Below are positions 1 through 64,000 of a DNA stretch of 64,000 nucleotides, one piece after another. Source of the stretch: a virus; the IMG/VR virus record IMGVR_UViG_3300028676_000003, positions 304,550 through 368,549 of that record; one strand, written 5' to 3'. Made by a program: the position numbers and the translations under genes. Under the pieces are notes generated by a model. It did no database searches, had not been told where the DNA came from, and saw only the letters and a program-made list of their open reading frames with translations. The number at the start of each line of letters is the position of its first letter. Positions within the stretch are counted from its first letter, which is position 1.

Positions 1-215
1 GTTTTACACTAGAAAAAGGTCAGCGGTTATTGAATGAACATAAAGCTAATATTTTGAAGCTTCATAGTAACCAAAGCTACGACAATTATGTTACTGGCGG
101 TGGAACAAATGTTACTGATAAACACTACGCTAACGAAGTTGAAAAACTAAGGAACTTAGGTCTTTATTGGGAATATGTCTATGAAGAAATCGAAATTCCA
201 ATTTATTACAAATAA
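1..215 (+). CDS. Hypothetical protein, 5'-truncated by window edge
   Basis: The reading frame is already open at base 3 and runs to a stop at 213-215, so the gene begins before the window. The visible 70 residues are hydrophilic, with a short Gly-Gly-Gly stretch and a Tyr-rich acidic C-terminus. I do not recognise a family. The next gene overlaps its end by about 40 bases. Confidence 0.6.
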   Translation, partial: FTLEKGQRLLNEHKANILKLHSNQSYDNYVTGGGTNVTDKHYANEVEKLRNLGLYWEYVYEEIEIPIYYK

Positions 216-585
216 GATGAAAGAAGAACATAAAGTTAAATTGGTAGATATGCTTGGTGAGGAAAAAGCCAATCTAATCTTCAAGCAAGTAGAAGACCAA
301 GCAAAGTTAAATGAAATTCACGAAAAGGCTAAAAAAGATGAAGAAGCAAGAATGGTTAATGCCATGATTGATAAGGGTTATCTTATAAGTGGTGAATACT
401 ATTCGGGCCACAGGTTCCGTGGGAAGCACGTAGCAATGTGGGATGGTCAAGATAATTGTTTTAGAACAATCAATTTCAAAATGGGAAGTTTTTTTGTTGA
501 AAAGTTACCTTATTTTGGAGACGTTGCAGATACAAATCAAGATGGTTTTATACCATTTGATAGGATTGAAAAAAGAAAAATCTAG
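175..585 (+). CDS. Hypothetical protein, 136 aa
   Basis: Soluble, with a Lys/Glu-rich helical N-terminal third followed by a more hydrophobic, probably beta part. ATG at 175 is the first start; a second in-frame ATG at 181 would shorten the overlap with the upstream gene. No family recognised. It is followed after 5 bases by the L12-like triplet and probably belongs to the same transcript. Confidence 0.6.
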   Translation: MSMKKSKFQFITNKMKEEHKVKLVDMLGEEKANLIFKQVEDQAKLNEIHEKAKKDEEARMVNAMIDKGYLISGEYYSGHRFRGKHVAMWDGQDNCFRTINFKMGSFFVEKLPYFGDVADTNQDGFIPFDRIEKRKI

Positions 586-590
586 AAATT

Positions 591-965
591 ATGAAATATA
601 CGTGGTTAGTTAAAAGAGTTAAAGCTGTTCAAGCCGTTAGAGATTATCTAGGTGTTGGTTATATTGAAGCAGTTTCAAAATACAATGAAATAATTGAGTT
701 TTTAGATGGAACCAAAAATTTGGAGAACGAGCATAATCTACATAATTCATCATTGGGTAGTATTGCTTTTGGTTTACGATATCGAGGAATCATTTCGTTT
801 GAAACACAAGATGATGTCGAGGATAAAAAAGAACAAGAAAGACAGACGATTATTTCTCATGAAAACAAAAAAGCTAAAGAATGGTTTGATAAACAAACTG
901 AGTTTGACCAAGAAATGATTAATCGTTTAATTAGAATGAATCAAGTAGGCCCAGCAATGGGGTAA
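591..965 (+). CDS. L7/L12 C-terminal-domain-like protein, paralogue 1 of 3
   Basis: Residues about 5-32 (VKAVQAVRDYLGVGYIEA) follow the helix-loop-helix pattern of the ribosomal stalk protein bL12 C-terminal domain (Val-Ile-Lys-x-Val-Arg-x-x-x-Gly-Leu-Gly-Leu-Lys-Glu-Ala). A charged linker and a short helical tail (AKEWFDKQTEFDQEMINRL) follow, and the two downstream genes share both. The N-terminal dimerisation domain and hinge of true bL12 are absent. Of the three copies this one has diverged furthest at the Lys-Glu-Ala part. Role inferred: binding translation factors or competing for them at the ribosomal stalk. Confidence 0.5.
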   Translation: MKYTWLVKRVKAVQAVRDYLGVGYIEAVSKYNEIIEFLDGTKNLENEHNLHNSSLGSIAFGLRYRGIISFETQDDVEDKKEQERQTIISHENKKAKEWFDKQTEFDQEMINRLIRMNQVGPAMG

Positions 966-982
966 AAAGAAAAATAATTAGT

Positions 983-1366
983 ATGGGACCAAAAGTAGAT
1001 TTAAGAGATTTTAAATGGGTTTTAGAAAGAACAAAAGCAATTGTTGCTATTGGTAAAGAAGAAGGCATGGGTCTTACGGTTGCCAAAAACACCTATGAGA
1101 AGATAAATGCGATTGTTGCTGATGGAATTTATTCAGTAGATTCTAACACACCTTTTGAGGACAGAAATTATATTTGTTTTTTGGAAAGACTAAAATATAG
1201 GGGTGTTTTGTCATATACTGAATGGGACTATCATAGGGAAGAACAAGCAGAACGTTATCGACTTGAAGAAGAAACACATGCCAAGGCTGTTAAGTGGATG
1301 AAATCACTAAGCAAAGAGGAACAAGAAATGGTACAAACACTAATGAATGGAATGATTCTTAGATAA
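983..1366 (+). CDS. L7/L12 C-terminal-domain-like protein, paralogue 2 of 3
   Basis: Same architecture as the gene before it: an L12-CTD-like first helix pair (TKAIVAIGKEEGMGLTVAK), a variable middle, and a C-terminal helix (AVKWMKSLSKEEQEMVQTL). Spacing to the neighbours is 17 and 11 bases, consistent with tandem duplication inside one operon. Sequence similarity between copies is limited to these two blocks, so the duplication is old. Assignment to the L12 fold is by pattern only. Confidence 0.5.
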   Translation: MGPKVDLRDFKWVLERTKAIVAIGKEEGMGLTVAKNTYEKINAIVADGIYSVDSNTPFEDRNYICFLERLKYRGVLSYTEWDYHREEQAERYRLEEETHAKAVKWMKSLSKEEQEMVQTLMNGMILR

Positions 1367-1377
1367 AAACAAAAATT

Positions 1378-1761
1378 ATGGTAGCAATATTAATAACATA
1401 CAATAAATGGCTTACAGAGTCTAAGTTATTTGTAGTAAAAGAAGTGAAGATGTTCGCAGGAATTGGACTTAAAGAGGCCAAGGATTTTGTGGACGAAATT
1501 GATAATAACATCCGTTTGGGTAAAACTATTTCTATTGGAAAAGGGAGTGAAACACACGAAATACTAAAATTCTTAAAAGAGAAAGACTTACTTTCATTTG
1601 TGGAAGCTCATAAGACTGGGCTAAAGAAAGAAAATCATCGTGTGGTTGCTAAGCGTAGCAAGGAATATGATATAGCTAGGTCTTGGTTCGATTCTTTGCA
1701 CCCAAAGAAACAAGCTATGATTCAAACGCTAATAAACGAAGAAAATGGCATTTCAGGATAA
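1378..1761 (+). CDS. L7/L12 C-terminal-domain-like protein, paralogue 3 of 3
   Basis: The clearest of the three copies. KLFVVKEVKMFAGIGLKEAK is nearly the textbook bL12 C-terminal signature (KVAVIKAVR..TGLGLKEAK), and a later stretch (EILKFLKEKDLLSFVEA) matches the position of the domain's last helix and strand. A family-specific tail (ARSWFDSLHPKKQAMIQTL) follows. Phage-encoded bL12 homologues have been reported in very large phages. Here only the factor-binding domain is kept, which suggests recruitment of or interference with GTPase translation factors. The stop overlaps the start of the RNA ligase. Confidence 0.6.
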   Translation: MVAILITYNKWLTESKLFVVKEVKMFAGIGLKEAKDFVDEIDNNIRLGKTISIGKGSETHEILKFLKEKDLLSFVEAHKTGLKKENHRVVAKRSKEYDIARSWFDSLHPKKQAMIQTLINEENGISG

Positions 1762-2443
1762 ATACGGAAGAACCCTACATTTTGATTTTAGTCCTGGAAC
1801 TACATCGGATGATAGAATAAATACAGAATGGAGAGAGCAGGTACAGAAGTTTCCTAAGCTGATTCATACTGAGAAACTAGACGGAGAAAACTCTTGTCTA
1901 TCTCAATATGGTGTCTTTGCTAGGTCACATGCGGCACCTACACTACATCCATGGGCTAACCACTTGAAAGAGAAGCAATCAGTAATTCAACATGACCTAA
2001 AAAGCATGGATTTTGAAATATTTGGTGAAAACCTATATGCTTTACACTCAATCATTTACCCTGAACTTACAGCACATTTCTATGTGTTTGGAATTAGGGT
2101 CCTTGATAAGTGGCTTTCATGGGAAGAAACCAAGCAATGGGCTGGATTCTTTGATTTTCAAGTGGTTCCCGAATTGGGAATTCAAGATACAACTGAACCT
2201 GAACTAATAAAATCAAGGGTACTAGAATTAGGTAGTCAGCCAAGCGTATTTGGTTCACAACAAAATAATACTGACCCGCTTATTGATTGTACACGTGAAG
2301 GTATTGTAAGTAGGAATATAGACGAATACACAGTTGAAGGTTTCAAAGAGAATATCTTCAAATATGTGAGAAAAGACCACGTTCAAACGGACGTTCATTG
2401 GAGTAAAACAATAACAAGAGCAAGACTAATACACGAATACTAA
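1745..2443 (+). CDS. RNA ligase (Rnl2-like nucleotidyltransferase family)
   Basis: Nucleotidyltransferase motif I is visible as HTEKLDGENS with the candidate adenylated lysine at residue 44. An acidic motif III-like stretch (DFEIFGENLYALHSI) and a motif IV/V region (REGIVSR ... FKYVRKDHVQ) follow. At 232 residues it is short, with no room for a large C-terminal domain. Family role: ATP-dependent sealing of 3'-OH/5'-phosphate RNA nicks through ligase-AMP and RNA-AMP. The HD-kinase fusion at 4430 and the 2H phosphoesterase at 6273 could supply the matching end-healing steps, so tRNA repair after anticodon-nuclease attack is a reasonable role. Confidence 0.82.
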   Translation: MAFQDKYGRTLHFDFSPGTTSDDRINTEWREQVQKFPKLIHTEKLDGENSCLSQYGVFARSHAAPTLHPWANHLKEKQSVIQHDLKSMDFEIFGENLYALHSIIYPELTAHFYVFGIRVLDKWLSWEETKQWAGFFDFQVVPELGIQDTTEPELIKSRVLELGSQPSVFGSQQNNTDPLIDCTREGIVSRNIDEYTVEGFKENIFKYVRKDHVQTDVHWSKTITRARLIHEY

Positions 2444-2628
2444 TGTTAGAAATATTTTTAACCATTTATATGGTATTGATTTGTGGAATACTTTTAAATA
2501 TCTTAGCTGGAACAGCATTTGATAGTTATTATGATAGAAGCAAAAAAGGTTTTTTATTAGGATGTTCATTGCTAATAATAAGTTGGTTTATACATGGATT
2601 ATTAATTCTATGGGGACATGGGAATTAG
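2443..2628 (+). CDS. Small membrane protein, 61 aa
   Basis: Two hydrophobic segments (about residues 2-24 and 38-57) separated by a short charged loop (YYDRSKK). The start shares one base with the upstream stop (TAATG). No family recognised; an inner-membrane location is inferred. Confidence 0.6.
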   Translation: MLEIFLTIYMVLICGILLNILAGTAFDSYYDRSKKGFLLGCSLLIISWFIHGLLILWGHGN

Positions 2629-2851
2629 AAATCTAATTGGAGCGATTGCCTCAGCCCATCAACGAAATAAGACCAAACCAAGAGGTAAAGAGGAAAAAGA
2701 GGTTTTAGAGCCTGACCATACTGGTTTTGTCCCTTATACAAAAGGATGGAAAGAGAAGCACTTAGAATGGGCCAATGCTGGCTTATGTGGTGAGTGTGGT
2801 GAACCATCGGGTGATGAATTAGGTATTTGTAATGAATGCCGTTGGAGTTAA
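2618..2851 (+). CDS. Zinc-ribbon protein, 77 aa
   Basis: The C-terminus carries a compact CGECGE ... CNEC pair, a typical four-cysteine zinc ribbon, after a basic Lys/Arg-rich N-terminal third. It overlaps the upstream gene by 11 bases and lies directly before an HNH gene. Nucleic-acid binding is plausible; the function is not known. Confidence 0.6.
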   Translation: MGIRNLIGAIASAHQRNKTKPRGKEEKEVLEPDHTGFVPYTKGWKEKHLEWANAGLCGECGEPSGDELGICNECRWS

Positions 2852-2854
2852 ATC

Positions 2855-3181
2855 ATGGGAAAGAAAGAAATTCGTAGAGACTTCAGAAATGACGTTTTTA
2901 CAAGAGATAAAAATACCTGTAAAGTATGTGGTGAAGTCCGAGAGTTAAGTCTTTTGGATGCTCACCACATTACTGATAGAGGGGAGATGCCTAATGGTGG
3001 TTACGTCAAAGAAAATGGTATTACCGTTTGTAAGGAAGACTGCCATTTGAAGGTTGAATGGTTCCATATCACTGAAGGTAAAGAATGGGAAGAAGGACTT
3101 CACCCTGACGACTTGTATAAGATGATTGGTTCATCTAAGGAGTTGGCTATTCAAAAAAGTGAGAGATTGCTTGCGAGATAA
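2855..3181 (+). CDS. HNH endonuclease domain protein
   Basis: 108 residues. CKVCGE at about 23-28, then the LDAHHIT motif, then ENGITVCKEDCHLKVEW make the His-Asn-His core with two CxxC-type zinc half-sites. Single-domain HNH proteins in phages act as nicking or homing endonucleases or in packaging. No terminase is in view, so a free-standing homing-type or accessory nuclease is more likely. Its 3' end holds the -33 element of the next promoter. Confidence 0.8.
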   Translation: MGKKEIRRDFRNDVFTRDKNTCKVCGEVRELSLLDAHHITDRGEMPNGGYVKENGITVCKEDCHLKVEWFHITEGKEWEEGLHPDDLYKMIGSSKELAIQKSERLLAR

Positions 3182-3201
3182 CTTAATAATTTGTACCTTT
3201 G
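3171..3201 (+). promoter_or_regulatory. Bacteroidota-type promoter, leaderless output
   Basis: TTG at 3171-3173, 20-base spacer, TACCTTTG at 3194-3201. The ATG of the next gene begins 5 bases after the final G, where transcription is expected to start, so the mRNA should be leaderless. Confidence 0.8.
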
Positions 3202-3205
3202 TAAT

Positions 3206-3922
3206 ATGGAATTTAAAAAGAAAGAAATAATCGGAATGATTCACTTGGCTGGCCCTGATGTGGTTGAAAAAGCTATGGAAGAAATCAAAATATATGAGGA
3301 AGAAGGTCTTTCAGGTATCATCATTGAAAATTATCACGGTAATACCAGTGAAGTTTTGAAGGTATTATCTCGATTAGAGCATCAACCAACTAGTCTTAGT
3401 GTAGGTATTAATATTCTACCTAATGAGTTCGAATTTGCTTTTAAGCTTTGTGATGATTATGAGTTTATTGATTTCATTCAATTAGACTATATCGCTGGTG
3501 CTTATGCTATTGGAGACAAGGTAATTAAGCTTGATGCAGATAAATTTATTGAGTTATCGATGAACCACAGCAAGGTTGAGGTTTACGGTGGCGTTTGGCC
3601 TAAATATTATAAACCATTGAAAGATAGTGTTCTTAGCGTTGATTTATTTGATGCTGTTTTCCTTGGAAGTGCCGTTGTTGTAACTGGTGAAGGTACTGGT
3701 TATGAAACACCTCTTGATAAGGTGAAAGAATTTGCTACCCTAATTGATGGTAAGGCTCCGCTAATTGTTGGAGCAGGACTTACAGCTGAAAATGTTAAAG
3801 AGCAACTTGAATTTGCTCAAGGTGGTATTGTTGGTAGTGCTTTTAAACCTAACGGTCGAACTCAGCAAATGGTTGATAGAGACTTGGTTAAAGCTTTTAT
3901 GGACGAAGTAAAAAAACTATGA
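3206..3922 (+). CDS. BtpA/SgcQ-family TIM-barrel protein
   Basis: 238 residues. Opens with IIGMIHLAGPD, then EGLSGIIIENY, a middle LGSAVVVTG-type strand, and ends with VGAGLTAENV and GGIVGSAFKPNG, the strand-end loops of a (beta/alpha)8 barrel as in the BtpA/SgcQ family. The exact reaction of this family is poorly defined, and a phosphate or phosphoribosyl ligand is suggested by the last two Gly-rich loops. ATG 3206 was chosen because the in-frame TTG at 3191 lies inside the promoter. Possibly linked to the nucleotide/NAD genes further along; that link is only inferred. Confidence 0.65.
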   Translation: MEFKKKEIIGMIHLAGPDVVEKAMEEIKIYEEEGLSGIIIENYHGNTSEVLKVLSRLEHQPTSLSVGINILPNEFEFAFKLCDDYEFIDFIQLDYIAGAYAIGDKVIKLDADKFIELSMNHSKVEVYGGVWPKYYKPLKDSVLSVDLFDAVFLGSAVVVTGEGTGYETPLDKVKEFATLIDGKAPLIVGAGLTAENVKEQLEFAQGGIVGSAFKPNGRTQQMVDRDLVKAFMDEVKKL

Positions 3923-3923
3923 T

Positions 3924-4424
3924 ATGGAATGTAAAACTATTAAGTTCGTTAAAAAAAATGGTGAAGCAGTAATAGTAAATAAAGTAAAATATCCTAATTT
4001 TTTTGAAGCTGAAGCTCAAGCAAATGGAATAAATACACAATCTAAGGTATTCACTAAAAGAATGGCTTATCATTGTAGTATTTGTGGTCATTATCACGTT
4101 GGAACTTCGATTGAAGCACTAAAGAAACCGAAACCCAAAGATAAAAAAATAAAGCTTATTGGTGGTATCAAGATGCCGAAGGTAGTTGGTAGTATTGATT
4201 TACGATTGTTTAATAATCCACAACCAAGAGTCAAAAAAGTGATGAATAGCGTTTATGTTAATCGAAAAATTTATCATTATATGATAAAGATTAAGATTGT
4301 TGAAGTAATCTGCCCTGATGGAAAGAAAAAAAGACCTAAAATTGATAAAATTCTTGGACAACAAAAAAAGCTTAACCAAAAAAAGATAATTGAATACATC
4401 TCTAAAGAGATAGCAAAAAAATAG
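3924..4424 (+). CDS. Basic protein with a CxxC-HxG half zinc site
   Basis: 166 residues, strongly basic in the second half. An N-terminal module of about 65 residues starting MECKT and ending YHCSICGHYHVG recurs in the gene at 5550 (MECTT ... YKCPVCFKFHVG), so the two are paralogues over this part and differ afterwards. The Lys-rich tail suggests nucleic-acid contact. No named family recognised. Confidence 0.6.
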   Translation: MECKTIKFVKKNGEAVIVNKVKYPNFFEAEAQANGINTQSKVFTKRMAYHCSICGHYHVGTSIEALKKPKPKDKKIKLIGGIKMPKVVGSIDLRLFNNPQPRVKKVMNSVYVNRKIYHYMIKIKIVEVICPDGKKKRPKIDKILGQQKKLNQKKIIEYISKEIAKK

Positions 4425-4429
4425 AAATC

Positions 4430-5542
4430 ATGTGGAAGTTTAAGTATTACGATATAGAGAAGGGTCCTGATTGGACAGCAATTGAAAGGAATTGCGAGTG
4501 GTTTCGTGATATGAAAGACGTTCCACAAGACAAGATATGGCATGCCGAAGGTGATGTTCAAATCCATACAAAAATGGTTTGTGAAGCACTTATCCAATTG
4601 TCTGAATTTCAAGAACTTAGTGAAGAAAAGAAACACATTATGTTTACAGGTGCGCTTATGCACGACATAGAGAAACGTTCTACAACTACAACTGAGTTCA
4701 AGAATGACAGAGAGTGTATTATTGCTCCTAAGCATGCTGAAAGAGGTGAGAAAACAGCAAGAGAAATTCTTTATATGGATTTTGATTGTCCTTATCATTC
4801 TAGAGAACAAATCTGTAAGATTGTTAAGTGGCACGGGAAGCCTCTACACGATGCATCTAATAAGACACTTGCTAGACTAGCAACACAAGTTCAATTACCA
4901 TTTCTAGCAATGATTGCAAAGGCCGATATTCTTGGCCGTATTTGTACTGATGCTGAAGAACACTTGGAAAGAATTGAATTTTTCCAAATGCAAGCAGAAG
5001 ACATTGGTTGTTGGGGTCGTACAATGTACTTTCAAAATCAATTGATTGAATATGAAGCTTTAAAAACGGGTAATTTATATTCACATCGTTTTGATGATAC
5101 GAAGTTTGAGGTAATGATGATGTCCGCAATCCCAGGTTCAGGCAAAGACCACTACGTTAAGAATAACCTTCAAGGGTGGCCTGTAATCAGTCTTGACGAT
5201 ATTAGAGCTGAGCTTAAGGTTAAGCCTTTAGATAAAAAGGGTAACGGACAAGTGATTCAACTAGCTAAAAAGAGAGCTAAGGAACTAATGGCTAAGCATA
5301 CAAATTTTGTATGGAATGCCACAAATATAACTCAACAAATGAGAGGTCAGTTGATTGAGTTATTTGAAGAATATGGTGGAAAGGTAACAATTGTTTATAT
5401 TGAGGTCCCTTATAAGACTCTTATCAAGCAAAATAACGATAGAGAAGCGATAGTTCCTCAAAGTGTTATTGAAAAGATGATTAGAAAATGGGAACCACCT
5501 ATTCGTGAAGAAGCATATAGAATATTAACTTTTACAAATTAA
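4430..5542 (+). CDS. HD-domain phosphohydrolase fused to polynucleotide-kinase-like P-loop
   Basis: 370 residues in two parts. The N-terminal HD domain shows His38, His46 and the His78-Asp79 pair (ALMHDIEKRS), the metal site of HD phosphohydrolases. From about residue 225 a P-loop kinase begins with SAIPGSGKDHY, then LDDIRAEL and an Arg/Lys-rich lid, as in Pnkp-type 5'-OH polynucleotide kinases. An Asp follows the P-loop lysine where Ser/Thr is usual. HD plus kinase would remove 2',3'-cyclic phosphate and phosphorylate 5'-OH ends, preparing broken RNA for the ligase at 1745. The end-healing role is inferred. Confidence 0.72.
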   Translation: MWKFKYYDIEKGPDWTAIERNCEWFRDMKDVPQDKIWHAEGDVQIHTKMVCEALIQLSEFQELSEEKKHIMFTGALMHDIEKRSTTTTEFKNDRECIIAPKHAERGEKTAREILYMDFDCPYHSREQICKIVKWHGKPLHDASNKTLARLATQVQLPFLAMIAKADILGRICTDAEEHLERIEFFQMQAEDIGCWGRTMYFQNQLIEYEALKTGNLYSHRFDDTKFEVMMMSAIPGSGKDHYVKNNLQGWPVISLDDIRAELKVKPLDKKGNGQVIQLAKKRAKELMAKHTNFVWNATNITQQMRGQLIELFEEYGGKVTIVYIEVPYKTLIKQNNDREAIVPQSVIEKMIRKWEPPIREEAYRILTFTN

Positions 5543-5549
5543 ATATGAT

Positions 5550-5825
5550 ATGGAATGCACAACCAAACACATCAACCCTGTTAGTGGGTTAGAAGAAGAT
5601 AAACCTAAGAAACCGTTCAACACAAATGAACAAGCAATTTCACATGCTAAGTATGTAAATGGACTACCTGACAGAACCTACAAGGTTGTTGCCTATAAGT
5701 GCCCTGTTTGCTTCAAGTTTCATGTTGGACGTAATGGTAAACCACTCACCAAGAAGTATGTGGATAAAATAACAAAACCAAAGACATTCCAAGGGTTTAA
5801 AATTATTGGAAAAATTGAATTATGA
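5550..5825 (+). CDS. Small CxxC-HxG protein, paralogue of the gene at 3924
   Basis: 91 residues. Starts MECTT and carries YKCPVCFKFHVG, matching the N-terminal module of the 166-residue protein upstream. Only one cysteine pair is present, so a metal site would need dimerisation or the nearby histidine. It lacks the long basic tail of its relative. Confidence 0.6.
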   Translation: MECTTKHINPVSGLEEDKPKKPFNTNEQAISHAKYVNGLPDRTYKVVAYKCPVCFKFHVGRNGKPLTKKYVDKITKPKTFQGFKIIGKIEL

Positions 5826-6247
5826 TTGAAAAATTTAGAATTATATTTGTAACAGTTCTGTTAGTAGGACTATTTGCATATTCTATAAATGCTATACATT
5901 TCTTTATAAAGAATGACACATTTATTCATTATCAAGATTGTGGTAAGGTAGTAGGAAGTTCAAGTGAAGACAGACCAGTAAAACATGGAAGTGAAACTGA
6001 GTTTTATTTATTGATGCAATACGAAAAACAAGGCTTCAAAACTCAAGATGTTGGCGTTACAACCTATTACCAATACAAGGATGCTATCGGTAAGAAGCTA
6101 TGTTTTGAACAATCAGAACCAAATCCAGCGATATCAACGATATCCGACCACATTAAACATTTCCTAGGAGTTTTCTTTATAGTTGTTTACGTTATAGTTT
6201 TTTTGGTTATATTTATAGGATGGTGCGCAGGCGACCTGAAAATATAA
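5822..6247 (+). CDS. Membrane protein with two TM segments
   Basis: 141 residues. A hydrophobic helix at about 5-27 and a second at about 113-135 flank a polar domain of roughly 80 residues with a Cys near each end (QDCGK, KLCFEQ), which could form a disulfide in the periplasm. ATGA overlap with the gene before. No family recognised. Confidence 0.6.
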   Translation: MIEKFRIIFVTVLLVGLFAYSINAIHFFIKNDTFIHYQDCGKVVGSSSEDRPVKHGSETEFYLLMQYEKQGFKTQDVGVTTYYQYKDAIGKKLCFEQSEPNPAISTISDHIKHFLGVFFIVVYVIVFLVIFIGWCAGDLKI

Positions 6248-6272
6248 TAACGAAAAGATTTATAACATATGA

Positions 6273-6845
6273 ATGAATATTAAACAAAGACTTAGAGAGG
6301 TTTTATTAGAAGCCGAAAAAAAGGACCACAAACGAGAGTATGGTTGCCTTATGGTTTTCTTAGATGTTGACAAGAAAGCTTGGAAAGAATTACAAGATAT
6401 GATTGACAAGGACGACTTGTATACAGAAAAAGACGATGATGGTTATGGTCTAGAAGATAAACCACACGTTACAGTACTTTACGGACTTCATGGAGAGATT
6501 GAAGATAAGGAATTAGAGGTTGAAATCAATAAGATTACAGAACCTAAGATTTCTTTTAAGAATATTTCAACATTTGAGGCCGATAAGTATGATGTATTGA
6601 AATTTGATGTATCGAGTAGCGACTTGGTTAAACTTAACAAGAAATTCAAGGAATTTCCACATACTAGTACGTTCCCTAATTATCATCCTCATTGTACAAT
6701 TGCTTATCTGAAAAAGGGTGTTGCTGAAAAGTACATCAAAAAGGCTAAGGATTTGGTTAAGATGGATATGGAACCTGAAAAGGTTGTTTATTCTAAGGTT
6801 GATGGAACTGAGAAGAATTATAAAATAAATAAAAAAGAGGCTTAA
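6273..6845 (+). CDS. 2H phosphoesterase (LigT/CPDase-like)
   Basis: 190 residues with two H-x-T motifs, HVTVLYG (His65) and HCTIAYL (His140), about 75 residues apart, the signature of 2H phosphoesterases. These enzymes open 2',3'-cyclic phosphates or act on 2'-5' linkages. The order RNA ligase, HD-kinase, 2H esterase within 5 kb suggests an RNA-repair function, namely resolving the cyclic phosphate left by anticodon nucleases. The stop codon sits inside the following terminator hairpin. Confidence 0.8.
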   Translation: MNIKQRLREVLLEAEKKDHKREYGCLMVFLDVDKKAWKELQDMIDKDDLYTEKDDDGYGLEDKPHVTVLYGLHGEIEDKELEVEINKITEPKISFKNISTFEADKYDVLKFDVSSSDLVKLNKKFKEFPHTSTFPNYHPHCTIAYLKKGVAEKYIKKAKDLVKMDMEPEKVVYSKVDGTEKNYKINKKEA

Positions 6846-6858
6846 CACCTCTTTTTTT
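6831..6858. terminator. Bidirectional rho-independent terminator
   Basis: AAAAAAGAGG and CCTCTTTTTT pair around a 7-base loop between two converging genes. A-tract and T-tract make it functional on both strands. Confidence 0.8.
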
Positions 6859-7004
6859 TATTTACCTTGACCTTTGTTTTTCTTAAGATAGTTCTTAGAA
6901 CCTTTAAGTTTTGAGGCTTTTGATTTTGAGTGAACGCCTGGACGTTTCTTTCTTGTTTTGTGTACTTTTACACTTGTTGTAGTCCCTTTTGCTTTTGTTG
7001 CCAT
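6858..7004 (-). CDS. Very basic 48-residue protein
   Basis: One of only three minus-strand genes. About 40% of residues are Lys or Arg (for example VHKTRKKRPGVHSKSKASK and a GQGK end), with no acidic residue. This resembles small ribosome-associated or nucleic-acid-compacting proteins. ATG at 7004 was preferred to longer forms because upstream residues are hydrophobic and lie under the opposite promoter. No clear minus-strand promoter is visible. Function unknown; rRNA or DNA binding is a guess from charge. Confidence 0.6.
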   Translation of the reverse strand: MATKAKGTTTSVKVHKTRKKRPGVHSKSKASKLKGSKNYLKKNKGQGK

Positions 7005-7028
7005 AGTATGTGTTTTTCTTATAAATAC

Positions 7029-7059
7029 TTGCATACTTGGAAAAAAAATAGTACTTTTG
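7029..7059 (+). promoter_or_regulatory. Bacteroidota-type promoter
   Basis: TTG at 7029-7031, 20-base spacer, TACTTTTG at 7052-7059, 17 bases before the ATG at 7077. Confidence 0.75.
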
Positions 7060-7076
7060 TAAAAATAATTTAAAAT

Positions 7077-7397
7077 ATGAAAAATACAATTTACATTGAC
7101 ATTGACACAGACAGAGAACAAGTAATCCTTTTAGGAAAAGGAGCTGATTCTCCACCACCAACATCACCTGAAGAAGCCAAAGAAATGGTATTAAATGATG
7201 TTGAATGTATGACAGAAGCGTTGATATCACTGATGCATTTAGCACATGAAAATAAGTTTGGAGACAAAGAAGTTTTATTTGATGGTGTGATGAAAAAATT
7301 CTTCGATTATCGTAAAACATTCAATGTTGAAGTAGACATTGACCAACCAACAGAGCCTTCTGAAACAGAAGATAATACGAACGAAACTAATGAATAA
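7077..7397 (+). CDS. Hypothetical acidic protein
   Basis: 106 residues, with a beta-type N-terminus (MKNTIYIDID), a helical middle and a disordered Glu/Thr/Asn-rich tail. First gene of an operon that appears to run through the bestrophin and DHFR. Stop and next start overlap by one base. No family recognised. Confidence 0.6.
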   Translation: MKNTIYIDIDTDREQVILLGKGADSPPPTSPEEAKEMVLNDVECMTEALISLMHLAHENKFGDKEVLFDGVMKKFFDYRKTFNVEVDIDQPTEPSETEDNTNETNE

Positions 7398-7588
7398 TGG
7401 ACGAATCAAGAAAGAAAGTGATTGCAACCATAAATTCATGCACGCAATTACAACACTTAGGAGCAACTAGAAAATTGGTATTCTTATACCTGAACAAATT
7501 TAATGGTCCTGCTTACGACAACAACTACAATGCGCTTATGCACATTTACGAAATTAAAAAACGAGAAATAATCAAAACAAATGGATAG
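7397..7588 (+). CDS. Hypothetical protein, 63 aa
   Basis: Small, mixed charge, helical (ATRKLVFLYLNKF). Translationally coupled on both sides: TAATG with the previous gene and an 8-base overlap with the bestrophin gene. No family recognised. Confidence 0.55.
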   Translation: MDESRKKVIATINSCTQLQHLGATRKLVFLYLNKFNGPAYDNNYNALMHIYEIKKREIIKTNG

Positions 7589-8399
7589 AACTATAAAAAA
7601 GATACAGAAGAATATATTTTACATGCTATTAGCAAACCCTGCTATATATTTGAAAGTATTGATTTATAGAACCGTTGGGATTGGTATTTTTACACTTTTC
7701 ATGGGGCTGACTATAAATTGGCTTGATTGGAACATATATACAATCCCAGCGTCTATGCATAGTCTTATCGGACTAGTAATTGGTTTACTCTTGGTTTTTA
7801 GAACCAACACAGCCTATGACCGTTGGTGGGAAGGTAGAAAGATGATTAGTGGGTTATGTCACGAAATTGACATGGTTTCAGCAAGACTATATGCTATGTC
7901 AGGCACTGAAAACGCTTATTCAATAGAAGGTTTCAGGTCTTCAACAGAGATGTTCTTAAAGAAGCTTCGAGATTTCCTTACAATCAACGAAGATGGTGAA
8001 AGTTCAAGTCAGTTTCATGCTTCGCAGAAGACAACGATAAAGAACGCTATGCTTGCCCTTAATGGAATGAATCAAGATAACATTCATGTTGCTGGCCTTA
8101 TGGCTTCGCTTAACAAGATGGTTGAATATTCAAATGCCTTGGAGAGAATCAAAAATACTCCAATTCCTTTATCTTATGTGTTTCACATCAAGATTAGTAT
8201 TTTCATATACTTGTTGTCATTACCGTTCGGTATTTTCCACGATTTAGAGCTATTTGCGGTACCATTGGTTATGTTGATATATTATATCATTGCGGGTGTA
8301 GAAATCATCAGTAACGAGATTGAAAATCCGTTTGCTGACGACCCGAATGACTTACCAACAAAAAAATTATTTGGCGTAATGCTTAAAACACTAGGATAA
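7581..8399 (+). CDS. Bestrophin-family anion channel (UPF0187)
   Basis: 272 residues. The family hallmark VFRTNTAYDRWWEGRK follows the first long membrane region, and IENPFADDPNDLP appears near the C-terminus, matching bacterial bestrophins such as KpBest in both order and total length (about 280-300). Two hydrophobic blocks (about 22-70 and 190-235) give the expected four membrane helices. Bestrophins form pentameric anion or cation pores in the inner membrane. A channel of this type in a phage is unusual and could act on membrane potential or ion balance during infection. Confidence 0.85.
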   Translation: MDRTIKKIQKNIFYMLLANPAIYLKVLIYRTVGIGIFTLFMGLTINWLDWNIYTIPASMHSLIGLVIGLLLVFRTNTAYDRWWEGRKMISGLCHEIDMVSARLYAMSGTENAYSIEGFRSSTEMFLKKLRDFLTINEDGESSSQFHASQKTTIKNAMLALNGMNQDNIHVAGLMASLNKMVEYSNALERIKNTPIPLSYVFHIKISIFIYLLSLPFGIFHDLELFAVPLVMLIYYIIAGVEIISNEIENPFADDPNDLPTKKLFGVMLKTLG

Positions 8400-8584
8400 T
8401 GGGAACACTAAGAAAAGAAATACACGGAAATGAATTATATCTTTATAACGCCAAGGGCGAGTTAATCTTTAAGAGATGGCTTGACTTGGGATATTCAAAG
8501 GTATTTGATGTACAAGCGTATGGTAAAGATACACTAGTGAGTATCACTGATGAAGGAACAATTAAAAATAAACAAAATGGCTAA
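8399..8584 (+). CDS. Hypothetical protein, 61 aa
   Basis: Small, probably all-beta (GNELYLYNAKGELIFKRW, then DTLVSITDEG). Shares a TAATG junction with the bestrophin gene. No family recognised. Confidence 0.55.
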   Translation: MGTLRKEIHGNELYLYNAKGELIFKRWLDLGYSKVFDVQAYGKDTLVSITDEGTIKNKQNG

Positions 8585-8756
8585 AGAAAAAGTAACAATC
8601 AATCTTCGAGAAAAGTACAAAAAAGGCAGTGTTATCAATAAAAAGGAAATACTTCGTATGGTTACTGAGAACATTGATAAAATAACTATCGAATTGCGTG
8701 AAAGAACCGCATATTCAGATAACACAGAAGAAGTAGTAATTTCAATTAGATACTAA
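8577..8756 (+). CDS. Hypothetical protein, 59 aa
   Basis: ATG 8577 was chosen (MAKEKVTINLREK) over an in-frame ATG at 8550 because it gives the short 8-base overlap usual in this genome. Rich in Lys/Glu/Ile, with alternating beta and helical character. Directly coupled to DHFR by TAATG. No family recognised. Confidence 0.5.
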   Translation: MAKEKVTINLREKYKKGSVINKKEILRMVTENIDKITIELRERTAYSDNTEEVVISIRY

Positions 8757-9271
8757 TGATAAAAATTATCGTGGCGGCATCGTCAAACCTAGTAATCGGT
8801 AAAGAGAATGATTTACCGTGGAATCTTCCAACAGATATGAAACACTTTAAAACGGTTACATCGGGCCATACGGTCCTAATGGGTCGTAAGTGTTGGGAAA
8901 GCATTCCAGCAAAATATCGTCCATTACCTAACAGAAAAAACATCGTTCTTACACGAAATACAGAGTATGTTGCTGAGGGAGCGCAAGTTGCGCATAACTT
9001 ACAAGATGTTCTTAAAAAGTATAAGAATTCAGATGAAACCCTTTTTGTTATTGGTGGAGCAGAAATCTATGATGAGTCATTTGAAATGGCTGATTATATG
9101 TTCTTCACACACATCTTCAATGAAGTGGATGGAGATATCAAATTAAATAAGTTAGATTTCCAAGATTGGGAAATGACAGATATAGACGATTTAGTAGAGG
9201 AAAACGGACTAAAATTTAGAATTGAATTTTATCAGAAAAAAAATCTGAAATCCGCTTGCAACCAAAGATAA
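8756..9271 (+). CDS. folA: Dihydrofolate reductase
   Basis: 171 residues, normal DHFR length. Visible landmarks are IIVAASSNLVIGKENDLPW at the N-terminus (cofactor/folate loop), DMKHFK with the Met20-loop region, VLMGRKCWESIP, and FVIGGAEIYDE for NADPH binding. It reduces dihydrofolate to tetrahydrofolate, which thymidylate synthesis needs. A thymidylate synthase is not in this window and may lie elsewhere. Likely supports phage dNTP supply along with the deoxyribosyltransferases and nucleotidase further on. Confidence 0.95.
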   Translation: MIKIIVAASSNLVIGKENDLPWNLPTDMKHFKTVTSGHTVLMGRKCWESIPAKYRPLPNRKNIVLTRNTEYVAEGAQVAHNLQDVLKKYKNSDETLFVIGGAEIYDESFEMADYMFFTHIFNEVDGDIKLNKLDFQDWEMTDIDDLVEENGLKFRIEFYQKKNLKSACNQR

Positions 9272-9286
9272 TAAATCGTACTTTTG
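9256..9286 (+). promoter_or_regulatory. Bacteroidota-type promoter
   Basis: TTG at 9256-9258 inside the end of the DHFR gene, 20-base spacer, TACTTTTG at 9279-9286, 16 bases before ATG 9303. Confidence 0.75.
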
Positions 9287-9302
9287 TGTAATAGAAATTT
9301 AA

Positions 9303-9875
9303 ATGGCTAAAGAACGTAAAAGAGTCGAACCAAAGGTTGTTGAACAGCCTAAATCTAGAGCTAAGGAAAGAATCGTCCCAATTGAGACACCAAAAGCTGA
9401 ACCTAGAAAAAGGACCAAGATAGAACCGATTGAAGAAGTGATTCCAATCATTGAGGAAGAACCTATCAAACCTGAACCAAAGAAGAGGGTTAGAAAAGCA
9501 CCTGAACCAAAGCCTGAGCCTGTTAAAGAGGTTAAGCCTATTGTAAAGAAAGCTCCTAAGCCAGTGGTTAAGAAGGTTGAAGTTGTTGCTCCTGTGAAGA
9601 AGTTGACAAAGAAACAAATTGAAAAACAAATCGAGCAAGAAAAGGTTGACGTAAGCGTTCCTCAAGTAGCTCCTAAACGAAGTGATAATTTCATTATGGA
9701 TTCAACACCAAGTACCAAACGTTCGGAAGACAAATATCTAAGGATAGCAACAAATGCTCCTATGGATGAAAGAAAATTAATGTCAGATAAGGTAGCCAAA
9801 AATGAGGTAAGCCTTTCACATTATGCAATAGATGGTGAACTAGGATTTCACTATTATTTAGTAATTAAAAAATAA
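9303..9875 (+). CDS. Lys/Pro/Glu-rich low-complexity protein
   Basis: 190 residues. Residues about 5-120 are a disordered run of Lys, Pro, Glu and Val with PEPKPEPVKEV-like repeats, as in TonB linkers or histone-H1-like tails. Residues 125-190 look folded (YLRIATNAPMDERKLM ... GFHYYLVIKK). There is no signal peptide, so a cytoplasmic nucleic-acid or scaffold role is more likely than a TonB role. First gene after a strong promoter. Confidence 0.65.
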   Translation: MAKERKRVEPKVVEQPKSRAKERIVPIETPKAEPRKRTKIEPIEEVIPIIEEEPIKPEPKKRVRKAPEPKPEPVKEVKPIVKKAPKPVVKKVEVVAPVKKLTKKQIEKQIEQEKVDVSVPQVAPKRSDNFIMDSTPSTKRSEDKYLRIATNAPMDERKLMSDKVAKNEVSLSHYAIDGELGFHYYLVIKK

Positions 9876-9882
9876 AAACAAA

Positions 9883-10290
9883 ATGGGCTTAAAAGAGCAA
9901 CTTAATGCTGATTTTATTACAGCATTTAAACAAGGAGAAGCGGGAAGAGCAAAAAAGAACTTTTTAGGACTTCTTAAAGGAGAAATTCAAAACGAAGAAA
10001 CAAGAAACGGTGCAATAGTCGATTCTGATGAATTGGTTATGAGCGTTCTTAAAAGAATGGAAAAGTCTCTTAAGTTAGCTGATACTGCTCAAAATACAGA
10101 AGAATTAGGTTTCTTAGGCGCATACTTGCCAACAATGAAAACTGAAGCTGAATTGACTGAGATTATCTTGGAATACAAAGCTAGTGGTATAACAAACGTT
10201 GGTCAACTTATGGGTAAAATCAACAAAGATTACGAATGGGTGATTGATAACACAATTGTTATTAGAATTGCCCCACAACTTTTAAAATAA
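9883..10290 (+). CDS. YqeY/GatB-like domain protein
   Basis: 135 residues. The start MGLKEQLNADFITAFKQGE and the helical pattern with LGAYLPTMKTEAELTEII match the YqeY family (related to the C-terminal domain of the tRNA amidotransferase subunit GatB). The final third, which normally contains GxxMGxVM, is present as VGQLMGKINK. The cellular role is not firmly known; the GatB relation points to tRNA contact and fits the translation theme of this genome. Confidence 0.75.
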   Translation: MGLKEQLNADFITAFKQGEAGRAKKNFLGLLKGEIQNEETRNGAIVDSDELVMSVLKRMEKSLKLADTAQNTEELGFLGAYLPTMKTEAELTEIILEYKASGITNVGQLMGKINKDYEWVIDNTIVIRIAPQLLK

Positions 10291-10291
10291 A

Positions 10292-10882
10292 ATGAGAATA
10301 AAATTAGACCATCAAAACATTTGGTTCGCTTCAGACTTTCACTTTTGTCACGCTAATGTGATTAAATACGATGGGAGACCTTTCGAGAATGTTGAAGAAA
10401 TGAACCAAACCTTGATTGACAATTGGAACTCTAAGGTTAAAGATAATGATATAGTCTTCTATTTGGGAGACTTATCATTTGACCGAGATGGAGTTCGCAC
10501 ACAAGAGATTATCAAACAATTAAAAGGTAAGATTCACTTTATACTTGGGAACCATGATGATGAAAGAGTTATCCGTAAGATGGGTAGATTCGAGTCAGTT
10601 AGTGACTACATCAACTTAAGTGTTAAAGACGATGAAAACCCTAGAAAAAGACAAGACATAATGATGATGCACTACGCAATCCTTTCTTGGGATAAAGCAC
10701 ATCACGGAGCATGGCACTTACACGGCCACTCACACCAAAGTCTTGTAAAACAAACGCCTGAATACTACAAACGTAAGGTTTTGGATATGGGTTGTAACGG
10801 ATGGGATTATTCACCAGTTAGTTACGCTGAAATCAAAAAAATAATGGCTACGAAAGAAATTGAAAGCGTAGACCATCACTAA
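10292..10882 (+). CDS. Calcineurin-like metallophosphoesterase
   Basis: 196 residues with the full five-motif set in order: SDFHFCH, YLGDLSF, LGNHDDERV, MMHY, and HGHSHQS. These give the bimetal site of the phosphoesterase fold. It resembles single-domain phage and bacterial phosphoesterases of unknown substrate (cyclic nucleotides, nucleic-acid ends or phosphoproteins). One of four such genes in the window (also 29762, 48833, 50604). Confidence 0.85.
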   Translation: MRIKLDHQNIWFASDFHFCHANVIKYDGRPFENVEEMNQTLIDNWNSKVKDNDIVFYLGDLSFDRDGVRTQEIIKQLKGKIHFILGNHDDERVIRKMGRFESVSDYINLSVKDDENPRKRQDIMMMHYAILSWDKAHHGAWHLHGHSHQSLVKQTPEYYKRKVLDMGCNGWDYSPVSYAEIKKIMATKEIESVDHH

Positions 10883-10902
10883 AAAACACAATAATTAAAT
10901 AT

Positions 10903-12318
10903 ATGAGTAAAGGCGAAAAAAAGAGTATTTCTATTGGAACGGAAACTGAAGGAGAAAAACTTAGACGATTACTAGGAATTACAGCTCCTAGCGAAAAGGT
11001 ATCAGCAACAAAAGGTATGAAAAATAAAATTCTACAAGAATTAATTCATGTTGATAAATTTTCAGTTGATGGTTTACCTGCACATATCCAATTGGATATT
11101 GATGAGGCGATAGTTTATGATGCAGAAGATGATGAAGAACCATATTTGGTTAACTCTTATTCAGAAGAAATCAGTTTTATCGAGTTTGCAATCATCAACG
11201 GATTCTTCCACGATGCTTACAAAAGAAAAACAAAAGAAATCAGAGTAACTGGTTACGGAACTACTGATAACATTGGTAGAATCGATTTCGGTGGTGGGTT
11301 TGATGTAACAAATTCATATTGGTTTAATGCGGTAATCGAAGGAGACGATAATGAATACTTCTTTCAAACAAAGATGTATATCGACGGCCGTGGAGACTTA
11401 AATAACCAATTCCACATCACTGCGAAAAAAGGTGTAAATCATCCTGATATGGTTGATTTGATGAAAAAAATGAAGATTGTTGCATTCAACAATTCTGAGT
11501 ACAAAGGACAATGTATCAAAGTTAAATTGAGAGAGGGTCGTTTTAAAGCAATCGAAATCATTGATATCGGAGAAGCTGGAAATGAGTTAATCTTGAATGC
11601 TACTCAAAGAAAATACGTTGATAGTTTTATCAATCGTGTTGGTAGAGGTAACTCAGCGAGATACTTGTTTAATGGTGAGCCTGGGACGGGGAAGACAGAA
11701 AGCATCCGTGAGATTGCAAGAAGTCTTATTCCTAATGTAACATTCATTATTCCTGACTTTGCTACATCACAAGACTTAACAAGCATCATGGAAGCTTGCG
11801 AAATTTTCGAAAATTCTGTAATCATCATGGATGATATTGACTTGTACTTAGGTTCAAGAGATAACGGAAGCTACACACGCTTACTTGGTGAGTTCTTATC
11901 ATTCTTCGATGGTGTTAAGAAACGTAAAATCAGCCTTTTAGCATCTACAAATGATAAAGGACTTGTTGATAAAGCGGCCGAGAGACCAGGACGTTTCAAC
12001 TTCACCCTTGATTTCACATTCCTTGATGAAGCGCAAATCGAGAAGGTTTGTAACATTCACTTGGATGAAAAATGGAGAGTTCAAGAAGTATACGATGCCC
12101 TTAGCGGAACCATCAACGGTAAAAAAGCTAAGATTACTGGTGCATTCATTGCTAACCTTGCTGATAACATCCGTGAAATGTCAGAAGATGATGAGAATTG
12201 GGATATCGAAGATACTGTGTCATTGATTACAGAATCTTATAAAGGTTTCTATTCAAGTCAGCTTGAAAAAGAGAAGAGTAACTTAGGGTTTTCACCCCAA
12301 AACTCAGGCTTAAGATAA
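10903..12318 (+). CDS. AAA+ ATPase
   Basis: 471 residues. A partner-specific N-terminal half of about 240 residues precedes the ATPase core: Walker A GEPGTGKT, Walker B VIIMDDID, sensor-1 LLASTND, and arginine-finger region ERPGRF. This is the BCS1/proteasome-ATPase style of AAA+. A smaller ATPase at 37825 has the same tail motif (QRPGRV). The substrate is unknown; remodelling of a protein complex is the usual role. It ends shortly before a strong terminator. Confidence 0.85.
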   Translation: MSKGEKKSISIGTETEGEKLRRLLGITAPSEKVSATKGMKNKILQELIHVDKFSVDGLPAHIQLDIDEAIVYDAEDDEEPYLVNSYSEEISFIEFAIINGFFHDAYKRKTKEIRVTGYGTTDNIGRIDFGGGFDVTNSYWFNAVIEGDDNEYFFQTKMYIDGRGDLNNQFHITAKKGVNHPDMVDLMKKMKIVAFNNSEYKGQCIKVKLREGRFKAIEIIDIGEAGNELILNATQRKYVDSFINRVGRGNSARYLFNGEPGTGKTESIREIARSLIPNVTFIIPDFATSQDLTSIMEACEIFENSVIIMDDIDLYLGSRDNGSYTRLLGEFLSFFDGVKKRKISLLASTNDKGLVDKAAERPGRFNFTLDFTFLDEAQIEKVCNIHLDEKWRVQEVYDALSGTINGKKAKITGAFIANLADNIREMSEDDENWDIEDTVSLITESYKGFYSSQLEKEKSNLGFSPQNSGLR

Positions 12319-12332
12319 AATGTTAAAAAAAG

Positions 12333-12366
12333 AATCCCGATAATTTGTTTTATCGGGATTTTTTTT
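12333..12366 (+). terminator. Rho-independent terminator with promoter element in its loop
   Basis: AATCCCGATAA and TTATCGGGATT pair around a loop containing TTTG, followed by T8. The loop TTG (12345-12347) is also the -33 element of the next promoter. Confidence 0.85.
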
Positions 12367-12375
12367 ATACCTTTG
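12345..12375 (+). promoter_or_regulatory. Bacteroidota-type promoter inside terminator
   Basis: TTG at 12345-12347 in the terminator loop, 20-base spacer, TACCTTTG at 12368-12375. Drives the NadM-Nudix gene. Confidence 0.82.
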
Positions 12376-12405
12376 CTCTATAATATTAACAAAACATATA
12401 AAAAA

Positions 12406-13422
12406 ATGGAAATTAAAACAGAACATAATCCTAAAGATTTTCAAGTTGGAGCGTTGGTTGGACGCTTTCACGTAGATGAATTACACATTGGTCACAGAGA
12501 ACTTATTGACCATGTTATCCAAAACCATAAAAAAGTAATTCTATTCTTAGGAGTTGCTAAAACAGTAGGTAGAAAAAATCCATTGGATTATGCCACTCGT
12601 AAAGCTATGATTCAGTTGGAATATCCTGATATCGTTATTCTTCCACTTGAAGATAAACGTTACAATACTGCTTGGGCCAGCAACTTAGACCATGCATTAA
12701 GCATTCCTTTCGGTGAGAAAAAAGCTCTTATTTATGGTAGCCGTGACTCATTCATTCCATCTTACAAAGAAGGAAAAGGTAGAAATAAAACCGTTGAATT
12801 AGAGCCAAGTGTTGACTATTCAGGAACTGCTGTAAGAGAAAAAATTGCTAGTGAAATAATTAATCATCCATTTTTTAGAGCTGGAATTATTTATTCAGTT
12901 TATGGTGAAAGAGCCAAAACGTTTCCAACAGTAGATATTTGTGCTTACAATGAGCAAGGACAAATCCTTTTGGCTAAGAAGCCTGATGAGAAGCTTTGGA
13001 GATTTGTTGGTGGATTCGTTGATAGAAATGATGGTTCTTATGAAATTGCCGCTAAACGTGAATTCTACGAGGAAACTGGTGGTGATGCCCGTTTAGGGGA
13101 AAAATTAAAATATATTTGCAGTCAAAGCGTTGATGATTGGAGATACCGTGATACAGAAAATGGAATCATGACAACTCTTTTCTTAGGTAGATATGCATTT
13201 GGACAAGCAGTTGCTTCAGATGATTTAGCAAATGGTGGTGACCTTCAATGGGTTGATATCAAAGATTTTAGTAATTTCGATGGAATTAGAACTAAAGTGA
13301 TGCCTGAACACAGAGACCTTATGACCAAATTGATTGATGCTGTTTACGAAGAAGGACTTATTCCAAACATTGGAACTAGACTTCCTGAAAGAGAAGGAAA
13401 TATCACGTATACTCAAGAGTAA
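12406..13422 (+). CDS. Bifunctional NMN adenylyltransferase / Nudix hydrolase (NadM-Nudix)
   Basis: 338 residues. Residues 1-170 carry the nucleotidyltransferase signature GRFHVDELHIGHREL (GxFxxxHxGH) and YSGTAVREKI (SGTxxR), as in NadM-type NMN adenylyltransferases. Residues about 190-300 hold a Nudix box starting at GGFVDRNDG and ending REFYEETGG, as in ADP-ribose pyrophosphatase domains. The first half makes NAD+ from NMN and ATP; the second would split ADP-ribose to AMP and ribose-5-phosphate. With the Nampt gene 1.3 kb on, it forms a two-step salvage from nicotinamide. ATG 12406 is used since the in-frame TTG lies in the promoter. Confidence 0.9.
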   Translation: MEIKTEHNPKDFQVGALVGRFHVDELHIGHRELIDHVIQNHKKVILFLGVAKTVGRKNPLDYATRKAMIQLEYPDIVILPLEDKRYNTAWASNLDHALSIPFGEKKALIYGSRDSFIPSYKEGKGRNKTVELEPSVDYSGTAVREKIASEIINHPFFRAGIIYSVYGERAKTFPTVDICAYNEQGQILLAKKPDEKLWRFVGGFVDRNDGSYEIAAKREFYEETGGDARLGEKLKYICSQSVDDWRYRDTENGIMTTLFLGRYAFGQAVASDDLANGGDLQWVDIKDFSNFDGIRTKVMPEHRDLMTKLIDAVYEEGLIPNIGTRLPEREGNITYTQE

Positions 13423-13446
13423 ATATAAACCAACTAAAAGAATCAT

Positions 13447-14064
13447 ATGAAAGTATTAGAATTACTTGGGATTAACCCAACAAAAGGAGAATTGGTTACA
13501 CTTACTGGTAAAACAGGACATGGAAGAACAAGTATGTTAGTTAAGATTGCTTGCGACTTGGCTAACGAAGGTAAGAGTGTATTGTTTATCAGCGATGAAT
13601 TAGCAATTCATCAAATAGCTGAAAAATGTACTCCATTATTAAAAATCGAGAACCCTAGATTTAAAGCTGTTAGAAGTGATTATCCAGTTGAAATTATTAC
13701 TGATTACTTCGCAGAAGAACAAGACATTGATGTTGTAGTTCTTGATGGTTACTTCGGTAACAAGACCAATTTCAGAGTTCTAGCGCAAAAACACGATACA
13801 TTAATCATAAATACAATTCAAATGAATAAAAGCGGATTTGTTACTGGAGATACAAGACCAATGATGACTTCTGATTGTGTAATTTCGGTTACAAGAATCA
13901 ATGGTAGCTTGACTTTATTGGATAAATTGAAAAATTTCTTCTTGTTTTGGAAACCTAAAAAAGTGGCTCCAAATACACAGTTGGCTTTGATTAAAAACCG
14001 TCATGGTAAACAAACGAAAACCGATATCAACTTCGATTTTCAAAGTTTACAAATAAAAAAGTAA
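13447..14064 (+). CDS. RecA/DnaB-like P-loop ATPase, Walker A variant
   Basis: 205 residues. TLTGKTGHGRTSML is a Walker A in which the usual GKT is GRT, after a lead of only about 18 residues, followed by VLFISDE and a Walker-B-like VVVLDGY. It resembles the ATPase core of RadA/DnaB/KaiC-type proteins, trimmed to one domain. Replacing the P-loop lysine by arginine normally cripples hydrolysis, so it may be a nucleotide sensor or regulator. It lies between the two NAD salvage genes along with another ATPase. Confidence 0.6.
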   Translation: MKVLELLGINPTKGELVTLTGKTGHGRTSMLVKIACDLANEGKSVLFISDELAIHQIAEKCTPLLKIENPRFKAVRSDYPVEIITDYFAEEQDIDVVVLDGYFGNKTNFRVLAQKHDTLIINTIQMNKSGFVTGDTRPMMTSDCVISVTRINGSLTLLDKLKNFFLFWKPKKVAPNTQLALIKNRHGKQTKTDINFDFQSLQIKK

Positions 14065-14071
14065 AAAAAGC

Positions 14072-14102
14072 TTGTACGGTAAGATATTTTGTTGTACCTT
14101 TG
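14072..14102 (+). promoter_or_regulatory. Bacteroidota-type promoter
   Basis: TTG at 14072-14074, 20-base spacer, TACCTTTG at 14095-14102, 18 bases before ATG 14121. Drives the ABC-type ATPase and Nampt. Confidence 0.82.
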
Positions 14103-14120
14103 TCATCTAAATAAAAAGAA

Positions 14121-14753
14121 ATGGACGAACATATTACTAGATTAGTTGACGTGATGGACACCATCAAACATGATGAAGTCACAATCCTAACTGGCCGAAA
14201 TGCTGGTGGGAAATCACTTATCAGAAAACAACTTGTTTTCCGTATTGCCAAAGCCCTAGATAAAGAACCTAAAAATGTCTTTATCCCAAGTGCTTCACAA
14301 GAGCTAAGAACCAAGTCACAGCCAAGTATGGGAGCATTGTCTTCTATTGGTCATGACTTAGAGTGGTTAGCTACTTCTGATAGTACTGTTCACAGCTTGG
14401 AGCAAGTATTCAAGTACCATACTGAAAAGGCAGACTATGTTATCATAGATGAACCTGAAATTGGTATTGGTGAAGAATTGCAATTAGGTATTGCTGATTA
14501 CCTTAATGAGGAAATCGCTAAGTTAAAAGCAATGGGTAAGGGTTGTTTGATTATCTGCCATAGCAGACTTATTGCTAAGAATGTAGTCCATGATACTTTC
14601 ATTAACTTGGAAGGTATGACTGAAGAGGAATGGTTAAATCGTGTTCCTCAAAAGATTTCAGTTGAAGATTTTAAAGCGTTTGCTACGGGATTATTCTCAG
14701 CAATCGGAGACAGAGAAAGAGAAAATAAAGAAAAACAAAAAGAACAAAACTAA
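14121..14753 (+). CDS. ABC/SMC-type ATPase domain protein
   Basis: 210 residues. Walker A GRNAGGKS at about 28-35, Walker B YVIIDEPEIG, and a switch histidine in LIICHSR are ABC-type features. A classical signature motif is not obvious. There are no membrane segments, so it is not a transporter by itself. It sits 1 base before the Nampt gene under the same promoter, so the two are almost certainly co-expressed. Its role with Nampt is unknown. Confidence 0.7.
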   Translation: MDEHITRLVDVMDTIKHDEVTILTGRNAGGKSLIRKQLVFRIAKALDKEPKNVFIPSASQELRTKSQPSMGALSSIGHDLEWLATSDSTVHSLEQVFKYHTEKADYVIIDEPEIGIGEELQLGIADYLNEEIAKLKAMGKGCLIICHSRLIAKNVVHDTFINLEGMTEEEWLNRVPQKISVEDFKAFATGLFSAIGDRERENKEKQKEQN

Positions 14754-14754
14754 T

Positions 14755-16338
14755 ATGAGCGGACAAAGAAACCTTGCTAGAAGATTAGAAAGAGCTATCA
14801 ACACTGGGAATATGGATGCTATTAAAGCAATGCAAACTCACTTGTTGAAGGTCCTTGTAAAACCACAAAACCTTATCCTAGCCTCAGATGGTTATAAATA
14901 CTCACACCACAGATTCTATGGTGCTGAAATGACCAAAATGATTTCGTATTGCGAATCAAGAGGTGGGAAATTCTCAGAGACCGTATTCTACGGCCTACAA
15001 ATATTCCTTAAACAATACTTAGAAGGAATCGCTATCACAACAGAAGAAATTGACCAAGCACAAGAAATCCTTGGTAGTCAATTAGGTATCTTCGGCCGTG
15101 ATGATGTATTCGACAGAAGCAAATTTGACTATATCGTTGAAAAACACGGTGGTAAGCTTCCAATCGCTATAAAAGCTGTTCCTGAAGGAACGGTTGTAAA
15201 TACCAAAAATGTATTATTCGTTATTGAGAGTCTTGACGATAATTGTGCATGGTTAACCAATTTCTTAGAAAGCCTTTTGCTTCAAGTTTGGTACCCAATT
15301 ACGGTTGCTACACTTTCAAGAGAAGTGAAAAAAATCGTATTGAAAGCGTTCAATAAATGCACATCTTATGATGAAGCAACTATTGATTTCCTTGTTCAAT
15401 TCGTATTAAACGACTTCGGATTCCGTGGAACGTCAAGCGTTCAGTCTGCCAGTGTTGGTGGTTCTGCTCACTTGGTTAACTTTAGAGGTTCTGATACCGT
15501 TGTTGCTAGTGACTTGATTAGAGAAATGTACAATACCAATACCGTTTACGGCTTAAGTATTCCTGCTACAGAACACTCTATTATGACACTTAAAGGTGAA
15601 GAAGGAGAGCTTGATATGATGAGAAGAGTACTTACAACATTCCCTACAGGACTTGTTGCTTGCGTATCTGATTCATACAATATCTTTAGAGCATGTTCTC
15701 AGTATTGGGGTCAAGACTTGATTGATTTAATCTTGAGCAGACCTGCGACACCTGGAAACCAACTAGTTATCCGTCCTGATTCAGGTCACGTAATCAGAAC
15801 ACTTAAGGAAATCTTTAGTATCTTGTTTGACAAGTTCGGTTATACAGTAAATGAAAAAGGTTACAAGGTATTGCCACCACAAGTACGTGTAATTCAAGGT
15901 GATGGTGTTAACTTAAACTCAATCATTGAAATTTACCAAATGCTTGAAGACGAAAAGATTTCTCCTGAGAACTTAGCGTTAGGTATGGGTGGTAAATTGC
16001 TTCAAGCTGATATCGATAGAGATACACAAAACTTTGCTACAAAGGCTTGTTCTGCTATCGTTGACGGTAAAAAGGTTGATATTATCAAGTCACCAACAGA
16101 AATGGATGCTGATGGTAACATCAGTCAATCATTCAAAAAATCTAAAAAAGGTGAACTTAAATTGGTCTTAAATGACGATGGAAGAACATACAGAACAGTA
16201 ACGTCATTAGACGCTGAGTATGACCACGTTAAAGATGAATTGGTTCCAGTTTTCAGAATGGGTGAAATCCTTGTTGACTATGGATTTGAAGAAATCCGTG
16301 AGAGAGCAAGGGTAAAAGACTACGAATTGGTAGCATAA
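14755..16338 (+). CDS. nadV: Nicotinamide phosphoribosyltransferase (Nampt/NadV family)
   Basis: 527 residues. Landmarks follow human NAMPT in order: NLILASDGYKYSHH, LNDFGFRGTSSVQSASVGG, SAHLVNFRGSDTV, the IPATEHSIM loop (position of the catalytic histidine), VSDSYNIFRA, VIRPDSGH, VIQGDGVNLNSI and LGMGGKLLQ. It joins nicotinamide and PRPP to make NMN. PRPP could come from the synthetase-like gene at 26104 and NMN would be used by the enzyme at 12406. An extra N-terminal 40 residues are helical and basic. ATG 14755 sits 1 base after the upstream stop. Phage Nampt-type enzymes are known to restore NAD+ against NAD-depleting defence; the closely related variant using ADP-ribose pyrophosphate is an alternative. 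Confidence 0.92.
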   Translation: MSGQRNLARRLERAINTGNMDAIKAMQTHLLKVLVKPQNLILASDGYKYSHHRFYGAEMTKMISYCESRGGKFSETVFYGLQIFLKQYLEGIAITTEEIDQAQEILGSQLGIFGRDDVFDRSKFDYIVEKHGGKLPIAIKAVPEGTVVNTKNVLFVIESLDDNCAWLTNFLESLLLQVWYPITVATLSREVKKIVLKAFNKCTSYDEATIDFLVQFVLNDFGFRGTSSVQSASVGGSAHLVNFRGSDTVVASDLIREMYNTNTVYGLSIPATEHSIMTLKGEEGELDMMRRVLTTFPTGLVACVSDSYNIFRACSQYWGQDLIDLILSRPATPGNQLVIRPDSGHVIRTLKEIFSILFDKFGYTVNEKGYKVLPPQVRVIQGDGVNLNSIIEIYQMLEDEKISPENLALGMGGKLLQADIDRDTQNFATKACSAIVDGKKVDIIKSPTEMDADGNISQSFKKSKKGELKLVLNDDGRTYRTVTSLDAEYDHVKDELVPVFRMGEILVDYGFEEIRERARVKDYELVA

Positions 16339-16541
16339 TGAAAGTCGGTGAATCAACCAAGGTTTTGATTAGACTAGCATTGTTCAATACTAGGGTATTA
16401 AGGAATTATAACGACCTTAAGGTTTATTTCATACAATGCCCTAGACTAGAACAACTCTATCTAAATGAATTAACTGAGGTCATGAATGTTGTAACAGGAG
16501 TTGATTTTTCAATTGATGAAATTTTATATGAAACTAGGTAA
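16338..16541 (+). CDS. MKLG-family micro-protein
   Basis: 67 residues, starts MKVGES and ends ILYETR. A diverged member of a recurring small family here whose members begin M-K/R-L/I/V-G. It shares a base with the Nampt stop (TAATG), and its last 14 bases are also the start of the next member. Function unknown. Confidence 0.6.
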   Translation: MKVGESTKVLIRLALFNTRVLRNYNDLKVYFIQCPRLEQLYLNELTEVMNVVTGVDFSIDEILYETR

Positions 16542-16737
16542 ACAAATTAGTTGGAACAACCTTCTTAGTCATGGTAGTGTTTTCAGTTTTAAATACTCAA
16601 CGAGAGATGCTGAAGGTTATATCGCTGACTATTGGCGGTCCTGTGCTAAAAACAAGATTTATCTTGTTGAATTACCTGAAACTGATGTAGTTACAATATC
16701 TATTGAAACTTTTTTTGAAAAAAATTTGGTAGATTAA
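16528..16737 (+). CDS. MKLGK-family micro-protein
   Basis: 69 residues, begins MKLGKQISW. The start overlaps the upstream stop by 14 bases so that the same bases encode the preceding Glu-Thr-Arg-stop and this Met-Lys-Leu-Gly. The same construction recurs at 36320. Ends with a -33 TTG of the next promoter. Function unknown. Confidence 0.65.
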   Translation: MKLGKQISWNNLLSHGSVFSFKYSTRDAEGYIADYWRSCAKNKIYLVELPETDVVTISIETFFEKNLVD

Positions 16738-16756
16738 AAAATTATTTGTACCTTTG
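16726..16756 (+). promoter_or_regulatory. Bacteroidota-type promoter with long leader
   Basis: TTG at 16726-16728, 20-base spacer, TACCTTTG at 16749-16756. The leader to ATG 16815 is about 55 bases and contains a TTGGG/CCCAA hairpin (about 16782-16803), longer than other leaders in this window. Confidence 0.8.
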
Positions 16757-16814
16757 TACCTGTAATTAAAAATATAAACTCTTGGGCGAGACATAAAACC
16801 CAAATCTTAAAATT

Positions 16815-17717
16815 ATGAAGAAAATACTCTTTTTACTAGCAGTATTCACTGCGTTATTCACGTCATGTTCGACGGATGATGAAAACACATCAAGTGTTAA
16901 AACGGCAAGTGTAGCTTTGACAACTGAAACAGCTTCAGTAACAGGAAAACAAGTTAAAAAACCTGCAAGCATTCCTGCTTGGGTTGATGGGTTTTCTGTA
17001 AAAGCTAAATCAAATGTATACGCAAACTATGAAGTTTCGGATAACTATACATTTGACCAACAAAATGGTGCGACAAATATCATCTTGGACAACGTAGCAT
17101 TAGGAAGCAATACATTCACAGCTTCAACTACAACAAATTCAGCGCAATTTTATCAATTGACAAATTACACTGCAAGTGGAAATTCATTAGATGCTAAATT
17201 CTTAGCAGGATTAAACAACATTAAAGCAGACAATCCTTATGTAATCTACACAGGTCTTGTTCCAAATGCAAATGTTACTGATTCTAATGTTAATTTGGTT
17301 ACAATTCCAATGACTACAGTTTACGGTCGTATCTTATCAGTGTTTCAATTGAATCAAGCTCTTAAAAATGCAGGTTACCAAGCTAAGGTTACTGTAACTA
17401 TCACAAGTCCAGTTGCTGGTTCTAACTCAGCGTTAGATGCTACAACTAAAAATGACGAATTAGTTACATTCAAATGGAGCAATTTAAAATCTGTTGCAGG
17501 TGCCAAGGTAACTTACAAGGTTGAAGTATCTAAGATTAATTCTCAAAGTACAATTGTAAAAACTTACACATTGACTCAAGATATCTTAGCTTCTAAATCA
17601 ATCTCTTGTTACTACACTATTACAGACGATGGTATTGTGTTGAAAAATCCAAACCAAGGTTTAAGCTTAAGCTTCCAAGATTGGGAAGAAGTTAATTGTA
17701 ATGATTGCAATAACTAA
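16815..17717 (+). CDS. Surface-type lipoprotein
   Basis: 300 residues. Signal peptide MKKILFLLAVFTALFTSC with the lipidated cysteine at 18, followed by STDDE, an acidic stretch resembling the Bacteroidota lipoprotein export signal that sends lipoproteins to the cell surface. The mature part is Thr/Asn/Ser-rich beta sequence, probably Ig-like. Its own promoter and terminator make it a single-gene unit. A phage-encoded surface lipoprotein could block receptors or alter the infected cell's surface; this is inference. Confidence 0.75.
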   Translation: MKKILFLLAVFTALFTSCSTDDENTSSVKTASVALTTETASVTGKQVKKPASIPAWVDGFSVKAKSNVYANYEVSDNYTFDQQNGATNIILDNVALGSNTFTASTTTNSAQFYQLTNYTASGNSLDAKFLAGLNNIKADNPYVIYTGLVPNANVTDSNVNLVTIPMTTVYGRILSVFQLNQALKNAGYQAKVTVTITSPVAGSNSALDATTKNDELVTFKWSNLKSVAGAKVTYKVEVSKINSQSTIVKTYTLTQDILASKSISCYYTITDDGIVLKNPNQGLSLSFQDWEEVNCNDCNN

Positions 17718-17737
17718 GTAAAAAAGAAGAAATAATC

Positions 17738-17772
17738 AAAAACCCTTATCTTTAATAGGTAAGGGTTTTTTT
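17738..17772 (+). terminator. Rho-independent terminator
   Basis: AAAACCCTTA and TAAGGGTTTT pair around a short A/T-rich loop, followed by a T-tract, 20 bases after the lipoprotein stop. Confidence 0.82.
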
Positions 17773-17783
17773 AAAACTACCAA

Positions 17784-18383
17784 ATGAAAAAATTACTATT
17801 ATTTTTCGCAGTGTTGTTTTCAGTTGCGTCATTCGCACAGGGTCCTGAGTTCGAAATTTATACAGGAATCGTAAACCCTAGAGCTGATAATACAACCCTT
17901 GGATATATGATTGGTCTTAATACAACACCACACTTATATCAAGTAGACAAAAACAATCCAAAAAAACAACGTGAGTACTTGAACAAGTACCTTATTGGAT
18001 TTGAATTCTCAGGTTACCAAACTAAGCCTGTAACAACTACCGTAGTAGGTCAAACACCTACGGCTCCTGTAACTGATTGTCAGTGTACCACAACACCAAT
18101 CGGTGGATTAGAGACTGACGGTACATACGTTTCAAAACAAGATATAACAGCCTTATCGCTGAATTTTGGAGTTGAAATATATAAAGGATGGTTTCTATTA
18201 GGTGGTGTTTCAAGCTATAAGCACAGAGACATTCTAAACAATGAAACACTAGACACTTACCGTAACACTTACATTGATGCAGGAGTAAAGAAATTCTTCC
18301 ATGTAGGACGAGTATTCTTATCACCAACATTTAAATTCAATCCTGAAGTAACAAGTTTCGGAATTGGATTCTCATACTTTTAA
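17784..18383 (+). CDS. Secreted outer-membrane beta-barrel-like protein
   Basis: 199 residues. Cleavable signal peptide MKKLLLFFAVLFSVASFAQ, then alternating amphipathic strands (EFEIYTG, YLIGFEFSGY, LSLNFGVEIYKGW, FFHVGRVFLSPTFKF) and a terminal aromatic residue (GIGFSYF), the typical end signal for barrel insertion. It directly follows the surface lipoprotein gene. No separate promoter of the consensus type is visible, so read-through past the terminator may supply it. Envelope modification or superinfection exclusion is possible. Confidence 0.7.
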   Translation: MKKLLLFFAVLFSVASFAQGPEFEIYTGIVNPRADNTTLGYMIGLNTTPHLYQVDKNNPKKQREYLNKYLIGFEFSGYQTKPVTTTVVGQTPTAPVTDCQCTTTPIGGLETDGTYVSKQDITALSLNFGVEIYKGWFLLGGVSSYKHRDILNNETLDTYRNTYIDAGVKKFFHVGRVFLSPTFKFNPEVTSFGIGFSYF

Positions 18384-18385
18384 AT

Positions 18386-18583
18386 ATGAAGCTAGGAAAA
18401 CATATTGATTGGTTTTATTTCGAAGATTCTCTATTTAAAAGTCACTTCACACCTAGGCGTGAGGTATTAGATAGAGTAATGGAATATGTTAATAATAAAG
18501 ACCGTATGTCTACTCAAAGAAGACTAATGCTTGATATGGATTCTTGGCTTGATAATGAGTTTGAGTTAACCTTTAAAATATAA
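18386..18583 (+). CDS. MKLGK-family micro-protein
   Basis: 65 residues, starts MKLGKHIDWFYFED and ends ELTFKI. Soluble, rich in charged and aromatic residues. Two bases after the barrel gene. Function unknown. Confidence 0.62.
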   Translation: MKLGKHIDWFYFEDSLFKSHFTPRREVLDRVMEYVNNKDRMSTQRRLMLDMDSWLDNEFELTFKI

Positions 18584-18593
18584 ATAAAAAACT

Positions 18594-19220
18594 ATGATAA
18601 CATTTTTAACATCAGCAACATTCATTTTGTTGTTCAGTATCATTTCAGCGATAATCATAATCGTCGCTTTAGAAATGGAAAGAGAGGGAGTAGCGAGTAC
18701 TTTCTTCTCATTAGCAATTGCCTTGGTATTATACGCACACAGTGCAGAAATACTAGCATTCCTCAGCGCAAACGTCTTAAATACCGTTTACTTTGCCGTA
18801 GGATATGTTATATTAGGCTTAGGTTGGTCGTTCTTAAGATGGAACGAAAAGGTAAAATCAGTCTTTAGAAAACTGAGAGAAAAGAGAGACAAATTCACGA
18901 GCGAATTTGGAAGACTTGACTTCGAAGAAAACCAAAAGAAGTTCAATGAAAAGATTAATTACGATTTCAAAGATGGTAATAACAAGGTCATTACAATTGA
19001 AAACAAAGATTCATTTGAGAAGGTTGTAACAAAGATTACTCCAAAGGGTATTGAGCATAAAGCTCTTATTGTATCTTGGATTTCTTATTGGCCTTTATCA
19101 ATCATCGGAACACTATTGAATAACCCATTCAGAAGATTCTTCAACATGGTTTATGAGTCAGTTTCAGGTTTCTATGATGAAATTGCTAAAAGACAAAAAA
19201 ATAACATCTTAAAGGACTAA
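18594..19220 (+). CDS. Membrane protein, 208 aa
   Basis: Three hydrophobic segments in the first 85 residues, then a long Lys/Glu-rich cytoplasmic helix (RKLREKRDKF), a polar domain and a weak hydrophobic stretch (LIVSWISYWPLSIIGTLL). No family recognised; likely inner membrane. Confidence 0.62.
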   Translation: MITFLTSATFILLFSIISAIIIIVALEMEREGVASTFFSLAIALVLYAHSAEILAFLSANVLNTVYFAVGYVILGLGWSFLRWNEKVKSVFRKLREKRDKFTSEFGRLDFEENQKKFNEKINYDFKDGNNKVITIENKDSFEKVVTKITPKGIEHKALIVSWISYWPLSIIGTLLNNPFRRFFNMVYESVSGFYDEIAKRQKNNILKD

Positions 19221-19222
19221 CA

Positions 19223-19426
19223 ATGAGAACAGTAAAGAACGAATATGGCGAAGAAATCCACATCAAATATGAAAATGATGAGCTTTATATTCACCATACT
19301 GACTGTACTGAAGACTTTGTGACTTTAGGACACTTTCTTTTCAATTGCTTTATCAACAACGAAGAATTAGTTTTACTATTCAAAACGATGGCTGAAATGC
19401 AAGCGGAAAGACTTAAAAACAAATAA
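19223..19426 (+). CDS. Hypothetical protein, 67 aa
   Basis: Small acidic protein with a predicted beta start (EEIHIKYENDELYIHH) and a helical end (LLFKTMAEMQAERL). Tight spacing on both sides (2 and 1 bases). No family recognised. Confidence 0.55.
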   Translation: MRTVKNEYGEEIHIKYENDELYIHHTDCTEDFVTLGHFLFNCFINNEELVLLFKTMAEMQAERLKNK

Positions 19427-19427
19427 T

Positions 19428-19928
19428 ATGAAAGTATATCGTTACGAAGAATCAGTTGATGAAGTTTCAAACATACAAGGACCTTCTATATTTCTAGCGG
19501 GACCAACTGTTAGAGGAAATCAACCGCACTTAACGTCATGGCGTTTTGAAGCTATTGAAGAATTTAAACGACAAGGTTTCGAAGGAAGTCTTATCATCCC
19601 TGAATTTACTTCTAAGACTGAATCTGACAAAGGTAAAGAATGGATTCCGTTATGGGAGTCCAATGGTCTTAAAAAAGCTGATGTTATCTTGTTTTGGATT
19701 CCTAGAACAAGAGAATTAATTGCTTTAACAACCAATATGGAATTTGGTTTTTGGCAAGGCAAAGAGCCTCAAAAAATGGTTTATGGTAGACCTGACGATG
19801 CATATCGTATTGGTTATTTGGATGTGATGTGGAAAGCAGTCGCAAAAGAAGAAGGTACTTATGAACCGTTGATTTATAACACAATGGCCGATACTATTTC
19901 TGCCAGTATTAAAAAAGCCATGGTGTAA
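19428..19928 (+). CDS. Nucleoside 2-deoxyribosyltransferase-like protein
   Basis: 166 residues. IFLAGPTVRG, then the acidic region after IIPEF and the core DVILFWIPRTRELIALTTN and MEFGFWQG match the second nucleoside deoxyribosyltransferase-like family, in which Glu and Asp line the ribosyl pocket. Family role: exchange or hydrolysis of the base of deoxynucleosides or deoxynucleotides. A second member lies at 39158. Confidence 0.8.
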   Translation: MKVYRYEESVDEVSNIQGPSIFLAGPTVRGNQPHLTSWRFEAIEEFKRQGFEGSLIIPEFTSKTESDKGKEWIPLWESNGLKKADVILFWIPRTRELIALTTNMEFGFWQGKEPQKMVYGRPDDAYRIGYLDVMWKAVAKEEGTYEPLIYNTMADTISASIKKAMV

Positions 19929-19973
19929 ATTATTGATTTTATTAGAATCCATGATATTTATATTAAAAGATAT

Positions 19974-20510
19974 ATGGAAACTAAAAAATGTACTAAATGT
20001 GGTTTTGATAAACCAAAAGATGAATTTTTTAAACGTAAAAATTCTAAAGATGGTTGTAGGTCGCATTGTAAATTATGCGAAAAGAAATCTAATTCAGTTA
20101 GAGAGTCAAAATACTCAGAAATTCGTAAAGAATATCGTCAAGGTGAGACTTATAAGAATATAAAACGTGTTTATTATCTAAATAATAAAGATAAAATACT
20201 GAATGAAAACGCTCTATGGAGACAAACCTTCAAAGGGCGTTTATTATCATATAAACGAGCCGCAAAAAAAAGAAATATTATTTGGGGATTAACTGACGAA
20301 GAGTTTTTATCTTTTTGGCAATTATCATGTGATTATTGTGGTGATGAAATTGAAACTATTGGTATTGATAGGGTTGATAATTCTATTGGGTATAATATAG
20401 ATAATTGTAAACCTTGTTGTTCTGTTTGTAATAAAATGAAAATGGATTTAACAGAAACGGAGTTTATAAATAAAATAACAAAAATATTAAATAAATTAAA
20501 AAATGGTTAA
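19974..20510 (+). CDS. HNH endonuclease, probable homing type
   Basis: 178 residues. N-terminal zinc site CTKCGF ... CKLCEKK, Lys/Arg-rich middle, and a C-terminal HNH-type core with CDYCGDE, IGIDRVDNSIGY, and CCSVCNKMK. This two-part layout is common in phage free-standing homing endonucleases. It is more A/T-rich than its neighbours and sits between two nucleoside/ADP-ribose genes as an insertion would. ATG 19974 chosen; the open frame extends further upstream without a recognisable motif. Confidence 0.85.
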   Translation: METKKCTKCGFDKPKDEFFKRKNSKDGCRSHCKLCEKKSNSVRESKYSEIRKEYRQGETYKNIKRVYYLNNKDKILNENALWRQTFKGRLLSYKRAAKKRNIIWGLTDEEFLSFWQLSCDYCGDEIETIGIDRVDNSIGYNIDNCKPCCSVCNKMKMDLTETEFINKITKILNKLKNG

Positions 20511-20961
20511 ATTTATTGATGGTGACTTGGTAAAACAATCATCAGAATTTGATGTAATAGCACATGGCGCAAATTGTTTTTGTACAATGGGTAGTGGTAT
20601 TGCACCACAAATTAAGCATAAGTTCCCTGAAGCCTACGCAGTTGACTGTGCTACAGTTAAAGGTGATGAAGCTAAGCTTGGAACAATTACTCATACAGTT
20701 GAGCAAAACGAACCGATTGTTGTTAACATCTACAGCCAATATGGGTTTAGTCGTCAACACGGTAAGATGGACTTAGACTACGATGCTTTGCGTTCAGGTT
20801 TAAGGCTTATGAAACAGAAGTTTTCAGGTAAAACCTTTGGACTACCTAAGATTGGGGCTGGACTTGCTGGTGGAGATTGGGACGTGATTATTAAAATCAT
20901 CGAAGAGGAAATGCGTGGCGAGTATGTAACGATTGTAAATTGGGTACCTGATGTTAACTAG
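20503..20961 (+). CDS. Macro domain protein (ADP-ribose phosphatase/hydrolase-like)
   Basis: 152 residues. GDLVKQSSEFDVIAHGANCF, TMGSGIAPQIK, and LPKIGAGLAGGDWDVI are the ligand loops of a macro domain, closest to the Poa1p-like subgroup that acts on ADP-ribose-1''-phosphate. That compound arises during tRNA repair by Tpt1-type enzymes, and ADP-ribose itself from sirtuins and toxins. The role in clearing ADP-ribose derivatives is inferred from family. Eight-base overlap with the HNH gene. Confidence 0.85.
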   Translation: MVKFIDGDLVKQSSEFDVIAHGANCFCTMGSGIAPQIKHKFPEAYAVDCATVKGDEAKLGTITHTVEQNEPIVVNIYSQYGFSRQHGKMDLDYDALRSGLRLMKQKFSGKTFGLPKIGAGLAGGDWDVIIKIIEEEMRGEYVTIVNWVPDVN

Positions 20962-21709
20962 TAAAGAATTTATCTCACTAAGTCGTAAAGACTTGGTTGA
21001 TAGACTTAATAGTATTGTTAGTAATATCAAACCTAACGATAGTCCTGAAGGGATTAGACATAAGATGTTTGAATTGCTACAGAAAAATGTTGACTTCAAG
21101 ATTCGACAAGATACTTACAGCGGAAGCGAAATTAGCGGTGTTCTTGATGAACGCTTAAGATTTAGCTTGAAGGTCTCAACTAAGAAAGTTGGTGATAAGT
21201 TTGTTGTAGGTGGTTTTAAGATTTCAGAAATTACATACAGAATACCTCATTATAAGTTTAGTTTTGTTGATATCAATCAATGGACAATTAGGTTAGGCGA
21301 TAGCTTCTATACAACTGGAAAGCCAAATACAATCTATTTGACTCATTTAAGAAAACCTCTTAAAGAGTTATTAAATGTTGAGAAACTTATTGAACTTTCT
21401 GATGAACAAGAGCGAGTATTTGATAAGGATTATAAGGGTTTTTATTACTCATTATCTAAACAAATGGCCGATGGTGTAATTGAAAGACAATTCAGCAAGA
21501 TAACGGAATATGCATTTAAACGAATTAATGCTAAGAAAGAAGACTTAACGTTCTTCCCACAACCTTATCGTGATGAATTACCTGATGAAATGAATGCACT
21601 TGAAATATTTGACCAAATCTGTAAGGTTGTTGCATCAATAAATGCTAGTCTTATGGTTAAAGTCATAAAGGAAGAAATATTTAAGACACTCGATGGTGCA
21701 AGTAATTAA
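20951..21709 (+). CDS. Hypothetical protein between two macro domain genes
   Basis: 252 residues, soluble, with a helical N-terminus, a beta-rich centre (LRFSLKVSTKKVGDKF, ITYRIPHYKFSF) and a helical end. It overlaps both macro domain genes by 11 and 17 bases, so the three are translated together. I do not recognise the fold. Its place suggests a partner in ADP-ribose metabolism or defence evasion. Confidence 0.6.
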   Translation: MLTSKEFISLSRKDLVDRLNSIVSNIKPNDSPEGIRHKMFELLQKNVDFKIRQDTYSGSEISGVLDERLRFSLKVSTKKVGDKFVVGGFKISEITYRIPHYKFSFVDINQWTIRLGDSFYTTGKPNTIYLTHLRKPLKELLNVEKLIELSDEQERVFDKDYKGFYYSLSKQMADGVIERQFSKITEYAFKRINAKKEDLTFFPQPYRDELPDEMNALEIFDQICKVVASINASLMVKVIKEEIFKTLDGASN

Positions 21710-22133
21710 AGGCGATATCTTTGACTCTGATACTCAGACACTGGTTAACACTGTTAACTGCGTAGGAGTGATGGGAAAGGGTATCGCTTTGATATTTAAA
21801 CAAAAATATCCTAAGATGTTTGCCCGTTACAAAGAGCTTTGTGATAAGAAGCTGATAAAGGTTGGTAGCCTTTGGTTGTATAAAGCTGAAGCTCAGTGGG
21901 TTTTAAACTTCCCAACCAAGGACCATTGGAGAAATCCAAGTGAAATTGAATACTTGAAATTGGGCCTAAAGAGGTTTGTTGAGACTTATGAGGAAAAGGG
22001 AATAACAAGCATCTCATTTCCGTTGTTGGGAGCCAGCAATGGTGGACTTGACCCTGATGTTTCATTGAGACTTATGAAAGAATATTTAAAAGATGTAAAA
22101 ATTCCTGTTTTTATCTATGATAATCGAAAATAA
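21693..22133 (+). CDS. DarG/TARG1-like macro domain (ADP-ribosyl glycohydrolase)
   Basis: 146 residues. IKGDIFDSDTQTLVNTVNC then VGVMGKGIAL, followed by FARYKELCDKK and FPLLGASNGGLD, is the pattern of the DarG antitoxin macro domain and human TARG1, which remove ADP-ribose from DNA bases or glutamates. DarG's C-terminal DarT-binding domain is absent, and no DarT toxin is nearby. A stand-alone enzyme in a phage would reverse DNA ADP-ribosylation made by host DarTG defence. Confidence 0.85.
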   Translation: MVQVIKGDIFDSDTQTLVNTVNCVGVMGKGIALIFKQKYPKMFARYKELCDKKLIKVGSLWLYKAEAQWVLNFPTKDHWRNPSEIEYLKLGLKRFVETYEEKGITSISFPLLGASNGGLDPDVSLRLMKEYLKDVKIPVFIYDNRK

Positions 22134-22138
22134 TTTAG

Positions 22139-22146
22139 TACCTTTG
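22139..22146 (+). promoter_or_regulatory. -7 element of a promoter, weak -33
   Basis: TACCTTTG 24 bases before ATG 22171. No TTG at the expected place 20 bases upstream. Confidence 0.6.
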
Positions 22147-22170
22147 CATAATAACTCTAAAAAGAAAGAT

Positions 22171-22449
22171 ATGCAAATAGATTGTAGACAAGACTTCATT
22201 GATTTAGGTTTCAAAGAACGTGGCAAATCTGCTAACGTTTGGAGTATTGAAATAAATGACTATACAACTATGGTTTGTCATTTTAGAAATGATAGTTGGT
22301 CGGTTGAGAATTGGTTGACTATTGAATTTGAACAAGGAAGCAAAAAACTTAAAAATAAATTCATCAAGTTTAACAACTTCGTAACAACAAAAGAAGAATT
22401 ATTGTTAATTGTTAATTTAATAATGAAAACCAATAAAAAACAAATATGA
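22171..22449 (+). CDS. Hypothetical protein, 92 aa
   Basis: Small mixed alpha/beta protein with several aromatic residues (NVWSIEINDYTTMVCHF). ATG 22171 chosen because longer forms start upstream of the promoter. No family recognised. Confidence 0.55.
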   Translation: MQIDCRQDFIDLGFKERGKSANVWSIEINDYTTMVCHFRNDSWSVENWLTIEFEQGSKKLKNKFIKFNNFVTTKEELLLIVNLIMKTNKKQI

Positions 22450-22889
22450 GTATAATAAAATCGATTTTAACAAATCATTTCGACTATAAGATAAAAAGAA
22501 ATTGGGACCGAACATATTGGGCCTTTGATATTCATGGTACAATCCTAAGACCTAACTATACATACGGCAACACGCCTGATGATTTTTACCCTTGGGCCAA
22601 AGAAACACTTCAACTTATTACGAAGTTACCTGATGTTGTTACATTTCTTTATACTTGTTCTCATCCGCACGAAATAGAAGAGTATATTAAGCTCTTCGCT
22701 TCATTTGATATTAAGTTCAATTATATCAATGAAAACCCTGAAGTTGAAACTGACCTTAAAGGTTACGGAAACTACGATAAGAAACCATATATGAACGTTT
22801 TGTTTGAAGACAAAGCTGGATTTGACCCTGAGAGTGATTGGGAGTTGGTTTATGATTTATTAACTGAAAAATATGGCTCAGCTACCTAG
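22446..22889 (+). CDS. HAD-like phosphatase with altered motif I
   Basis: 147 residues. WAFDIHGTIL is a HAD motif I in which the usual second Asp (DxDGT) is replaced by His; VVTFLYTCS is a motif-II-like strand and NVLFEDKAGFDP supplies the acidic motif. The altered motif may mean changed chemistry or loss of phosphatase activity. Four-base ATGA overlap with the previous gene. Confidence 0.65.
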   Translation: MSIIKSILTNHFDYKIKRNWDRTYWAFDIHGTILRPNYTYGNTPDDFYPWAKETLQLITKLPDVVTFLYTCSHPHEIEEYIKLFASFDIKFNYINENPEVETDLKGYGNYDKKPYMNVLFEDKAGFDPESDWELVYDLLTEKYGSAT

Positions 22890-23253
22890 AATAGGCGAAT
22901 ATAATAGATTCAGACAACACCGACACGAGTTGGCAGATATGGTCAAGATTGATATGGAATCAGATGAAGTTGTTTATGTTCACAAAACTGAAATAAAAAC
23001 ATTACTTTTAGAATATATCGAAAATGACTTGGATTATTTTTCTAAGAATGCATCTGACAATATCAAAAATGAATTCAGAGAAAGACTTGATACAAAACTC
23101 AAAGACATAGAATCAAGCCTAAATAGTGAAATCAACAAACAATTTGATAGACTTGCTGAACGAATAGTAACAGCAACTACAAATAGAATAATAGAAGCAG
23201 AAGTCAATCGAAGGGTTGATGAGAAGCTTCAAAAATTAAAAGAATTATTATAA
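22873..23253 (+). CDS. Coiled-coil protein
   Basis: 126 residues, almost wholly alpha-helical and charged from residue 40 onward, with heptad-like spacing (FRERLDTKLKDIESSLNSEI). Probably oligomeric. Overlaps both neighbours. No family recognised. Confidence 0.58.
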   Translation: MAQLPRIGEYNRFRQHRHELADMVKIDMESDEVVYVHKTEIKTLLLEYIENDLDYFSKNASDNIKNEFRERLDTKLKDIESSLNSEINKQFDRLAERIVTATTNRIIEAEVNRRVDEKLQKLKELL

Positions 23254-23546
23254 TGAAAAGAATTTTAACACTAGTTGCATTTGGTATAATGTTTGCCTTG
23301 ATGCTAACAGGTTGCGCCGATGCGGCTCAAGTAACATGTACAAGCTCCACAGAACACATCTATGGATTTTGGGGTGGAACATGGCACGGAATGATAACTC
23401 TACCATCATTTATTGGTAGTCTTATTTGGGATGATGTTGCAATTTATGCAGTAAACAATAACGGTGCTTGGTACGATTTTGGATTCGTTGGTGGATTCTT
23501 CATCATGTTCAGGTTTGCAGTAGCAATATTAAAACTATTAAGATAA
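23253..23546 (+). CDS. Small lipoprotein/membrane protein
   Basis: 97 residues. Signal-like start MKRILTLVAFGIMFALMLTG with Cys21 in a lipobox, a Trp/Gly-rich periplasmic part, and a C-terminal hydrophobic helix (GFFIMFRFAVAIL). Lipidated N-terminus plus terminal helix would hold it in the envelope. Single-base overlap with both neighbours. Confidence 0.62.
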   Translation: MKRILTLVAFGIMFALMLTGCADAAQVTCTSSTEHIYGFWGGTWHGMITLPSFIGSLIWDDVAIYAVNNNGAWYDFGFVGGFFIMFRFAVAILKLLR

Positions 23547-24292
23547 TGACAAAGAAAAAAATAGCAGTATTTACTGGTGCTGGTGTTAGCAAGGAATCAG
23601 GGGTTGATACATTTAGAGATGCAAAAGACGGATTATGGGAAAACCATAAGATAGCTGATGTAGCAAGTATCACTGGTTGGTTTGCGGACCCAAGCAAGGT
23701 CTTAGGTTTCTACAATGAGAGAAGAAGACAATTACCTACAGTTCATCCAAACAAGGCCCACAGGCTTATTGCTGAACTAGAGAACTACTTTGATGTAACT
23801 GTTATCACACAAAATGTTGATGATTTACACGAAAGAGGTGGTTCAAACAATATTCTTCACTTGCATGGTGAATTAACCAAGGCGAAGAGTTCACACAGAA
23901 CTGGTAAGGCAGGTTACGATATAACTGATTCAGTTGACATTGGATATGAAGATATCAAATTAGGTGACCTTTGTGAAGAGAACAAAGCACAAATGAGACC
24001 TGACATTGTTTGGTTTGGTGAATATCCTTATATGGTAGATAGAGCTTATCAAGCAGTTAGAAATGCTGATATCTTGCTTATCATTGGAACAAGCCTTGAG
24101 ATAACATATACAATCGATATGCTACAGAATGCAAAAACTGATTGTGAAATTATCTATATCGACCCAAGTCCATCAACGATACTTGATAGATATAGCATGA
24201 ACGTTACGTATTTAAAAAAACCTGCGGTAGAAGGAGTTGGAGAAGTAGCAAATCGTTTGATGAACGAGGCTATGCTGAAAGAAGAGGAATAA
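23546..24292 (+). CDS. Sirtuin (Sir2-family NAD+-dependent deacylase)
   Basis: 248 residues with the complete catalytic layout: GAGVSKESGVDTFR, TQNVDDLHERGG, the catalytic histidine in HLHGEL, RPDIVWFGE, IGTSLE and IYIDPSPS. The zinc-ribbon cysteines usual after HLHG are missing (LTKAKSSHRTGKAG). It consumes NAD+ to remove acyl groups from lysine and produces nicotinamide, which the Nampt at 14755 can recycle. A defence-type Sir2 is less likely because the domain is the compact CobB type with no effector partner. ATG 23546 overlaps the upstream stop. Confidence 0.92.
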   Translation: MTKKKIAVFTGAGVSKESGVDTFRDAKDGLWENHKIADVASITGWFADPSKVLGFYNERRRQLPTVHPNKAHRLIAELENYFDVTVITQNVDDLHERGGSNNILHLHGELTKAKSSHRTGKAGYDITDSVDIGYEDIKLGDLCEENKAQMRPDIVWFGEYPYMVDRAYQAVRNADILLIIGTSLEITYTIDMLQNAKTDCEIIYIDPSPSTILDRYSMNVTYLKKPAVEGVGEVANRLMNEAMLKEEE

Positions 24293-24309
24293 TAACCAAA
24301 TAAATTAAT

Positions 24310-24663
24310 ATGGTTTATTTTAGAGACGGAGTATTACTATCAATTGGTAAGATACAAGACTTCGGAACATTCAAAAAAAGAGAATTTGTTCTGAAGACCC
24401 TTGATTACTACCCTGAAGAAATAAAGATGGAATTCATCAACGAAAATGTTGGAGTTCTTGATAAGTATTCAGTTGGTGAAAAGGTTACCTTAGCGTTCAC
24501 ATTAAAGGGAAACAAACATAACGGCAAACACTTCGTAAACATCAGAGCAGTCGCTATTGGCGAGTACGAAGGTGGACGAACAGAAGCCGAACTTAAGACG
24601 CTAGTCACTATGCACATTGATGTACAAGAGTTGATTAACGCAGGTAAAATAAGCGACAGATAA
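24310..24663 (+). CDS. DUF3127-like OB-fold protein
   Basis: 117 residues. GKIQDFGTFKKREFVLKTLD and YPEEIKMEFINENVGVLDKY with the VGEKVTLAFTLKG strand match the Bacteroidota-restricted DUF3127 family, an OB-fold resembling single-strand-binding proteins. A nucleic-acid-binding role is likely but unproven. Confidence 0.75.
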   Translation: MVYFRDGVLLSIGKIQDFGTFKKREFVLKTLDYYPEEIKMEFINENVGVLDKYSVGEKVTLAFTLKGNKHNGKHFVNIRAVAIGEYEGGRTEAELKTLVTMHIDVQELINAGKISDR

Positions 24664-24950
24664 TGGAAGTAACAGAAGAAGAAAGATTACAAGCTAAAGA
24701 ATTTTGGAACTCTTCGGATATAATGGCTAGAGAATACATTATTAATGAATATGCTACCTATTTGAATATCATTGGTGTTTATGAGGAAGATATAGAGATT
24801 TCTGAACATGATGCATTAGAGATAATGCAAATGGATTGGGAAACACTCATAAAATATGAAGGAGATTATCTACCTGATAGAATGCAAGCAAGTGATTTAG
24901 AAGAAAGTCTATATTATCATTTAGGACTAGCTGATTATAAAAAAGAATAA
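24663..24950 (+). CDS. Hypothetical acidic protein, 95 aa
   Basis: Helical and acidic throughout, with many aromatic residues. TAATG coupling to the OB-fold gene. No family recognised. Confidence 0.55.
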   Translation: MEVTEEERLQAKEFWNSSDIMAREYIINEYATYLNIIGVYEEDIEISEHDALEIMQMDWETLIKYEGDYLPDRMQASDLEESLYYHLGLADYKKE

Positions 24951-24952
24951 AG

Positions 24953-25081
24953 ATGAAAATAACAAAATTATTACACGACAAAAAAAATAGAATAGCGAGA
25001 TTCGGTTTTGGTTTACATGACGGAGAATGGTTTATTCGAGTTGATTTATGGTGGTGTGGTTACAGATTAAAAAGCAAATAA
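24953..25081 (+). CDS. Hypothetical micro-protein, 42 aa
   Basis: Reads MKITKLLHDKKNR and later WFIRVDLWWCGYR; basic with several Trp. It exactly fills the space between two genes (2 and 1 base gaps) in the same direction, which supports it as a real gene. Confidence 0.5.
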   Translation: MKITKLLHDKKNRIARFGFGLHDGEWFIRVDLWWCGYRLKSK

Positions 25082-25082
25082 A

Positions 25083-25436
25083 ATGTCATTAGTAAGACTA
25101 GAATTAAAAGAAGAACACATCAAGTTACTTAAGCATCTAAGATGGAGCGTAAAAGATAACTTGATTCAAGGTATTTCAAACGATGAAGATGCTGTACCGT
25201 TCGGAGAAAATAACATATACGAGGCAATTGACTTGATTCTTAATGGAATGCCACCAGCATTTGACCCATTTGAAACTGAAGAACTGCCTGAGTATTCTGA
25301 GGAACAGAAAGCAGAATGGGATAAGTTATATGCTGAATTACCTACGGCCTTGGATATTATCTTATTCAACGGAAGCTTCGAATTGGGGAAATACAAGACC
25401 AAGTATCACGACAGACATTGGAAAAAAGAAAAATAA
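25083..25436 (+). CDS. Hypothetical protein, 117 aa
   Basis: Soluble, acidic, mainly helical, with a Pro/Glu-rich centre (DPFETEELPEYSEEQ). Last gene before a terminator. No family recognised. Confidence 0.58.
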   Translation: MSLVRLELKEEHIKLLKHLRWSVKDNLIQGISNDEDAVPFGENNIYEAIDLILNGMPPAFDPFETEELPEYSEEQKAEWDKLYAELPTALDIILFNGSFELGKYKTKYHDRHWKKEK

Positions 25437-25440
25437 TTAA

Positions 25441-25477
25441 AATAACCTATCATTTATTTGGTAGGTTATTTTTTTTT
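25441..25477 (+). terminator. Rho-independent terminator overlapping a promoter
   Basis: A 12-base stem (AATAACCTATCA with TGGTAGGTTATT, one G-U pair) and 6-base loop, then T7. The loop edge holds the TTG of the next promoter. Confidence 0.85.
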
Positions 25478-25488
25478 ATGTACCTTTG
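25458..25488 (+). promoter_or_regulatory. Bacteroidota-type promoter inside terminator
   Basis: TTG at 25458-25460 within the terminator hairpin, 20-base spacer, TACCTTTG at 25481-25488, 25 bases before ATG 25514. Confidence 0.82.
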
Positions 25489-25513
25489 TAGGGTAATAAT
25501 AAAATAAGACATT

Positions 25514-25849
25514 ATGGCTTACTTAGGTGAAACACCAATAGAAATTTCAGAAACTGAATTCAAAGACTTCACACCACAAGATTGGGCGTTGTATTACATT
25601 CAAATGTATGGTGGGTTTGATGGAGCACATCACAAAGATTGGGTACTTGACCAAGTAGCTAGAATTCTTCATGGCACACCACTAACTATGGTTGAAGCCA
25701 AATGGGACGACCATGAACCTGAATTACGATTCACTACTGTTGAACCACCATCTCAAGCTTATCTTGATTGGGTTTTAGCTATGAAAGGTGAGTACGATGA
25801 GGAAAATGACGAGTATGAGTATGGATATGATGAAGGAATTGCACCATGA
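25514..25849 (+). CDS. Hypothetical protein, 111 aa
   Basis: Acidic, with Trp/Tyr-rich helices (FTPQDWALYYIQMYGG) and a very acidic tail (EENDEYEYGYDEG). First gene of an operon continuing to the PRPP synthetase-like gene. No family recognised. Confidence 0.58.
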   Translation: MAYLGETPIEISETEFKDFTPQDWALYYIQMYGGFDGAHHKDWVLDQVARILHGTPLTMVEAKWDDHEPELRFTTVEPPSQAYLDWVLAMKGEYDEENDEYEYGYDEGIAP

Positions 25850-26094
25850 CATACCTAACAGCCCTAGAAATAGCGAGTAACCATCCAAATGGTGATATCA
25901 AGATAATGGAAGGTCAAGATAAAGAAACTCTTAAATGGGCGGGTTTTATCTTCCTGATGAGAAATGGTGAGATTCATAAGCTTATGATATCTATGGAGCC
26001 AAGTGATATATGGGCGGGATTCGATACTCAAGAAGAAGCTACAACAAAAATGCAAGAGCTTATAGACTTTGCAATTAATTACGTTAACCCTTAA
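25846..26094 (+). CDS. Hypothetical protein, 82 aa
   Basis: Small alpha/beta protein (LKWAGFIFLMRNGEIHKLMI). ATGA overlap with the previous gene. No family recognised. Confidence 0.55.
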   Translation: MTYLTALEIASNHPNGDIKIMEGQDKETLKWAGFIFLMRNGEIHKLMISMEPSDIWAGFDTQEEATTKMQELIDFAINYVNP

Positions 26095-26103
26095 AACTAA
26101 ACA

Positions 26104-27078
26104 ATGTCACAATCAGTATTAGTATCACTTGACGGCCGTACAGAATTGGCCTTAAATATTATCAAAAGCGTTGCAAAACACTTTGGAGACCCAAACAATT
26201 ATGTCTTTTTAGACTTCGTTAATTCACAAAAATTCTCTGATGGAGAACTATGTGTGGATTATAAAAATTCTATTCGTGGAAAGCGAGTTTATATCCTTAC
26301 AAGTCCGAATACTTCAGACGAGATTATGAAAATGACTCTAGCGATAGATGCCGCTAAGAGAGCGGCCGCAAAGGAAATCATCGTAATTCTACCTTATTTC
26401 CCATATGCCCGTCAAGATAAAAAAGACCAAGCTCGTGGACCAATTGGAGCAACAATTATTTCAAAAATGATTCAAGTTCTTGGTGCTACAGGTATCATTA
26501 CATATGACTTACATGCTGACCAAATTCAAGGTTACTTTGATATTCCAGTAACTCACTTAGAAGGAAAGAATGTCTTTGATTCTTACATTGCTAAGATTGC
26601 TGATGAAGATACTGTTCTTTGTGGACCTGATGCAGGTTCTGCCAAGAGAGTTAAGAGAATGAAAGACCAATTACAAACATATCATAATACTTCACTTAAC
26701 ATTGTCATGTTAGACAAGAGCCGTAAAGAGGCAAATGTTATTGACGAAATGATTATCATTGGTGATGTAACTGGTAAGAACGTTATTATTGTTGATGATA
26801 TGGTTGATACCGCAGGGACACTATGTAAGGCGGCTGAGGTCCTAATGAATGCAGGTGCTAAGAGTGTAAGAGCCGTGATTAGTCATGGTGTTTTATCAGG
26901 TCCAGCTTATGATAGAATCGAAGCTAGTGTTTTAACTGAATTGGTTGTTAGTGATTCATTAGATGTTAAACCAAGTCCTAAGATTAAGGTAATTAGCGTT
27001 GAACAACAAATAGCATTTGCTATCTGTGCAATCAATAGTGATTCAAGTTATGAAGGACTAAGAAAAGAAAGATTCTAA
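26104..27078 (+). CDS. prs: Ribose-phosphate pyrophosphokinase-like enzyme (PRPP synthetase family)
   Basis: 324 residues, standard length. SQKFSDGELCV, LPYFPYARQDKKDQARGPIG (ATP and ribose-phosphate loops), TYDLHADQIQGYF, and the PRPP loop IIVDDMVDTAGTL are all present. Canonical role: ribose-5-phosphate plus ATP gives PRPP, the co-substrate of Nampt. In a recently described phage NAD+ rebuilding pathway, a PRPP-synthetase homologue instead makes ADP-ribose pyrophosphate. Sequence reading alone cannot distinguish the two. Phosphate product of the Nudix half at 12406 could feed it. Confidence 0.9.
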   Translation: MSQSVLVSLDGRTELALNIIKSVAKHFGDPNNYVFLDFVNSQKFSDGELCVDYKNSIRGKRVYILTSPNTSDEIMKMTLAIDAAKRAAAKEIIVILPYFPYARQDKKDQARGPIGATIISKMIQVLGATGIITYDLHADQIQGYFDIPVTHLEGKNVFDSYIAKIADEDTVLCGPDAGSAKRVKRMKDQLQTYHNTSLNIVMLDKSRKEANVIDEMIIIGDVTGKNVIIVDDMVDTAGTLCKAAEVLMNAGAKSVRAVISHGVLSGPAYDRIEASVLTELVVSDSLDVKPSPKIKVISVEQQIAFAICAINSDSSYEGLRKERF

Positions 27079-27416
27079 TGGACTATATTAATATAATCGC
27101 AAGACTTATCTTATACATTGAAAATAATGATTTTAAGGTAATATTCCCATCAACTACACTTTCGGATGATATTAGCGGTCAAATCAATTATATGAGGAAG
27201 GACATTCATGTAAATGAAGATTCACCCGAAGAGGTTATGTATACACTTATACATGAAGCGGGTCATATGCTTTCTTATATTAGATTATTTGAACAACAAA
27301 AACAAAGACAACCTAGTAAGGAAAGGAGAGAATTATTCGCTTTACATTATGGTTGGAAGGTTATAAAGGACCTAGAATTACCCATTACGAAAGAAATGTG
27401 GAGACAAAACTGTTAA
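27078..27416 (+). CDS. HExxH metallopeptidase-like protein
   Basis: 112 residues. TLIHEAGHMLSY carries the zinc-binding HExxH, and RRELFALHYGWKVI could supply the third ligand, as in small ImmA/IrrE-type peptidases. At this length it is a bare catalytic core. Single-base overlap with the PRPP synthetase-like gene. Substrate unknown; repressor cleavage is the usual role of ImmA relatives. Confidence 0.7.
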   Translation: MDYINIIARLILYIENNDFKVIFPSTTLSDDISGQINYMRKDIHVNEDSPEEVMYTLIHEAGHMLSYIRLFEQQKQRQPSKERRELFALHYGWKVIKDLELPITKEMWRQNC

Positions 27417-27425
27417 TAAACAACA

Positions 27426-27818
27426 ATGGAAGATAAAGAAAAAGAAAAAGTAGAAAAGATTATTTGTGTTTTAAACACACATATAGATGAGTTAACCATA
27501 TCGGGTGATATGATTACTTATAAGAATTACGAGAAAGATGTGATTGATGATATCATCATGTTTTATCCAACAACAAAAATGTTTGGTAGAATCTACAAAC
27601 CTCGTACTGTATTTGGTATTCAAGTAGGTTCGAAAATTGAAACTGAGGCTAGGGTTGAAAAATATGCTCATTTATATGCTAGAATTGATGGTTATTCATT
27701 CGATGCTGATGTTGAATGGTCAATGCTTTCTGAACTTCACGAGAAGATGAGCAAGATTAAGGAAGATAAGTTTATTGAAGATTTAAACAAATTATGTGAT
27801 GGAGAACAAAAAGTTTAA
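27426..27818 (+). CDS. Hypothetical protein, 130 aa
   Basis: Soluble alpha/beta protein with a charged helical start and end. No family recognised. Confidence 0.57.
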   Translation: MEDKEKEKVEKIICVLNTHIDELTISGDMITYKNYEKDVIDDIIMFYPTTKMFGRIYKPRTVFGIQVGSKIETEARVEKYAHLYARIDGYSFDADVEWSMLSELHEKMSKIKEDKFIEDLNKLCDGEQKV

Positions 27819-27939
27819 CTTAGAACCATCAGAGAACCAAGTTGACTTGTTCATTGTGTTATGTATCTTTTTACTAGCACTTAATGGATGTGACGGTTGG
27901 GGTTGGTTAATATTCATTTTATTCGTAAGAAACTCATGA
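27799..27939 (+). CDS. Small single-pass membrane protein, 46 aa
   Basis: A polar 17-residue start then a hydrophobic stretch (DLFIVLCIFLLALNG) and a second weak one (WLIFILFV). It overlaps the genes on either side by 20 and 4 bases, which supports translation coupling. Confidence 0.5.
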   Translation: MENKKFNLEPSENQVDLFIVLCIFLLALNGCDGWGWLIFILFVRNS

Positions 27940-28235
27940 AAAAAGTAGCTATTGTAGTATTCATTCTAGGACTAATCATTCTATTATGGAGTTGTGATAA
28001 CAGAAAGCGACCAATAAAAGGTCCAACTGAAATCAATTGGCAAATAGAAGTAGACTATCTTGACAACGTGAAAGATACAATCTATCTTACAACACCTTAT
28101 AGTGAGTGTGATTGTTCGGGTGATGAACCTGAAATTGCAACCTATAATGGAATATCAACACTAAGGCTGAATTATAAAGATATAGCGAGCTATGTCAAAA
28201 CATTCAGAGTATTGTCTAAAAATAAAGTAAAATAA
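27936..28235 (+). CDS. Lipoprotein, 99 aa
   Basis: MKKVAIVVFILGLIILLWSC gives a signal with lipid-type cysteine at 20, then a Lys/Arg-rich region and a beta-type mature domain containing a second Cys pair (SECDCSGDE). ATG 27936 makes an ATGA overlap. No family recognised. Confidence 0.62.
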   Translation: MKKVAIVVFILGLIILLWSCDNRKRPIKGPTEINWQIEVDYLDNVKDTIYLTTPYSECDCSGDEPEIATYNGISTLRLNYKDIASYVKTFRVLSKNKVK

Positions 28236-28236
28236 A

Positions 28237-28701
28237 ATGACAGAAAACGAGGAAATTCAAATATTAGAGCAAAGAATATCATTCAAAACGGCAGTCTTAT
28301 CAAAAGAACTAGGCTTCAATCAACTATGCGATACCCATTATTCTTATGGTGCTGGTGATAAAGAAGAACCTAAGACTGGAAACGTTTATCATGGTGGTTT
28401 CTACAACGCAATTACTGGATTTCCACGTCACTACAGAAATTCTGAGTTGGCTAATTGGGGGTTGCCTTATGGTGAATTTTCAAGTCCAACACAAGCATTT
28501 CTTAAAAGATGGCTTCGTGAAGTTCATAAGATAGAAATTAGTATCATTTGCTTTGATGGACAGTATCTTAAGTGTATCAAAGAAAATAGACAAAAAGCCA
28601 ATACCTATCGCCTAGACTATAAGGGAACATATGAAGAAGTTCTTGAAATGGCCTTATTTGAAGGTTTAGAATTATTGAAAAAACTATGCGAAGCAATTTA
28701 A
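28237..28701 (+). CDS. Conserved phage-type hypothetical protein
   Basis: 154 residues. The stretch FSSPTQAFLKRWLREVHKIEI resembles a motif (PTQALLQKWLREVH) seen in small proteins of many phages, whose function is not established. One base after the lipoprotein gene. Confidence 0.62.
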   Translation: MTENEEIQILEQRISFKTAVLSKELGFNQLCDTHYSYGAGDKEEPKTGNVYHGGFYNAITGFPRHYRNSELANWGLPYGEFSSPTQAFLKRWLREVHKIEISIICFDGQYLKCIKENRQKANTYRLDYKGTYEEVLEMALFEGLELLKKLCEAI

Positions 28702-28883
28702 ACGTTGGAGATGAGGTAGTTAAGAATGAGGAGACCTGGATTCCGAATGATTTTGACTCTTGGGGTCGAGGTATCGGAATAGGAATCGTAGTTGAACCAC
28801 CGTTTCCTTTAGATGATGCTGTAGATGTTCGTTGGCCTGATGGTAGATGTTTTGAAGAAATAAACCAATTAATAAAAATATAA
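28686..28883 (+). CDS. Small SH3-like/KOW-type protein
   Basis: 65 residues. LNVGDEVVKNEETWIP ... GIVVEPPF ... VDVRWPDGR is the strand pattern of small SH3-like barrels. Overlaps the previous gene by 16 bases and the next by one. The fold assignment is tentative. Confidence 0.5.
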   Translation: MRSNLNVGDEVVKNEETWIPNDFDSWGRGIGIGIVVEPPFPLDDAVDVRWPDGRCFEEINQLIKI

Positions 28884-29674
28884 TGGGAAAAGTGAAATCA
28901 TTCAGCGACAGAATGAAAGAATATGAAAGCTGTTACAGTATCAAGGTACCGAACAGGTCATATATGATTGTCCGCTTGGATGGTGTAGGATTTAGCAAAT
29001 ACACCAAACAATTCGAGAAACCATTTGATGATATCTTGTCAAATGTAATGGATGCAACAGCAATTGAGCTGAGCAAAGCATTCAACCCTAAATTTGCTTA
29101 CACTCAATCTGATGAAATCAGTCTTGTTTTTACAACACTTGATAATATCGATGCCGAAATGATTTATGACGGTAAGATTCAGAAGATTGCTAGTATCTTC
29201 GCAGGTAAAGCCACTGCGGTATTCAATAAAAAGATGCTACAAATGCTTACTACTCTTAAGTATCGTGAAGACGAAATAATCGAAAAGATTAAAACAGTAG
29301 ACTTCAACGAGTTAGACGCATTTTTCGATGCAAGAGTATTCGTAATCCCTGACTTAACAGAGGTTTACAATTATTTTACTTGGAGACAGCAAGACTGTAC
29401 TCGTAATAGTATCAGTATGGCCGCTCATGCCCTTTTAAAAGGCAATATGACTGGTGTAAACGGTAAAGAGAAACAAGAAAGGCTATTTCAAGAAGCTGGT
29501 GTTAATTGGAACGATTACAAGACCAAGTATAAAAGAGGTACCGTTATTAAAAAATACGATTATACAATTGACGTTGAGGGTAGTGAATTACCTGCCAACA
29601 GAAGTAAATGGATTCCCGACTATGAGACTCCTATTTTTACTCAAGATAAGGAATATTTGCAAGCATTAATATAA
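28883..29674 (+). CDS. Thg1-like 3'-5' nucleotide-adding enzyme (tRNA repair)
   Basis: 263 residues. IVRLDGVGFSKYTK at about 29-42 (metal-binding Asp33), YTQSDEISLVF with Asp77-Glu78, and the long signature FDARVFVIPD then NYFTWRQQDCTRNSI are diagnostic of the Thg1/TLP family, which adds nucleotides to RNA 5' ends. Bacterial-type TLPs repair 5'-truncated tRNAs by templated addition. With the RNA ligase and end-healing enzymes this supports a tRNA-repair function. A tRNA-His guanylation role is less likely in bacteria, which encode G-1. Confidence 0.92.
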   Translation: MGKVKSFSDRMKEYESCYSIKVPNRSYMIVRLDGVGFSKYTKQFEKPFDDILSNVMDATAIELSKAFNPKFAYTQSDEISLVFTTLDNIDAEMIYDGKIQKIASIFAGKATAVFNKKMLQMLTTLKYREDEIIEKIKTVDFNELDAFFDARVFVIPDLTEVYNYFTWRQQDCTRNSISMAAHALLKGNMTGVNGKEKQERLFQEAGVNWNDYKTKYKRGTVIKKYDYTIDVEGSELPANRSKWIPDYETPIFTQDKEYLQALI

Positions 29675-29699
29675 GTCTTGCAAATATATTCCATTATTT

Positions 29700-29730
29700 T
29701 TGCATTGAAACGATTAATTTCGTTCCTTTG
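29700..29730 (+). promoter_or_regulatory. Near-consensus promoter
   Basis: TTG at 29700-29702, 20-base spacer, TTCCTTTG at 29723-29730 (one mismatch to TACCTTTG), 31 bases before ATG 29762. An alternative TATTTTTG at 29695-29702 lacks a matching -33. Confidence 0.6.
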
Positions 29731-29761
29731 TACGAATAACAAAATACACACATAATACAAT

Positions 29762-31342
29762 ATGAAGTTTAAAGAAGTTACACAAGCAGACATTGATTAT
29801 GCTAGAGAGGTATACTTGAATAAAGATATGTCTTGGGATGATAGAATGAACCTGTTAATAACACACTTTGGAAAATCAGAAAGAACAGTCCGTAAATGGT
29901 GTTCTGAGAAGTTTAATTTCAAAGAAAAGTCAGAAGTTGAGCCTGAACAATACGTAAAAGCTAAAACTAAGACGCATGATGAAACAAAAAAACGTTTCAT
30001 TATAACATGGGCACAGAATAACACACCTGTCCATAAGAAGTTCCTTAAAAATATTAAGGAATACGCTAATTTTATTGATGCCGACATTCACGTTATTGCT
30101 GGTAGATATAAGAACCCAACAAGTGTTTGGACCAATAACCAAGAATCAGAAGAATTTTGGGCTGACGAAATACAAGACTATTTAGATGCCAACAGGCACG
30201 ATATTCACCAATTCGTTTCAATCCTATCTGATATCAAGGTTCAACCAACTGCTGTTAATCCAATGACTGGAATGCAAGCTCTTAGCGGTGTTAATTCATG
30301 TATCTTTGGTTCTCCGAAGGTACAGATGGAAATGATACCTGTATTGGATGGAAACAAGCCTAAGATGATGCTTACGACTGGTTCGATTACAAAAAAGAAT
30401 TATACTGATTCAAAATCAGGTAAGGTTGGAGATTTTCACCACACATTCGGATTTGCTATTGTTGAAATCAAAGATGATGAAACATTCTTTGTAAGACAAG
30501 TAACAGCCGATGATAGAAGTGGTTCATTTAGTGATTTATATAACAGAGTTGAAGACGGGAAGGTTACTAAGCTAGAGTCTATTTCTGCTATTGTTTTGGG
30601 TGATGTTCACTACGGCCACCACGACCAAAAGGTACTAGACGCTACAATGACATTTATGGATAAGCTTGTACCTGAGCATGTTATCTTGCACGATGTATTT
30701 GATGGAGATTCAATTAGTCACCACCAAATGAAAAATCCTTTTATCCAATATGGTAAAGAGATGGCAGGAACCAACGACTTGGCGAAAGAGGTTAACATAA
30801 TGATGGAAGGACTTGAAGCTTTTGAAAAGTTCAAGAACATTGTAATCGTTAGAAGTAATCACGATGATTTCTTAGACCGTTGGCTTATCAATGAAGATTG
30901 GAAAAAGCAACCAACCTATAAGAACTCTAGGTTATACATGAAGTATTCAGATATATTGTTAGAGCAATATGGTACGGATATGAATAATGTATTAGGTGTT
31001 ATTCCTAAGCTTATTAACGAGAAGTTCCCTGAGTATAAGACACTTGGAAGAAGTGCTTCTTATAAGGTTAAGGGTTGGGAATTAGGCCAACATGGAGACT
31101 TTGGAACAAACGGTAGCCGTGGTTCATTACTACAGTTCCGTAAATTGAATACAAAGATTATTGTTGGACATTATCATAGTCCTGGGAGAAAGGATGGTGC
31201 TATTGCTGTTGGAACGTCAACTCACTTACGAGTAGGTTACAACAACGGTCCAAGTTCATGGTTACAGTCACACGTAATCATACATAATGACGGTAGAGCG
31301 CAACATATCAATTTTATTGATGGAGAGTTCACCACTTTTTAA
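29762..31342 (+). CDS. HTH protein with C-terminal metallophosphoesterase domain
   Basis: 526 residues. Residues 1-60 look like a helix-turn-helix (WDDRMNLLITHFGKSERTVR). The C-terminal half from about 280 carries phosphoesterase motifs LGDVHYGHHD, DVFDGDSISHH, RSNHDDFLDRW, QHGDFGTNGS and VGHYHSPG. Large phage proteins with this catalytic domain include the T5 A1 nuclease that destroys host DNA, but I see only motif-level similarity. A DNA-directed phosphodiesterase or nuclease is the best guess. It has its own promoter and is followed by a hairpin. Confidence 0.75.
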   Translation: MKFKEVTQADIDYAREVYLNKDMSWDDRMNLLITHFGKSERTVRKWCSEKFNFKEKSEVEPEQYVKAKTKTHDETKKRFIITWAQNNTPVHKKFLKNIKEYANFIDADIHVIAGRYKNPTSVWTNNQESEEFWADEIQDYLDANRHDIHQFVSILSDIKVQPTAVNPMTGMQALSGVNSCIFGSPKVQMEMIPVLDGNKPKMMLTTGSITKKNYTDSKSGKVGDFHHTFGFAIVEIKDDETFFVRQVTADDRSGSFSDLYNRVEDGKVTKLESISAIVLGDVHYGHHDQKVLDATMTFMDKLVPEHVILHDVFDGDSISHHQMKNPFIQYGKEMAGTNDLAKEVNIMMEGLEAFEKFKNIVIVRSNHDDFLDRWLINEDWKKQPTYKNSRLYMKYSDILLEQYGTDMNNVLGVIPKLINEKFPEYKTLGRSASYKVKGWELGQHGDFGTNGSRGSLLQFRKLNTKIIVGHYHSPGRKDGAIAVGTSTHLRVGYNNGPSSWLQSHVIIHNDGRAQHINFIDGEFTTF

Positions 31343-31350
31343 TTTTAACA

Positions 31351-31383
31351 AGGATAAGCAAGTTTAATCGCTTTGCTTATCCT
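31351..31383 (+). other. Strong hairpin without T-tract
   Basis: AGGATAAGCAA and TTGCTTATCCT form an 11-base stem with an 11-base loop just after the phosphoesterase stop. No T-run follows, so it may be a 3'-end stabiliser or processing site rather than a terminator. Confidence 0.65.
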
Positions 31384-31396
31384 CTAATAACTCATT

Positions 31397-31753
31397 ATGA
31401 AAAATTTTTTTAAAAATATTATGAAAAGTACTATCAAGATTAACGGAGTGACATTTCATGGTGATAATGTTAGCATAGTCAATAGCAAAATTATTATTGA
31501 CGGAAAAGACGTAACACCCGATTCAAAAACCATATCAATTCAAGTAGAAGGGAATATCGGTAATTTAAAAGTGGATGTTTGCGACAAGGTGTCAGTAACT
31601 GGAAATGTTACAAACCTAACTACAGTAAGTGGTGACGTAAGTGTTACTGGTGATGTAGGTCAAAACGTTCAATCTGTCTCAGGTGACGTAAAATGTAGTA
31701 ATATAGCGGGTAAAGTATCAACAATATCGGGAGATATTAAAAATAAAAAATAA
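31397..31753 (+). CDS. Beta-repeat protein (adhesin/DUF4097-like)
   Basis: 118 residues. After a short basic start, repeats of about 14-17 residues with the pattern V-S-G-D-V (TVSGDVSVTGDVGQNVQSVSG) suggest a small right-handed beta-helix. No signal peptide. Starts at 31397 or the in-frame ATG 31421. Function unknown. Confidence 0.6.
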   Translation: MKNFFKNIMKSTIKINGVTFHGDNVSIVNSKIIIDGKDVTPDSKTISIQVEGNIGNLKVDVCDKVSVTGNVTNLTTVSGDVSVTGDVGQNVQSVSGDVKCSNIAGKVSTISGDIKNKK

Positions 31754-32211
31754 TGGCACAAGAAATCGAACGTAAATTTTTACTTGCAGAAGGAGCTACA
31801 AGTCCAGTATTTGGTGACTATATCAAACAAAAGCTTAGACAAGGCTACATTTCAGGGGACAAGGATAAAAACGTAAGAATCAGACTTACAGCTGATAAGG
31901 CTATCTTAGGTATCAAGTTTACCAATGAAGCAATTACAGATGAATATGAGTACGAAATCCCATACGCTGACGGTGAAGCTATCTATGCTAAAACTGAATG
32001 GAAGCTTGAAAAGAAACGTCTATCATTTGACATCAACAAGGTTCACTATGACCTAGACATTTATCCAAATGGATTACACATTGTTGAAGCTGAGTTTAAA
32101 ACTGTTGACCAAATGAACAAATGGGTTAAGCCTGATTGGATTGGTGAAGAAGTTTCAGGTCAATCAGAGTATTCAAATGTTGTATTAGCAAAAGAAAATC
32201 TTGAATTTTAA
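31753..32211 (+). CDS. CYTH-domain triphosphatase
   Basis: 152 residues. EIERKFLL at residues 4-11 is the CYTH signature; RQGYIS, VRIRL, and the later EYEYEIPY, WKLEKKRL and VEAEF strands build the eight-stranded tunnel with acidic and basic faces. Family members split inorganic triphosphate or triphosphorylated nucleotides/RNA 5' ends, or make cAMP. A triphosphatase is most likely. It may work on RNA 5' ends given the neighbouring RNA-repair genes; that is inference. Confidence 0.88.
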   Translation: MAQEIERKFLLAEGATSPVFGDYIKQKLRQGYISGDKDKNVRIRLTADKAILGIKFTNEAITDEYEYEIPYADGEAIYAKTEWKLEKKRLSFDINKVHYDLDIYPNGLHIVEAEFKTVDQMNKWVKPDWIGEEVSGQSEYSNVVLAKENLEF

Positions 32212-33002
32212 TGGAAATAGTATCGCCTAATTACGGTGTCGTAAAGGTAGAAACCAATCCAACACCTGAAAAGACAAAAGAGTTTGCTACTCTAATTAGA
32301 AAACAAGTAAGCAAACAAACATTCAAAGAAAACAAAGGTAAGTTTGCCAATGAAATGTTTCATTTTGGTCTACGCTGGGGAAGAAGAACAGGTCTTATTC
32401 ATCCAATGCCGATTCAATCATTTAGTGGAAGGGGAGATTACTACGGTTATGATACTGTAGACCAAAATGGCAATGATTTACCATCACTTGAAGTCCTTGA
32501 ACCAATCATTAAAGAAATTGAAGCTCATTTAGGTATTGATATGACTGATTATGATAGTGTTATCGGTAACATTTACTTAGATAACCAATACATTTATCCT
32601 CATAGAGATACAACAGAGAGTGCGAGTGCTAGAAACTATCCAGTTATCGTTTATACTCTTGGAAATGACTCTAGCTTAGGTATTTGGGATTACAATGAAG
32701 GTAAGATTACCTTTGCTAACACCTACGATACAACGTACTTAGGTGGTGATTTAAAAGGACTAAACCCAACCAATGAAATTCTAACTAAAAACGGTACGAT
32801 TTATACGTTCGGAATGGAAGGAAAGGGTAGATTTGAGCTGACTCATTCAACTCCTTCATTAAGCAAGAAACCAATTGATTACCCAAAGCTTGTTTTACCT
32901 AACTTAGATGTTATAAGCAAGTATACAATAACTCTTACATTTAGAAGAGCAAAGGACTTGGATGAAAATACTCCAATCCGACCAAAGAAATTAGAAATAT
33001 GA
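32211..33002 (+). CDS. AlkB-like 2-oxoglutarate/Fe(II) dioxygenase
   Basis: 263 residues. Fe-binding facial triad H131-R-D133 (NIYLDNQYIYPHRDTTES) and His212 (FELTHSTP), with the 2-oxoglutarate arginine at about 245 in TLTFRRAKD. The layout fits AlkB-type demethylases, with an N-terminal region that has LRWGRRTG. Possible substrates are methylated DNA or RNA. It may repair methylation damage or alter phage nucleic acid. Single-base and four-base overlaps link it to the CYTH and nucleotidase genes. Confidence 0.82.
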   Translation: MEIVSPNYGVVKVETNPTPEKTKEFATLIRKQVSKQTFKENKGKFANEMFHFGLRWGRRTGLIHPMPIQSFSGRGDYYGYDTVDQNGNDLPSLEVLEPIIKEIEAHLGIDMTDYDSVIGNIYLDNQYIYPHRDTTESASARNYPVIVYTLGNDSSLGIWDYNEGKITFANTYDTTYLGGDLKGLNPTNEILTKNGTIYTFGMEGKGRFELTHSTPSLSKKPIDYPKLVLPNLDVISKYTITLTFRRAKDLDENTPIRPKKLEI

Positions 33003-33433
33003 AAAAGAAATTACACGTTGATATGGATGGTGTTTTATGTAACTTTCATGGTGCATTCAGAAACAATCAATCATCAACAAATAAATTTCCTCAATCAAAA
33101 TGGGGGTTCTTCTCTACACTAGAACCAATAAAGGACGGTGTGGAAACAGTAAAGGAATTAATGGAACACTTTGATGTGTATATTCTTACAAGACCATCAG
33201 TTAAAAATCCATTATGTTATACTGAGAAAAGAATTTGGGTTGAGAATTATTTCGGATTAGAATTCTGTGAAAACCTTATCATGGCATGTGATAAAAGCAT
33301 GATTAAAGGAGACTATTTGATTGATGATACCACTGGTAACGGTCAATTGGAGTTCGAAGGTGAATTGATACAATTTGGAACACGTCAGTTCCCTGATTGG
33401 AAAACTGTTAAAGAATACTTACTAAGTAAATAA
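32999..33433 (+). CDS. 5'(3')-deoxyribonucleotidase-like HAD enzyme
   Basis: 144 residues. LHVDMDGVLCNFHGAF is the family form of HAD motif I with two aspartates, VYILTRPS gives motif II, and GDYLIDDTTGN gives the acidic motif IV. It dephosphorylates (deoxy)nucleoside monophosphates and belongs to the nucleotide-pool genes of this window. Confidence 0.85.
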   Translation: MKKKLHVDMDGVLCNFHGAFRNNQSSTNKFPQSKWGFFSTLEPIKDGVETVKELMEHFDVYILTRPSVKNPLCYTEKRIWVENYFGLEFCENLIMACDKSMIKGDYLIDDTTGNGQLEFEGELIQFGTRQFPDWKTVKEYLLSK

Positions 33434-33439
33434 ATTACT

Positions 33440-34252
33440 ATGACTGAAAAACATCCAATTATCTTAGCTAGTGAAGCTACAGATATTGAAACATTTTTAA
33501 AATTACTCTTTCCTACTCAGTGGTACCCTATCATTGCTAGGATTATTGAAAGCGGAGCCAAGTTCCACCACGGAGACTGCAAATGGCTTATAGGTTGGTC
33601 CGACATTCCAAACACCAAAAAAATTGGTAAAACGGACCTAGAAACAGCACTTAAGACTTGTATGTTTAAGGTTCACGATTGTTTCCACCAACTTTGGGGA
33701 ATACCAATCACCAAGGACTTTAGTGAAGATGAGTTTTATATCTCTAAGAGAGCGCAAATGTGCGGTGAAATCAGTGTTCTTACAATGACTGAGTTTGTAT
33801 TCGCTAAGCACTTATGGGACACGTACCCTGAACTAAGAGACTACTTAGAAAAACGTAACGCTCTTAAGATGATGTTCGGAGTTTTCAAAGGCAAGACACC
33901 AGTTGAAATTGGAATGCGTCTTGATGATGTTCTTCATAAGCAACGTAGACCAAAATGGATGCGTGATGATGAAGCTTCAATGGCCTTTGCCGACGACTAT
34001 GTTCCTATGCTTGAAAAGGATAGACAGAACATTGACCACAATTGGGAAGTAATGAAGAAAGCCAATTGGGTTCCTGAGAATGCACCAAATATTAGGTATT
34101 CACCTAATATGGACGGTCTTGAGTTAACTATATGGATGCTAACAGATTTCTTCCATATGCTTAAGACTGACGACAAGATTGACTACGCACTTGCAGAGTT
34201 TAATCATCAAAGAAGACAAGCAATTAAAATACCTGAAGGATGGGTTTACTAA
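33440..34252 (+). CDS. Hypothetical protein, 270 aa
   Basis: Soluble, helical, with His/Cys-rich stretches that could bind metal (FHHGDCKW, VHDCFHQLWG, QMCGEISVLTMTEF). I do not recognise the family. The next gene follows after 4 bases. Confidence 0.6.
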   Translation: MTEKHPIILASEATDIETFLKLLFPTQWYPIIARIIESGAKFHHGDCKWLIGWSDIPNTKKIGKTDLETALKTCMFKVHDCFHQLWGIPITKDFSEDEFYISKRAQMCGEISVLTMTEFVFAKHLWDTYPELRDYLEKRNALKMMFGVFKGKTPVEIGMRLDDVLHKQRRPKWMRDDEASMAFADDYVPMLEKDRQNIDHNWEVMKKANWVPENAPNIRYSPNMDGLELTIWMLTDFFHMLKTDDKIDYALAEFNHQRRQAIKIPEGWVY

Positions 34253-34256
34253 GATT

Positions 34257-35687
34257 ATGAGTGAATTAAAAAAATTATTACAGCAATACGTCGATAACCC
34301 TAAAAAGAAAAGCATTGCTAAAGACCATATGGGTAATCGTGGCTATATCAAAAAGGACTATTCTAGTTGGGATAAGTTACAACCAATGACCTTTGAAGAA
34401 ATGAAAGCTTATCGTACAGTAAACGGTATGGAATCAACGTTTAAACACGTTCCACCAGCTCTTTATAATAAGAGAATCAAGTTAGATGAGTTTGAATTGA
34501 TTTTTCAGAATAAATCAGAGTTCGTTGCTGATGAAAACAACAAAAATAACAAGGTTAACAATATCGGTTATAAACGTGAACACTACAATTGGAATATTCA
34601 ATGTAATGTAATACTTGTTTATCATGGGATTTATTCACGAATTGGAAGCTATTCAGATTCTATGAGTTATAGTGTTAAATATGTTGTTCCTGAACAAACA
34701 AATTGGGGTGATTGGTTAACCTTTACACCTGAAACACCGTATATTTTAGATGAAGATACATCATATCTTAGATTCAGTGAAGCTGTAGGTATTAGAGAAA
34801 TCATCAATGCAATCAATTTAGATGAAGTAGTTCTTGAAAATCAAAACATTGACTTTCAGCCTTGGTATTCATATGAATTTGATAGAGATTATAAACACTT
34901 AACCAAGTATACAGCTAAAGCTATTGATACTGAGTTCTTTATCAAATCTGAGATTAAAGATGGTATTTATAAGCCTGAACCTAAAACAATACAAGAAGTA
35001 ATTTATCCATACGGAAAATGTTTCAAGAAGGATTTATTAAATAAGTTAGGTGTTCATACAATTCAGTTGAGAACCAATGCTCATTATACTATCCAAGATT
35101 ATTTTGATATTCCAAAGGGATGTGTTATAAAGGCCGCAAAATCAGTAATTAAGGCTTATGGTTATGAGAAATATGCTGATGATACTGCTTTGGTTGAAGC
35201 TATAAACGCTGAGAAAAAAGCTGAAAAAGCTAAGCAGAAGACCCTTGAGTATAATAATCAATTTACTCTTATACAACATGGTAAGGTTATCATGGAGAAC
35301 AAGGATAAATACAAGATTATGGAATACTTGGAAAGGTTTTCAAGCAAAGATATTGATTCAACTGTTCTTGACACTATCAAACCACTATTTGATAATTTTG
35401 ATATTGAAACTTTCTATATTGGTTATTGGGGAACCTATGACAAATATGAAATGAGAGGTCATAAATGTGGATTCAATACTGAGGTTTATACCATAAACCT
35501 CAAGGAAATGGATAAAGAAGTTTTAGATGAAATTTGGGAACTTCACGATGCATCTATTCCTCATTTAGAAGACAAGGAAGTCGAATTAGCCTATGGTTGG
35601 TCCGACGATTATGTAGAATTACTAGGGGTTCGTAAGAATAAGAAGGGTAAATTAGAAACTTTTACAATTCCTTACGATTTAATGTAA
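34257..35687 (+). CDS. Hypothetical protein, 476 aa
   Basis: A large soluble protein with an acidic/aromatic alpha/beta sequence and a Lys/Ala-rich helix near residue 330. ATG 34257 (MSELKKLLQQY) was chosen over an in-frame ATG inside the upstream gene. No motif recognised. One of the largest unidentified proteins here. The next gene has its own promoter. Confidence 0.62.
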   Translation: MSELKKLLQQYVDNPKKKSIAKDHMGNRGYIKKDYSSWDKLQPMTFEEMKAYRTVNGMESTFKHVPPALYNKRIKLDEFELIFQNKSEFVADENNKNNKVNNIGYKREHYNWNIQCNVILVYHGIYSRIGSYSDSMSYSVKYVVPEQTNWGDWLTFTPETPYILDEDTSYLRFSEAVGIREIINAINLDEVVLENQNIDFQPWYSYEFDRDYKHLTKYTAKAIDTEFFIKSEIKDGIYKPEPKTIQEVIYPYGKCFKKDLLNKLGVHTIQLRTNAHYTIQDYFDIPKGCVIKAAKSVIKAYGYEKYADDTALVEAINAEKKAEKAKQKTLEYNNQFTLIQHGKVIMENKDKYKIMEYLERFSSKDIDSTVLDTIKPLFDNFDIETFYIGYWGTYDKYEMRGHKCGFNTEVYTINLKEMDKEVLDEIWELHDASIPHLEDKEVELAYGWSDDYVELLGVRKNKKGKLETFTIPYDLM

Positions 35688-35694
35688 AAAAGAC

Positions 35695-35725
35695 TTGCAA
35701 GCAAAGAAATAAGTTAGTACCTTTG
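35695..35725 (+). promoter_or_regulatory. Bacteroidota-type promoter, leaderless output
   Basis: TTG at 35695-35697, 20-base spacer, TACCTTTG at 35718-35725. ATG 35729 follows after only 3 bases. Confidence 0.82.
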
Positions 35726-35728
35726 TCT

Positions 35729-36121
35729 ATGAGTAATAAAATAGAGATTAACATCGATTTTGATGGGACATGTGTCACACATGATTATCCGAGAGTTGGA
35801 GCCGATATCGGTTCAGTTAAGGTCTTAAAGAGACTGGTAGACAAAGGACATAAGCTTATCTTATTTACAATGAGAAGCGAAAAAAATAATAGCCTTATTG
35901 ATGCTATCGAATGGTTTGGAATACATGAAATTCCCTTATATGGAATACAGTCAAATCCGACCCAAAAGCATTGGACTTCAAGTCCTAAAAGCTACGCACC
36001 ACTTATGATTGATGATTCAGCAATAGGTTGTCCGTTGAAGTATGACCCTGAGATATCACCAAGAAAATTTGTTGATTGGGAGAAGGTTGAAGCCATGCTA
36101 GAAGAACAAGGATTAATATGA
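35729..36121 (+). CDS. HAD-like hydrolase
   Basis: 130 residues. INIDFDGTCVTHDYP is motif I, LILFTMRSEKN is motif II and APLMIDDSAIG is the acidic motif. It resembles small HAD proteins common in phages and Bacteroidota, whose substrate is unknown. The mRNA should be leaderless. Confidence 0.78.
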   Translation: MSNKIEINIDFDGTCVTHDYPRVGADIGSVKVLKRLVDKGHKLILFTMRSEKNNSLIDAIEWFGIHEIPLYGIQSNPTQKHWTSSPKSYAPLMIDDSAIGCPLKYDPEISPRKFVDWEKVEAMLEEQGLI

Positions 36122-36333
36122 AACTAGGACTACATCAAACGTTAGATAACTATACGATTAAAGAAAGACATAACACTAATTTTAGTATTATGATTAGTAA
36201 ATTGAATCAAGCTGTAGATGATTATTATGATGTTTGCTGTGAATATGGATTATTCCAAAGGTTTTATTTAGATATAATTCCGTTAACTATAAGCTTCAAT
36301 ATTGAAGATTCGATGAGAAATGAAATTAGGTAA
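36118..36333 (+). CDS. MKLG-family micro-protein
   Basis: 71 residues, starts MKLGLHQTLDN and ends SMRNEIR. ATGA overlap with the HAD gene; its last 14 bases form the start of the next family member. Function unknown. Confidence 0.65.
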   Translation: MKLGLHQTLDNYTIKERHNTNFSIMISKLNQAVDDYYDVCCEYGLFQRFYLDIIPLTISFNIEDSMRNEIR

Positions 36334-36532
36334 AAGACTATTCTGTGAAGATTACATAACAACCAATACACTATTCAAGGAATTTAGAAAAGATTTAAAT
36401 AGTGATTATGAATGGTTTGATTGGCGAATTCACTATCAAGTAAGAAGAGATATCGGTCGGAGATTATACAATATGCCACTAGCTCGTTCATTTGAAAGTA
36501 TAAAAACAAATTTCAAAGGGCTTTGGTGGTAA
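36320..36532 (+). CDS. MKLGK-family micro-protein
   Basis: 70 residues, starts MKLGKRLFCED. Shares 14 bases with the upstream gene, reading Glu-Ile-Arg-stop in one frame and Met-Lys-Leu-Gly in the other, as at 16528. Basic C-terminus. Function unknown. Confidence 0.65.
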   Translation: MKLGKRLFCEDYITTNTLFKEFRKDLNSDYEWFDWRIHYQVRRDIGRRLYNMPLARSFESIKTNFKGLWW

Positions 36533-36544
36533 AAAACAAAAACA

Positions 36545-36877
36545 ATGACAACAAAAGACAAAATAGGGTTTCCTGAATTTTTGGAAATCGAAAAGAAATT
36601 AGATATTCGTTACGGCCAAATTGTGGCAGTAGAACGAATCAATAAGAAAATGTTAAAATTAAGTGTTATCTTTGGTGAAGATGAAGCCGATGAAAAGACA
36701 GTTGTTACCAATATTGGTGGACAATACGATGAAGATGAATTACTTGCAGTAATGTTTCCATTCATTGTAAATCTTGAACCAGCTACAATTTCAGGTTTTG
36801 TAAGTGAAGCTATGATTATGCTTCCTAAGACCACTGAATTACACTTAGAACCTAGAATGGGCGCAACACTATTGTAA
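36545..36877 (+). CDS. tRNA-binding domain protein (CsaA/YtpR/Arc1p-like)
   Basis: 110 residues consisting of just the OB-fold. KLDIRYGQIVAVERINKK, LKLSVIFGEDE, TVVTNIGGQYDEDELL and the end ATISGFVSEAMIML correspond to successive strands of the tRNA-binding domain found in CsaA, MetRS C-termini and Arc1p. It binds tRNA elbows in its relatives. In this phage it may help retain or deliver tRNA to the encoded TrpRS or repair enzymes. Confidence 0.85.
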   Translation: MTTKDKIGFPEFLEIEKKLDIRYGQIVAVERINKKMLKLSVIFGEDEADEKTVVTNIGGQYDEDELLAVMFPFIVNLEPATISGFVSEAMIMLPKTTELHLEPRMGATLL

Positions 36878-36878
36878 A

Positions 36879-37334
36879 ATGGCAAAGGTAGTTGCATCGG
36901 GTGTTTTTATCGTAAGAAAAGATAAGAAATTACTAATATGTCACCCAACACATCATGACAAGGACTTTTTCAGCATCCCGAAAGGAAAGGTAGAAAAAGG
37001 AGAGACATTTTTAGAAGGTGCGATACGTGAAACGTTTGAAGAAACAAACATTCAATTGAGTGGAAGTAATGATTTTCACGTATTTCCTTTAAAATCAGTG
37101 AACTATAAACATAATAAGAAGGTAATACATCCTTACTTATTTATTGAGAAGTCTTCATCTAAGATTAATTGGGATGAAGTGGAAATAAAATGTAATTCAA
37201 ATGTTCCTGAAGACCGTGGCGGTTTTCCTGAAATGGATGGTTTTAGATGGGTTGATTTAGAAGAGTCTCGTAAATTCTTGCATGATACACAAGTAGCTTG
37301 TATTGATTCAATTAACGAAATATTAAATAAATGA
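36879..37334 (+). CDS. Nudix hydrolase
   Basis: 151 residues. The complete Nudix box begins GKVEKGETFLEGAIRETFEE and continues TNI (GX5EX7REUXEEXGU with Asn at the last Gly). N-terminal strand VVASGVFIVRKDKKLLI is typical. Substrate not predictable; nucleoside diphosphate derivatives or RNA caps are possible. Confidence 0.88.
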   Translation: MAKVVASGVFIVRKDKKLLICHPTHHDKDFFSIPKGKVEKGETFLEGAIRETFEETNIQLSGSNDFHVFPLKSVNYKHNKKVIHPYLFIEKSSSKINWDEVEIKCNSNVPEDRGGFPEMDGFRWVDLEESRKFLHDTQVACIDSINEILNK

Positions 37335-37549
37335 CACTAGATTTACACGGGACCAAACACCAAGACGTTAGAGGCGTATTTGATACCTTTATGTTCACAG
37401 CAATGCAGTCTGATACTGTAGAAGTTACAATCATAACAGGCAATTCAACTTCAATGAAGAAGATTACCAATGAGTGTATCGAGGAATATGGATTTACCAT
37501 TCTTCCATTTGAACCTAATATGGGTAGCATTAAAATTGCAATTAAATGA
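37331..37549 (+). CDS. Smr domain mini-protein
   Basis: 72 residues. LDLHGTKHQDV, then IITGNSTSMKKI and EEYGF match the Smr domain (LDLHG ... TGxG). Smr proteins include nucleases that cut mRNA at collided ribosomes and MutS2 endonuclease. In the stand-alone form the TGNS variant replaces the usual TGxG. A link with the ribosome-rescue genes is suggested, not shown. ATGA overlaps on both sides. Confidence 0.75.
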   Translation: MTLDLHGTKHQDVRGVFDTFMFTAMQSDTVEVTIITGNSTSMKKITNECIEEYGFTILPFEPNMGSIKIAIK

Positions 37550-37824
37550 CGGACATAACTAAAGTAATTCCACCTTGGTTTGTTTATATGTTACAGTGTT
37601 CTGACGGAACGTATTATACTGGAATAACAAACAACATTCAAAGAAGATTTATTGAACATAATGAATCTAAAAACAAAGGTGCGAAATACACAAGAACTCG
37701 AAGACCACTTAAGATTGTTTATACAACAGTATTTTTAACAAGAAGTGAAGCGAGCAAAGAAGAATATAGAATAAAAAGGCTCACAAGAGCGCAAAAAATA
37801 GAATTAATAAATAAAAACAAATAA
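37546..37824 (+). CDS. GIY-YIG nuclease domain protein
   Basis: 92 residues. WFVYMLQCSDGTYYTGITNN is the GIY-YIG signature (VYML ... YTG), with the catalytic Arg/His/Glu in RRFIEHNE and SEASKEEYRIK. It belongs to the small UvrC/Slx1-like YhbQ type, a single-domain structure-specific or repair nuclease. Confidence 0.88.
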   Translation: MTDITKVIPPWFVYMLQCSDGTYYTGITNNIQRRFIEHNESKNKGAKYTRTRRPLKIVYTTVFLTRSEASKEEYRIKRLTRAQKIELINKNK

Positions 37825-39108
37825 ATGGCAGACGTAAAAAAAGTATGGAATGACGAAGGCGGTAGATTATACCTATCACATCCATCAAGAGAATTTCCTT
37901 TGTTGGAAAATGCAATCTACACAATTGGTGTAGACCAACACGGAAGATTTTTCCTTTCAAAATCTAGTGATGGATTCACTTTCGACTACAAAATCTATGG
38001 TCTTGAAACGAAATTGGTAGAAAGAGCGATTAAAACTTACAGAACGACAAAAGGAAACTTAGGTATCTTATTGAACGGTTTGAAAGGTACTGGTAAAACA
38101 GTAAGTTCTAAGATTATCGCTAATAAATTGGAGCAACCAATTATCCTTGTAGACACTAAGTACGATGGTGTTCAGTTCTTCTTGAACTCAATCACACAAG
38201 ACATTACTATCTTCATTGATGAGTACGAGAAGGTATTTGGTGAAGCGGCTGGAATGCTTACTATCATGGATGGTGCGTCTAACTCTCAACACCGTAGAGT
38301 ATTCTTATTAACTACAAACGAGTTGTATGTTGATAGAAACCTTATCCAAAGACCAGGACGTGTTCGTTACTTGAAAAAGTTCGACGACTTGAAACCTGAA
38401 ATCGTAGAAGAAATCATCGACGATTGCTTGATTCACAAACAATTCAAAGGTGAGTTGTTAACATTTATCTCAGCATTGGAAACAATCACTGTAGATATCG
38501 TTAAAGCGGTTATTAGTGAGGTTAACATCCACGAAGAAGGACCATCTGCATTCGAAGATATCTTTAACGTTAAGAAACTTAGCGGTAGATACAACGTTAT
38601 GATTAGAGATGAGAATAACGACATGGTTGAATTGGCTACAAGTGCCGCAATCTACCCAAGACCAACATTTGGCGACAGACACGTTGGACACCGTTTCGAG
38701 ATTGACAACCAAAACATTGGTACTATCTCAAGAGTAATCAATTGGACAACTGTTGAAGTTTCTCCTTTTGAAACATCTAAAGGTAAAAAATTAGGGTTTG
38801 ATAAACCAATCATCCTTAAAATGGTAGATGCCGATATTACAAACTCAACGTTTGCGTATGACGGTTACGGAGTTTCACTTTTGGGTGATACACCAAAACC
38901 TAAACAATCTAGCTTAGGTAAGTCTCTTTTAGAGAAGCTTGAGTCTGATAACGATGCATACTACAACGAAGATGGTGACGAAGTAGATTCTTCTCCACAA
39001 CCAGTGTCTGAAGCTTCTTATCAATTACAAGCTGAAAGTGCGGTTAAAGTAGCAAGCAACGGAGTAATCTCATTTGATTCAAGTGCAGGTACCCTTACAA
39101 AAGGATAA
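37825..39108 (+). CDS. AAA+ ATPase
   Basis: 427 residues. Walker A LNGLKGTGKT at about 90, Walker B ITIFIDEYEK, sensor-1 FLLTTNE and arginine finger RPGRV, then a C-terminal beta domain (HRFEIDNQNIGTISRVINW) and a Ser/Glu-rich tail. It shares core motif order with the ATPase at 10903. Starts directly after the GIY-YIG stop. Substrate unknown. Confidence 0.85.
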   Translation: MADVKKVWNDEGGRLYLSHPSREFPLLENAIYTIGVDQHGRFFLSKSSDGFTFDYKIYGLETKLVERAIKTYRTTKGNLGILLNGLKGTGKTVSSKIIANKLEQPIILVDTKYDGVQFFLNSITQDITIFIDEYEKVFGEAAGMLTIMDGASNSQHRRVFLLTTNELYVDRNLIQRPGRVRYLKKFDDLKPEIVEEIIDDCLIHKQFKGELLTFISALETITVDIVKAVISEVNIHEEGPSAFEDIFNVKKLSGRYNVMIRDENNDMVELATSAAIYPRPTFGDRHVGHRFEIDNQNIGTISRVINWTTVEVSPFETSKGKKLGFDKPIILKMVDADITNSTFAYDGYGVSLLGDTPKPKQSSLGKSLLEKLESDNDAYYNEDGDEVDSSPQPVSEASYQLQAESAVKVASNGVISFDSSAGTLTKG

Positions 39109-39116
39109 AACTAAAT

Positions 39117-39143
39117 GGTGTGTGGGTAAAACTACACACCGTT
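39117..39143 (+). other. Hairpin after the AAA+ gene
   Basis: GGTGTGT and ACACACC pair around a 10-base loop, flanked by AAA on one side and TTT on the other. The T-run is too short for a confident terminator. Confidence 0.55.
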
Positions 39144-39157
39144 TCTAATTTAAAGAA

Positions 39158-39634
39158 ATGAATAAAGCAATAGAAATACAAGCTCCAAATCAAGTTCCAT
39201 TGACACATGGCCTATATGTGTTCTTAGGTGGTTCTATTGAAATGGGTAAAGCTATAGAATGGCAAAAAGAGGTTATTGAAACTCTTAAGGATGAAAACAT
39301 TGTGTTTTTAAATCCTCGTAGAGATGATTGGAACTCTGAATGGACCCAAACCATAACTGACCCTAACTTTAATGAACAAGTTACTTGGGAATTAAAAAGA
39401 TTAGAAGAATCTGACTTTATTGTTATGGTTATTGACCCAAACACTATCTCACCAATTACTCTTTTAGAGATTGGACTTCACGCTAGAAGCGGAAAGATGA
39501 TTGTTTGTTGTCCTGATGGGTTTTTTAGAAAAGGAAATGTTGATGTTACTGGACATTTTTATGGATATCCAGTTGTTGAAACACTAGAAGAAGTAATAGA
39601 AGCAATTCGTGAAAAATTAAATGGCAAAAAGTAA
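39158..39634 (+). CDS. Nucleoside 2-deoxyribosyltransferase-like protein
   Basis: 158 residues. YVFLGGSIEMGKAIEWQ, FLNPRRDDWNSEW, FNEQVTWELKRLEESDFIV and ITLLEIGLHARSG give the full domain, including the Asp and Glu expected in the active site. Same family as the gene at 19428. Likely acts on phage or host deoxynucleosides. Confidence 0.87.
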   Translation: MNKAIEIQAPNQVPLTHGLYVFLGGSIEMGKAIEWQKEVIETLKDENIVFLNPRRDDWNSEWTQTITDPNFNEQVTWELKRLEESDFIVMVIDPNTISPITLLEIGLHARSGKMIVCCPDGFFRKGNVDVTGHFYGYPVVETLEEVIEAIREKLNGKK

Positions 39635-40115
39635 AAGACAACACAAATTAAACACTGAGATTACAGCTAAAGAAGTTCGTGTAACTGACTTGGGTGTAGT
39701 AGCACTGGCAGTAGCTTTAAAAGAAGCTTCATCAAAGGAAATGGACCTTGTTCTTATCAATGAGAACGCAGTTCCACCAGTTTGTAAGATTATGAACTAT
39801 GAGAAGTTCATCTATGAGCAAAGCAAGAAACCTAAGAATAAGGGTCTTGATGTGAAAGAAATCAAATTGGGTCCTAATACGTCTGAAAATGACTTGGAGT
39901 ACCGTATCAAACACATGATTGATTTCTTGAAAAAGGGTCATAAGGTAAAGATAAGTCTTCAATTCAGAGGTCGTCAAATGCAACACATCAACATAGGACA
40001 AGAACAAATCCTAAAGCTAATGGTTGCAGTTGAAGAATTTGGAACAGCCGAGGCAATGCCTAAGTTAGAAGGAAAGAAAATGTTTGCTATGATTAAGCCA
40101 AAACCTAGCAAATAA
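39621..40115 (+). CDS. infC: Translation initiation factor IF-3
   Basis: 164 residues, nearly the full bacterial length of 170-180. N-domain: LNTEITAKEVRVTD, LGVVALAVALKEA and the hallmark NAVPPVCKIMNYEKF with YEQSKK. C-domain: VKEIKLGPNTSENDLEYRI, FLKKGHKVKISLQFRGRQM, and KLEGKKMFAMIKPKP. Both domains and the lysine-rich linker are intact, so it should bind the 30S platform, block early 50S joining and monitor the start codon. A phage copy could bias initiation towards phage mRNAs, including the leaderless ones predicted here. Confidence 0.94.
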   Translation: MAKSKRQHKLNTEITAKEVRVTDLGVVALAVALKEASSKEMDLVLINENAVPPVCKIMNYEKFIYEQSKKPKNKGLDVKEIKLGPNTSENDLEYRIKHMIDFLKKGHKVKISLQFRGRQMQHINIGQEQILKLMVAVEEFGTAEAMPKLEGKKMFAMIKPKPSK

Positions 40116-40117
40116 GG

Positions 40118-40150
40118 TTGACATAAATAAAAATTATGTTTATACTTGTG
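40118..40150 (+). promoter_or_regulatory. Weak promoter-like site
   Basis: TTG at 40118-40120, 22-base spacer, TACTTGTG at 40143-40150, one base before ATG 40152. Off-consensus in spacing and -7. Confidence 0.35.
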
Positions 40151-40151
40151 T

Positions 40152-40592
40152 ATGGAAGATTACATATACAACTATTTAACAGAGAATTTTAACGTTGAAA
40201 CCAGTCAGGTTGGAAACGATGGAATATATCGTTTAGACGACAAAAATACACACAAAACACCAATAGATGGGGATAAACTCGTAGCAGAGATTATCGCCAT
40301 TTTTGGCTTACAAGTAGAAGAGGTCTTACTTTTCATACATTTATGGAGCTGTAAGATAAAAAATGATATTGACTTAGATTTCTATTGGAAAAATAATTGG
40401 GAAGTTTTTCATAATGTAGAATTCCCAGTGGTTCATAGAGTTCATGCTACAACCATAGCTTCAGACCTTGTTCCTGTACAACCAATGTCTGCACCTAGTG
40501 ATATTCTTTACCATATTGAGACCATTGAACCTAAAGATACTCTTTATATCAAATATAAAAAGATACTTGAGGGATTACAACATATTTATTAA
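40152..40592 (+). CDS. Hypothetical protein with YLTENF-type N-terminus
   Basis: 146 residues. The start (MEDYIYNYLTENFNVE) resembles the starts of the genes at 45546 (LDYLERNFIV) and 54091 (IHKFLTDNFYM), suggesting a shared N-terminal domain. The rest is aromatic-rich. ATG 40152 was preferred over the in-frame TTG at 40146, which lies in the promoter-like site. Confidence 0.57.
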   Translation: MEDYIYNYLTENFNVETSQVGNDGIYRLDDKNTHKTPIDGDKLVAEIIAIFGLQVEEVLLFIHLWSCKIKNDIDLDFYWKNNWEVFHNVEFPVVHRVHATTIASDLVPVQPMSAPSDILYHIETIEPKDTLYIKYKKILEGLQHIY

Positions 40593-40599
40593 AAGATAT

Positions 40600-40630
40600 T
40601 TGGCAAATCCAAATATTATTAATACCTTTG
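40600..40630 (+). promoter_or_regulatory. Bacteroidota-type promoter, leaderless output
   Basis: TTG at 40600-40602, 20-base spacer, TACCTTTG at 40623-40630, ATG 40634 after 3 bases. Confidence 0.82.
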
Positions 40631-40633
40631 CAA

Positions 40634-41023
40634 ATGAAATTTAGAACGTATAAAACAAGAGAAGAGAAACTAAAGCAAACGCTTAAGGGACTTCTCTTAA
40701 ATAAAACAGTAAATCAAGATAATTTAGATGGAGTAATCAAGACTATCAATGACTACGAAAAGAATAACTTAGATACAATCGAAAAATTAAAGAAAGATAA
40801 GTTACTCGAAACAAAAAGAATAAGCGGTGCTTTAAAACAAACAATCAACGCTCATGGACCTATCACTAACAATCTTATTGGAAGTGCAACAAAACGAATC
40901 TATGGAGCCTTATTACATAAGCCTGAAAAGAGAACACATATAAACCTTGATATTGGTACATTTATCCTAATACTTATTGCAACAGTATTATTAACAGTCG
41001 CCAGTATCGTAATACTAATATAA
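40634..41023 (+). CDS. Tail-anchored membrane protein
   Basis: 129 residues. A charged helical cytoplasmic part and one strong C-terminal TM helix (FILILIATVLLTVASIVILI). Its mRNA should be leaderless. The stop overlaps the RNA-repair HAD gene by one base. Confidence 0.62.
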   Translation: MKFRTYKTREEKLKQTLKGLLLNKTVNQDNLDGVIKTINDYEKNNLDTIEKLKKDKLLETKRISGALKQTINAHGPITNNLIGSATKRIYGALLHKPEKRTHINLDIGTFILILIATVLLTVASIVILI

Positions 41024-41547
41024 TGAAAAAAATAAAAAAACTTGCTATTTTCGATTTTGACGGAACACTTGTTGACACTCCACTACCTGATATTGGGAGA
41101 CTTACGTATCAAGATAAGACGGGAAAAGCCTGGCCTCATGAGGGATGGTGGGGTAGAGAATTAAGCCTTGATATGGATATCTTTGATATGCCAATTGTTC
41201 CACAAGTAATTGAAGATTACCAAAAGGAGAAGTTAGAAGACTCTACTGCTCTAATTATGCTTACTGGTCGTATGACCAAGCTAAGGGATTCAGTTGTCAA
41301 GATTCTTGATTCACATAGTCTAGAATTTCATGAATATCACTACAACCGTGGTGGAGCTACTGAAGTTGCTAAGATTAAAACAATGGAACAACTTCTTGAA
41401 AAGTACCTTCATGTTGAAGAAATCGCAATGTGGGATGATAGAGAAGCGCATATCGCCATTTTTCAAAAATGGGGTGATGAACAAATCAGACAAGGAAATA
41501 TTAAGAGTTTCCAAATAACTCATATTCCAGCAGATAGACATAAATAA
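41023..41547 (+). CDS. HAD phosphatase of the RNA-repair (Swiss Army Knife) type
   Basis: 174 residues. Motif I AIFDFDGTLVDTPLPD (Asp11, Asp13), then GWWGRELSL, motif II IMLTGRMTKLRD, and WDDREAHIAIF. The GWWG element and the LTGR/WDDR pair are characteristic of the HAD domain found in multi-domain RNA-repair proteins. It is free-standing here. A phosphatase step on RNA 3' ends or nucleotide intermediates would complement the ligase and kinase genes. Confidence 0.8.
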   Translation: MKKIKKLAIFDFDGTLVDTPLPDIGRLTYQDKTGKAWPHEGWWGRELSLDMDIFDMPIVPQVIEDYQKEKLEDSTALIMLTGRMTKLRDSVVKILDSHSLEFHEYHYNRGGATEVAKIKTMEQLLEKYLHVEEIAMWDDREAHIAIFQKWGDEQIRQGNIKSFQITHIPADRHK

Positions 41548-41550
41548 TAC

Positions 41551-41577
41551 GAAAGCCACTGTTTTAGTGGCTTTTTT
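41551..41577 (+). terminator. Rho-independent terminator
   Basis: AAAGCCACT and AGTGGCTTT pair around GTTTT, followed by T's. The next promoter's TTG begins 3 bases later. Confidence 0.85.
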
Positions 41578-41579
41578 AT

Positions 41580-41610
41580 TTGCACAGAACCTAAATAAGT
41601 TGTACCTTTG
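41580..41610 (+). promoter_or_regulatory. Bacteroidota-type promoter, leaderless output
   Basis: TTG at 41580-41582, 20-base spacer, TACCTTTG at 41603-41610, ATG 41614 after 3 bases. Confidence 0.82.
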
Positions 41611-41613
41611 TAT

Positions 41614-41919
41614 ATGGATAAATATGAAAGACTAAAAGGAGAGTTAAGTGAAGTGAAACATGGGAAGATGAAAGCCTTTGGAAATTCCATGACACCCATA
41701 ATAAAAAGTGGGTCCCTGCTTACATTTAATTCTAAAGACAAATACGAAGTCAATGACATTGTATTTTGTAAGGTTAAAGGCCGATATATCGATGCTCATA
41801 AAATTATCAAGGTTGATGAACAAAAGGGTTATCTGATTGCTAATAACAAAGGACATGAAAATGGATGGACTAGAACCATCTTCGGTTATGTTGTTGAAGT
41901 AGAAGCTCCTAAGAAATGA
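41614..41919 (+). CDS. S24/S26 peptidase-fold protein
   Basis: 101 residues. FGNSMTPIIKSGSLLTF contains the serine-containing GxSM motif of LexA/signal peptidase-type folds, followed by VNDIVFCKVKGRYIDAHKI and YLIANNKGHENGW. The region of the catalytic lysine reads DAHKIIKV, so activity is uncertain. It has no DNA-binding domain and no TM helix. Could be a regulator remnant or a small processing protease. Confidence 0.72.
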   Translation: MDKYERLKGELSEVKHGKMKAFGNSMTPIIKSGSLLTFNSKDKYEVNDIVFCKVKGRYIDAHKIIKVDEQKGYLIANNKGHENGWTRTIFGYVVEVEAPKK

Positions 41920-42074
41920 GACTAGGTAGAATAATAATCTCCTTTATTGAGACAAGAGAGATTGGTGATGATTTGAATCATCAAATCCTTGATAGAGTAA
42001 GTGTTTCTATTTGGGTTAGAAAACGAAAAAGCCTAATAGATGTAATAAAAATTAACCCAATTACTATATTATGA
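41916..42074 (+). CDS. MKLG-family micro-protein
   Basis: 52 residues, starts MRLGRIIISF and ends NPITIL. ATGA overlaps at both ends chain it to the previous gene and to the next family member. Function unknown. Confidence 0.6.
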   Translation: MRLGRIIISFIETREIGDDLNHQILDRVSVSIWVRKRKSLIDVIKINPITIL

Positions 42075-42220
42075 AAATAGGTAAAATGATTGATTCAAAC
42101 GTTTCAAAAAGATGTATGGGTTATGAGATAGAGTCTCAAATGTTTAAGGAAGCTTCATCAGAAGTTTGGGGTCCTAGGATAACACGAGTATTTGAAATAA
42201 ATCGAATTAGATTTATATGA
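42071..42220 (+). CDS. MKLG-family micro-protein
   Basis: 49 residues, starts MKIGKMIDSN and ends NRIRFI. ATGA overlaps at both ends. Second of three consecutive members. Confidence 0.6.
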   Translation: MKIGKMIDSNVSKRCMGYEIESQMFKEASSEVWGPRITRVFEINRIRFI

Positions 42221-42378
42221 AACTAGGACTTAATGTATATGAAAAGGCTTACAAGGCTAAAACAAGCATCCATGATTTACTTTTAAGTGAAAGAATTGAA
42301 ATGCCTTGCTTTGGTATCTTAGAGTGGATAGAACAAACTAGTATGTTCGTCGCTATTCCTTTGGTTAGAATATTATAA
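42217..42378 (+). CDS. MKLG-family micro-protein
   Basis: 53 residues, starts MKLGLNVYEK and ends PLVRIL. Third of three consecutive members, starting in an ATGA overlap. Confidence 0.6.
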   Translation: MKLGLNVYEKAYKAKTSIHDLLLSERIEMPCFGILEWIEQTSMFVAIPLVRIL

Positions 42379-42393
42379 TTTAAAATAAAGAAA

Positions 42394-42906
42394 ATGATTG
42401 ATAATTCAATAAGAGAAACACTATCTAAATTAGATGGTAATTATAAATTTAACGATTTGTTAACATTTATGGAAGACTCAGGTATAACCTTTTATGACAG
42501 AGGGTTAAACAATGCTTTGGGTCTTACAACACTTGATGGAATTTATTTAGATTTGAGTATGATGCGTTATTTTGGTGATAGGCTTACATTTTTTATTATC
42601 CTTCACGAAATAGCTCATTATAAGAGAATTGCGAGATACGGTGGTAATTGGTTGATTGAAAAATTAAGCGTTGCTGACTACGAAACGTTCCTAAATGGAA
42701 TTTATGAAGAAGAAATCATTGCAGATAGATATGCTTGTCAAATGTTCTATAGATTGAATAGAGATATTTATTTATGGAAACATACTCAACAATTAAACTT
42801 GGTTGAAAATCAAGAGAAGTATCAAGTTGCGGCAAATACGTATTACGGCAAGATTCAAAACGACGAAACAAAATACAGATTATTAATTGAACAGTTTATT
42901 AAATGA
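42394..42906 (+). CDS. HExxH metallopeptidase-like protein
   Basis: 170 residues. FFIILHEIAHYKR carries HExxH and YEEEIIADRYACQ provides the downstream Glu with the ADxxA pattern of the IrrE/ImmA and related zinc-peptidase families. No signal peptide. Substrate unknown; cleavage of a repressor or toxin-linked factor is possible. Overlaps the next gene (ATGA). Confidence 0.75.
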   Translation: MIDNSIRETLSKLDGNYKFNDLLTFMEDSGITFYDRGLNNALGLTTLDGIYLDLSMMRYFGDRLTFFIILHEIAHYKRIARYGGNWLIEKLSVADYETFLNGIYEEEIIADRYACQMFYRLNRDIYLWKHTQQLNLVENQEKYQVAANTYYGKIQNDETKYRLLIEQFIK

Positions 42907-43175
42907 AAAACCAACTAACGTTCTTTAAGATTATAAAAGGCATAGTTAAATTGCCAGTTTTACCAATTGTAATTATGATACCATTGTATTGTATTTACAA
43001 AATTCTGAAGAATACATCAAGAACAGAATTAGAAATAATGGCCGACAAGGGTGAGAGTTATTACACACCTGAAATGAGTAAGTATTGTAAAGATATTGTA
43101 GAGAAGTATCGAGTTGTACTAAACTGTACCGCTATAATACTTTGGTGTGTAATTTTAAATGCTGTTTTAAGATAA
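42903..43175 (+). CDS. Membrane protein, 90 aa
   Basis: Two hydrophobic helices (about 12-33 and 72-88) around a charged loop. No family recognised. Confidence 0.58.
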   Translation: MKNQLTFFKIIKGIVKLPVLPIVIMIPLYCIYKILKNTSRTELEIMADKGESYYTPEMSKYCKDIVEKYRVVLNCTAIILWCVILNAVLR

Positions 43176-43508
43176 TGAGAAATAAAGGAATTAGCTGTGG
43201 TTCAACACCGCACGTAAGCAAAACTGGAAAGTGGCAAGGAGTATTCTACGATTCATCATTAAAGAAATCTATGCATTTAGGTTTTTTTTGATAATAAGTT
43301 AGAAGCTCAAAAGGTTGTTGATGATGCTGTATTTGAGTATTATTCAACAAGAAACTATCTTTTACCAAAAGGAATCACTCTGACTAAAAGCGAGAAAGTA
43401 TTTAGGTATACCGTAACAGTTCAGAACAAGACAGTCCATGTTGGTCAAGCCAAAAGGCTTAAAGATATACTAAAAATAAGATTAGATTTTATAACAGGTT
43501 TGTTATAA
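43175..43508 (+). pseudogene. AP2-like DNA-binding protein interrupted by a frameshift in a T8 run
   Basis: The frame from ATG 43175 (MRNKGISCGSTPHVSKTGKW) stops at 43289-43291, just after eight T's at 43282-43289. Dropping one T continues as FDNKLEAQKVVDDAVFEYYS to a stop at 43506-43508, giving about 110 residues. Across the junction the text KTGKWQGVFYD ... MHLGFFDNKLEA is the AP2/ERF DNA-binding pattern common in phage HNH proteins. Either a genuine mutation, a sequencing homopolymer error, or a +1 slippage site. No nuclease domain remains. Confidence 0.7.
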
Positions 43509-43523
43509 AGAAAAAAGAAATAT

Positions 43524-45515
43524 ATGATTGAAATTAATGATATCCTACAAGGAAGAATTAGCGTTAATGCTAGTGGTTCTGCGTACTTGGTAAGCCCCGA
43601 TTTACCAAAAGACATTTATCTACACAAGTCTAACACTAACAAAGCGTTACACTTAGATACTGTAAAAATAAGAATAATTGAAGGTAAAGACAATAGTCGT
43701 AAACTTGAAGGTGAAGTAATAGAAATAGTTGAACGTTTTAGAACTGAGTTCGTTGGAGTAATCCAAATAAACGCTAAACATGCTTTCTTCATTCCTGATA
43801 GTAGAAAACTCATCAATGACTTCTTTATTCCAAAAGATAAATTGCTTGGAGCAACTGATGGACAAAAAGTAATTGTTAGACTTACTGAATGGAAAGACGA
43901 TGCCAAGAACCCTAACGGTGAAATTATCCGTATTCTTGGGAACGCTGGTGAACACGAAACTGAAATTCACGCTATCCTTGAAGAATATGGTTTACCATAT
44001 GACTTCGAAGAAGATGTACTTGCCGAAGCTAGAGCAATCCCTATTGAAATCCCACAAGCAGAAATTGACAAGCGTAGAGATATGCGTGATGTTATTACAT
44101 TCACTATCGACCCTGCTGATGCTAAGGATTTCGATGATGCTTTAAGTGTTGAATGGGTTAACGGTGAATTGTTCCTTGGTGTTCACATTGCCGATGTATC
44201 TCACTACTTAAGACCTGATACTGAATTAGATAAAGAAGCCTATGCAAGAGGAACAAGTGTTTATCTTGTTGATAGATGTGTGCCAATGCTTCCTGAGAAC
44301 TTATCAAACGGATTATGTTCGTTAAGACCACATGAAGATAAGTTATGTTTCTCAGCTGTATTCAAGTTGGACCATAACGGAAGTGTTCTTGAAGAGTGGT
44401 TTGGTAAAACAGTAATCAACTCTAATCATAGATTCTCTTATGAGCAAGCTCAAGAAATCATTGAAGCTGAAAAAGGTTCAACAACTCTTATTTACAAACC
44501 AAGAGGTAATGGTCCTTCAATAGGACCACACCACGAAGAAATTGCTAATGTTAACAAATGTTTCCAAGCAATTCGTGACTTGAACAAGATTGCTCAGAAG
44601 ATGCGTAAAGCTCGTCTTAAACATGGTGCCTTATCATTTGATAAACAAGAGGTTAAGTTTGACCTAGATGAAAACAATAAACCTATAGGTATCAAGTTTA
44701 AGACTGCTAAGGATTCTAACAAGCTTATTGAAGAATTTATGCTTCTAGCTAACAAGCATGTTGCACAATTCATCAATAAAAAGGAATTACCTAACGTAAA
44801 CAGGTCTCACGATAAACCTAACGAAGCTAAAGTAGAAGCTCTTAAGGAGTTTGTTAAGCAATTTGGGTATGAAGTGAAGAATTCTAGCCCTGAAGAGACT
44901 ACTAAGTCCCTTAATCAGTTGCTAAAAGACGTTAGAGGTACTGCCGAAGCTGATATGATTGATAATCTAGTAGTAAGAACAATGCAAAAAGCTACATATA
45001 GCACAAAAAACATTGGTCACTACGGTCTTGGGTTCAAAGATTACTCACATTTCACTTCTCCTATTAGAAGATATCCTGATGTAATCATTCATAGACTACT
45101 TGGAATGTATTTAGACACTGAAAGAGTATCTAAAACTGTTCCTAAGATAGAAAAGCTAGAAGGAAGATGCTTACATTTATCTGAAAGAGAGAAAAAAGCA
45201 CAAAAAGCGGAGCGTGATTCAATAAAATACATGCAATGTATCTATATGAGTGAGAATATTGGTAAGGTTTTCCAAGGAATTATCAGTTCTGTAACAGAAT
45301 ATGGTATTTTTGTAGAGATTTTAGAGAATAAATGCGAAGGACTTATCAAATTATCTAATATTGAAGGTGATGCTTATACAGTAGACATGAATAATTATAC
45401 TGTTAAAGGATATAACACTGGTAAAAAGCTTAGACTAGGTGATGTAGTACATGTAATTGTATCTAGTGTTGATATAGAGAAAAAAAATATCAATCTATCA
45501 TTGATTAATTTGTAG
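43524..45515 (+). CDS. rnr: RNase R-like 3'-5' exoribonuclease
   Basis: 663 residues. Two N-terminal cold-shock-type OB segments (DIYLHKSNTNKALHLDTV; FFIPKDKLLGATDGQKVIV), the RNB catalytic domain with the Asp cluster TIDPADAKDFDDAL (about 195-208), HIADVSHYL, MLPENLSNGLCSL and YSHFTSPIRRYPDVIIHR, and a C-terminal S1 domain (FQGIISSVTEYGIFVEI). It degrades structured RNA processively from the 3' end. In bacteria RNase R works with SmpB and tmRNA to remove nonstop mRNAs and all three parts appear in this window. It could also recycle host RNA. Confidence 0.94.
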   Translation: MIEINDILQGRISVNASGSAYLVSPDLPKDIYLHKSNTNKALHLDTVKIRIIEGKDNSRKLEGEVIEIVERFRTEFVGVIQINAKHAFFIPDSRKLINDFFIPKDKLLGATDGQKVIVRLTEWKDDAKNPNGEIIRILGNAGEHETEIHAILEEYGLPYDFEEDVLAEARAIPIEIPQAEIDKRRDMRDVITFTIDPADAKDFDDALSVEWVNGELFLGVHIADVSHYLRPDTELDKEAYARGTSVYLVDRCVPMLPENLSNGLCSLRPHEDKLCFSAVFKLDHNGSVLEEWFGKTVINSNHRFSYEQAQEIIEAEKGSTTLIYKPRGNGPSIGPHHEEIANVNKCFQAIRDLNKIAQKMRKARLKHGALSFDKQEVKFDLDENNKPIGIKFKTAKDSNKLIEEFMLLANKHVAQFINKKELPNVNRSHDKPNEAKVEALKEFVKQFGYEVKNSSPEETTKSLNQLLKDVRGTAEADMIDNLVVRTMQKATYSTKNIGHYGLGFKDYSHFTSPIRRYPDVIIHRLLGMYLDTERVSKTVPKIEKLEGRCLHLSEREKKAQKAERDSIKYMQCIYMSENIGKVFQGIISSVTEYGIFVEILENKCEGLIKLSNIEGDAYTVDMNNYTVKGYNTGKKLRLGDVVHVIVSSVDIEKKNINLSLINL

Positions 45516-45545
45516 AAATAGAGTATATTAGGTAAAAATTTACTT

Positions 45546-46331
45546 ATGATTACTGAAGATACATTTATACTAGATTACTTAGAAAGAAACTTTATTGTTA
45601 GTACAAGCGAATACCACTATTATGTGACTGAAGCGATACCTCAACTAGAACTAAATAAAACATATACCTTTGCTACGTTCCAACAATACTATGAAAAGTT
45701 GTTTACCAAGTCTACTATGTATGTTTTCAATACATGGTTTGAACAGAAAACTAGTGCTTTAGTAAAGGAATTAGAAGACTACGTTGATACGCTTGAAAAT
45801 ACTGATGGTGGACTAGCTATGCTTGATAAGATTATCACTAGGTTTAAAAACCCAAATGGTGTTATTAAATATCATGATAGTTTTATTATGAATTTTTTCG
45901 ATAAGTACTACAGAAAAAAATGGCTTATACCAATGCTTAATGAGCTTAAGGAAACATTTCTTTCCTCACATGGAAAGAGTGCCAGCATGCTTGCAATCGT
46001 AGATAATAAGTTAGAATTCGATACAGAGAGACATAGAGACTATGCTTTCTCATACATAAATGAATGGTATTCAGATGAGATTCTCGGACAACAAATAACT
46101 GCGTTGTTCCGAGAATTTGTCGTTACACTAGGTGAGCGAAATTGGAAGATAACTTGGGTTGGTCATGGACCTGTAACCAAGGAAATAATCGAAGCTCATT
46201 TTAAAGATGAAACTGATTTTCAAAAGAAACTTGTAATGATGAAATTCAACCAATGGTACGAACTAGCAATCATTGAAGCCTCTGAAAGACAGATAAAACA
46301 CAATTTTAATACTGGTTTGTTTGGATATTAA
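45546..46331 (+). CDS. Hypothetical protein, 261 aa
   Basis: Helical, acidic, aromatic-rich; N-terminus (TFILDYLERNFIVSTSEYHY) resembles those at 40152 and 54091. No catalytic motif seen. Its end contains the -33 element of the next promoter. Confidence 0.58.
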   Translation: MITEDTFILDYLERNFIVSTSEYHYYVTEAIPQLELNKTYTFATFQQYYEKLFTKSTMYVFNTWFEQKTSALVKELEDYVDTLENTDGGLAMLDKIITRFKNPNGVIKYHDSFIMNFFDKYYRKKWLIPMLNELKETFLSSHGKSASMLAIVDNKLEFDTERHRDYAFSYINEWYSDEILGQQITALFREFVVTLGERNWKITWVGHGPVTKEIIEAHFKDETDFQKKLVMMKFNQWYELAIIEASERQIKHNFNTGLFGY

Positions 46332-46351
46332 AAAAACATTGTGTACCTTTG
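46321..46351 (+). promoter_or_regulatory. Bacteroidota-type promoter
   Basis: TTG at 46321-46323, 20-base spacer, TACCTTTG at 46344-46351, 20 bases before ATG 46372. Confidence 0.82.
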
Positions 46352-46371
46352 TAATCTAAATACTTAATAAT

Positions 46372-47364
46372 ATGTTTAAAGAAGTTAAAACAATTCAAAG
46401 TTCAGATGAGAATGTTATGAAGCTTGTTTTTGAAAAAGACAACGCTGTAGCTGAAGCAGTATTATACAAATATCCTACCTACGAAGAAAGAACAGTTATC
46501 TGTTGCTCAACTCAAAGCGGTTGTCCTGTAGGTTGTAGATTTTGTGGTGCAGGTGATTACTTCGTAAGGTCACTAAAAGCAGATGAGATAGTTTATCAAG
46601 TAGACTATTGTCTTGAAAGTCAAGGTATTGATGCTTCAAAAATTGAAAAGTTCCAAATCATGGTTATGTCAATGGGTGAACCCCTATTAAACTTCAAGGA
46701 GCTTGAAATCGCATTTGATATTCTTTATGCGAAATACCCTAATGCTAAGTTGCTTATTAGTTCAATCGGCCCACGTGTTGATTATGAACCAATCATGAAA
46801 ATGTGTGAAAGAATCCCTACTGTTGGATTACAATTCTCGGTTCATGAAAGCACTGATGAAAGCAGAGACAAGCTTATTCCTTTTAAAGCAAAATTAACTC
46901 TTAAAGAGATTTCTGAGGTTGGTGAGGTATTCCTAATCAGAACTGGAAGAAAGCCTTACTTCAACTATTGCGCTCACGAGCATAATTCTAGTGAAGAAGA
47001 TGCTAAAAGAATTGGTGAGTTGTTTAACCCTGATGTTTTCGAAGCAACCATTAGTGTTGTGTGTGAACGTGAGGAAAGCATTGCGGCCGCTAACGTAAGA
47101 CAAAGAGAGCTTGCAAGTACCTTTATGGATAATCTAAACAACTTAGGTTTCTCAACAAGAATGTTTGACCCAGCTGGTCAAGATGATATTGGTGGTGGAT
47201 GTGGTCAATTATGGTTTGTTCAATCTTGGATGGAACAGAATCAACACTTGGCTAAGAAGTCTGTAGGTTTTGGAATGGATGTTATTCATGCTCCTACTGC
47301 AACTAATTTGCTACAACAACAAATCCAAGAAGCTATTGCTGTTACTAACTCTTTAATTCAATAA
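46372..47364 (+). CDS. RlmN/Cfr-family radical SAM RNA methyltransferase
   Basis: 330 residues. The CxxxCxxC cluster motif is SGCPVGCRFC (Cys51, 55, 58), followed by VMSMGEPLLNFKE (SAM contact) and, near the end, DDIGGGCGQLW with the conserved acceptor cysteine at about 277. These are the defining parts of enzymes that methylate 23S rRNA A2503 at C2 (RlmN, also some tRNAs at A37) or C8 (Cfr, giving resistance to peptidyl-transferase antibiotics). The two cannot be told apart by eye. A phage copy may modify the ribosome or tRNA during infection. Own promoter. Confidence 0.88.
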   Translation: MFKEVKTIQSSDENVMKLVFEKDNAVAEAVLYKYPTYEERTVICCSTQSGCPVGCRFCGAGDYFVRSLKADEIVYQVDYCLESQGIDASKIEKFQIMVMSMGEPLLNFKELEIAFDILYAKYPNAKLLISSIGPRVDYEPIMKMCERIPTVGLQFSVHESTDESRDKLIPFKAKLTLKEISEVGEVFLIRTGRKPYFNYCAHEHNSSEEDAKRIGELFNPDVFEATISVVCEREESIAAANVRQRELASTFMDNLNNLGFSTRMFDPAGQDDIGGGCGQLWFVQSWMEQNQHLAKKSVGFGMDVIHAPTATNLLQQQIQEAIAVTNSLIQ

Positions 47365-47366
47365 AA

Positions 47367-48833
47367 ATGAATTTACTAGATAAACTAAAGAATTATTTTC
47401 TTTACGCTGATAAATACAAGACTGACTCAGAAGCAGTTATTATCGCATGTTACTTCAACCCACAAAACAATCCTTACAGACTTGAAGCTTTCAATAAGTT
47501 TTATGAGTCTATCAAGCACTTGAACCATCGTATCGTTGAATGTGTGATTGGTGACGCTATGCCACAATTACCTGTTACTCCGTCGATTGCAAGGGTTAAT
47601 ACCAAGGATTTGTTATGGCACAAAGAAGCACTTTTAAATGGTATTATCAAAACTCTACCTAAGAAGTTCAAGTATGTGTTTTGGTTAGATACTGATGTAT
47701 TATTTACCAATAATGATTGGCTTATCCAAGGTGTTGAAGAATTGAAATACAACAATATCATTCAACCATTTGAGTATTGTATTCACTTGGAAGAAGGAGA
47801 AACTAAGCCTAGTTTTGATGTTGCCTTTGAACGCAAGTTTGTTTCAAACCCTGCAATCAGACACCAAAGCATTTGGAGAAGCTTCTGTGCTAATCATCGT
47901 ACAACTGATTTCTCAGATGATACAAACTACGACAAGCACGGTCACGTTGGCTTCGCTTGGGGTGCAAGACGTGAAATCCTTGACAGCATGCCACTTTATG
48001 ATAAAGCACTTATCGGTGGAGCGGACCATATCATTGCTCATGCTTCGGCAGGTCAAATTGGTCACTCTTGTCTTATGAAGTCTTTTACTGAAGATATTGA
48101 TGCTGTTAACGAATGGTGTGAAGATTTTGATTTGCTTATCAATGGTAAGATTAGCTATGTTAAAGGTGACTTGTATCACTTATGGCACGGTGACGTTGCA
48201 AAGCGTCAGTATTTAAAACGTGTTCAAGAGTTTACACCAAAGGCCAAGAAGATTACTAAGAAAGACGAAAACGGACTCTATGTTGCTGACCAATTGGAAG
48301 GTGACAAATACGTTAACGAATACTTTGACCAACGTGAACCTAAGTTTCCAAAGGTTGATACTTCATTCGGTAAGTTATATCCACATGCTCAAGGGTTGCC
48401 AAGTCCAACATTTGATGAATTGATGAGAGAAAGAACTGAGAGATTATATGGCCCAAAAGATTCAAAAATAGAAATAAATAAACCTAAGAAGGAGAAATCT
48501 ATTGGTAGTCCATTTACCCGACCAACAAAACCAACTCATCCAAGACCCATAGATGCTAATATCTCACGTCAAGAATATGTTGAGATACCACAGGATGAAT
48601 TTGGTATTGACCTTACTGACTTTGTTGAAGCAATTATCATTGAAGAGGTTATTGATGATATTTTCAGTGACCCATCAACTGAGTTTGAAAACGGACAAAA
48701 CCAAGAAACTGGATTCGAAGATGGATTTGGTGGCGGTGGTTTCAGCGGTGGTGGTTCAGGTGGAGATTGGAATGAGCCAACACAAGATAATAACGATACT
48801 CAAGACTACACAAGTAGCGACAATTTTTCATAA
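47367..48833 (+). CDS. GT-A-type glycosyltransferase with disordered Gly-rich tail
   Basis: 488 residues. Residues about 20-290 form the GT-A domain: AVIIACYFNPQNNPYRLEA, the DxD-type metal site YVFWLDTDVLFTNND, HVGFAWGARREIL and LYHLWHGDV. The remaining 200 residues are polar and Pro-rich and end with GFGGGGFSGGGSGGDW. The tail resembles a flexible linker or phase-separating segment. Acceptor unknown; phage DNA, virion protein or host surface are possible. Two bases after the RlmN/Cfr gene. Confidence 0.75.
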   Translation: MNLLDKLKNYFLYADKYKTDSEAVIIACYFNPQNNPYRLEAFNKFYESIKHLNHRIVECVIGDAMPQLPVTPSIARVNTKDLLWHKEALLNGIIKTLPKKFKYVFWLDTDVLFTNNDWLIQGVEELKYNNIIQPFEYCIHLEEGETKPSFDVAFERKFVSNPAIRHQSIWRSFCANHRTTDFSDDTNYDKHGHVGFAWGARREILDSMPLYDKALIGGADHIIAHASAGQIGHSCLMKSFTEDIDAVNEWCEDFDLLINGKISYVKGDLYHLWHGDVAKRQYLKRVQEFTPKAKKITKKDENGLYVADQLEGDKYVNEYFDQREPKFPKVDTSFGKLYPHAQGLPSPTFDELMRERTERLYGPKDSKIEINKPKKEKSIGSPFTRPTKPTHPRPIDANISRQEYVEIPQDEFGIDLTDFVEAIIIEEVIDDIFSDPSTEFENGQNQETGFEDGFGGGGFSGGGSGGDWNEPTQDNNDTQDYTSSDNFS

Positions 48834-49513
48834 TGAGAATATTAACAATTAGTGACACTCATAATAAACATAAACAAATCCCATCGGCTTATATAGATAA
48901 TGTCGATGGGAATTTTGATATGATAATACATGCAGGTGACTTTACTGTTGGCGGGTTTCAATTAGAAGCAATAGAATTCCTAGAATGGTTTAGCAAGCTA
49001 CCATTTGAACATAAGATTCTTATCGCTGGAAATCACGACTTCTATTTTGATGAAGCACCTGAATATGCGATAGAAGCCCTGCTTGCACAATACCCTCAGA
49101 TTACCTATTTAAACGACTCAGGTTGTGAGATAAATGGGTTTAAGATTTGGGGTTCACCAATAACTCTTTATTTCCATAATTACGCATTTAACAAGCTTCC
49201 TTGGGACATAAATGAACATTGGGACATGATACCTGATAATACTGATATTCTTGTCACACACGGCCCTATTTGGAGTTATTTGGATTTGATTGATGAAGGT
49301 TATAATAAGGGTTGTGATAGACTACTTGAACACTTGCCAAGGCTCAAGGACCTTAAATTGGTTGTTCACGGACATATCCATGAGGGATATGGGACCGCTG
49401 TAACACCTGAAGGAGTAATGATTGTGAATGCAAGTGTTCTTAACAGACATAACATAATGTGGAACGCACCAATAGGTGTAGAAATAACCAAAAAAGATGG
49501 AAGCGAAGACTAA
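48833..49513 (+). CDS. Calcineurin-like metallophosphoesterase
   Basis: 226 residues. Complete motif set: ISDTHNKH, IHAGDFT, AGNHDFYF, THGPIW, and VVHGHIHEGYG. It resembles the YfcE-like and metallophosphoesterase-domain proteins with unknown substrate. Overlaps the glycosyltransferase stop by one base. Confidence 0.88.
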   Translation: MRILTISDTHNKHKQIPSAYIDNVDGNFDMIIHAGDFTVGGFQLEAIEFLEWFSKLPFEHKILIAGNHDFYFDEAPEYAIEALLAQYPQITYLNDSGCEINGFKIWGSPITLYFHNYAFNKLPWDINEHWDMIPDNTDILVTHGPIWSYLDLIDEGYNKGCDRLLEHLPRLKDLKLVVHGHIHEGYGTAVTPEGVMIVNASVLNRHNIMWNAPIGVEITKKDGSED

Positions 49514-49871
49514 AAAAGAAGTAATAATAAGACTAATGATGGGTAATTATTGGGCACCAACTGAGAATTTGTTGTTCTTGCTTGAACGTGATTTATACAC
49601 CAAGTTTTTCAAGTGTCCTACAAGCATCTTTATATTTGGTATATTAGAGACTTGTCCTCATTTGAGTATTGGTGGGAAACCAGTTGAATTGAGTCTTGAG
49701 GACCTGAAAGAACTGATACCTGAAATCTTATCAGATATGAATGGTTTTGAAACTACCTTTGCTGATGAAGATTGGCAGAACCTAGAAATCATATCAAGTG
49801 TTGATGGGAACTTTGTTAAAAAGAAACTAAACACTACCAAGGCTTATATGATGGAGTTTTTTGAAGATTAA
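49497..49871 (+). CDS. Hypothetical protein, 124 aa
   Basis: Mostly helical with mixed charge (LEDLKELIPEILSDM). Overlaps the phosphoesterase gene by 17 bases. No family recognised. Confidence 0.57.
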   Translation: MEAKTKKEVIIRLMMGNYWAPTENLLFLLERDLYTKFFKCPTSIFIFGILETCPHLSIGGKPVELSLEDLKELIPEILSDMNGFETTFADEDWQNLEIISSVDGNFVKKKLNTTKAYMMEFFED

Positions 49872-49883
49872 ATACTTAAAATT

Positions 49884-50222
49884 ATGAATAGAAAAGACGC
49901 AAAGATTATTGCACAAACGATTTCACTAGCACAACTAGCTGATATGTTTAAAAACGCCAAGGCTGGAATTACAGATTGGAAACAACCAAGTAAGGTTAAC
50001 AAATCAATCACAAAAGGAACCGCTTGGAACGTTTTAACCCAAGGTTTCATTGGTGAAAGCACGATGATTACTTCACCGTCATTAATGGCTAAGAAAAACA
50101 TGATTCATGAATTTGGAGACTTCTTGCCTGAAGAAATAAAATTGGTTAAGCTTAAACCTAAAAAGGGTGATATAGCAATTGTACATCAAGAACCAAAATT
50201 TACAAAGTTTTTCGGAGAATAA
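49884..50222 (+). CDS. Hypothetical protein, 112 aa
   Basis: Basic, with a helical N-terminus (AQLADMFKNAKAGI) and a beta-type end. Last gene before the structured RNA. No family recognised. Confidence 0.57.
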   Translation: MNRKDAKIIAQTISLAQLADMFKNAKAGITDWKQPSKVNKSITKGTAWNVLTQGFIGESTMITSPSLMAKKNMIHEFGDFLPEEIKLVKLKPKKGDIAIVHQEPKFTKFFGE

Positions 50223-50223
50223 C

Positions 50224-50254
50224 TTGTATATGTGAAAAAGGTTTAGTACCTTTG
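50224..50254 (+). promoter_or_regulatory. Bacteroidota-type promoter for a structured RNA
   Basis: TTG at 50224-50226, 20-base spacer, TACCTTTG at 50247-50254. No open reading frame of useful length follows until 50604, so it drives the RNA. Confidence 0.85.
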
Positions 50255-50258
50255 TAAT

Positions 50259-50578
50259 GCGATTTTAGTCAGTTTGGGAACTGGCAGGGGCGGTGGGAGT
50301 CACGCCATTAGAAATTTACTTTTCAGATAGAAAGTTAATGATGTGGTATGCGCACTTACGGCCAGTATACGTCTGGTCGAAAAGTCCTCTGTGATTCGAT
50401 AAGCAAGGACAGACAAAACTAGTAGGTATAAAATCCTATGTACCGCAGTCTATTAGAGGACTATTTAACAACTATCCATCCATTTTGGGGTGTTCATCCA
50501 TCTAAAGATGATATGAAATGTTAGCATACACGGAAAAGGTGACTAACACGTGGGGTTCGAATCCCCACTATGCTACTA
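50259..50578 (+). ncRNA. Structured RNA with tRNA-like 3' domain; candidate tmRNA-like RNA
   Basis: About 320 bases with no credible coding frame. Hairpins include GGCG/CGCC, ACTTTT/GAAAGT, GGCCAG/CTGGTC, AGTCCTCT (50383-50390) with AGAGGACT (50455-50462), and TTCAT-CATC/GATG-ATGAA. The 3' end is a compact tRNA-like unit: acceptor TAGCATA (50522-50528) with TATGCTA (50569-50575), a T-stem GTGGGG/CCCCAC with the canonical TTCGAAT loop (50556-50562), a small CAC/GTG hairpin and no anticodon arm. TTAGTCA at 50265-50271 can pair with TGACTAA at 50540-50546, as helix P2 closes tmRNA. SmpB is encoded 1.8 kb downstream and RNase R upstream. Against a standard tmRNA: no matching acceptor strand at the 5' end and no ALAA-type tag visible. 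Confidence 0.7.
50522..50576 (+). other. tRNA-like structure lacking the anticodon arm
   Basis: A perfect 7-base acceptor stem stacks directly on a 6-base T-stem with TTCGAAT loop. CCA is not encoded (next bases CTA). RNase P could cut before 50522, separating a 5' RNA of about 260 bases, as described for tRNA-like ends of some eukaryotic long RNAs. Confidence 0.65.
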
Positions 50579-50603
50579 TAATGCGCATTAATTAACTTAA
50601 AAA

Positions 50604-51299
50604 ATGAAAATTTTAGCCCTAGGCGATACACATGGACGTGTATTATGGAAAGATATTGTTCAAAAAGAACAAGACTACGACAAAATCATCTTTATTGGTG
50701 ACTATTTTGACTCTCGTGAAGGTGTTTCACCACAAACACAACTTGAAAACTTCAGAGATATCCTTGAATTCAAGAAAAATAACATGGATAAAGTAGTTTT
50801 ATTACTAGGAAACCACGATTTTCACTACTTAAAAGAAGCGCAAGAGAAATATTCTCAGTATCAAATGCCAATGTTCAACCTTTTTAACGATGAAATACAA
50901 CCTGCGGTTGAATATTCACTTGTTCAAGTGTGTTTTGTACATGGTAATTACGTTTTTACACATGCTGGTGTTACAAAAACTTGGGCTACCGACTATAATA
51001 TCGATATAAATGACCTAGAGAACTCAATAAATACTCTTTTATTGGAGAATCCTAGTGCTTTTAGGTTCCATATGGGTACAAATTTCAGTAATAGTGGAGA
51101 TGATAAGGACCAATCACCTATATGGGTGCGTATTCCGTCCTTATTAGCAGACCCCCTACCTGAAGTAACCTATATAGTAGGACATACTACACTACTAGAG
51201 CTTACTATGATACAAAACCTTATAGGTATAGATACCCTAGGTACTACAGGGGAATACCTCATTATTGAAGACAACGTGCCAAGAGCAGAAAAATTATAA
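50604..51299 (+). CDS. Calcineurin-like metallophosphoesterase (PPP-like)
   Basis: 231 residues. ALGDTHGRVLW, FIGDYFDSREG, LLGNHDFHYLKEA, FTHAGVTKTW and YIVGHTT match the serine/threonine phosphatase-like branch, as in lambda phosphatase, with the Gly-Asp-x-x-Asp and GNHD metal motifs. It may remove phosphates from proteins or nucleotides. First gene after the structured RNA, possibly co-transcribed by read-through. Confidence 0.87.
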   Translation: MKILALGDTHGRVLWKDIVQKEQDYDKIIFIGDYFDSREGVSPQTQLENFRDILEFKKNNMDKVVLLLGNHDFHYLKEAQEKYSQYQMPMFNLFNDEIQPAVEYSLVQVCFVHGNYVFTHAGVTKTWATDYNIDINDLENSINTLLLENPSAFRFHMGTNFSNSGDDKDQSPIWVRIPSLLADPLPEVTYIVGHTTLLELTMIQNLIGIDTLGTTGEYLIIEDNVPRAEKL

Positions 51300-51301
51300 A
51301 T

Positions 51302-51490
51302 ATGGATATAGGTAAAAGGATTGACGGTGATATAGGCATAGGTAAAATTCGTAATCGTCTATCTGATGAATCAACAAGACAGGTTATTTACTCTCTTGAT
51401 ATCGATGTTTTCACTGATTTCTTTAACGAATTATACGATGTTGAAGAAATAACGTTAATTATTGAAGAATCATTTGGAATATCAATTTAA
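51302..51490 (+). CDS. MKLG-family-like micro-protein
   Basis: 62 residues, starts MDIGKRIDGDIG and ends ESFGISI. A diverged relative of the MKLGK family, 2 bases after the phosphatase gene. Function unknown. Confidence 0.52.
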   Translation: MDIGKRIDGDIGIGKIRNRLSDESTRQVIYSLDIDVFTDFFNELYDVEEITLIIEESFGISI

Positions 51491-51503
51491 TTTATTACCT
51501 TTG
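51474..51503 (+). promoter_or_regulatory. Bacteroidota-type promoter
   Basis: TTG at 51474-51476, 19-base spacer, TACCTTTG at 51496-51503, 11 bases before ATG 51515. Drives the tandem lipoproteins and probably SmpB and sigma. Confidence 0.78.
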
Positions 51504-51514
51504 TAATCTAAATA

Positions 51515-51865
51515 ATGAACAACATGAAAAAAACACTTATAATTTTAAGCATAATAGCACTTGTTAGCTGTAAAAAGGTACCTAACAATGAACAGACCCT
51601 TGTAATTACTGTTGACGAATACAATCGTCTTAAAGATGGAACAGCTGTTTCATACCCGAAGCCATTCGAATATATCGATTATGATGATTTGATTGAAAAT
51701 GGTAAGAGTGGTATTGTCTTAGGTACTGATGGACATGAATTTATTGTGAATAAAAAAGGTTTTGATAGAGAAACTTTTGTTCATTCTCCTGAGTGTCCAA
51801 AGTGCGAAGCTAAGCTTAAAGAAATCATCTATCAAATTACCAAAGAAAAAGATTCAATAAAATGA
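51515..51865 (+). CDS. Lipoprotein, tandem paralogue 1
   Basis: 116 residues. Signal MKKTLIILSIIALVSC (second ATG, at 51524) with the lipidated Cys followed by Lys-Lys. Shared blocks with the next gene: ITVDEYNRL, YPKPFEY, LGTDGHEFIVNKKGFD and CPKC near the end. The second gene has ISKEEYNQL, YPKHFDL, GSDGHEYLITRSGYN and CKKC. Small envelope lipoproteins in phages often block superinfection, which is a possible role. Confidence 0.72.
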   Translation: MNNMKKTLIILSIIALVSCKKVPNNEQTLVITVDEYNRLKDGTAVSYPKPFEYIDYDDLIENGKSGIVLGTDGHEFIVNKKGFDRETFVHSPECPKCEAKLKEIIYQITKEKDSIK

Positions 51866-52224
51866 GAAAACTATTAATCGCAGTGGCTTTATTAAGCCTT
51901 ATTGGTTGTAGAGAAGAAGATGATAGAACAACAAACAGCGTCACTATCAGCAAAGAAGAATACAATCAACTCAGAAATACAAATGCTGATTACCCTAAAC
52001 ACTTTGACCTTATTGGTTATTCAAGGTTTAATGGTTATGAAAATGCAATCATTATGGGTTCTGATGGTCATGAATACCTTATAACTAGAAGTGGTTATAA
52101 CAATGAATCTCAGAATCACTATATTGAATGTAAGAAATGCATGGCGAAAGAACAACGTATTGAAGAATTATTGATGGAGATTATCAAAAACACATCAAAA
52201 GACTCTACAAGTGTTGTTAGGTAA
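51862..52224 (+). CDS. Lipoprotein, tandem paralogue 2
   Basis: 120 residues. Signal MRKLLIAVALLSLIGC with lipidated Cys16 followed by acidic REEDD, unlike the basic residues in its neighbour; the acidic start may send it to a different envelope face. Domain shared with paralogue 1. ATGA overlap. Confidence 0.72.
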   Translation: MRKLLIAVALLSLIGCREEDDRTTNSVTISKEEYNQLRNTNADYPKHFDLIGYSRFNGYENAIIMGSDGHEYLITRSGYNNESQNHYIECKKCMAKEQRIEELLMEIIKNTSKDSTSVVR

Positions 52225-52381
52225 AGTAGTCACTACTGTAACAATCAGTCATATGCTTGATTTCATTGCAATCTTACCATCAACGGAAAGAAAGAGTCTT
52301 ACAGTTATTGCAGGTAGAGACACTTGGAAAATTGTAATCGATGCTGTTAATATAGGAATAATAACTAGAATAAAATACTAA
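52211..52381 (+). CDS. Possible small protein, 56 aa, non-ATG start
   Basis: An open frame from GTG 52211 (or TTG 52214) reads through to a stop overlapping the smpB ATG. It fills a gap that would otherwise be 156 bases in a genome with almost no gaps. Contains VVTTVTISHMLDFIAILPS and TVIAGRDTWKIVID. ATG only occurs 15 codons in. Confidence 0.4.
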   Translation: MLLGKVVTTVTISHMLDFIAILPSTERKSLTVIAGRDTWKIVIDAVNIGIITRIKY

Positions 52382-52821
52382 TGAAAAGCGTAGCTAAAAA
52401 CAAAAGAGCATATTTCGATTACGAAATTCTCGAAAAATATACAGCAGGGATTCAACTACAAGGTTCAGAAGTTAAATCAATCAAGGCTGGAAAAACATCA
52501 ATAGCTGAGGCTTATTGTTATGTCCACGAAGGTGAACTTTTCATCAAAGGAATGCATGTAACTGAACACAAAGAAGGCGGTAAGTACTATAATCACGAAC
52601 CTTTTAGAGATAAGAAGCTTCTTATGAAGAAGAAAGAAATCGCTAACTTGGACGAAAATGTTGGCCGTAAAGGCTTGACTATTGTACCACTTGACGTTAT
52701 ATTATCTAACACTGGTTTCGTAAAGATAGAAATTGGATTAGCTAAAGGAAAACATAATTATGACAAGCGTAACTCTTTGAAAGAGAAAGACTTGAAACGT
52801 GAAATTGAACGAAATTCGTAA
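52381..52821 (+). CDS. smpB: SsrA-binding protein SmpB
   Basis: 146 residues, normal length. NKRAYFDYEILEKYTAGIQL, LQGSEVKSIKAGKTSI, EAYCYVHEGELFIKGMHV, the DKKLLMKKKEI helix, KGLTIVPLDV and KIEIGLAKGKHNYDKR follow bacterial SmpB throughout, including the C-terminal KGK...DKR...KKDxKR tail (here SLKEKDLKREIERN) that reads the empty mRNA channel. SmpB delivers tmRNA to ribosomes stalled on truncated messages. A phage copy is unusual and, with RNase R and the tRNA-like RNA at 50259, suggests a phage-run rescue system. Confidence 0.95.
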   Translation: MKSVAKNKRAYFDYEILEKYTAGIQLQGSEVKSIKAGKTSIAEAYCYVHEGELFIKGMHVTEHKEGGKYYNHEPFRDKKLLMKKKEIANLDENVGRKGLTIVPLDVILSNTGFVKIEIGLAKGKHNYDKRNSLKEKDLKREIERNS

Positions 52822-52825
52822 AGCT

Positions 52826-53161
52826 ATGAAAATAAGAAGCGTTGTTACTTCAACATTACATTTTGTTGAAGCTGATGGGTTAGAGTATGTAAGAAGTCAA
52901 TTCATCAGATATGGTGAGACTGTTGTTACATGGAAAAGAAATTTTGATTGGAAAGAGGCCATTAGTGGTAAGATTCTCAGTAATGTAGAATTGGAAACAT
53001 TATTTGCAAGTCAATTCATTCAACATTTCAAAGAAGAAAGTGAGAATATGAGTGATGTAGACGACTTTACAACAAAGCCTCTACCACCTAAATCACAACT
53101 TCTTAAAGAGGGAGTACCACCACCGCCAAGAGATGGTGGAGACACAGTAGTTAAAAATTAA
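52826..53161 (+). CDS. Hypothetical protein, 111 aa
   Basis: An alpha/beta domain of about 75 residues and a Pro-rich tail (KPLPPKSQLLKEGVPPPPRD). ATG 52826 is 4 bases after the smpB stop; an in-frame GTG at 52799 would overlap smpB. Its position suggests co-translation with SmpB. No family recognised. Confidence 0.57.
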   Translation: MKIRSVVTSTLHFVEADGLEYVRSQFIRYGETVVTWKRNFDWKEAISGKILSNVELETLFASQFIQHFKEESENMSDVDDFTTKPLPPKSQLLKEGVPPPPRDGGDTVVKN

Positions 53162-53179
53162 TTTAAAATATATTATTAC

Positions 53180-54091
53180 ATGAAACAAATCAAAATTTCG
53201 CATAAACTTACTGATAGAAGTAACGAAGCTTTTAAACAATACTTAAGAGAAATTGCGGATATAGAACCTTTTACCCCTGAAGAAGAATTGGTTTGCGCTC
53301 AAAAAGCCTTTGCTGGTGATAAAAAAGCACAAAAAGAATTAGCGAAAAGAAACCTACGTTTCGTTGTGAGTGTTGCTAAGCAATACGTTACAGATTCTTT
53401 ATATCTATCTGACCTAGTGGAAGAAGGAAACATTGGAATCCTTATTGCGGCTGAAAAGTTTGACCCAAGCAAAGGATATAAGTTTATTTCGTTTGCTGTA
53501 TGGTGGATTAGAAAGATAATCCTTGAACACATTGCCAAGCATGGTAAGATTGTTCGTTTACCTGCCAATAAGCTTAACGCAATGTCAAAGCTTGATAAAC
53601 AATTTGCAGAATTGGAACAAAAGACTGGTCGTAAGGTAGATGTAATGGAAGTTATTGCCGAGTTTGGTAGCAACTCCGATGCCTACAATACCCAACAAGA
53701 CGAGTTTAAGGAGTTTATGTTCTTGGATTCATTAGGTTCAATGAACACAGATTCGCTAGACCGTCAGATTGGTAATGAAGACAACGGTGGAACTAGTACC
53801 CTTGCTGAGATGATGAGTGATGATATGTTTAAATCTACAGACCACTTAATCACAGACAAGAACATCATCGATGAAATCAATATTGCTCTTGAAACACTTA
53901 AGCCTCGTGAGAAGAGAATCATTGAATCATTCTTTGGTTTAAATGACCAAAAGGTTATGACACTTAAGGAATTAGGTGAAGATGATGGAATCAGAGTAAC
54001 ACGTGAAATGGTTCGTCAAATTAAAAATAAGACGCTTAAAGCGTTACAAAATAATCCTAGGATTAGACAAGCATATGAGTCAATGAACTAA
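53180..54091 (+). CDS. Sigma-70 family RNA polymerase sigma factor (RpoD/SigA-like)
   Basis: 303 residues, close to the Bacteroidota housekeeping sigma (about 285-290). Region 1.2 (FKQYLREIADIEPFTPEEE), region 2 (NLRFVVSVAKQYV, LVEEGNIGILIAAEKFD, FISFAVWWIRKII), region 3 (IVRLPANKL) and region 4 with its HTH (LKPREKRIIESFFGL, TREMVRQIKNKTLKAL) are all there. Such a factor would recognise the same TTG/TAnnTTTG promoters found before many genes here. It could keep host polymerase on phage promoters after the host sigma is displaced. Confidence 0.95.
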   Translation: MKQIKISHKLTDRSNEAFKQYLREIADIEPFTPEEELVCAQKAFAGDKKAQKELAKRNLRFVVSVAKQYVTDSLYLSDLVEEGNIGILIAAEKFDPSKGYKFISFAVWWIRKIILEHIAKHGKIVRLPANKLNAMSKLDKQFAELEQKTGRKVDVMEVIAEFGSNSDAYNTQQDEFKEFMFLDSLGSMNTDSLDRQIGNEDNGGTSTLAEMMSDDMFKSTDHLITDKNIIDEINIALETLKPREKRIIESFFGLNDQKVMTLKELGEDDGIRVTREMVRQIKNKTLKALQNNPRIRQAYESMN

Positions 54092-54411
54092 TGAAAGAAA
54101 TCATACACAAATTTTTAACAGATAACTTCTATATGGATTTATCTACCTTTTCTTCTTATTGCCTGAAAGAGTCAGGTAATCATAATAGTATTTATTTAAA
54201 ACTAATATACAATAAGTTAGGTAAAATATTTGGGTATGAGCCTGACAGTGATGAATTGATTGATATTGTCTCAGAATGGAACACCCAACAAATCGCTATA
54301 CTAACCCGTAAGATTAACCATATAAAGTACAGGTTGTATAGCGATACTGGTTCTGATAAGGTGGAATTAGATGAGATGTGCAAGCTTATTAAAGAATTTG
54401 AATTTGAGTAA
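54091..54411 (+). CDS. Hypothetical protein with YLTxNF-type N-terminus
   Basis: 106 residues. IIHKFLTDNFYMDLSTFSSY resembles the starts at 40152 and 45546. Helical, acidic. Overlaps the sigma stop by one base. Confidence 0.57.
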   Translation: MKEIIHKFLTDNFYMDLSTFSSYCLKESGNHNSIYLKLIYNKLGKIFGYEPDSDELIDIVSEWNTQQIAILTRKINHIKYRLYSDTGSDKVELDEMCKLIKEFEFE

Positions 54412-54418
54412 TAAGCGG

Positions 54419-54436
54419 TGTACACATTTGTGTACA
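54419..54436. promoter_or_regulatory. Perfect inverted repeat, possible operator
   Basis: TGTACACA-TT-TGTGTACA: two 8-base arms around a TT centre, in the gap between the genes at 54091 and 54490. Size and symmetry fit a dimeric regulator. It could also fold as a small hairpin; a T7 run starts 9 bases later. Confidence 0.5.
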
Positions 54437-54489
54437 TAGAGTGTTTTTTTATGCTAAACTAGATATTTATAATAAAGAAAACACATCAG

Positions 54490-54888
54490 ATGGAAAAAAA
54501 TATAATCAAAGAAAAGTTAAGAGAATCTTTATTCAGTCGTATTAAAGAGACTAACAAGACTAGCGGAGAACAACACCCGCAAGAGCATAAAGATGAAGAA
54601 GGAACAGGGAATGGAACCTTTAACGACTTAGATAAGGAAGAGAAAAAGAAAGTTCAAACCCTTACAAAGAAAATCAAGAACGCAACACAAGGACCAAGCA
54701 AGTTACTTAAGTTATCTCAAGTAATGGATGCGGCTGGTGTAGGTGATGCAGACAATGCTACTGACAGGTCAGCAATCGGTAAGGCCGTATCAGGTAAGCC
54801 TGATGCAGACGGTAAGATTAGACACTTGAATGTAAAGCAAGCTAACGCCATGGGGAAAGTCGTAGACAACCCTGTTGCATTTAAATAA
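54490..54888 (+). CDS. Hypothetical protein, 132 aa
   Basis: Polar; a disordered Lys/Glu/His-rich start and a Gly/Ala/Asp-rich second half (DAAGVGDADNATDRSAIGKA). Similar Ala/Gly-rich sequences occur in virion-packaged small proteins, but there is no direct evidence. Ends just before a terminator. Confidence 0.58.
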   Translation: MEKNIIKEKLRESLFSRIKETNKTSGEQHPQEHKDEEGTGNGTFNDLDKEEKKKVQTLTKKIKNATQGPSKLLKLSQVMDAAGVGDADNATDRSAIGKAVSGKPDADGKIRHLNVKQANAMGKVVDNPVAFK

Positions 54889-54898
54889 TACACAAAAG

Positions 54899-54923
54899 CC
54901 TCGAAGAAATTCGAGGTTTTTTT
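54899..54923. terminator. Rho-independent terminator between converging genes
   Basis: CCTCGAA and TTCGAGG pair around GAAA, followed by T7. Serves the + gene; the - gene ends just beyond it. Confidence 0.85.
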
Positions 54924-55098
54924 ATACATCTATTTTATGTGTGTTGGGAATTTTTGAATATACTGTAGTCCACATATCTTTTATTTTATATCTAACTAAT
55001 ACATGAATGATTTTATTGACTTCAACCCTAACTTCTTTACAAACAACGTTATCAACAGCGTCTGAGAAATCATCATATAATTCTTTACCTAAATCCAT
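54922..55098 (-). CDS. Hypothetical protein, 58 aa
   Basis: Minus-strand gene reading MDLGKELYDDFSDAV at the start and VYSKIPNTHKIDV at the end, with a beta-type centre (EVRVEVNKIIHVLVRYKI). ATG 55098 is used, since the in-frame TTG further up lies in its promoter. Its promoter and a convergent terminator support it as real. No family recognised. Confidence 0.62.
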   Translation of the reverse strand: MDLGKELYDDFSDAVDNVVCKEVRVEVNKIIHVLVRYKIKDMWTTVYSKIPNTHKIDV

Positions 55099-55116
55099 AT
55101 TAATAAGTTTAAGTTG

Positions 55117-55124
55117 CAAAGGTA
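55117..55124 (-). promoter_or_regulatory. -7 element for the minus-strand gene
   Basis: TACCTTTG on the minus strand, 18 bases before its ATG. No TTG at the usual distance. Divergent from the trpS promoter. Confidence 0.6.
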
Positions 55125-55180
55125 CTACTTTATTTTGGAAATAAAAACTAAAAAGGTTTTTTTATTCGAAAAAGTTTTCA

Positions 55181-55188
55181 TACCTTTG
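55181..55188 (+). promoter_or_regulatory. -7 element of the trpS promoter
   Basis: TACCTTTG, 23 bases before ATG 55212. The expected -33 position is T-rich without TTG. Confidence 0.65.
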
Positions 55189-55211
55189 TTGTCTAATTAA
55201 TATAAAACGAT

Positions 55212-56186
55212 ATGGCAAAGATACTTACTGGTATTCAAAGTACTGGAACACCACACTTAGGCAATCTATTAGGTGCTATTATTCCCGCTATTGAACTATC
55301 GAATAACCCTGATAATGAATCTTATTTATTCATTGCTGATTTACACTCAGTTACACAAATTAAAGATGGTGAAACCCTTAGAGAAAATACCTTTAGTACT
55401 GCCTGTGCTTGGTTAGCTTGTGGTTTGGACCCAAATAATGTTACCTTTTACAGACAATCAGATGTTCCTCAAACTACTGAACTAAATTGGTATTTGAATT
55501 GTTTCTTTCCATATCAACGATTAAGACTAGCTCATTCATTTAAAGACAAATCTGATAGGCTTGAAGATGTTAACGCTGGATTATTCACATATCCAATGCT
55601 TATGTCAGCTGATATCCTTTTATATGATGCTGAGATTGTTCCTGTTGGTAAGGACCAATTACAACATTTAGAGTTTACACGTGATGTAGCTACCAAGTTT
55701 AACCATCAAATGGGTGAAACTTTTGTTATACCTAGACCTAATGTTCAAGGAGAGACACAGACAATCATAGGTATAAATGGTTCTAAAATGAGTAAATCAG
55801 CCAACAATACTATCAACATATTCGCCAGTGATAAGGATTTATATAAACAAATCATGAGTATTGAAACTGATAGTACACCACTTGAAGAACCTAAGAACCC
55901 TGATACTTGTAATGTATTTAAATTATGCTCATACCTTGCAAGTGAGGAAGAACTTGAATCGCTTAGATTCAAATATTTAGCAGGTGATTATGGTTATGGG
56001 CATGCAAAAAAATATTTATACATTCTTATACTTATGAAATTTGAATCAGAAAGAGAAAAGTATAATTATTATATCAATAATCCTGATGTTGTTAATAATT
56101 TGTTATTAGAAGGAGCTGAAAAAGCTAAGCTAGTTGCCAATACTACACTAGGAAGAGTTAGAGAAAAATTAGGTTTTAACAAATAA
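55212..56186 (+). CDS. trpS: Tryptophanyl-tRNA synthetase
   Basis: 324 residues, full bacterial length. The HIGH equivalent is GTPHLGN at about 12-18, then FIADLHSVTQ, TYPMLMSADILLYDA, VPVGKDQLQHLEFTRD, and the KMSKS loop GSKMSKSANNTI at about 190. The C-terminal helices that bind the anticodon end are present. It charges tRNA-Trp. Full-length synthetases are rare in phages. It may secure Trp-tRNA supply or resist host synthetase inactivation. Own promoter; probably leads a short operon. Confidence 0.96.
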   Translation: MAKILTGIQSTGTPHLGNLLGAIIPAIELSNNPDNESYLFIADLHSVTQIKDGETLRENTFSTACAWLACGLDPNNVTFYRQSDVPQTTELNWYLNCFFPYQRLRLAHSFKDKSDRLEDVNAGLFTYPMLMSADILLYDAEIVPVGKDQLQHLEFTRDVATKFNHQMGETFVIPRPNVQGETQTIIGINGSKMSKSANNTINIFASDKDLYKQIMSIETDSTPLEEPKNPDTCNVFKLCSYLASEEELESLRFKYLAGDYGYGHAKKYLYILILMKFESEREKYNYYINNPDVVNNLLLEGAEKAKLVANTTLGRVREKLGFNK

Positions 56187-56193
56187 TAAAAAC

Positions 56194-56403
56194 ATGAAAA
56201 AAGTAACAATAGCATTTTATTTATTAGCAGTATTATCATTCTTTGTATCAGTATTCTTTGCTGTTCTTGATAATGATAAGTACTCACTAATTGCATTAGG
56301 TGCATCTATCCTATTAGGTGGAATTAGCACCATTCTTACAAGTATATTCAAGTTGAATAAGATTGTAACCATAATCCGAAATCAAGATGAAAAATCAAAG
56401 TAA
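56194..56403 (+). CDS. Membrane protein, 69 aa
   Basis: Two TM helices (about 5-26 and 31-50) and a short charged tail. Seven bases after trpS. No family recognised. Confidence 0.6.
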   Translation: MKKVTIAFYLLAVLSFFVSVFFAVLDNDKYSLIALGASILLGGISTILTSIFKLNKIVTIIRNQDEKSK

Positions 56404-56593
56404 TACACTAGAGAGACAAAGAAAACTCTATCGGGTCCTGACACTTATATTATGTATTCAGTTCTTTGTCTTTTTCACTTTAGGGTGCTTAACCAACAAT
56501 GATGTGTTTTTATACATTAGCTTTGCAGTAACCTTTGTTATTGCTGTCTTTATCGGAATCATTCACTTAACAACCAAATACGATGAAATCTAA
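56387..56593 (+). CDS. Membrane protein, 68 aa
   Basis: Two hydrophobic helices (about 17-36, 44-60). Overlaps the previous membrane protein by 17 bases and the next gene by 11, so the three are coupled. Possibly a duplicated pair. Confidence 0.58.
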   Translation: MKNQSNTLERQRKLYRVLTLILCIQFFVFFTLGCLTNNDVFLYISFAVTFVIAVFIGIIHLTTKYDEI

Positions 56594-56912
56594 CAAAATA
56601 ACTCCATCAATGATACTTCTTACTGACTCATATAAAGTGAGTCATTATATGTTCCATGAGCCTAAAATTGAAACAGAAATTACTGTTGAAGCTCGACAGA
56701 CCATAGAAGAACTTAGTGAACGTTTTCAACAAGAAGCTCAAAGACGAATGGGTTTCATTCATTTTACTGATGAACAGATTTTTGCTAATCTAACAGAAAG
56801 ACCCTTGATGATTATTCCTGATTTAGGACAAATTCATGATAAGATGGAAGAGTCCAAAGGACCAGGTTTAACTGGCCTTGACGAGCTTTTAGACTTTCTT
56901 GACGGTAGATAA
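56583..56912 (+). CDS. Short protein beginning like Nampt
   Basis: 109 residues. SMILLTDSYKVSHYMF matches the N-terminal substrate loop of nicotinamide phosphoribosyltransferases (ILLATDSYKVTHY) better than the phage's own Nampt does. After this the sequence is acidic and helical without Nampt motifs. Either a truncated relic of another Nampt copy or a decoy/regulatory fragment. Confidence 0.6.
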   Translation: MKSNKITPSMILLTDSYKVSHYMFHEPKIETEITVEARQTIEELSERFQQEAQRRMGFIHFTDEQIFANLTERPLMIIPDLGQIHDKMEESKGPGLTGLDELLDFLDGR

Positions 56913-56946
56913 GTGAAAAAAATTCCTGGATTTTAACAGAAAATGT

Positions 56947-56977
56947 TTGGTGGTTTCATTTATTCTTTTTACCTTTG
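56947..56977 (+). promoter_or_regulatory. Bacteroidota-type promoter
   Basis: TTG at 56947-56949, 20-base spacer, TACCTTTG at 56970-56977, 28 bases before ATG 57006. Confidence 0.8.
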
Positions 56978-57005
56978 TACTATAATAATTCTAAAACATT
57001 TAATT

Positions 57006-57392
57006 ATGGTAGTAAATATTAATGATGTAACTCTTACTAACGAGTTACTTGAAAAACATGAAGTAACTCTAAGTAGTGGTGCTTCATTAAAGAGTATTCG
57101 TAATAAGTTTTATGATAAGTATACACTAATTGATTTTAGTGGTGTTGACCCAAGCAAGATTGACCTTACTGGACTTGATAAAAGACTAGTTCAAAATATT
57201 ATTAACAATGGATTAGATAAGATTGACAATCGTGAATTCTTCGGAATGGTTTTTAAGTATATTGAATATCCTAACGAAGAACTTTTATGGAACTACCTAG
57301 TTGATTGTCATTTGATTTCAGATAGTGTTTACCAAAACAACACTTATGATGAAAACTTAGATATCTTATTTAAAAACCGTAAAAAAGACTAA
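57006..57392 (+). CDS. Hypothetical protein, 128 aa
   Basis: Acidic alpha/beta protein (DVTLTNELLEKHEVTLSSG). ATG 57006 chosen because longer frames pass through the promoter. No family recognised. Confidence 0.58.
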   Translation: MVVNINDVTLTNELLEKHEVTLSSGASLKSIRNKFYDKYTLIDFSGVDPSKIDLTGLDKRLVQNIINNGLDKIDNREFFGMVFKYIEYPNEELLWNYLVDCHLISDSVYQNNTYDENLDILFKNRKKD

Positions 57393-57394
57393 TT

Positions 57395-57598
57395 ATGGCA
57401 AATCATACAATTGAATTGAACTTTCTGATTGATTATCAATCAACAGAAAAAGTCTTATATGCCAGTTCTTCAACTGAAAAGAAAAAGCTTTATATTACTC
57501 TTAGAGGTAGTTATGAGGTTTGGCATAAAGGAGAATTGATTTTAGAAACAATACAACCTTTTATGGCCGTTGAAAAATATAACGAAATAGAAAAGTAA
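57395..57598 (+). CDS. Hypothetical protein, 67 aa
   Basis: Mainly beta (KKLYITLRGSYEVWHKGEL). Spaced 2 bases and 1 base from neighbours. No family recognised. Confidence 0.55.
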   Translation: MANHTIELNFLIDYQSTEKVLYASSSTEKKKLYITLRGSYEVWHKGELILETIQPFMAVEKYNEIEK

Positions 57599-57599
57599 C

Positions 57600-58346
57600 A
57601 TGGGAACAGTAGTAGAAAAGATTCACGATTTAGAATACGACGAATTAACAACTCTTGGAGTTGTTGAACAAGATGCTGATTTAACAGCAGTCTTTAGAAC
57701 TGAAATCGGAATGCCTTTTAGCGTTCTTTATACAATACAAAAGAAAGGTCAATTCAACGATGAAACCAAGGAAATCCTAAGACTTATCTTTGAAAAAATC
57801 ATTCTTACAAAACAAGACCTTATCAACAAATACATCAAACTTGGCGGTTTCGAACCAATTCCAAGCAAGGAAGTTGACGAGCAGTTGCTTGAAGGTTTCG
57901 ATGATGCTGTAGAAGAAGTAGAAGAAGTTCTTCAAGAAGAGAAAGTTGTGGAATATAAGAATCCATCAAGTGAAATGGTAAAGGATGCTGAGAAACCAGT
58001 AATGGTTAAATTCAAGGTAACCAAATCAACACCAAAACAGCCTTCTAAAGCAAAAACTACACCAAAGGTAGAGGAAGATATCAAAATAGAAATTCCTCGC
58101 AGATACGGTAAGAAAAACATCCTTGCTGATATCGAAGCACAAGGTGGAAAACCTACGCTATGTCAAACTGCGTTATTGCAGTTGAATGACCTTAAAAATA
58201 TCGTTGTTATCTTAAATAATAAAGGTATCAAAGACATTCACACTAAAGATAAGGACCTATTGACTAGTGAAGAGTATAGAGAAATAATCGGAACAATCAA
58301 ACTTCTGAAAAGAAGACTTGACCCAATAATCAAAAAACGAGTATGA
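57600..58346 (+). CDS. Hypothetical protein with acidic/basic linker
   Basis: 248 residues: a folded start, a Glu/Val-rich acidic segment (DAVEEVEEVLQEEKVVEY), a Lys/Thr/Pro linker, and a helical end. Layout suggests two domains joined by a flexible charged linker. No family recognised. Confidence 0.58.
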   Translation: MGTVVEKIHDLEYDELTTLGVVEQDADLTAVFRTEIGMPFSVLYTIQKKGQFNDETKEILRLIFEKIILTKQDLINKYIKLGGFEPIPSKEVDEQLLEGFDDAVEEVEEVLQEEKVVEYKNPSSEMVKDAEKPVMVKFKVTKSTPKQPSKAKTTPKVEEDIKIEIPRRYGKKNILADIEAQGGKPTLCQTALLQLNDLKNIVVILNNKGIKDIHTKDKDLLTSEEYREIIGTIKLLKRRLDPIIKKRV

Positions 58347-58498
58347 TGGAAAACATGATGAAGTTTAGAATGTACCTTTTAGGTATCATTTGTGGTGTAT
58401 GTTTGCCAAGTGTAATACGTGGAAACTATGGTTATCCATTGGGTATCTTGATTCTGACACTTATTGTTGTAATCCTTAATTTTAAATCAGAAGACTAA
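58343..58498 (+). CDS. Small membrane protein, 51 aa
   Basis: Starts in an ATGA overlap (MMENMMKFRMYLLG); hydrophobic stretches YLLGIICGVCLPSV and PLGILILTLIVVIL. Coupled to the next micro-gene by one shared base. Confidence 0.52.
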   Translation: MMENMMKFRMYLLGIICGVCLPSVIRGNYGYPLGILILTLIVVILNFKSED

Positions 58499-58617
58499 TG
58501 GAGTATTTCGCAATACCACTAGCAATTCTTGCACTATTTGTAGGTCTTGCCTTATTGTTACATGGGTTTCCAAGTATCAAAATCACAAAAAAATATTATA
58601 ACAAAGATAAAAAGTAA
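58498..58617 (+). CDS. Small single-pass membrane protein, 39 aa
   Basis: MEYFAIPLAILALFVGLALL followed by LHGF and a Lys-rich cytoplasmic tail. Among the shortest genes here; supported by its exact coupling to the upstream stop. Confidence 0.5.
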   Translation: MEYFAIPLAILALFVGLALLLHGFPSIKITKKYYNKDKK

Positions 58618-58620
58618 ATT

Positions 58621-58833
58621 ATGAAAACAGCTGACGGTTACGTTGTAGATGGATTTAGAAGATTACCTAATCCAAAATTTAATGTTAATGGTGAACAAAT
58701 TTTTGAAGGAACAATTATCGATGTTCCAATGAAGGACGGGTCCGTTGTGGACCAATACACGACTTGGGATAAATATGGTCGATGCGCTTCGCATGACCGA
58801 GTAGACTGCTACGTTGATGTATCAGGACTCTAA
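58621..58833 (+). CDS. Hypothetical protein, 70 aa
   Basis: Beta-rich, Gly/Asp-rich (YVVDGFRRLPNPKF, GTIIDVPMKDGSVV). Last gene before a terminator. No family recognised. Confidence 0.57.
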   Translation: MKTADGYVVDGFRRLPNPKFNVNGEQIFEGTIIDVPMKDGSVVDQYTTWDKYGRCASHDRVDCYVDVSGL

Positions 58834-58839
58834 AACGTA

Positions 58840-58876
58840 AAATCCATATAATCATTAGGTTATATGGATTTTTTTA
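58840..58876 (+). terminator. Rho-independent terminator
   Basis: AAATCCATATAA and TTATATGGATTT form a 12-base stem with an 8-base loop and a T-tract, directly before the next -7 element. Confidence 0.87.
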
Positions 58877-58878
58877 TT

Positions 58879-58886
58879 TACCTTTG
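58879..58886 (+). promoter_or_regulatory. -7 element immediately after a terminator
   Basis: TACCTTTG starting 3 bases after the T-tract. The expected -33 position falls in the terminator loop and reads TTAG rather than TTG. Confidence 0.68.
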
Positions 58887-58908
58887 TTGCAATATAAAAA
58901 TATTGATT

Positions 58909-59109
58909 ATGAAACAAGATTTATTCCTTTGGTTAATAATGGTAGTTCTTATGCATGTCTATAGATTTGCTGAACTATGTCAGTATACTGATATTAAAAC
59001 ATTTAAGGATTATGTAAACTTAAATGGTAAAACAGTATTCTACCTAATCGTAGCAACTCAAATACTTGCGTTCGCTGGATTTGAACTATTAAAAACAACA
59101 TCTAAATAA
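58909..59109 (+). CDS. Membrane protein, 66 aa
   Basis: Two hydrophobic helices (LFLWLIMVVLMHVY; VFYLIVATQILAFAGF) around a charged loop. ATG 58909 lies 23 bases after the -7 element. No family recognised. Confidence 0.58.
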   Translation: MKQDLFLWLIMVVLMHVYRFAELCQYTDIKTFKDYVNLNGKTVFYLIVATQILAFAGFELLKTTSK

Positions 59110-59115
59110 AATAAT

Positions 59116-59439
59116 ATGGATAAATTAACAAACTTAGAAAAGGTAAACGCTTATACTGTAAACATATCAGTTGATGAATATGATTGTAAAGATACTGGCC
59201 TATATAACACCCACGCTATTGCTACTGAAAAAGCTAAACGTGCAGGTTGGTATGGAAGTGACGGAACTGTTAAGCAACTAGAGAATATCTACGTTGATGA
59301 TGAAGGGATTCTTTATAGTGTTAACAAGCTAGGAATGTTTACTGACGTAAAAGAAGCCAAAGATAAGGAGCTTCTTGAATCTATTCAATCCAAGCTAACC
59401 CCTGAAGAATTGGAGTTTGCGAAAAAAGTTTTAAAATAA
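59116..59439 (+). CDS. Hypothetical protein, 107 aa
   Basis: Acidic alpha/beta protein ending in a helical segment (LLESIQSKLTPEELEFA). No family recognised. Confidence 0.57.
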   Translation: MDKLTNLEKVNAYTVNISVDEYDCKDTGLYNTHAIATEKAKRAGWYGSDGTVKQLENIYVDDEGILYSVNKLGMFTDVKEAKDKELLESIQSKLTPEELEFAKKVLK

Positions 59440-59451
59440 TTCCAGGAAAAC

Positions 59452-59482
59452 TTGCAGGAACCAGGATTTATCCCTACCTTTG
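59452..59482 (+). promoter_or_regulatory. Bacteroidota-type promoter
   Basis: TTG at 59452-59454, 20-base spacer, TACCTTTG at 59475-59482, 24 bases before ATG 59507. Confidence 0.82.
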
Positions 59483-59506
59483 TACTATCAAATTAAAACA
59501 AGTATT

Positions 59507-59794
59507 ATGAAAAACTTATATATTACAAAACAGAGATTCTTAGAGTGGTATTACGAAGATGGTGAAGGTACTACTGAATATGAGTCACTACGTCTTGAAT
59601 TAGCTGAAAAGGTAATTGAAAGACTTAAAGAAGGGAATTCGGCTACCATAACAACAGAAGAAATCTTCAACGATATGTGTAACCAAAAAGCAATAAGACT
59701 TTATTTTTGTGTTGGTTACGATGAAGATACTGACAGAAACGATTTTGAATTGCAAGATTGTGGGTTTGAATATACATTAACTTTAATTGACTAA
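59507..59794 (+). CDS. Hypothetical protein, 95 aa
   Basis: Acidic; starts MKNLYITKQRFLEWYYEDGE and has a helical middle. The same start pattern is seen in small proteins of Bacteroidota but I cannot name a family. Confidence 0.57.
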   Translation: MKNLYITKQRFLEWYYEDGEGTTEYESLRLELAEKVIERLKEGNSATITTEEIFNDMCNQKAIRLYFCVGYDEDTDRNDFELQDCGFEYTLTLID

Positions 59795-59797
59795 ATC

Positions 59798-60328
59798 ATG
59801 GAAAATACTAGACAAATAGAAATCGCAGATTTAACTAACTTACTTTTACAACGTGACGTGGTATTTGCTGAGAATAAAAGCAGATTGGACTACGGAATGA
59901 TTGGGTTAGTAACCAACAAAAAAGGTACTGCCTTGGTAATCTATCAAAAAACATTTTATGTATACGATAGTAACTTTGCCTTGAATCCTGATGCTTTAAG
60001 AATGATTAGTCTTATTCAAAGCCTTTTCAAAGAAATCACTAGAGACGAAAAGAATCGTCCAACACCAGTAATAATTGGTAGTTATGATACATCAACACCA
60101 TACTTAGACATTTATGCCAGTGTTGATGCTGAGACTTACGGAAAGAGTATTGGTGATATTATGTCCTATTCAGTTGATGGTGTTAATCATTCAGATAATG
60201 AACACCGTATGACTGATGAAGATGATTACAATGTCAACATTAGAATCTTAAAAAGAGACTTTGAAGAATTTGTTAAATACACAAATTTTTGTGACACTAA
60301 ATCAGTAATTTTCGATAAAGAAAACTAA
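59798..60328 (+). CDS. Hypothetical protein, 176 aa
   Basis: Soluble alpha/beta protein (GTALVIYQKTFYVYDSNF). Three bases after the previous gene. No family recognised. Confidence 0.57.
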   Translation: MENTRQIEIADLTNLLLQRDVVFAENKSRLDYGMIGLVTNKKGTALVIYQKTFYVYDSNFALNPDALRMISLIQSLFKEITRDEKNRPTPVIIGSYDTSTPYLDIYASVDAETYGKSIGDIMSYSVDGVNHSDNEHRMTDEDDYNVNIRILKRDFEEFVKYTNFCDTKSVIFDKEN

Positions 60329-60338
60329 ATAAAACAAT

Positions 60339-60755
60339 ATGAATGATGCCTTAATAAAATTAGCAGAATATCTAAAGACTGATGAAGGTAAAGCTTCAAC
60401 AAAAGCCTATGGAGAAAAGCTTAAGCGTGAATACGATAACAAACAGAAATGGATTAACAAGTTCAAAGCGTATTTTGAAACGCTTAGCGACGACGAATTC
60501 AATGCGTTTATCGACCGTTTTGCAGTTTGGGATAAGAAGATAACCGATTACTATTACGATGTTAAGCATTGTGAAACCAATACAAGACTATTCTATATTC
60601 TTTTCAAGCTTGCTGAGGAACATGGAACTGAGAATGACGAACAAGGAGACTTCTTGGCAGGTTCATTCAAATACCGAACAGTTGACTTCAAATTGTATTG
60701 TGGTCAAGGTTGTTACTACACGTTAACTCGTGATGGAAAAAGTGTCTATAAATAA
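60339..60755 (+). CDS. Hypothetical protein, 138 aa
   Basis: Helical N-terminal half with a Lys-rich stretch, beta-type end with aromatic residues (YKLYCGQG-like pattern near the C-terminus). No family recognised. Confidence 0.57.
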   Translation: MNDALIKLAEYLKTDEGKASTKAYGEKLKREYDNKQKWINKFKAYFETLSDDEFNAFIDRFAVWDKKITDYYYDVKHCETNTRLFYILFKLAEEHGTENDEQGDFLAGSFKYRTVDFKLYCGQGCYYTLTRDGKSVYK

Positions 60756-60767
60756 ATGTTAAATAAC

Positions 60768-60798
60768 TTGCAAGGTCCAGGTTTTCTACCTACCTTTG
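60768..60798 (+). promoter_or_regulatory. Bacteroidota-type promoter
   Basis: TTG at 60768-60770, 20-base spacer, TACCTTTG at 60791-60798, 20 bases before ATG 60819. Confidence 0.82.
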
Positions 60799-60818
60799 TA
60801 CTCTAAATAAAATATATC

Positions 60819-61076
60819 ATGCAAAACTTTGAACACATATCAAAAGAAAGAAAAGGTGTTAGACTTACAGTAACACCAACAAGGATTACTCTTAAGACAC
60901 CAATTGAGTTTACCCAAGCTGAGGTTGAACAAGCTAAGAAAATAGCGTTGAATGTCGCTGAAAAGATGGGTAGCATTACTCAATCATGGAGAGGTGAACT
61001 TCAAGCTTCTAGTGTACGTTTACACACTGATGCTAAGGGTAAAAATAGAAGATATCAAACAATAAGATTCGAATAA
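60819..61076 (+). CDS. Hypothetical basic protein, 85 aa
   Basis: Alternating beta (GVRLTVTPTRITLKTP) and helix (EVEQAKKIALNVAEKM), basic overall. Overlaps the next start by one base. No family recognised. Confidence 0.57.
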   Translation: MQNFEHISKERKGVRLTVTPTRITLKTPIEFTQAEVEQAKKIALNVAEKMGSITQSWRGELQASSVRLHTDAKGKNRRYQTIRFE

Positions 61077-61423
61077 TGAATAAAGTACAGATGATTGAGC
61101 TTTTGAAATTCAGAGGAATTACGGAGCTAAATAAAGGAGAAAGCGTTGCTGACGCTATTGCTCGTTCAGGCGGTGAGCCAACTCTACAAGAAATGGTTAT
61201 TGCTAATGAGAACGCAATGAAGTTCTACATTGGAAAATATCAAGTTGAAGAGAACTTGGGGAGACACCTGGCCTCTTCGTTGGAGATTGCAAATGCTAGA
61301 ATTGAGAAATTGGAAGACGATAATCTATTCTTACAATGCTTAAGAGAAGCAGGTGTTGACAATTGGAGTGGATATTCTCACGCACAAGACCTTAAGGATG
61401 AATATGATAGCTCAGAAGAATAA
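61076..61423 (+). CDS. Hypothetical protein, 115 aa
   Basis: Helical, acidic, with a coiled-coil-like stretch (LASSLEIANARIEKLEDDNL). No family recognised. Confidence 0.57.
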   Translation: MNKVQMIELLKFRGITELNKGESVADAIARSGGEPTLQEMVIANENAMKFYIGKYQVEENLGRHLASSLEIANARIEKLEDDNLFLQCLREAGVDNWSGYSHAQDLKDEYDSSEE

Positions 61424-61441
61424 AAAACTTTATTTATTTAC

Positions 61442-61472
61442 TTGCAAATGTCGAAAAAAATCCGTACCTTTG
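61442..61472 (+). promoter_or_regulatory. Bacteroidota-type promoter (distal of two)
   Basis: TTG at 61442-61444, 20-base spacer, TACCTTTG at 61465-61472, about 100 bases before ATG 61574. Confidence 0.8.
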
Positions 61473-61518
61473 TATATAATATAAAATTAATAATATTAAA
61501 AAATAATTTATAATATAT

Positions 61519-61549
61519 TTGTTTATTATAATAAAATATATTATCTTTG
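61519..61549 (+). promoter_or_regulatory. Bacteroidota-type promoter (proximal of two)
   Basis: TTG at 61519-61521, 20-base spacer, TATCTTTG at 61542-61549, 24 bases before ATG 61574. The stretch between the two promoters is almost pure A/T. Confidence 0.78.
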
Positions 61550-61573
61550 TACTTTAATTTAACAACAAATATT

Positions 61574-61885
61574 ATGAAAACTACTTCAAGAAAATTATAT
61601 ACAGTGAGCGGGTTATACTCTATACTCAACCATGCGAAAACGCTAGAGTTACTTTGTGAGTTAACAGATATCAACTACGAACTTGAATTAGTTAAAAGAA
61701 AGTTGATGTATGAGTTCAAAGAAAATGATGTTCAAGCTCAACAACTAATTGATGATGTTGAATTAAAACAATACTACGTTGGTAAAAACATCGAAACTGC
61801 AAAAGATGTTCTATTAATCCACGAATCAAAGCTTATTCAACGCAGAGTATGTTTCGGTTTAAATGTTGAAATTCCATTGAACTAA
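61574..61885 (+). CDS. Hypothetical protein, 103 aa
   Basis: Helical, mixed charge (SILNHAKTLELLCELTDI). The only gene here preceded by two tandem consensus promoters, suggesting high or time-spread expression. No family recognised. Confidence 0.57.
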   Translation: MKTTSRKLYTVSGLYSILNHAKTLELLCELTDINYELELVKRKLMYEFKENDVQAQQLIDDVELKQYYVGKNIETAKDVLLIHESKLIQRRVCFGLNVEIPLN

Positions 61886-62193
61886 TGGAAGACTCAACTA
61901 AAATAAAAGTTAAGGATTTTTGGTCCTGTGAATCATGTAATATCAACTCCAATACTAAAGGTAGAATGATACCTTGTCCTAGAGGCGGGTGTGATGCTGA
62001 GGTAGCAGGACAGATAACCATAACAACAGAACTTAAGTTGTTCGAGGTTCCTAAAAAGGAAGTTACACCTGAATCAATGCTTCAAGACATTATGAAAATA
62101 ACAGGTTTAACCCGTGAAGAAGCATTTGAAAAAACAATTGAAATGGGTAAGTTGCTAGATGCAATGAAGGATATGGACTCTAACTCTATTTAA
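61885..62193 (+). CDS. Zinc-finger protein, 102 aa
   Basis: FWSCESCNINSNTKGRMIPC then PRGGCDAEV gives four cysteines in a likely zinc site (CxxC ... CxxxxxC), followed by a strand and a helical end (ITGLTREEAFEKTIEM). Nucleic-acid or protein binding possible. One-base overlap with the previous gene. Confidence 0.6.
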   Translation: MEDSTKIKVKDFWSCESCNINSNTKGRMIPCPRGGCDAEVAGQITITTELKLFEVPKKEVTPESMLQDIMKITGLTREEAFEKTIEMGKLLDAMKDMDSNSI

Positions 62194-62204
62194 AATAATA
62201 AATT

Positions 62205-62489
62205 ATGGAACAGCACGTAGAAAATAAAAACGAGGTAGAAATTGCAATTTCTTTGATAACTACAATAATTAATTCAGCAACTAAATTAGATAGTATGTTG
62301 TCAGATAGCTTAAAATTAGCTGTTGACCACCACAACAAAAACACTAGTGATACTGAATTTAAAACACCACATTTAGAATCAAACAAAGACTTGCAAAAAG
62401 CATTAGGTGAATTATTTAACAATGCAAGTTTAAAACATATTGTTGTTGCAGGTATTAAATATTCAGGTATCGATAAAATAGAAATTTAA
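62205..62489 (+). CDS. Hypothetical protein, 94 aa
   Basis: Helical, with Asn/Lys/Ser-rich sequence. It converges on a minus-strand gene only 3 bases away, with no terminator between. No family recognised. Confidence 0.55.
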   Translation: MEQHVENKNEVEIAISLITTIINSATKLDSMLSDSLKLAVDHHNKNTSDTEFKTPHLESNKDLQKALGELFNNASLKHIVVAGIKYSGIDKIEI

Positions 62490-62492
62490 AAA

Positions 62493-62732
62493 CTATTTAA
62501 AGTAAGGTTTAAGGACCAATTCTAAAGCATTATGCAAGTTATCTTCAAGGAGCTTAGCTTCTTTTTCATCAAGGTTTAAATCAAAAGGAATCTCAACGGT
62601 AATTGAAACCTTATTATCACTTATTTTCGTATCATAGATAGCACCATCAGTTTGACACTCAGTCTTTACTGCTTCGTTGACTACTTTAAAGTTCTTAAAC
62701 ATATCTATGTGTTCTCTAATTGAATTTCTCAT
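62493..62732 (-). CDS. Hypothetical protein, 79 aa
   Basis: Minus-strand gene. Starts MRNSIREHIDMFKNFKV, a beta hairpin (ISDNKVSITVEIPFDL) and a helical end (KLLEDNLHNALELVL). The frame is free of + strand overlap, which supports it. No consensus promoter on its side; the gap to the divergent gene is only 28 bases. Confidence 0.6.
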   Translation of the reverse strand: MRNSIREHIDMFKNFKVVNEAVKTECQTDGAIYDTKISDNKVSITVEIPFDLNLDEKEAKLLEDNLHNALELVLKPYFK

Positions 62733-62760
62733 ATCTTTTTAATTATAAATATCAAACATT

Positions 62761-62943
62761 ATGACAAAATTACAAGCGTATGCCTCATTAGTATTAGTTT
62801 TATTCGGTGGATTCAATATTGGCCTTAAGGTAGCTATGTTACATTATGGTGACCATGTAGAGCCGTTCAGTTGGGTATTAGCTATCACATTTACAGCGTT
62901 ATTTTGTGTTGTTGCGGTAGAGAATATTAAAAAATTAAAATAA
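62761..62943 (+). CDS. Membrane protein, 60 aa
   Basis: Two hydrophobic helices (SLVLVLFGGFNIGLKVAML; VLAITFTALFCVVAV) with a short His-containing loop. Divergent from the gene before. No family recognised. Confidence 0.57.
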   Translation: MTKLQAYASLVLVLFGGFNIGLKVAMLHYGDHVEPFSWVLAITFTALFCVVAVENIKKLK

Positions 62944-62966
62944 ATTGAAAAAACCTGGTCTAAAAT

Positions 62967-62997
62967 TTGGTAGATTAGAATATATGTGTTACCTTTG
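62967..62997 (+). promoter_or_regulatory. Bacteroidota-type promoter
   Basis: TTG at 62967-62969, 20-base spacer, TACCTTTG at 62990-62997, 31 bases before ATG 63029. Confidence 0.82.
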
Positions 62998-63028
62998 TAC
63001 TATCAAATAATCTAAAACACATTTCAAG

Positions 63029-63529
63029 ATGAAAAAGAATACAGCAATATTAGACACACATACTAAATTAATCAAATTTGATTTCAACGGTACCGAATAT
63101 ACTGTTGACTTAAAAGAAGGAGACTTAGAAGATAATTGGAATTCTATCGTAGACAAAAATCAAGTAATATGGGATTTCAATTTTACATGGGAACATGAAG
63201 TTGGTGAGAAACCTTATTTGACAATTCATAGTCTTGAGTTTGTTAATGGTAATTATCAAAAAGACTACAAGAATGATACCAGTATCAAAATCGTTGAAAC
63301 CGTTGGTAACAGAAGCTTTTATTTCGATGATAAAGACTTCGTATATAACTACAAGTTGAAAGCGTATTTTGAAGTATTCAACGGAAAGGATGAAGTAGTT
63401 CTTAAAACGAAGAGTCTTAACAGAGCTTCGGATGAAACAGTAAATCTTAAGACGTTCAAGCAAGACCCAAATGGTTATGTTATCGCAACGGACTTAGAAG
63501 GAGCAAAACTTAATTTATCATCTAAATAA
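63029..63529 (+). CDS. Hypothetical protein, 166 aa
   Basis: Beta-rich soluble protein (TKLIKFDFNGTEYTVDL) with many Asp/Lys. No family recognised. Confidence 0.57.
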   Translation: MKKNTAILDTHTKLIKFDFNGTEYTVDLKEGDLEDNWNSIVDKNQVIWDFNFTWEHEVGEKPYLTIHSLEFVNGNYQKDYKNDTSIKIVETVGNRSFYFDDKDFVYNYKLKAYFEVFNGKDEVVLKTKSLNRASDETVNLKTFKQDPNGYVIATDLEGAKLNLSSK

Positions 63530-63535
63530 TCAGTC

Positions 63536-64000
63536 ATGAAAATCGAATTAAAGAATATCAAGGTTAACTTAGCATTTAGTGAAGAAACAACTTGTTTTAC
63601 TGCCGACATTTATGTAAATGGAAAGAAAGCAGGATATGCCAAGAATAGTGGACATGGTGGTTGTACTGATTACAGACCATACGATGCTCAACACGGAATT
63701 TTAAACGATGCAAACGATTACTTGAAAACACTTCCAAGTACTCCTTATACATTCGGTGGAACAACTATCGAAATTGAAAGCAATCTTGAAAACTTCATTG
63801 ATAATGCTGTTGAAGCTTATCTTGAAAAGAAAGAAGATACCAAGGTTAAAAAGAAAATTGAAAAGCTTTGCCTAACACACCTTGTTTTTGGTGACCTTGA
63901 AAAAGGAACATACAGAAAGATAGGTTATGCAAACACCTCAATTGAGGACCTTAAGAAACGTCCTGACGCTGATAAGCACATTCAAAAGCTTATTGATACT
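63536..64000 (+). CDS. Hypothetical protein, 3'-truncated by window edge
   Basis: 155 codons visible, still open at the window end. ELKNIKVNLAFSEETTCF, then AGYAKNSGHGGCTDYRPYD, a Gly/His/Cys loop followed by a helical domain. I cannot name a family. Confidence 0.58.
   Translation, partial: MKIELKNIKVNLAFSEETTCFTADIYVNGKKAGYAKNSGHGGCTDYRPYDAQHGILNDANDYLKTLPSTPYTFGGTTIEIESNLENFIDNAVEAYLEKKEDTKVKKKIEKLCLTHLVFGDLEKGTYRKIGYANTSIEDLKKRPDADKHIQKLIDT

Follow-up and report, generated by a model that had tools for sequence, protein, structure and literature searches.

A bacterial-type ligase/HD-Pnk pair and an apparently separate 2H phosphoesterase with a candidate capsid-targeting leader in a jumbo phage

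The window, the final 64 kb of a jumbo-phage record of 368,549 bp, carries genes for an RNA ligase, an HD-kinase fusion and a 2H phosphoesterase within 5 kb, which raises the question of whether the three make up one kit for mending RNA ends. The original prediction read them in this way, as a set for removing cyclic phosphates, phosphorylating 5′ ends and ligating tRNAs cut by anticodon nucleases such as PrrC. All three ORFs were found on the plus strand at the coordinates first given, and Pfam matches confirmed each family. An HNH gene (2855-3181) and a BtpA gene (3206-3922) had been overlooked. A near-identity search among phages found no relative of the region, and PADLOC made no defence-system call on its genes. 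The features are as follows.

1745-2443, plus strand: ATP-dependent RNA/polynucleotide ligase, 232 aa, nucleotidyltransferase domain only (PF09414, 1e-25)
2855-3181, plus strand: stand-alone HNH domain gene, CxxC...DAHH...N...CH (phrog_24030 residues 5-68, many HNH PHROGs)
3206-3922, plus strand: BtpA/SgcQ-family TIM-barrel protein (PF03437, 1.6e-28)
4430-5542, plus strand: HD-Pnk, N-terminal HD phosphohydrolase and C-terminal polynucleotide 5′-kinase (PF01966, PF13671)
6273-6845, plus strand: 2H phosphoesterase, phrog_755/Acb1-like (PF13563, PF23474)
6273-6311, plus strand: N-terminal leader MNIKQRLREVLLE of the 2H protein, predicted capsid-targeting sequence with a predicted prohead-protease site after E13
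10292-10882, plus strand: metallophosphoesterase, phrog_547 (profile and PHROG matches)
10903-12318, plus strand: AAA+ ATPase (gene-neighbourhood comparison)

The ligase carries K44, E95, E185 and K206 in motifs I, III, IV and V, respectively, and K44/D46/G47 (KxDG), E95, E185/G186 (EG) and K206 were conserved in 97-100% of 79 homologues. The PF09414 RNA_ligase match stops at residue 208 of 232; there is no OB domain, and the extra C-terminal domain that marks T4-type Rnl2 is absent. The PHROG matches were phrog_34045, phrog_24030 and phrog_548, Rnl1 was not identified among the profile and PHROG matches, and a direct PDB sequence search with the ligase gave no match.

HD-Pnk consists of an HD domain (PF01966, residues 45-168) followed by an AAA_33 kinase domain (PF13671, residues 230-357). 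The HD metal ligands H46, H78, D79, H102 and D166 were invariant in 33 homologues, H135 nearly so, and the kinase residues K239 (GSGK239), D256, R259 and R338 were invariant in the same set. In the predicted model (pLDDT 94.8) the kinase domain resembles C. thermocellum and T4 Pnk. A dead kinase, considered because the P-loop reads GSGKD instead of GSGK[ST], was rejected since the bacterial family has GSGKDT as its consensus. In the Shuman papers on Runella and Deinococcus HD-Pnk, the HD domain is reportedly a 2′,3′-phosphatase. Because this activity is expected of the HD domain, the 2H enzyme is not needed for the removal of 2′,3′-cyclic phosphate.

The ligase family was found within about 6 kb of HD-Pnk in 75 of 80 bacterial HD-Pnk loci and directly upstream of it in 71; a 2H, HNH or BtpA gene occurred in none of the 80. 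Among phages, the ligase accompanies HD-Pnk in the window, L004, L010, LR756500 and L015, and gene order and synteny are found again in L004/L012, L010 and LR756500. The ligases adjoining HD-Pnk in L004 and LR756500 are 72% and 44% identical to that of the window. Since the order recurs in phages and in so many bacterial loci, the neighbourhood of ligase and HD-kinase is not a matter of chance. The window HD-Pnk clusters with two other phages, beside Bacteroidota. It counts against kinship with the bacterial unit that the two genes are 2 kb apart in the window but overlap in many bacteria. In work by Munir and Shuman in 2018, HD-Pnk of Runella slithyformis and its homologues in many phyla are reported to join an HD 2′,3′-phosphatase to a kinase and often to be encoded with an ATP-dependent ligase; the phage copy differs in having a split HNH gene, and in several phages other genes lie between ligase and HD-Pnk. 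Judged from sequence, ligase and HD-Pnk are homologues of a widespread bacterial operon of a kind already known. That this pair heals and seals ends has good support from homology, from the conservation of catalytic residues and from that of the operon, so the healing and sealing set first proposed holds for these two enzymes but not for 2H, which is not part of the unit.

In the operon of Deinococcus radiodurans, DRB0098 is HD-Pnk and DRB0100 is the ligase, which self-adenylates and sealed neither DNA nor RNA in vitro (PMC1997131). DRB0098 has the same N-terminal HD and C-terminal kinase domains as the window protein, whereas the third gene of that operon is the macro-like DRB0099 in place of HNH and BtpA. 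The D. radiodurans pair is bacterial and was studied in DNA repair; the window pair is phage-borne. The Deinococcus homologues have been connected with DNA damage. In Rhodothermus phage RM378, the HD-PNK Rm378p110 (Blondal 2005, as cited in PMC1997131) shares the HD-kinase order and PHROG 6931 with the window protein, and that phage also encodes an RNA ligase. The two HD-PNK proteins are about 24% identical over the BLAST-aligned part, and the RM378 ligase, annotated as Rnl1/tail-fibre-attachment type, lies about 6.5 kb away. Campylobacter phages also carry HD-Pnk and an Rnl1-type ligase. T4 Pnkp and Rnl1 likewise heal ends and then seal them, but T4 Pnkp has a HAD-type phosphatase and the reversed domain order, and the ligase families differ. 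The window set does use parts other than those of T4, with HD instead of HAD and no Rnl1 identified; it is not a novel alternative, because RM378 and the Campylobacter phages have its kin and the operon is common in bacteria.

The HNH gene probably joins this module. Its match in phrog_24030, a family of HNH-ligase fusions, falls in the N-terminal part. In LR756500 the ligase bears HNH at its N-terminus: L009:7856-8950 is a single 364-aa HNH-ligase ORF matched by both HNH and ligase queries. The ligase-HNH-HDPnk arrangement is conserved among phages. In L010 the order is ligase-HNH-BtpA-HDPnk, with the BtpA gene directly upstream of HD-Pnk there as well.

We propose that the bacterial operon of ligase and HD-Pnk for break repair has a phage copy here, made up of these two genes and probably HNH. 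The HD domain would take off a 2′,3′-cyclic or 3′-phosphate, the kinase domain would then phosphorylate the 5′-OH, and the ligase would seal the ends. The substrate would most likely be RNA, in particular tRNAs that host defence nucleases have cut, and anticodon nucleases may be the adversary. Outside the window, the phage encodes a second repair set, a kinase-tRNA-ligase-CPD fusion and a 348-aa ligase of phrog_548 that is Rnl2-like in length. The kinase at 239.9 kb was considered as a T4-type Pnkp and rejected, as the match of its C-terminal half is to the phosphodiesterase domain of fungal tRNA ligase. There are 63 tRNA genes, the last group at least 3.8 kb upstream of the ligase. The second set and the tRNA genes make tRNA upkeep by the phage plausible and give indirect support to tRNA as substrate and anticodon nucleases as adversary. 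A bacterial break-repair operon would sit in a giant phage alongside a yeast-tRNA-ligase-like kinase/CPD and an Rnl2-like ligase, and because both sets and the tRNAs are in one phage, a division of labour between the sets is testable.

HD-Pnk is reported by Munir and Shuman to act on both DNA and RNA. DNA is a real alternative substrate, because DRB0100 sealed neither kind of end in vitro and the title of a 2018 paper states that D. radiodurans HD-Pnk abets resistance to ionizing radiation and mitomycin C. The module might then repair or process phage DNA ends, at oxidative or HNH-made nicks, and not RNA. The position of the HNH gene, next to the ligase or fused with it, would fit such a role, as would the phosphorylation of a DNA oligonucleotide by D. 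radiodurans HD-Pnk (PMC1997131). However, the ligase belongs to PF09414 RNA_ligase and lacks an OB domain, and the phage is rich in tRNAs and has a tRNA-ligase-like second set, so we regard a DNA-end function as rather doubtful.

The 2H protein matched PF13563 (E=2.5e-10) and, with a lower score, Acb1 PF23474 (E=7e-7), both above cut-off. Its HxT motifs, H65xT67 and H140xT142, were invariant in 25 homologues, and its predicted structure is a 2H fold. It shares phrog_755, the fold and the HxT/HxT tetrad with T4 57B/Acb1, an anti-CBASS nuclease (PMC9117128), but the T4 protein has 152 aa and no leader, whereas the window protein has 190 aa and a leader. A direct PDB sequence search with 2H gave only a weak Acb1 match (E=0.2). 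Fold comparison gave Z values of 13.8 for Usb1, 12.7 for plant CPDase, 11.9 for LigT and 11.2 for Acb1; it does not tell Acb1 apart from cyclic phosphodiesterases or Usb1, and Z slightly favours Usb1/CPDase.

A full HD-Pnk match was present in three of 18 viral records with 2H, namely G001 (this phage), G003 and G023, and most phages with 2H had no detectable HD-Pnk. In G023, HD-Pnk lies far from 2H, which is inside a 2693-aa protein. The 2H gene is near the ligase and HD-Pnk genes but outside the conserved unit and genetically separable from it. Because it is absent from the bacterial loci, because most phages with 2H lack HD-Pnk and because its PHROG is common with Acb1, we place it outside the repair kit; it seems to be a counter-defence enzyme in its own right.

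One could still argue for a single tRNA repair pathway against anticodon nucleases, in which 2H opens the cyclic phosphate and HD-Pnk removes the remaining phosphate. The genes are close together in the window, Iyer 2021 (PMC7824862) proposed that jumbo-phage 2H enzymes open cyclic ends for ATP-grasp ligases, and the fold matches include cyclic phosphodiesterases and Usb1. We find this improbable given the bacterial and viral counts, the 5.5 kb that separate 2H from HD-Pnk in L004, an HD domain that should already handle the cyclic phosphate, and a capsid leader on 2H alone. On balance we favour two systems side by side, ligase/HD-Pnk break repair and a separate, presumably packaged 2H counter-defence enzyme. 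In the second system 2H, of the Acb1/phrog_755 group, would hydrolyse a cyclic (oligo)nucleotide or a 2′,3′-cyclic phosphate; the leader would steer it into the prohead, a gp21-like protease would cleave it after LLE13, and the cell would receive it together with the DNA.

The leader of the window 2H was set against that of T4 IPIII. The family motif, [F/Y/L]xx[hydrophobic][I/L]xE, has the spacing of the T4 capsid-targeting sequence (IPIII MKTYQEFIAE/A, the slash marking cleavage), and the IPIII spacing is present in many 2H leaders. E13 and I/L/V11 occurred in 25 of 25 aligned rows, while the other leader positions vary. In the model, a helix spans residues 3-14, pLDDT is below 50 at 11-18 and the folded domain begins at about 20, with the leader outside it. 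All 27 distinct leaders of the family had the shorter motif [LIMVF]xE within residues 5-24, compared with 38% of other ORFs, and since homologues share ancestry the 27 are not independent events. The stricter full motif occurred in 19/25 leaders against 21/389 of the phage's own forward ORFs (the window 2H among the 21) and in none of four control families. The phage encodes a gp21-type S77 protease (1.6e-25), its major capsid protein carries an LTE60/S site, and protease sites per 100 aa number 2-3 in core-type proteins versus 0.3 in the portal. In L042 the 2H gene sits among the clustered head genes, at a distance of 0.7 kb from the S77 gene. T4 IPI-III have N-terminal leaders of 10-19 residues ending in [IL]xE and a gp21-type protease in the genome (PMC9026906). 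The window 2H resembles these internal proteins both in a leader outside the folded domain with that ending and in a gp21-type protease with matching head-protein sites; the T4 cargo consists of IP proteins, whereas here it would be a 2H enzyme.

The leader is modular, in that some relatives have it and others do not. It is absent from the 2H of LR756508 and Molly despite a gp21-type protease in both, and T4 has gp21 (PMC9026906), yet its Acb1 is leaderless. Two phages with no detectable S77 protease also lack the leader. Molly was dropped as a protease-free negative control after an S77 match was found, and so shows only that the leader can be absent. These leaderless relatives, and the frequency of [LIVMF]xE in N-termini by chance, would fit a leader that is an N-terminal helix arising by chance or for structural reasons and does no targeting, the protein being made only after infection as T4 Acb1 is. 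Such an explanation is quite possible, if somewhat short of an even chance, but positions 11 and 13 are fixed across 25 diverse proteins with variable leaders, the IPIII spacing recurs, the leader sits outside the fold, the protease and its other sites are present, and the two phages with no S77 match are leaderless.

Because of the leader motif, the gp21-type protease and the major capsid protein site, the 2H enzyme may be packaged, clipped and injected. That a phage 2H/Acb1-like family bears a T4-type capsid-targeting sequence, and that an enzyme which destroys signals (or opens RNA ends) is thereby loaded into the head in advance and injected along with the genome by jumbo and other T4-like phages, is a tentative reading to which we give nearly even weight. 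A limited literature check turned up no account of 2H enzymes being packaged. If the reading is true, a pre-packaged 2H nuclease would act against nucleotide-signalling defence and would weaken cyclic-nucleotide immunity or damage signals before expression of phage genes begins. In relatives that lack HD-Pnk, the metallophosphoesterase (10292-10882) and AAA genes are neighbours of 2H; the AAA+ ATPase is near 2H in most close relatives and lies directly upstream of HNH-ligase/HD-Pnk in LR756500.

Three genes at the start of the window, encoding an RNA ligase, an HD-kinase fusion (HD-Pnk) and a 2H phosphoesterase, had been grouped as one kit for mending tRNAs cut by anticodon nucleases such as PrrC. 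ORF and domain matches showed that all three are real, and the observation is confirmed. Its interpretation is partly supported: it stands for the ligase and HD-Pnk, as judged from their operon and residues, and probably does not for the 2H enzyme as a third step. Two further genes had been overlooked. The window closes a virus record of 368,549 bp as its final 64 kb, and every gene discussed in it lies on the plus strand:

1745-2443, + strand, RNA_ligase-family protein (PF09414, 1e-25)
2855-3181, + strand, HNH gene (PHROG matches), overlooked
3206-3922, + strand, BtpA/SgcQ-family gene (domain match), overlooked
4430-5542, + strand, HD-Pnk: HD domain at the N terminus, AAA_33 kinase at the C terminus
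6273-6845, + strand, 2H phosphoesterase (domain match)

Two phages (window 3206-3922 and L010:9270-9989) have a BtpA/SgcQ-family TIM-barrel gene placed after HNH and before HD-Pnk; we know of no nucleic-acid repair role for this family. HD-Pnk also has a gene for a small protein on either side (3924-4424 and 5550-5825); the two products are related, share a CxxC...HxxxG motif, and have relatives near 2H or ligase genes in other phages.

Gene order indicates that the ligase and HD-Pnk are one unit. Among viral contigs, the ligase-HNH-HDPnk order was repeated in L004/L012 (72% and 61% identity at the protein level) and in L010 (HD-Pnk 63% identical). In LR756500, a phage of 462 kb, HNH and ligase form one 364-aa ORF, with only two bases between it and the downstream HD-Pnk. 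Scanning bacterial genomes with an HD-Pnk alignment yielded 80 loci; a ligase homologue of the same family was present within about 6 kb in 75 of them, and in 71 it was directly upstream of HD-Pnk, often overlapping it. No nearby ligase was found in the other five, among which L065 sits at the end of its contig and L076 comes from Gracilibacteria, for which translation with table 11 is probably wrong. In the stretch examined around each of the 80 loci, no 2H, HNH or BtpA gene was found. In the tree, the window HD-Pnk clusters with those of L010 and L004 (support 100), adjoining Bacteroidota sequences. Inspection by eye of the LR756500 surroundings showed receiver-like (L009:102-419), WGR/PARP-like (3689-4963) and macro-domain-like (14852-15631) genes, which to the eye form an NAD/ADP-ribose theme.

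From the conserved residues, the chemistry of both enzymes is expected to be intact. Across 33 HD-Pnk proteins, the HD metal site (H46, H78, D79, H102, H135, D166) and the kinase residues (G238-K239, D256, R259, R338) are invariant or nearly so, and the model (pLDDT 94.8) matches the polynucleotide kinases of Clostridium thermocellum and T4. The ligase, at only 232 aa essentially an adenylation domain, has K44-x-D46-G47, E95, E185-G186 and K206, which are kept in 97-100% of 79 ligases.

Such pairs have precedents. A D. radiodurans operon encodes DRB0098 (HD plus kinase), whose kinase is active, and DRB0100 (ligase, adenylation domain only), which self-adenylates with no sealing seen in vitro (PMC1997131). 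RM378 p110 is an HD-then-kinase protein and belongs to PHROG 6931, which is also the best PHROG hit for the window HD-Pnk; 3'-phosphatase activity of the RM378 HD-PNK has been demonstrated, as cited in PMC1997131. Campylobacter phages gave a distant full-length HD-Pnk match, in CP81 near an Rnl1-type ligase, and ATP-grasp ligases, HNH fusions, kinases, 2H enzymes and HD-like phosphatases are already described as jumbo-phage RNA-repair parts (Iyer et al. 2021, PMC7824862). The pair is therefore a known kind of repair pair in a new host.

Support for tRNA as its substrate is indirect: 63 tRNA matches in the record pass the cut-off, the final group of them stopping 3.8 kb before the ligase, and outside the window the record encodes a second repair set:

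about 239817-240743 of the record (L161:1429-2355), kinase with a fused phosphodiesterase domain of the fungal-tRNA-ligase type (PF13671 + PF08302, HxT-like motifs)
about 253.8-254.9 kb of the record, outside the window, Rnl2-like ligase of 348 aa (phrog_548)

Its domains make the fusion at about 239.8-240.7 kb a phage-encoded Trl1-like KIN-CPD module. However, one literature reference ties the Deinococcus HD-Pnk to DNA-damage resistance, and DNA is a possible target of the HNH partner. Aside from this question, the window encodes translation initiation factor IF3 (39621-40115), a class I (Trp/Tyr-type) aminoacyl-tRNA synthetase (55212-56186) and an RNase R-like exonuclease (43524-45515). A 349-aa NUDIX protein close to nicotinamide phosphoribosyltransferase (12373-16338), together with PRPP synthetase (26104-27078), is possibly an NAD+ restoration pathway adjoining the repair genes.

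The 2H gene is separate from this unit. All three families occurred together in only 2 of 23 viral records, a copy of the window phage (G001) and that of L012, the records being incomplete and absence thus weak; L050's record has HD-Pnk and ligase, but its 2H domain lies inside a 2693-aa protein. That protein (L050:8264-16345), with 2H at residues 595-680 plus a low-molecular-weight phosphatase domain, is possibly a polyvalent injected protein. The usual 2H neighbours in close relatives are metallophosphoesterase and AAA genes, found in the window at 10292-12318. The best PHROG of the 2H protein is 755, that of T4 57B, i.e. Acb1 (57B match 5e-68); fold comparison recovered the 2H fold but does not tell Acb1 apart from cyclic phosphodiesterases or Usb1.

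Capsid delivery and a role in counter-defence are probable for the 2H enzyme, a point that the original prediction overlooked. Ahead of the folded domain, [LIMVF]xE was present in 27/27 distinct 2H N-termini whose start was usable; because this loose motif is common by chance (residues 5-24 of 38% of 724 other ORFs), we placed weight on stricter results. A 25-row alignment has I/L/V at position 11 and E at position 13 throughout, whereas most other leader positions and the following linker vary. T4 IPIII, MKTYQEFIAE|A (bar, cleavage site), has the same spacing, [FYL]xx[hydrophobic][IL]xE; in it, residues 4 and 7 are important for targeting, and residues 8 and 10 for processing (PMC9026906). 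This full motif was found in 19 of 25 family members versus 21 of 389 own-genome forward ORFs (the window 2H among the 21); the four control families had no instance of it. The model has a leader helix, then disordered residues 11-18, the fold beginning near residue 20. Phages of 635 and 642 kb carry the leaders MKLKKYKQFIKES and MIKKYLEFMKES. Two small phages have 2H without a leader and no detected S77 prohead protease; as the leader is also missing in LR756508, Molly and T4 Acb1, the trait is modular and the protease alone does not predict it.

The record encodes a gp21-type S77 protease, its portal-to-MCP (major capsid protein) gene order resembles that of T4, and the MCP contains an LTE60|S site. 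Two core-position proteins have 2-3 [IL]xE[AGSTN] sites per 100 residues, versus 0.3 in the portal, and in L042 the 2H gene lies within the head cluster, adjoining the S77 gene. The 2H enzyme would be packaged in the head and then injected. Leader-like N-termini also occur in two own-genome proteins, MQNFGKIKNTFNGILSE|A at the gp67/68 position and MTKRMMDVMRGGYKGLLSE|A (record positions 86521 and 207248), which are candidate head-internal proteins.

Follow-up and report, generated by a model that had tools for sequence, protein, structure and literature searches.

The phage genome analysed here appears to hold two separate things: a phage tmRNA paired with SmpB, and, between rnr and smpB, a short RNA akin to the transcripts of tRNA arrays in related phages. 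We give this reading a probability of about 0.7. The earlier note had proposed a complete phage-encoded trans-translation set and had taken its RNA component to be the transcript at 50259-50578 of the window (the whole 64,000-nt stretch of DNA that was analysed). The idea of a set holds, because the record has, besides smpB, a true tmRNA at its positions 223383-223757, whereas the RNA chosen was the wrong one. On sequence grounds a phage trans-translation set is thus well supported, with an RNA other than the window RNA, which is a tmRNA by none of the tests applied. The features discussed below, in window coordinates and all on the + strand, are the following.

43524-45515, +: RNase R core (rnr), 663 aa, with cold-shock, RNB and S1 domains
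46372-47364, +: RlmN/Cfr-like radical SAM protein, a neighbour for which membership in the set is not claimed (sub-threshold RlmN match, 101 bits against 290)
50224-50254, +: Bacteroidota-type promoter, TTG-N20-TAnnTTTG, before the window RNA
50259-50578, +: the window RNA, a non-coding transcript that is no tmRNA and has a mini tRNA at its end; at the 5' end it is similar to positions 7161-7198 of the related contig L001
50268-50285, +: 7-bp hairpin GTCAGTT-TGGG-AACTGGC, common to L001 (sequence and blastn)
50360-50378, +: hairpin GGCCAG-TATACGT-CTGGTC, read from the sequence
50522-50575, +: mini tRNA with acceptor stem, 3-bp hairpin and T-arm, without D or anticodon arm
50604-51299, +: metallophosphoesterase, directly 3' of the window RNA
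52381-52821, +: SmpB, 146 aa, with a GKxxYDKR motif and a short C-terminal tail ending in REIERNS
53180-54091, +: sigma-70 family factor, a conserved neighbour of smpB

The tmRNA and its proposed protein partners

The tmRNA lies outside the window, free-standing and 133 kb upstream of smpB on the same 368.5-kb record (C1/G000). It matches the Rfam model RF00023 over its full length (model positions 1-374) with 66 bits against a cut-off of 47, and tmRNAs of the same type occur in the related phage records G014 (72.4 bits) and G001 (44.4 bits, slightly below the cut-off). The acceptor stems of the three phages (GGGGATG/CATCTCC, GGGGCAT/ATGCTCC and GGGGTTG/CAGCTCC) all contain the G3-U70 pair, and their remaining pairs covary. 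SmpB is encoded in all three records, with rnr upstream of it in each. The three tmRNAs also have in common a tag frame of 25 codons followed by TAA (consensus DNDxxVSENFxxEAVMVSxxELxxx), whose first codon, the resume codon GAC, is taken from the Rfam alignment. In the present phage the predicted C-terminal tag is DNDLFVSENFFDEAVMVSTRELAVA, preceded by Ala. These phage tags terminate in ELAVA or ELATV and not in ALAA; the tag of most Bacteroidales tmRNAs is GExNYALAA. In place of A73 and a CCA end, the phage tmRNA has U73-CAA. Since CCA is not encoded, its addition would be needed, and a CCA-adding enzyme is encoded at 230731-231099.

The two protein claims of the earlier note were borne out. 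The smpB gene is intact and its product exceeds the curated profile cut-offs (TIGR00086, 179.5 bits against 119.1; PRK05422, 184.2 against 130; Pfam, E = 4e-54). In an alignment that included ten relatives and the solved SmpBs, it presents the KGK and DKR motifs of the tail start as GKHNYDKR. Its C-terminus is 2-5 residues shorter than in Bacteroidales and Lak relatives, and the hydrophobic-x-K-N ending of their SmpBs (DRIRKNF, DRVMKNFN) is absent.

The rnr gene is likewise intact, and its product matches TIGR02063 over the whole protein (699.9 bits against a cut-off of 597.85) as well as Pfam RNB (E = 6e-110). The best solved structure for it is RNase R 8cdu, with an alignment spanning residues 70-708 of the 779 in that structure. 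The phage enzyme stops at the S1 domain (residue 661 corresponding to 708 of 8cdu) and, compared with 8cdu, has neither the N-terminal helix-turn-helix region nor the C-terminal Lys-rich tail. In E. coli, this Lys-rich domain is required to recruit RNase R to tmRNA-rescued ribosomes (PMC3949413). The order rnr ... metallophosphoesterase-smpB-sigma recurs across related contigs, at least 10 of them distinct. From this order we infer that RNase R may belong to the rescue set. A role unrelated to rescue, in general RNA turnover such as the decay of structured host or phage RNA, has slightly less than an even chance, the fixed rnr-smpB order speaking against it. Matches for rnr and smpB in Firmicute 'phages' (Listeria, Staphylococcus, Enterococcus) were not counted as phage systems, because they appear to resemble bacterial rnr-smpB-ssrA flanks.

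An RNA ending in a mini tRNA

The earlier description of 50259-50578 as a promoter-driven structured RNA with a T-arm and an acceptor stem stands for its elements and is weaker for the fold as a whole. The promoter is there, although promoter-type sites number 23 on the + strand of the window against about 3 in shuffles and a single site is modest evidence. The T-arm at 50550-50568 (GTGGGG-TTCGAAT-CCCCAC) is perfect, and an acceptor-like stem (TAGCATA/TATGCTA, 50522-50528 and 50569-50575) encloses it, the linker measuring about 21 nt. Mini tRNA units of this kind number just two in the entire 368.5-kb record and did not occur in shuffles. In the standard register, however, the acceptor stem contains a C-C mismatch, and a fold that includes this stem is less favourable by 1.7 kcal/mol than the best one. 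The stability of the 323-nt fold is ordinary (z = -1.56), as 7 of 100 shuffles were equally good.

Every test of identity pointed away from a tmRNA. The match to RF00023 amounts to 12 bits against a cut-off of 47 and covers 15 nt of the T-arm alone; ARAGORN detected no tRNA or tmRNA gene at the window RNA, and no Rfam family scored above its cut-off anywhere in the window. The third acceptor pair is C-G or G-C, depending on register, and not G-U; an anticodon arm is absent, and translation in three frames gave no tag resembling those of related phages. A tRNA cloverleaf is not formed either, the gap from acceptor to T-arm being 21 nt instead of about 41. The earlier note had set beforehand, as the outcome telling against its claim, the one observed here: in many related phages the order of rnr and smpB is conserved, and no T-arm-bearing RNA lies at this position. 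A very divergent tmRNA, or some other partner of SmpB, could still be imagined from the T-arm with its acceptor-like stem and from the location between rnr and smpB; these mismatches, together with the genuine tmRNA on the same record, make it very improbable.

Two other candidates were rejected. A permuted, two-piece tmRNA would have its coding part after the T-arm, yet a conserved protein gene begins 26 nt after the RNA. As for a tRNA split by a single large intron, the 5' segment GCGATTTTAGTCA...TGGC has the look of a tRNA start, yet there is no pairing between its acceptor and the one at the 3' end; ARAGORN run with introns found nothing there at normal thresholds, and only chance-like matches when these were relaxed.

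The position of the window RNA is that of a tRNA array in five related contigs (L001, L035, L038, L042 and L063), and homologs of the metallophosphoesterase follow these arrays and precede smpB in the relatives. The arrays include insert-bearing tRNAs; those of L001 and L035 have several, along with conserved structured spacers, under one promoter. RtcB ligase, a candidate splicing factor for such tRNAs, was absent from all eight records searched. The 5' end of the window RNA aligns with L001 by blastn (81.6% over 38 nt, E 4e-4). The hairpin at 50360-50378 resembles TGCCAG/CTGGCA in L001 and TACCAG/CTGGTG in L035 and L038, its first two pairs being altered on both strands of the stem relative to those of the relatives. 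Only short stretches are common to the window RNA and L001, and a near relative suitable for covariation was not found: blastn against public phages returned no match, and a 20-base pattern scan of IMG/VR returned L001 only.

The window RNA could also be the decayed leftover of the relatives' array, transcribed and functionless, a reading somewhat short of even odds. It occupies the array position, a single T-arm remains, and its unit resembles an element of the L001 array (7490-7658) minus the centre. Against decay, the T-arm and seven contiguous acceptor pairs are still perfect, the promoter is retained and the genome has another mini tRNA at a different site.

Proposed working and meaning

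From the genes, the tmRNA, the gene order and the covariation, all read directly, we infer charging, tagging, SmpB binding and processing as follows. The tmRNA would be excised as tRNAs are, completed with CCA by the encoded CCA-adding enzyme and charged with alanine via G3-U70. Together with the phage SmpB, it would enter stalled ribosomes and append the 25-residue phage-type tag, thereby releasing ribosomes stalled on mRNA that nucleases of the host or the phage have cut; RNase R, encoded in fixed order upstream, would then remove the broken mRNA. The window RNA would be made from its own promoter and end in the armless mini tRNA, which host RNase P and RNase Z most likely recognise and cut, so that a stable RNA of 260 nt is left and the mRNA downstream is released, unless it is a remnant of a larger array.

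The same pair might instead act against host rescue, the short-tailed SmpB binding tmRNA but blocking tagging, or the long tag directing proteins away from host proteases. The hydrophobic-x-K-N end is missing from five related phage SmpBs, tail-truncated SmpB mutants bind tmRNA and fail to support activity (PMC4151336), and the phage tags have ELAVA or ELATV at the end rather than ALAA. Only the last residues of SmpB are lacking, however, DKR being retained, and an untranslated tag frame would not persist in three phages, which renders this option unlikely.

The cutting of host mRNA by phages and some bacterial RNA-cutting defences both leave ribosomes stalled. A phage equipped with tmRNA and SmpB, and perhaps with an exonuclease, could sustain translation and decide the fate of unfinished proteins. 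We put forward, as a tentative and less probable extension, a huge-phage lineage with re-tuned trans-translation (25-residue tag, U73, changed SmpB tail end) that redirects stalled proteins, and the armless mini tRNA end as a new phage RNA processing element. If the system is indeed re-tuned, stalled proteins would carry a phage signal unlike the host ALAA, and their fate would be altered during infection. A conserved long tag differing from that of the host makes its purpose directly testable. In annotation, a T-arm-ended RNA within a tRNA array of a huge phage should not be taken as a sign of tmRNA.

Comparison with known systems

tmRNA and SmpB have already been reported in huge phages (Al-Shayeb et al. 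2020, PMC7162821), and the large phage genomes LR756504, Lak-A1 and Lak-B1 have smpB and a full-length tmRNA above the RF00023 cut-off. Like the present clade, LR756504 seems to have a long tag (NDNVNSFEQSILNELFAPVEMAVAA). Unlike the huge phages of PMC7162821, this clade combines U73 and a shortened SmpB tail with the consensus tag given above and with synteny of rnr and smpB; the length of the tag, U73 and the short tail set the phage pair apart as a variant of the known huge-phage tmRNA and SmpB.

Phage tmRNA genes are also known from Bacillus phage G and the mycobacteriophages Bxz1, Catera, Wildcat and DS6A, that of DS6A being little beyond a tRNA-like domain (PMC4131195). The window mini tRNA is not of the DS6A kind, because it matches tmRNA in the T-arm only and has no G3-U70. 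Lak phages, huge Bacteroidota phages as well, encode many tRNAs, some with enigmatic introns (Devoto et al. 2019, PMC6784885) and some with inserts in which a further tRNA may lie. In contrast to the L001 and L035 arrays, the window copy retains a single armless unit. The tRNA-like 3' ends of mascRNA and menRNA are cut by RNase P. The window RNA resembles them (RF01684) in bearing a tRNA-like element 3' in a longer non-coding RNA, a likeness for which no homology is claimed, the score being weak (15.7 bits against a cut-off of 42.5).

A phage-encoded tmRNA and its probable SmpB partner

On the best-supported reading of the sequence, the phage SmpB and a phage tmRNA would perform trans-translation together: none of the components (RNA, protein, alanine identity pair, tag, CCA enzyme) is missing, and each is conserved in kind. 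The earlier note had assigned the tmRNA role to an RNA between rnr and smpB; a search of the whole 368,549-base record (G000) gave one full-length match above cut-off, in another place. The loci concerned are:

223383-223757 of the record: tmRNA, 66 bits; a separate promoter precedes it by about 80 bases
43524-45515 of the window: RNase R gene (rnr)
50259-50578 of the window, + strand: non-coding RNA
52381-52821 of the window: smpB

The tmRNA lies about 133 kb from smpB. Those of the same type in the related phage records G001 (44.4 bits, slightly below cut-off) and G014 (72.4 bits) have sequence blocks in common with it along their whole length. The acceptor stems vary at positions 5-7 with pairing kept, and all three retain G3-U70, the mark of alanine identity. 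Their tag frames read DNDLFVSENFFDEAVMVSTRELAVA, DNDFIVSENFLNEAVMVSTGELATV and DNDFIVSENFLDEAVMVSNGELAVA, each followed by TAA. Four of the five fetched Bacteroidales tmRNAs encode GENNYALAA, GETNYALAA or GEDNYALAA, and the fifth reads ATHSLLNFQGKLA in ARAGORN; the tag of the phage type is thus distinct and longer. In this type U73 replaces the usual A73 and CCA is not encoded, but the phage has a gene for a CCA-adding enzyme. Once charged, this tmRNA would enter the ribosome, where the pair would add the tag to the protein.

The proposed smpB is real and complete, its product exceeding two curated cut-offs in profile searches. Among cellular proteins of the species collection, those closest to it come from Bacteroidales (50-57% identity), consistent with the abundance of Bacteroidota-type promoters (TAnnTTTG) in the window, 23 on the + strand versus about 3 by chance. 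The KGK and DKR motifs are retained. The SmpB of the window and those of four relatives end 2-5 residues earlier at the C-terminus than the SmpBs of Bacteroidales and Lak, and do not have the hydrophobic-x-K-N end of the latter, a difference worth testing since tail truncations in E. coli abolish tmRNA activity while binding remains (PMC4151336). A truncated second smpB N-terminus of about 29-32 residues lies upstream of the full gene in the related stretch L035 (9750-9845), and likewise in the record of stretch L038 (G011:71144-71230).

The window makes up the final 64 kb of a linear record, and all related records compared are metagenome assemblies. A chimera is made less likely by the fact that tmRNA, smpB and rnr share a contig both in G000 and in G001.

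RNase R and gene order

The rnr gene is likewise complete and genuine, its product exceeding the curated cut-off. It aligns to residues 70-708 of a 779-residue bacterial enzyme; the N-terminal domain is missing, and so is the basic tail at the C-terminus. Recruitment of E. coli RNase R to tmRNA-rescued ribosomes requires its Lys-rich tail (PMC3949413); what ties the tailless phage enzyme to rescue is therefore gene order only. At least 10 different related contigs share this order (rnr, an unknown gene, a glycosyltransferase-like gene, metallophosphoesterases 1 and 2, smpB, sigma factor). The proposed rescue set is well supported for SmpB with the tmRNA at 223383-223757; RNase R is a candidate member by position. 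Beside RNase R lies an RlmN/Cfr-like radical SAM enzyme (46372-47364; RlmN 101 bits, under cut-off), possibly a ribosome or tRNA modifier.

The RNA between rnr and smpB

The earlier note described this RNA as promoter-driven, with a T-arm and an acceptor stem. It does start directly behind a promoter, of the Bacteroidota type, and its 3' end has a perfect T-arm framed by an acceptor-like stem. As a tmRNA it was rejected: within 50259-50578 there is no ARAGORN gene and no Rfam family above its cut-off, in a lax search the match to the tmRNA model is confined to the 15 nt of the T-arm (12 bits versus a cut-off of 47), none of the three frames holds a tag resembling those of the related phages, and the acceptor-like stem lacks G3-U70. 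Whole-fold stability is unremarkable (z -1.56). An ordinary tRNA was also rejected, the anticodon arm being absent. At least 10 other related contigs retain rnr and smpB without a T-arm at this place, an outcome that the earlier note had named as refuting its proposal.

Its position is that of tRNA arrays in relatives. In five related stretches (L001, L035, L038, L042, L063), a single-promoter non-coding tRNA array lies directly 5' of the same metallophosphoesterase gene, among them:

L001 6857-9256
L035 5094-6974
L038
L042 5900-6990

These four contain tRNAs whose D-loop or anticodon loop holds an insert, and strongly conserved structured spacers. The L001 and L035 arrays are more alike (88% over 492 nt, 79% over 447 nt) than the proteins of the two stretches, so constraint acts on the spacers as well. 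Several array tRNAs have 62-172 nt from acceptor to T-arm versus about 41 usually, and hence carry inserts. The first 38 nt of the window RNA match L001 7161-7198 (81.6%, E 4e-4). About 95 nt further on, a hairpin has the same core as in L001, and two of its pairs differ in both strands of the stem. At the 3' end stands a mini tRNA, in which a 3-bp hairpin and a T-arm are enclosed by seven acceptor pairs. The likeliest origin is such an array: either the RNA is a transcript whose mini tRNA end host RNase P and RNase Z would cut, or it is what decay has left of a larger array; the data fit both.

The whole record holds exactly two mini tRNA units, and shuffled sequence none. The other is:

G000:C1:285644-285687 (L021 17645-17688, in another stretch of the record): 7-bp acceptor, 13-nt linker, T-arm

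It lies immediately behind a small ORF and shares an ACTA end with the first. Two tRNA-like units (L021 10913-11060 and 11733-11862; 116 and 99 nt from acceptor to T-arm) probably have large D-loop inserts. The record has 63 tRNA matches above the Rfam cut-off, several repeating the same anticodon, and two RNA ligase family genes (PF09414; window about 1859-2368, 91.8 bits, and G000:C1:253976-254566, 51.1 bits) that are candidates for tRNA repair or splicing. In the relatives, a tRNA with a UUUAG anticodon loop carries a 23-nt insert (L001 8783-8882, L035 6507-6605, L038, L042 6273-6372, L063 6274-6373) whose CUA pairs with the UAG of that loop; the insert hairpin shows a compensatory change (CCC/GGG to CCA/UGG), and the anticodon stem covaries too (C-G to U-A).

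Comparison with other huge phages

Several features appear to be new: a 25-residue tag type that is conserved in this clade and goes with U73, the changed end of SmpB, the order of rnr and smpB, and an RNA ending in an armless tRNA. No paper on these was found in a partial literature collection. Introns in tRNAs have been reported from Lak huge phages (PMC6784885), and tmRNAs with SmpB from huge phages in 2020 (PMC7162821). We confirmed both genes in LR756504, Lak-A1 and Lak-B1.
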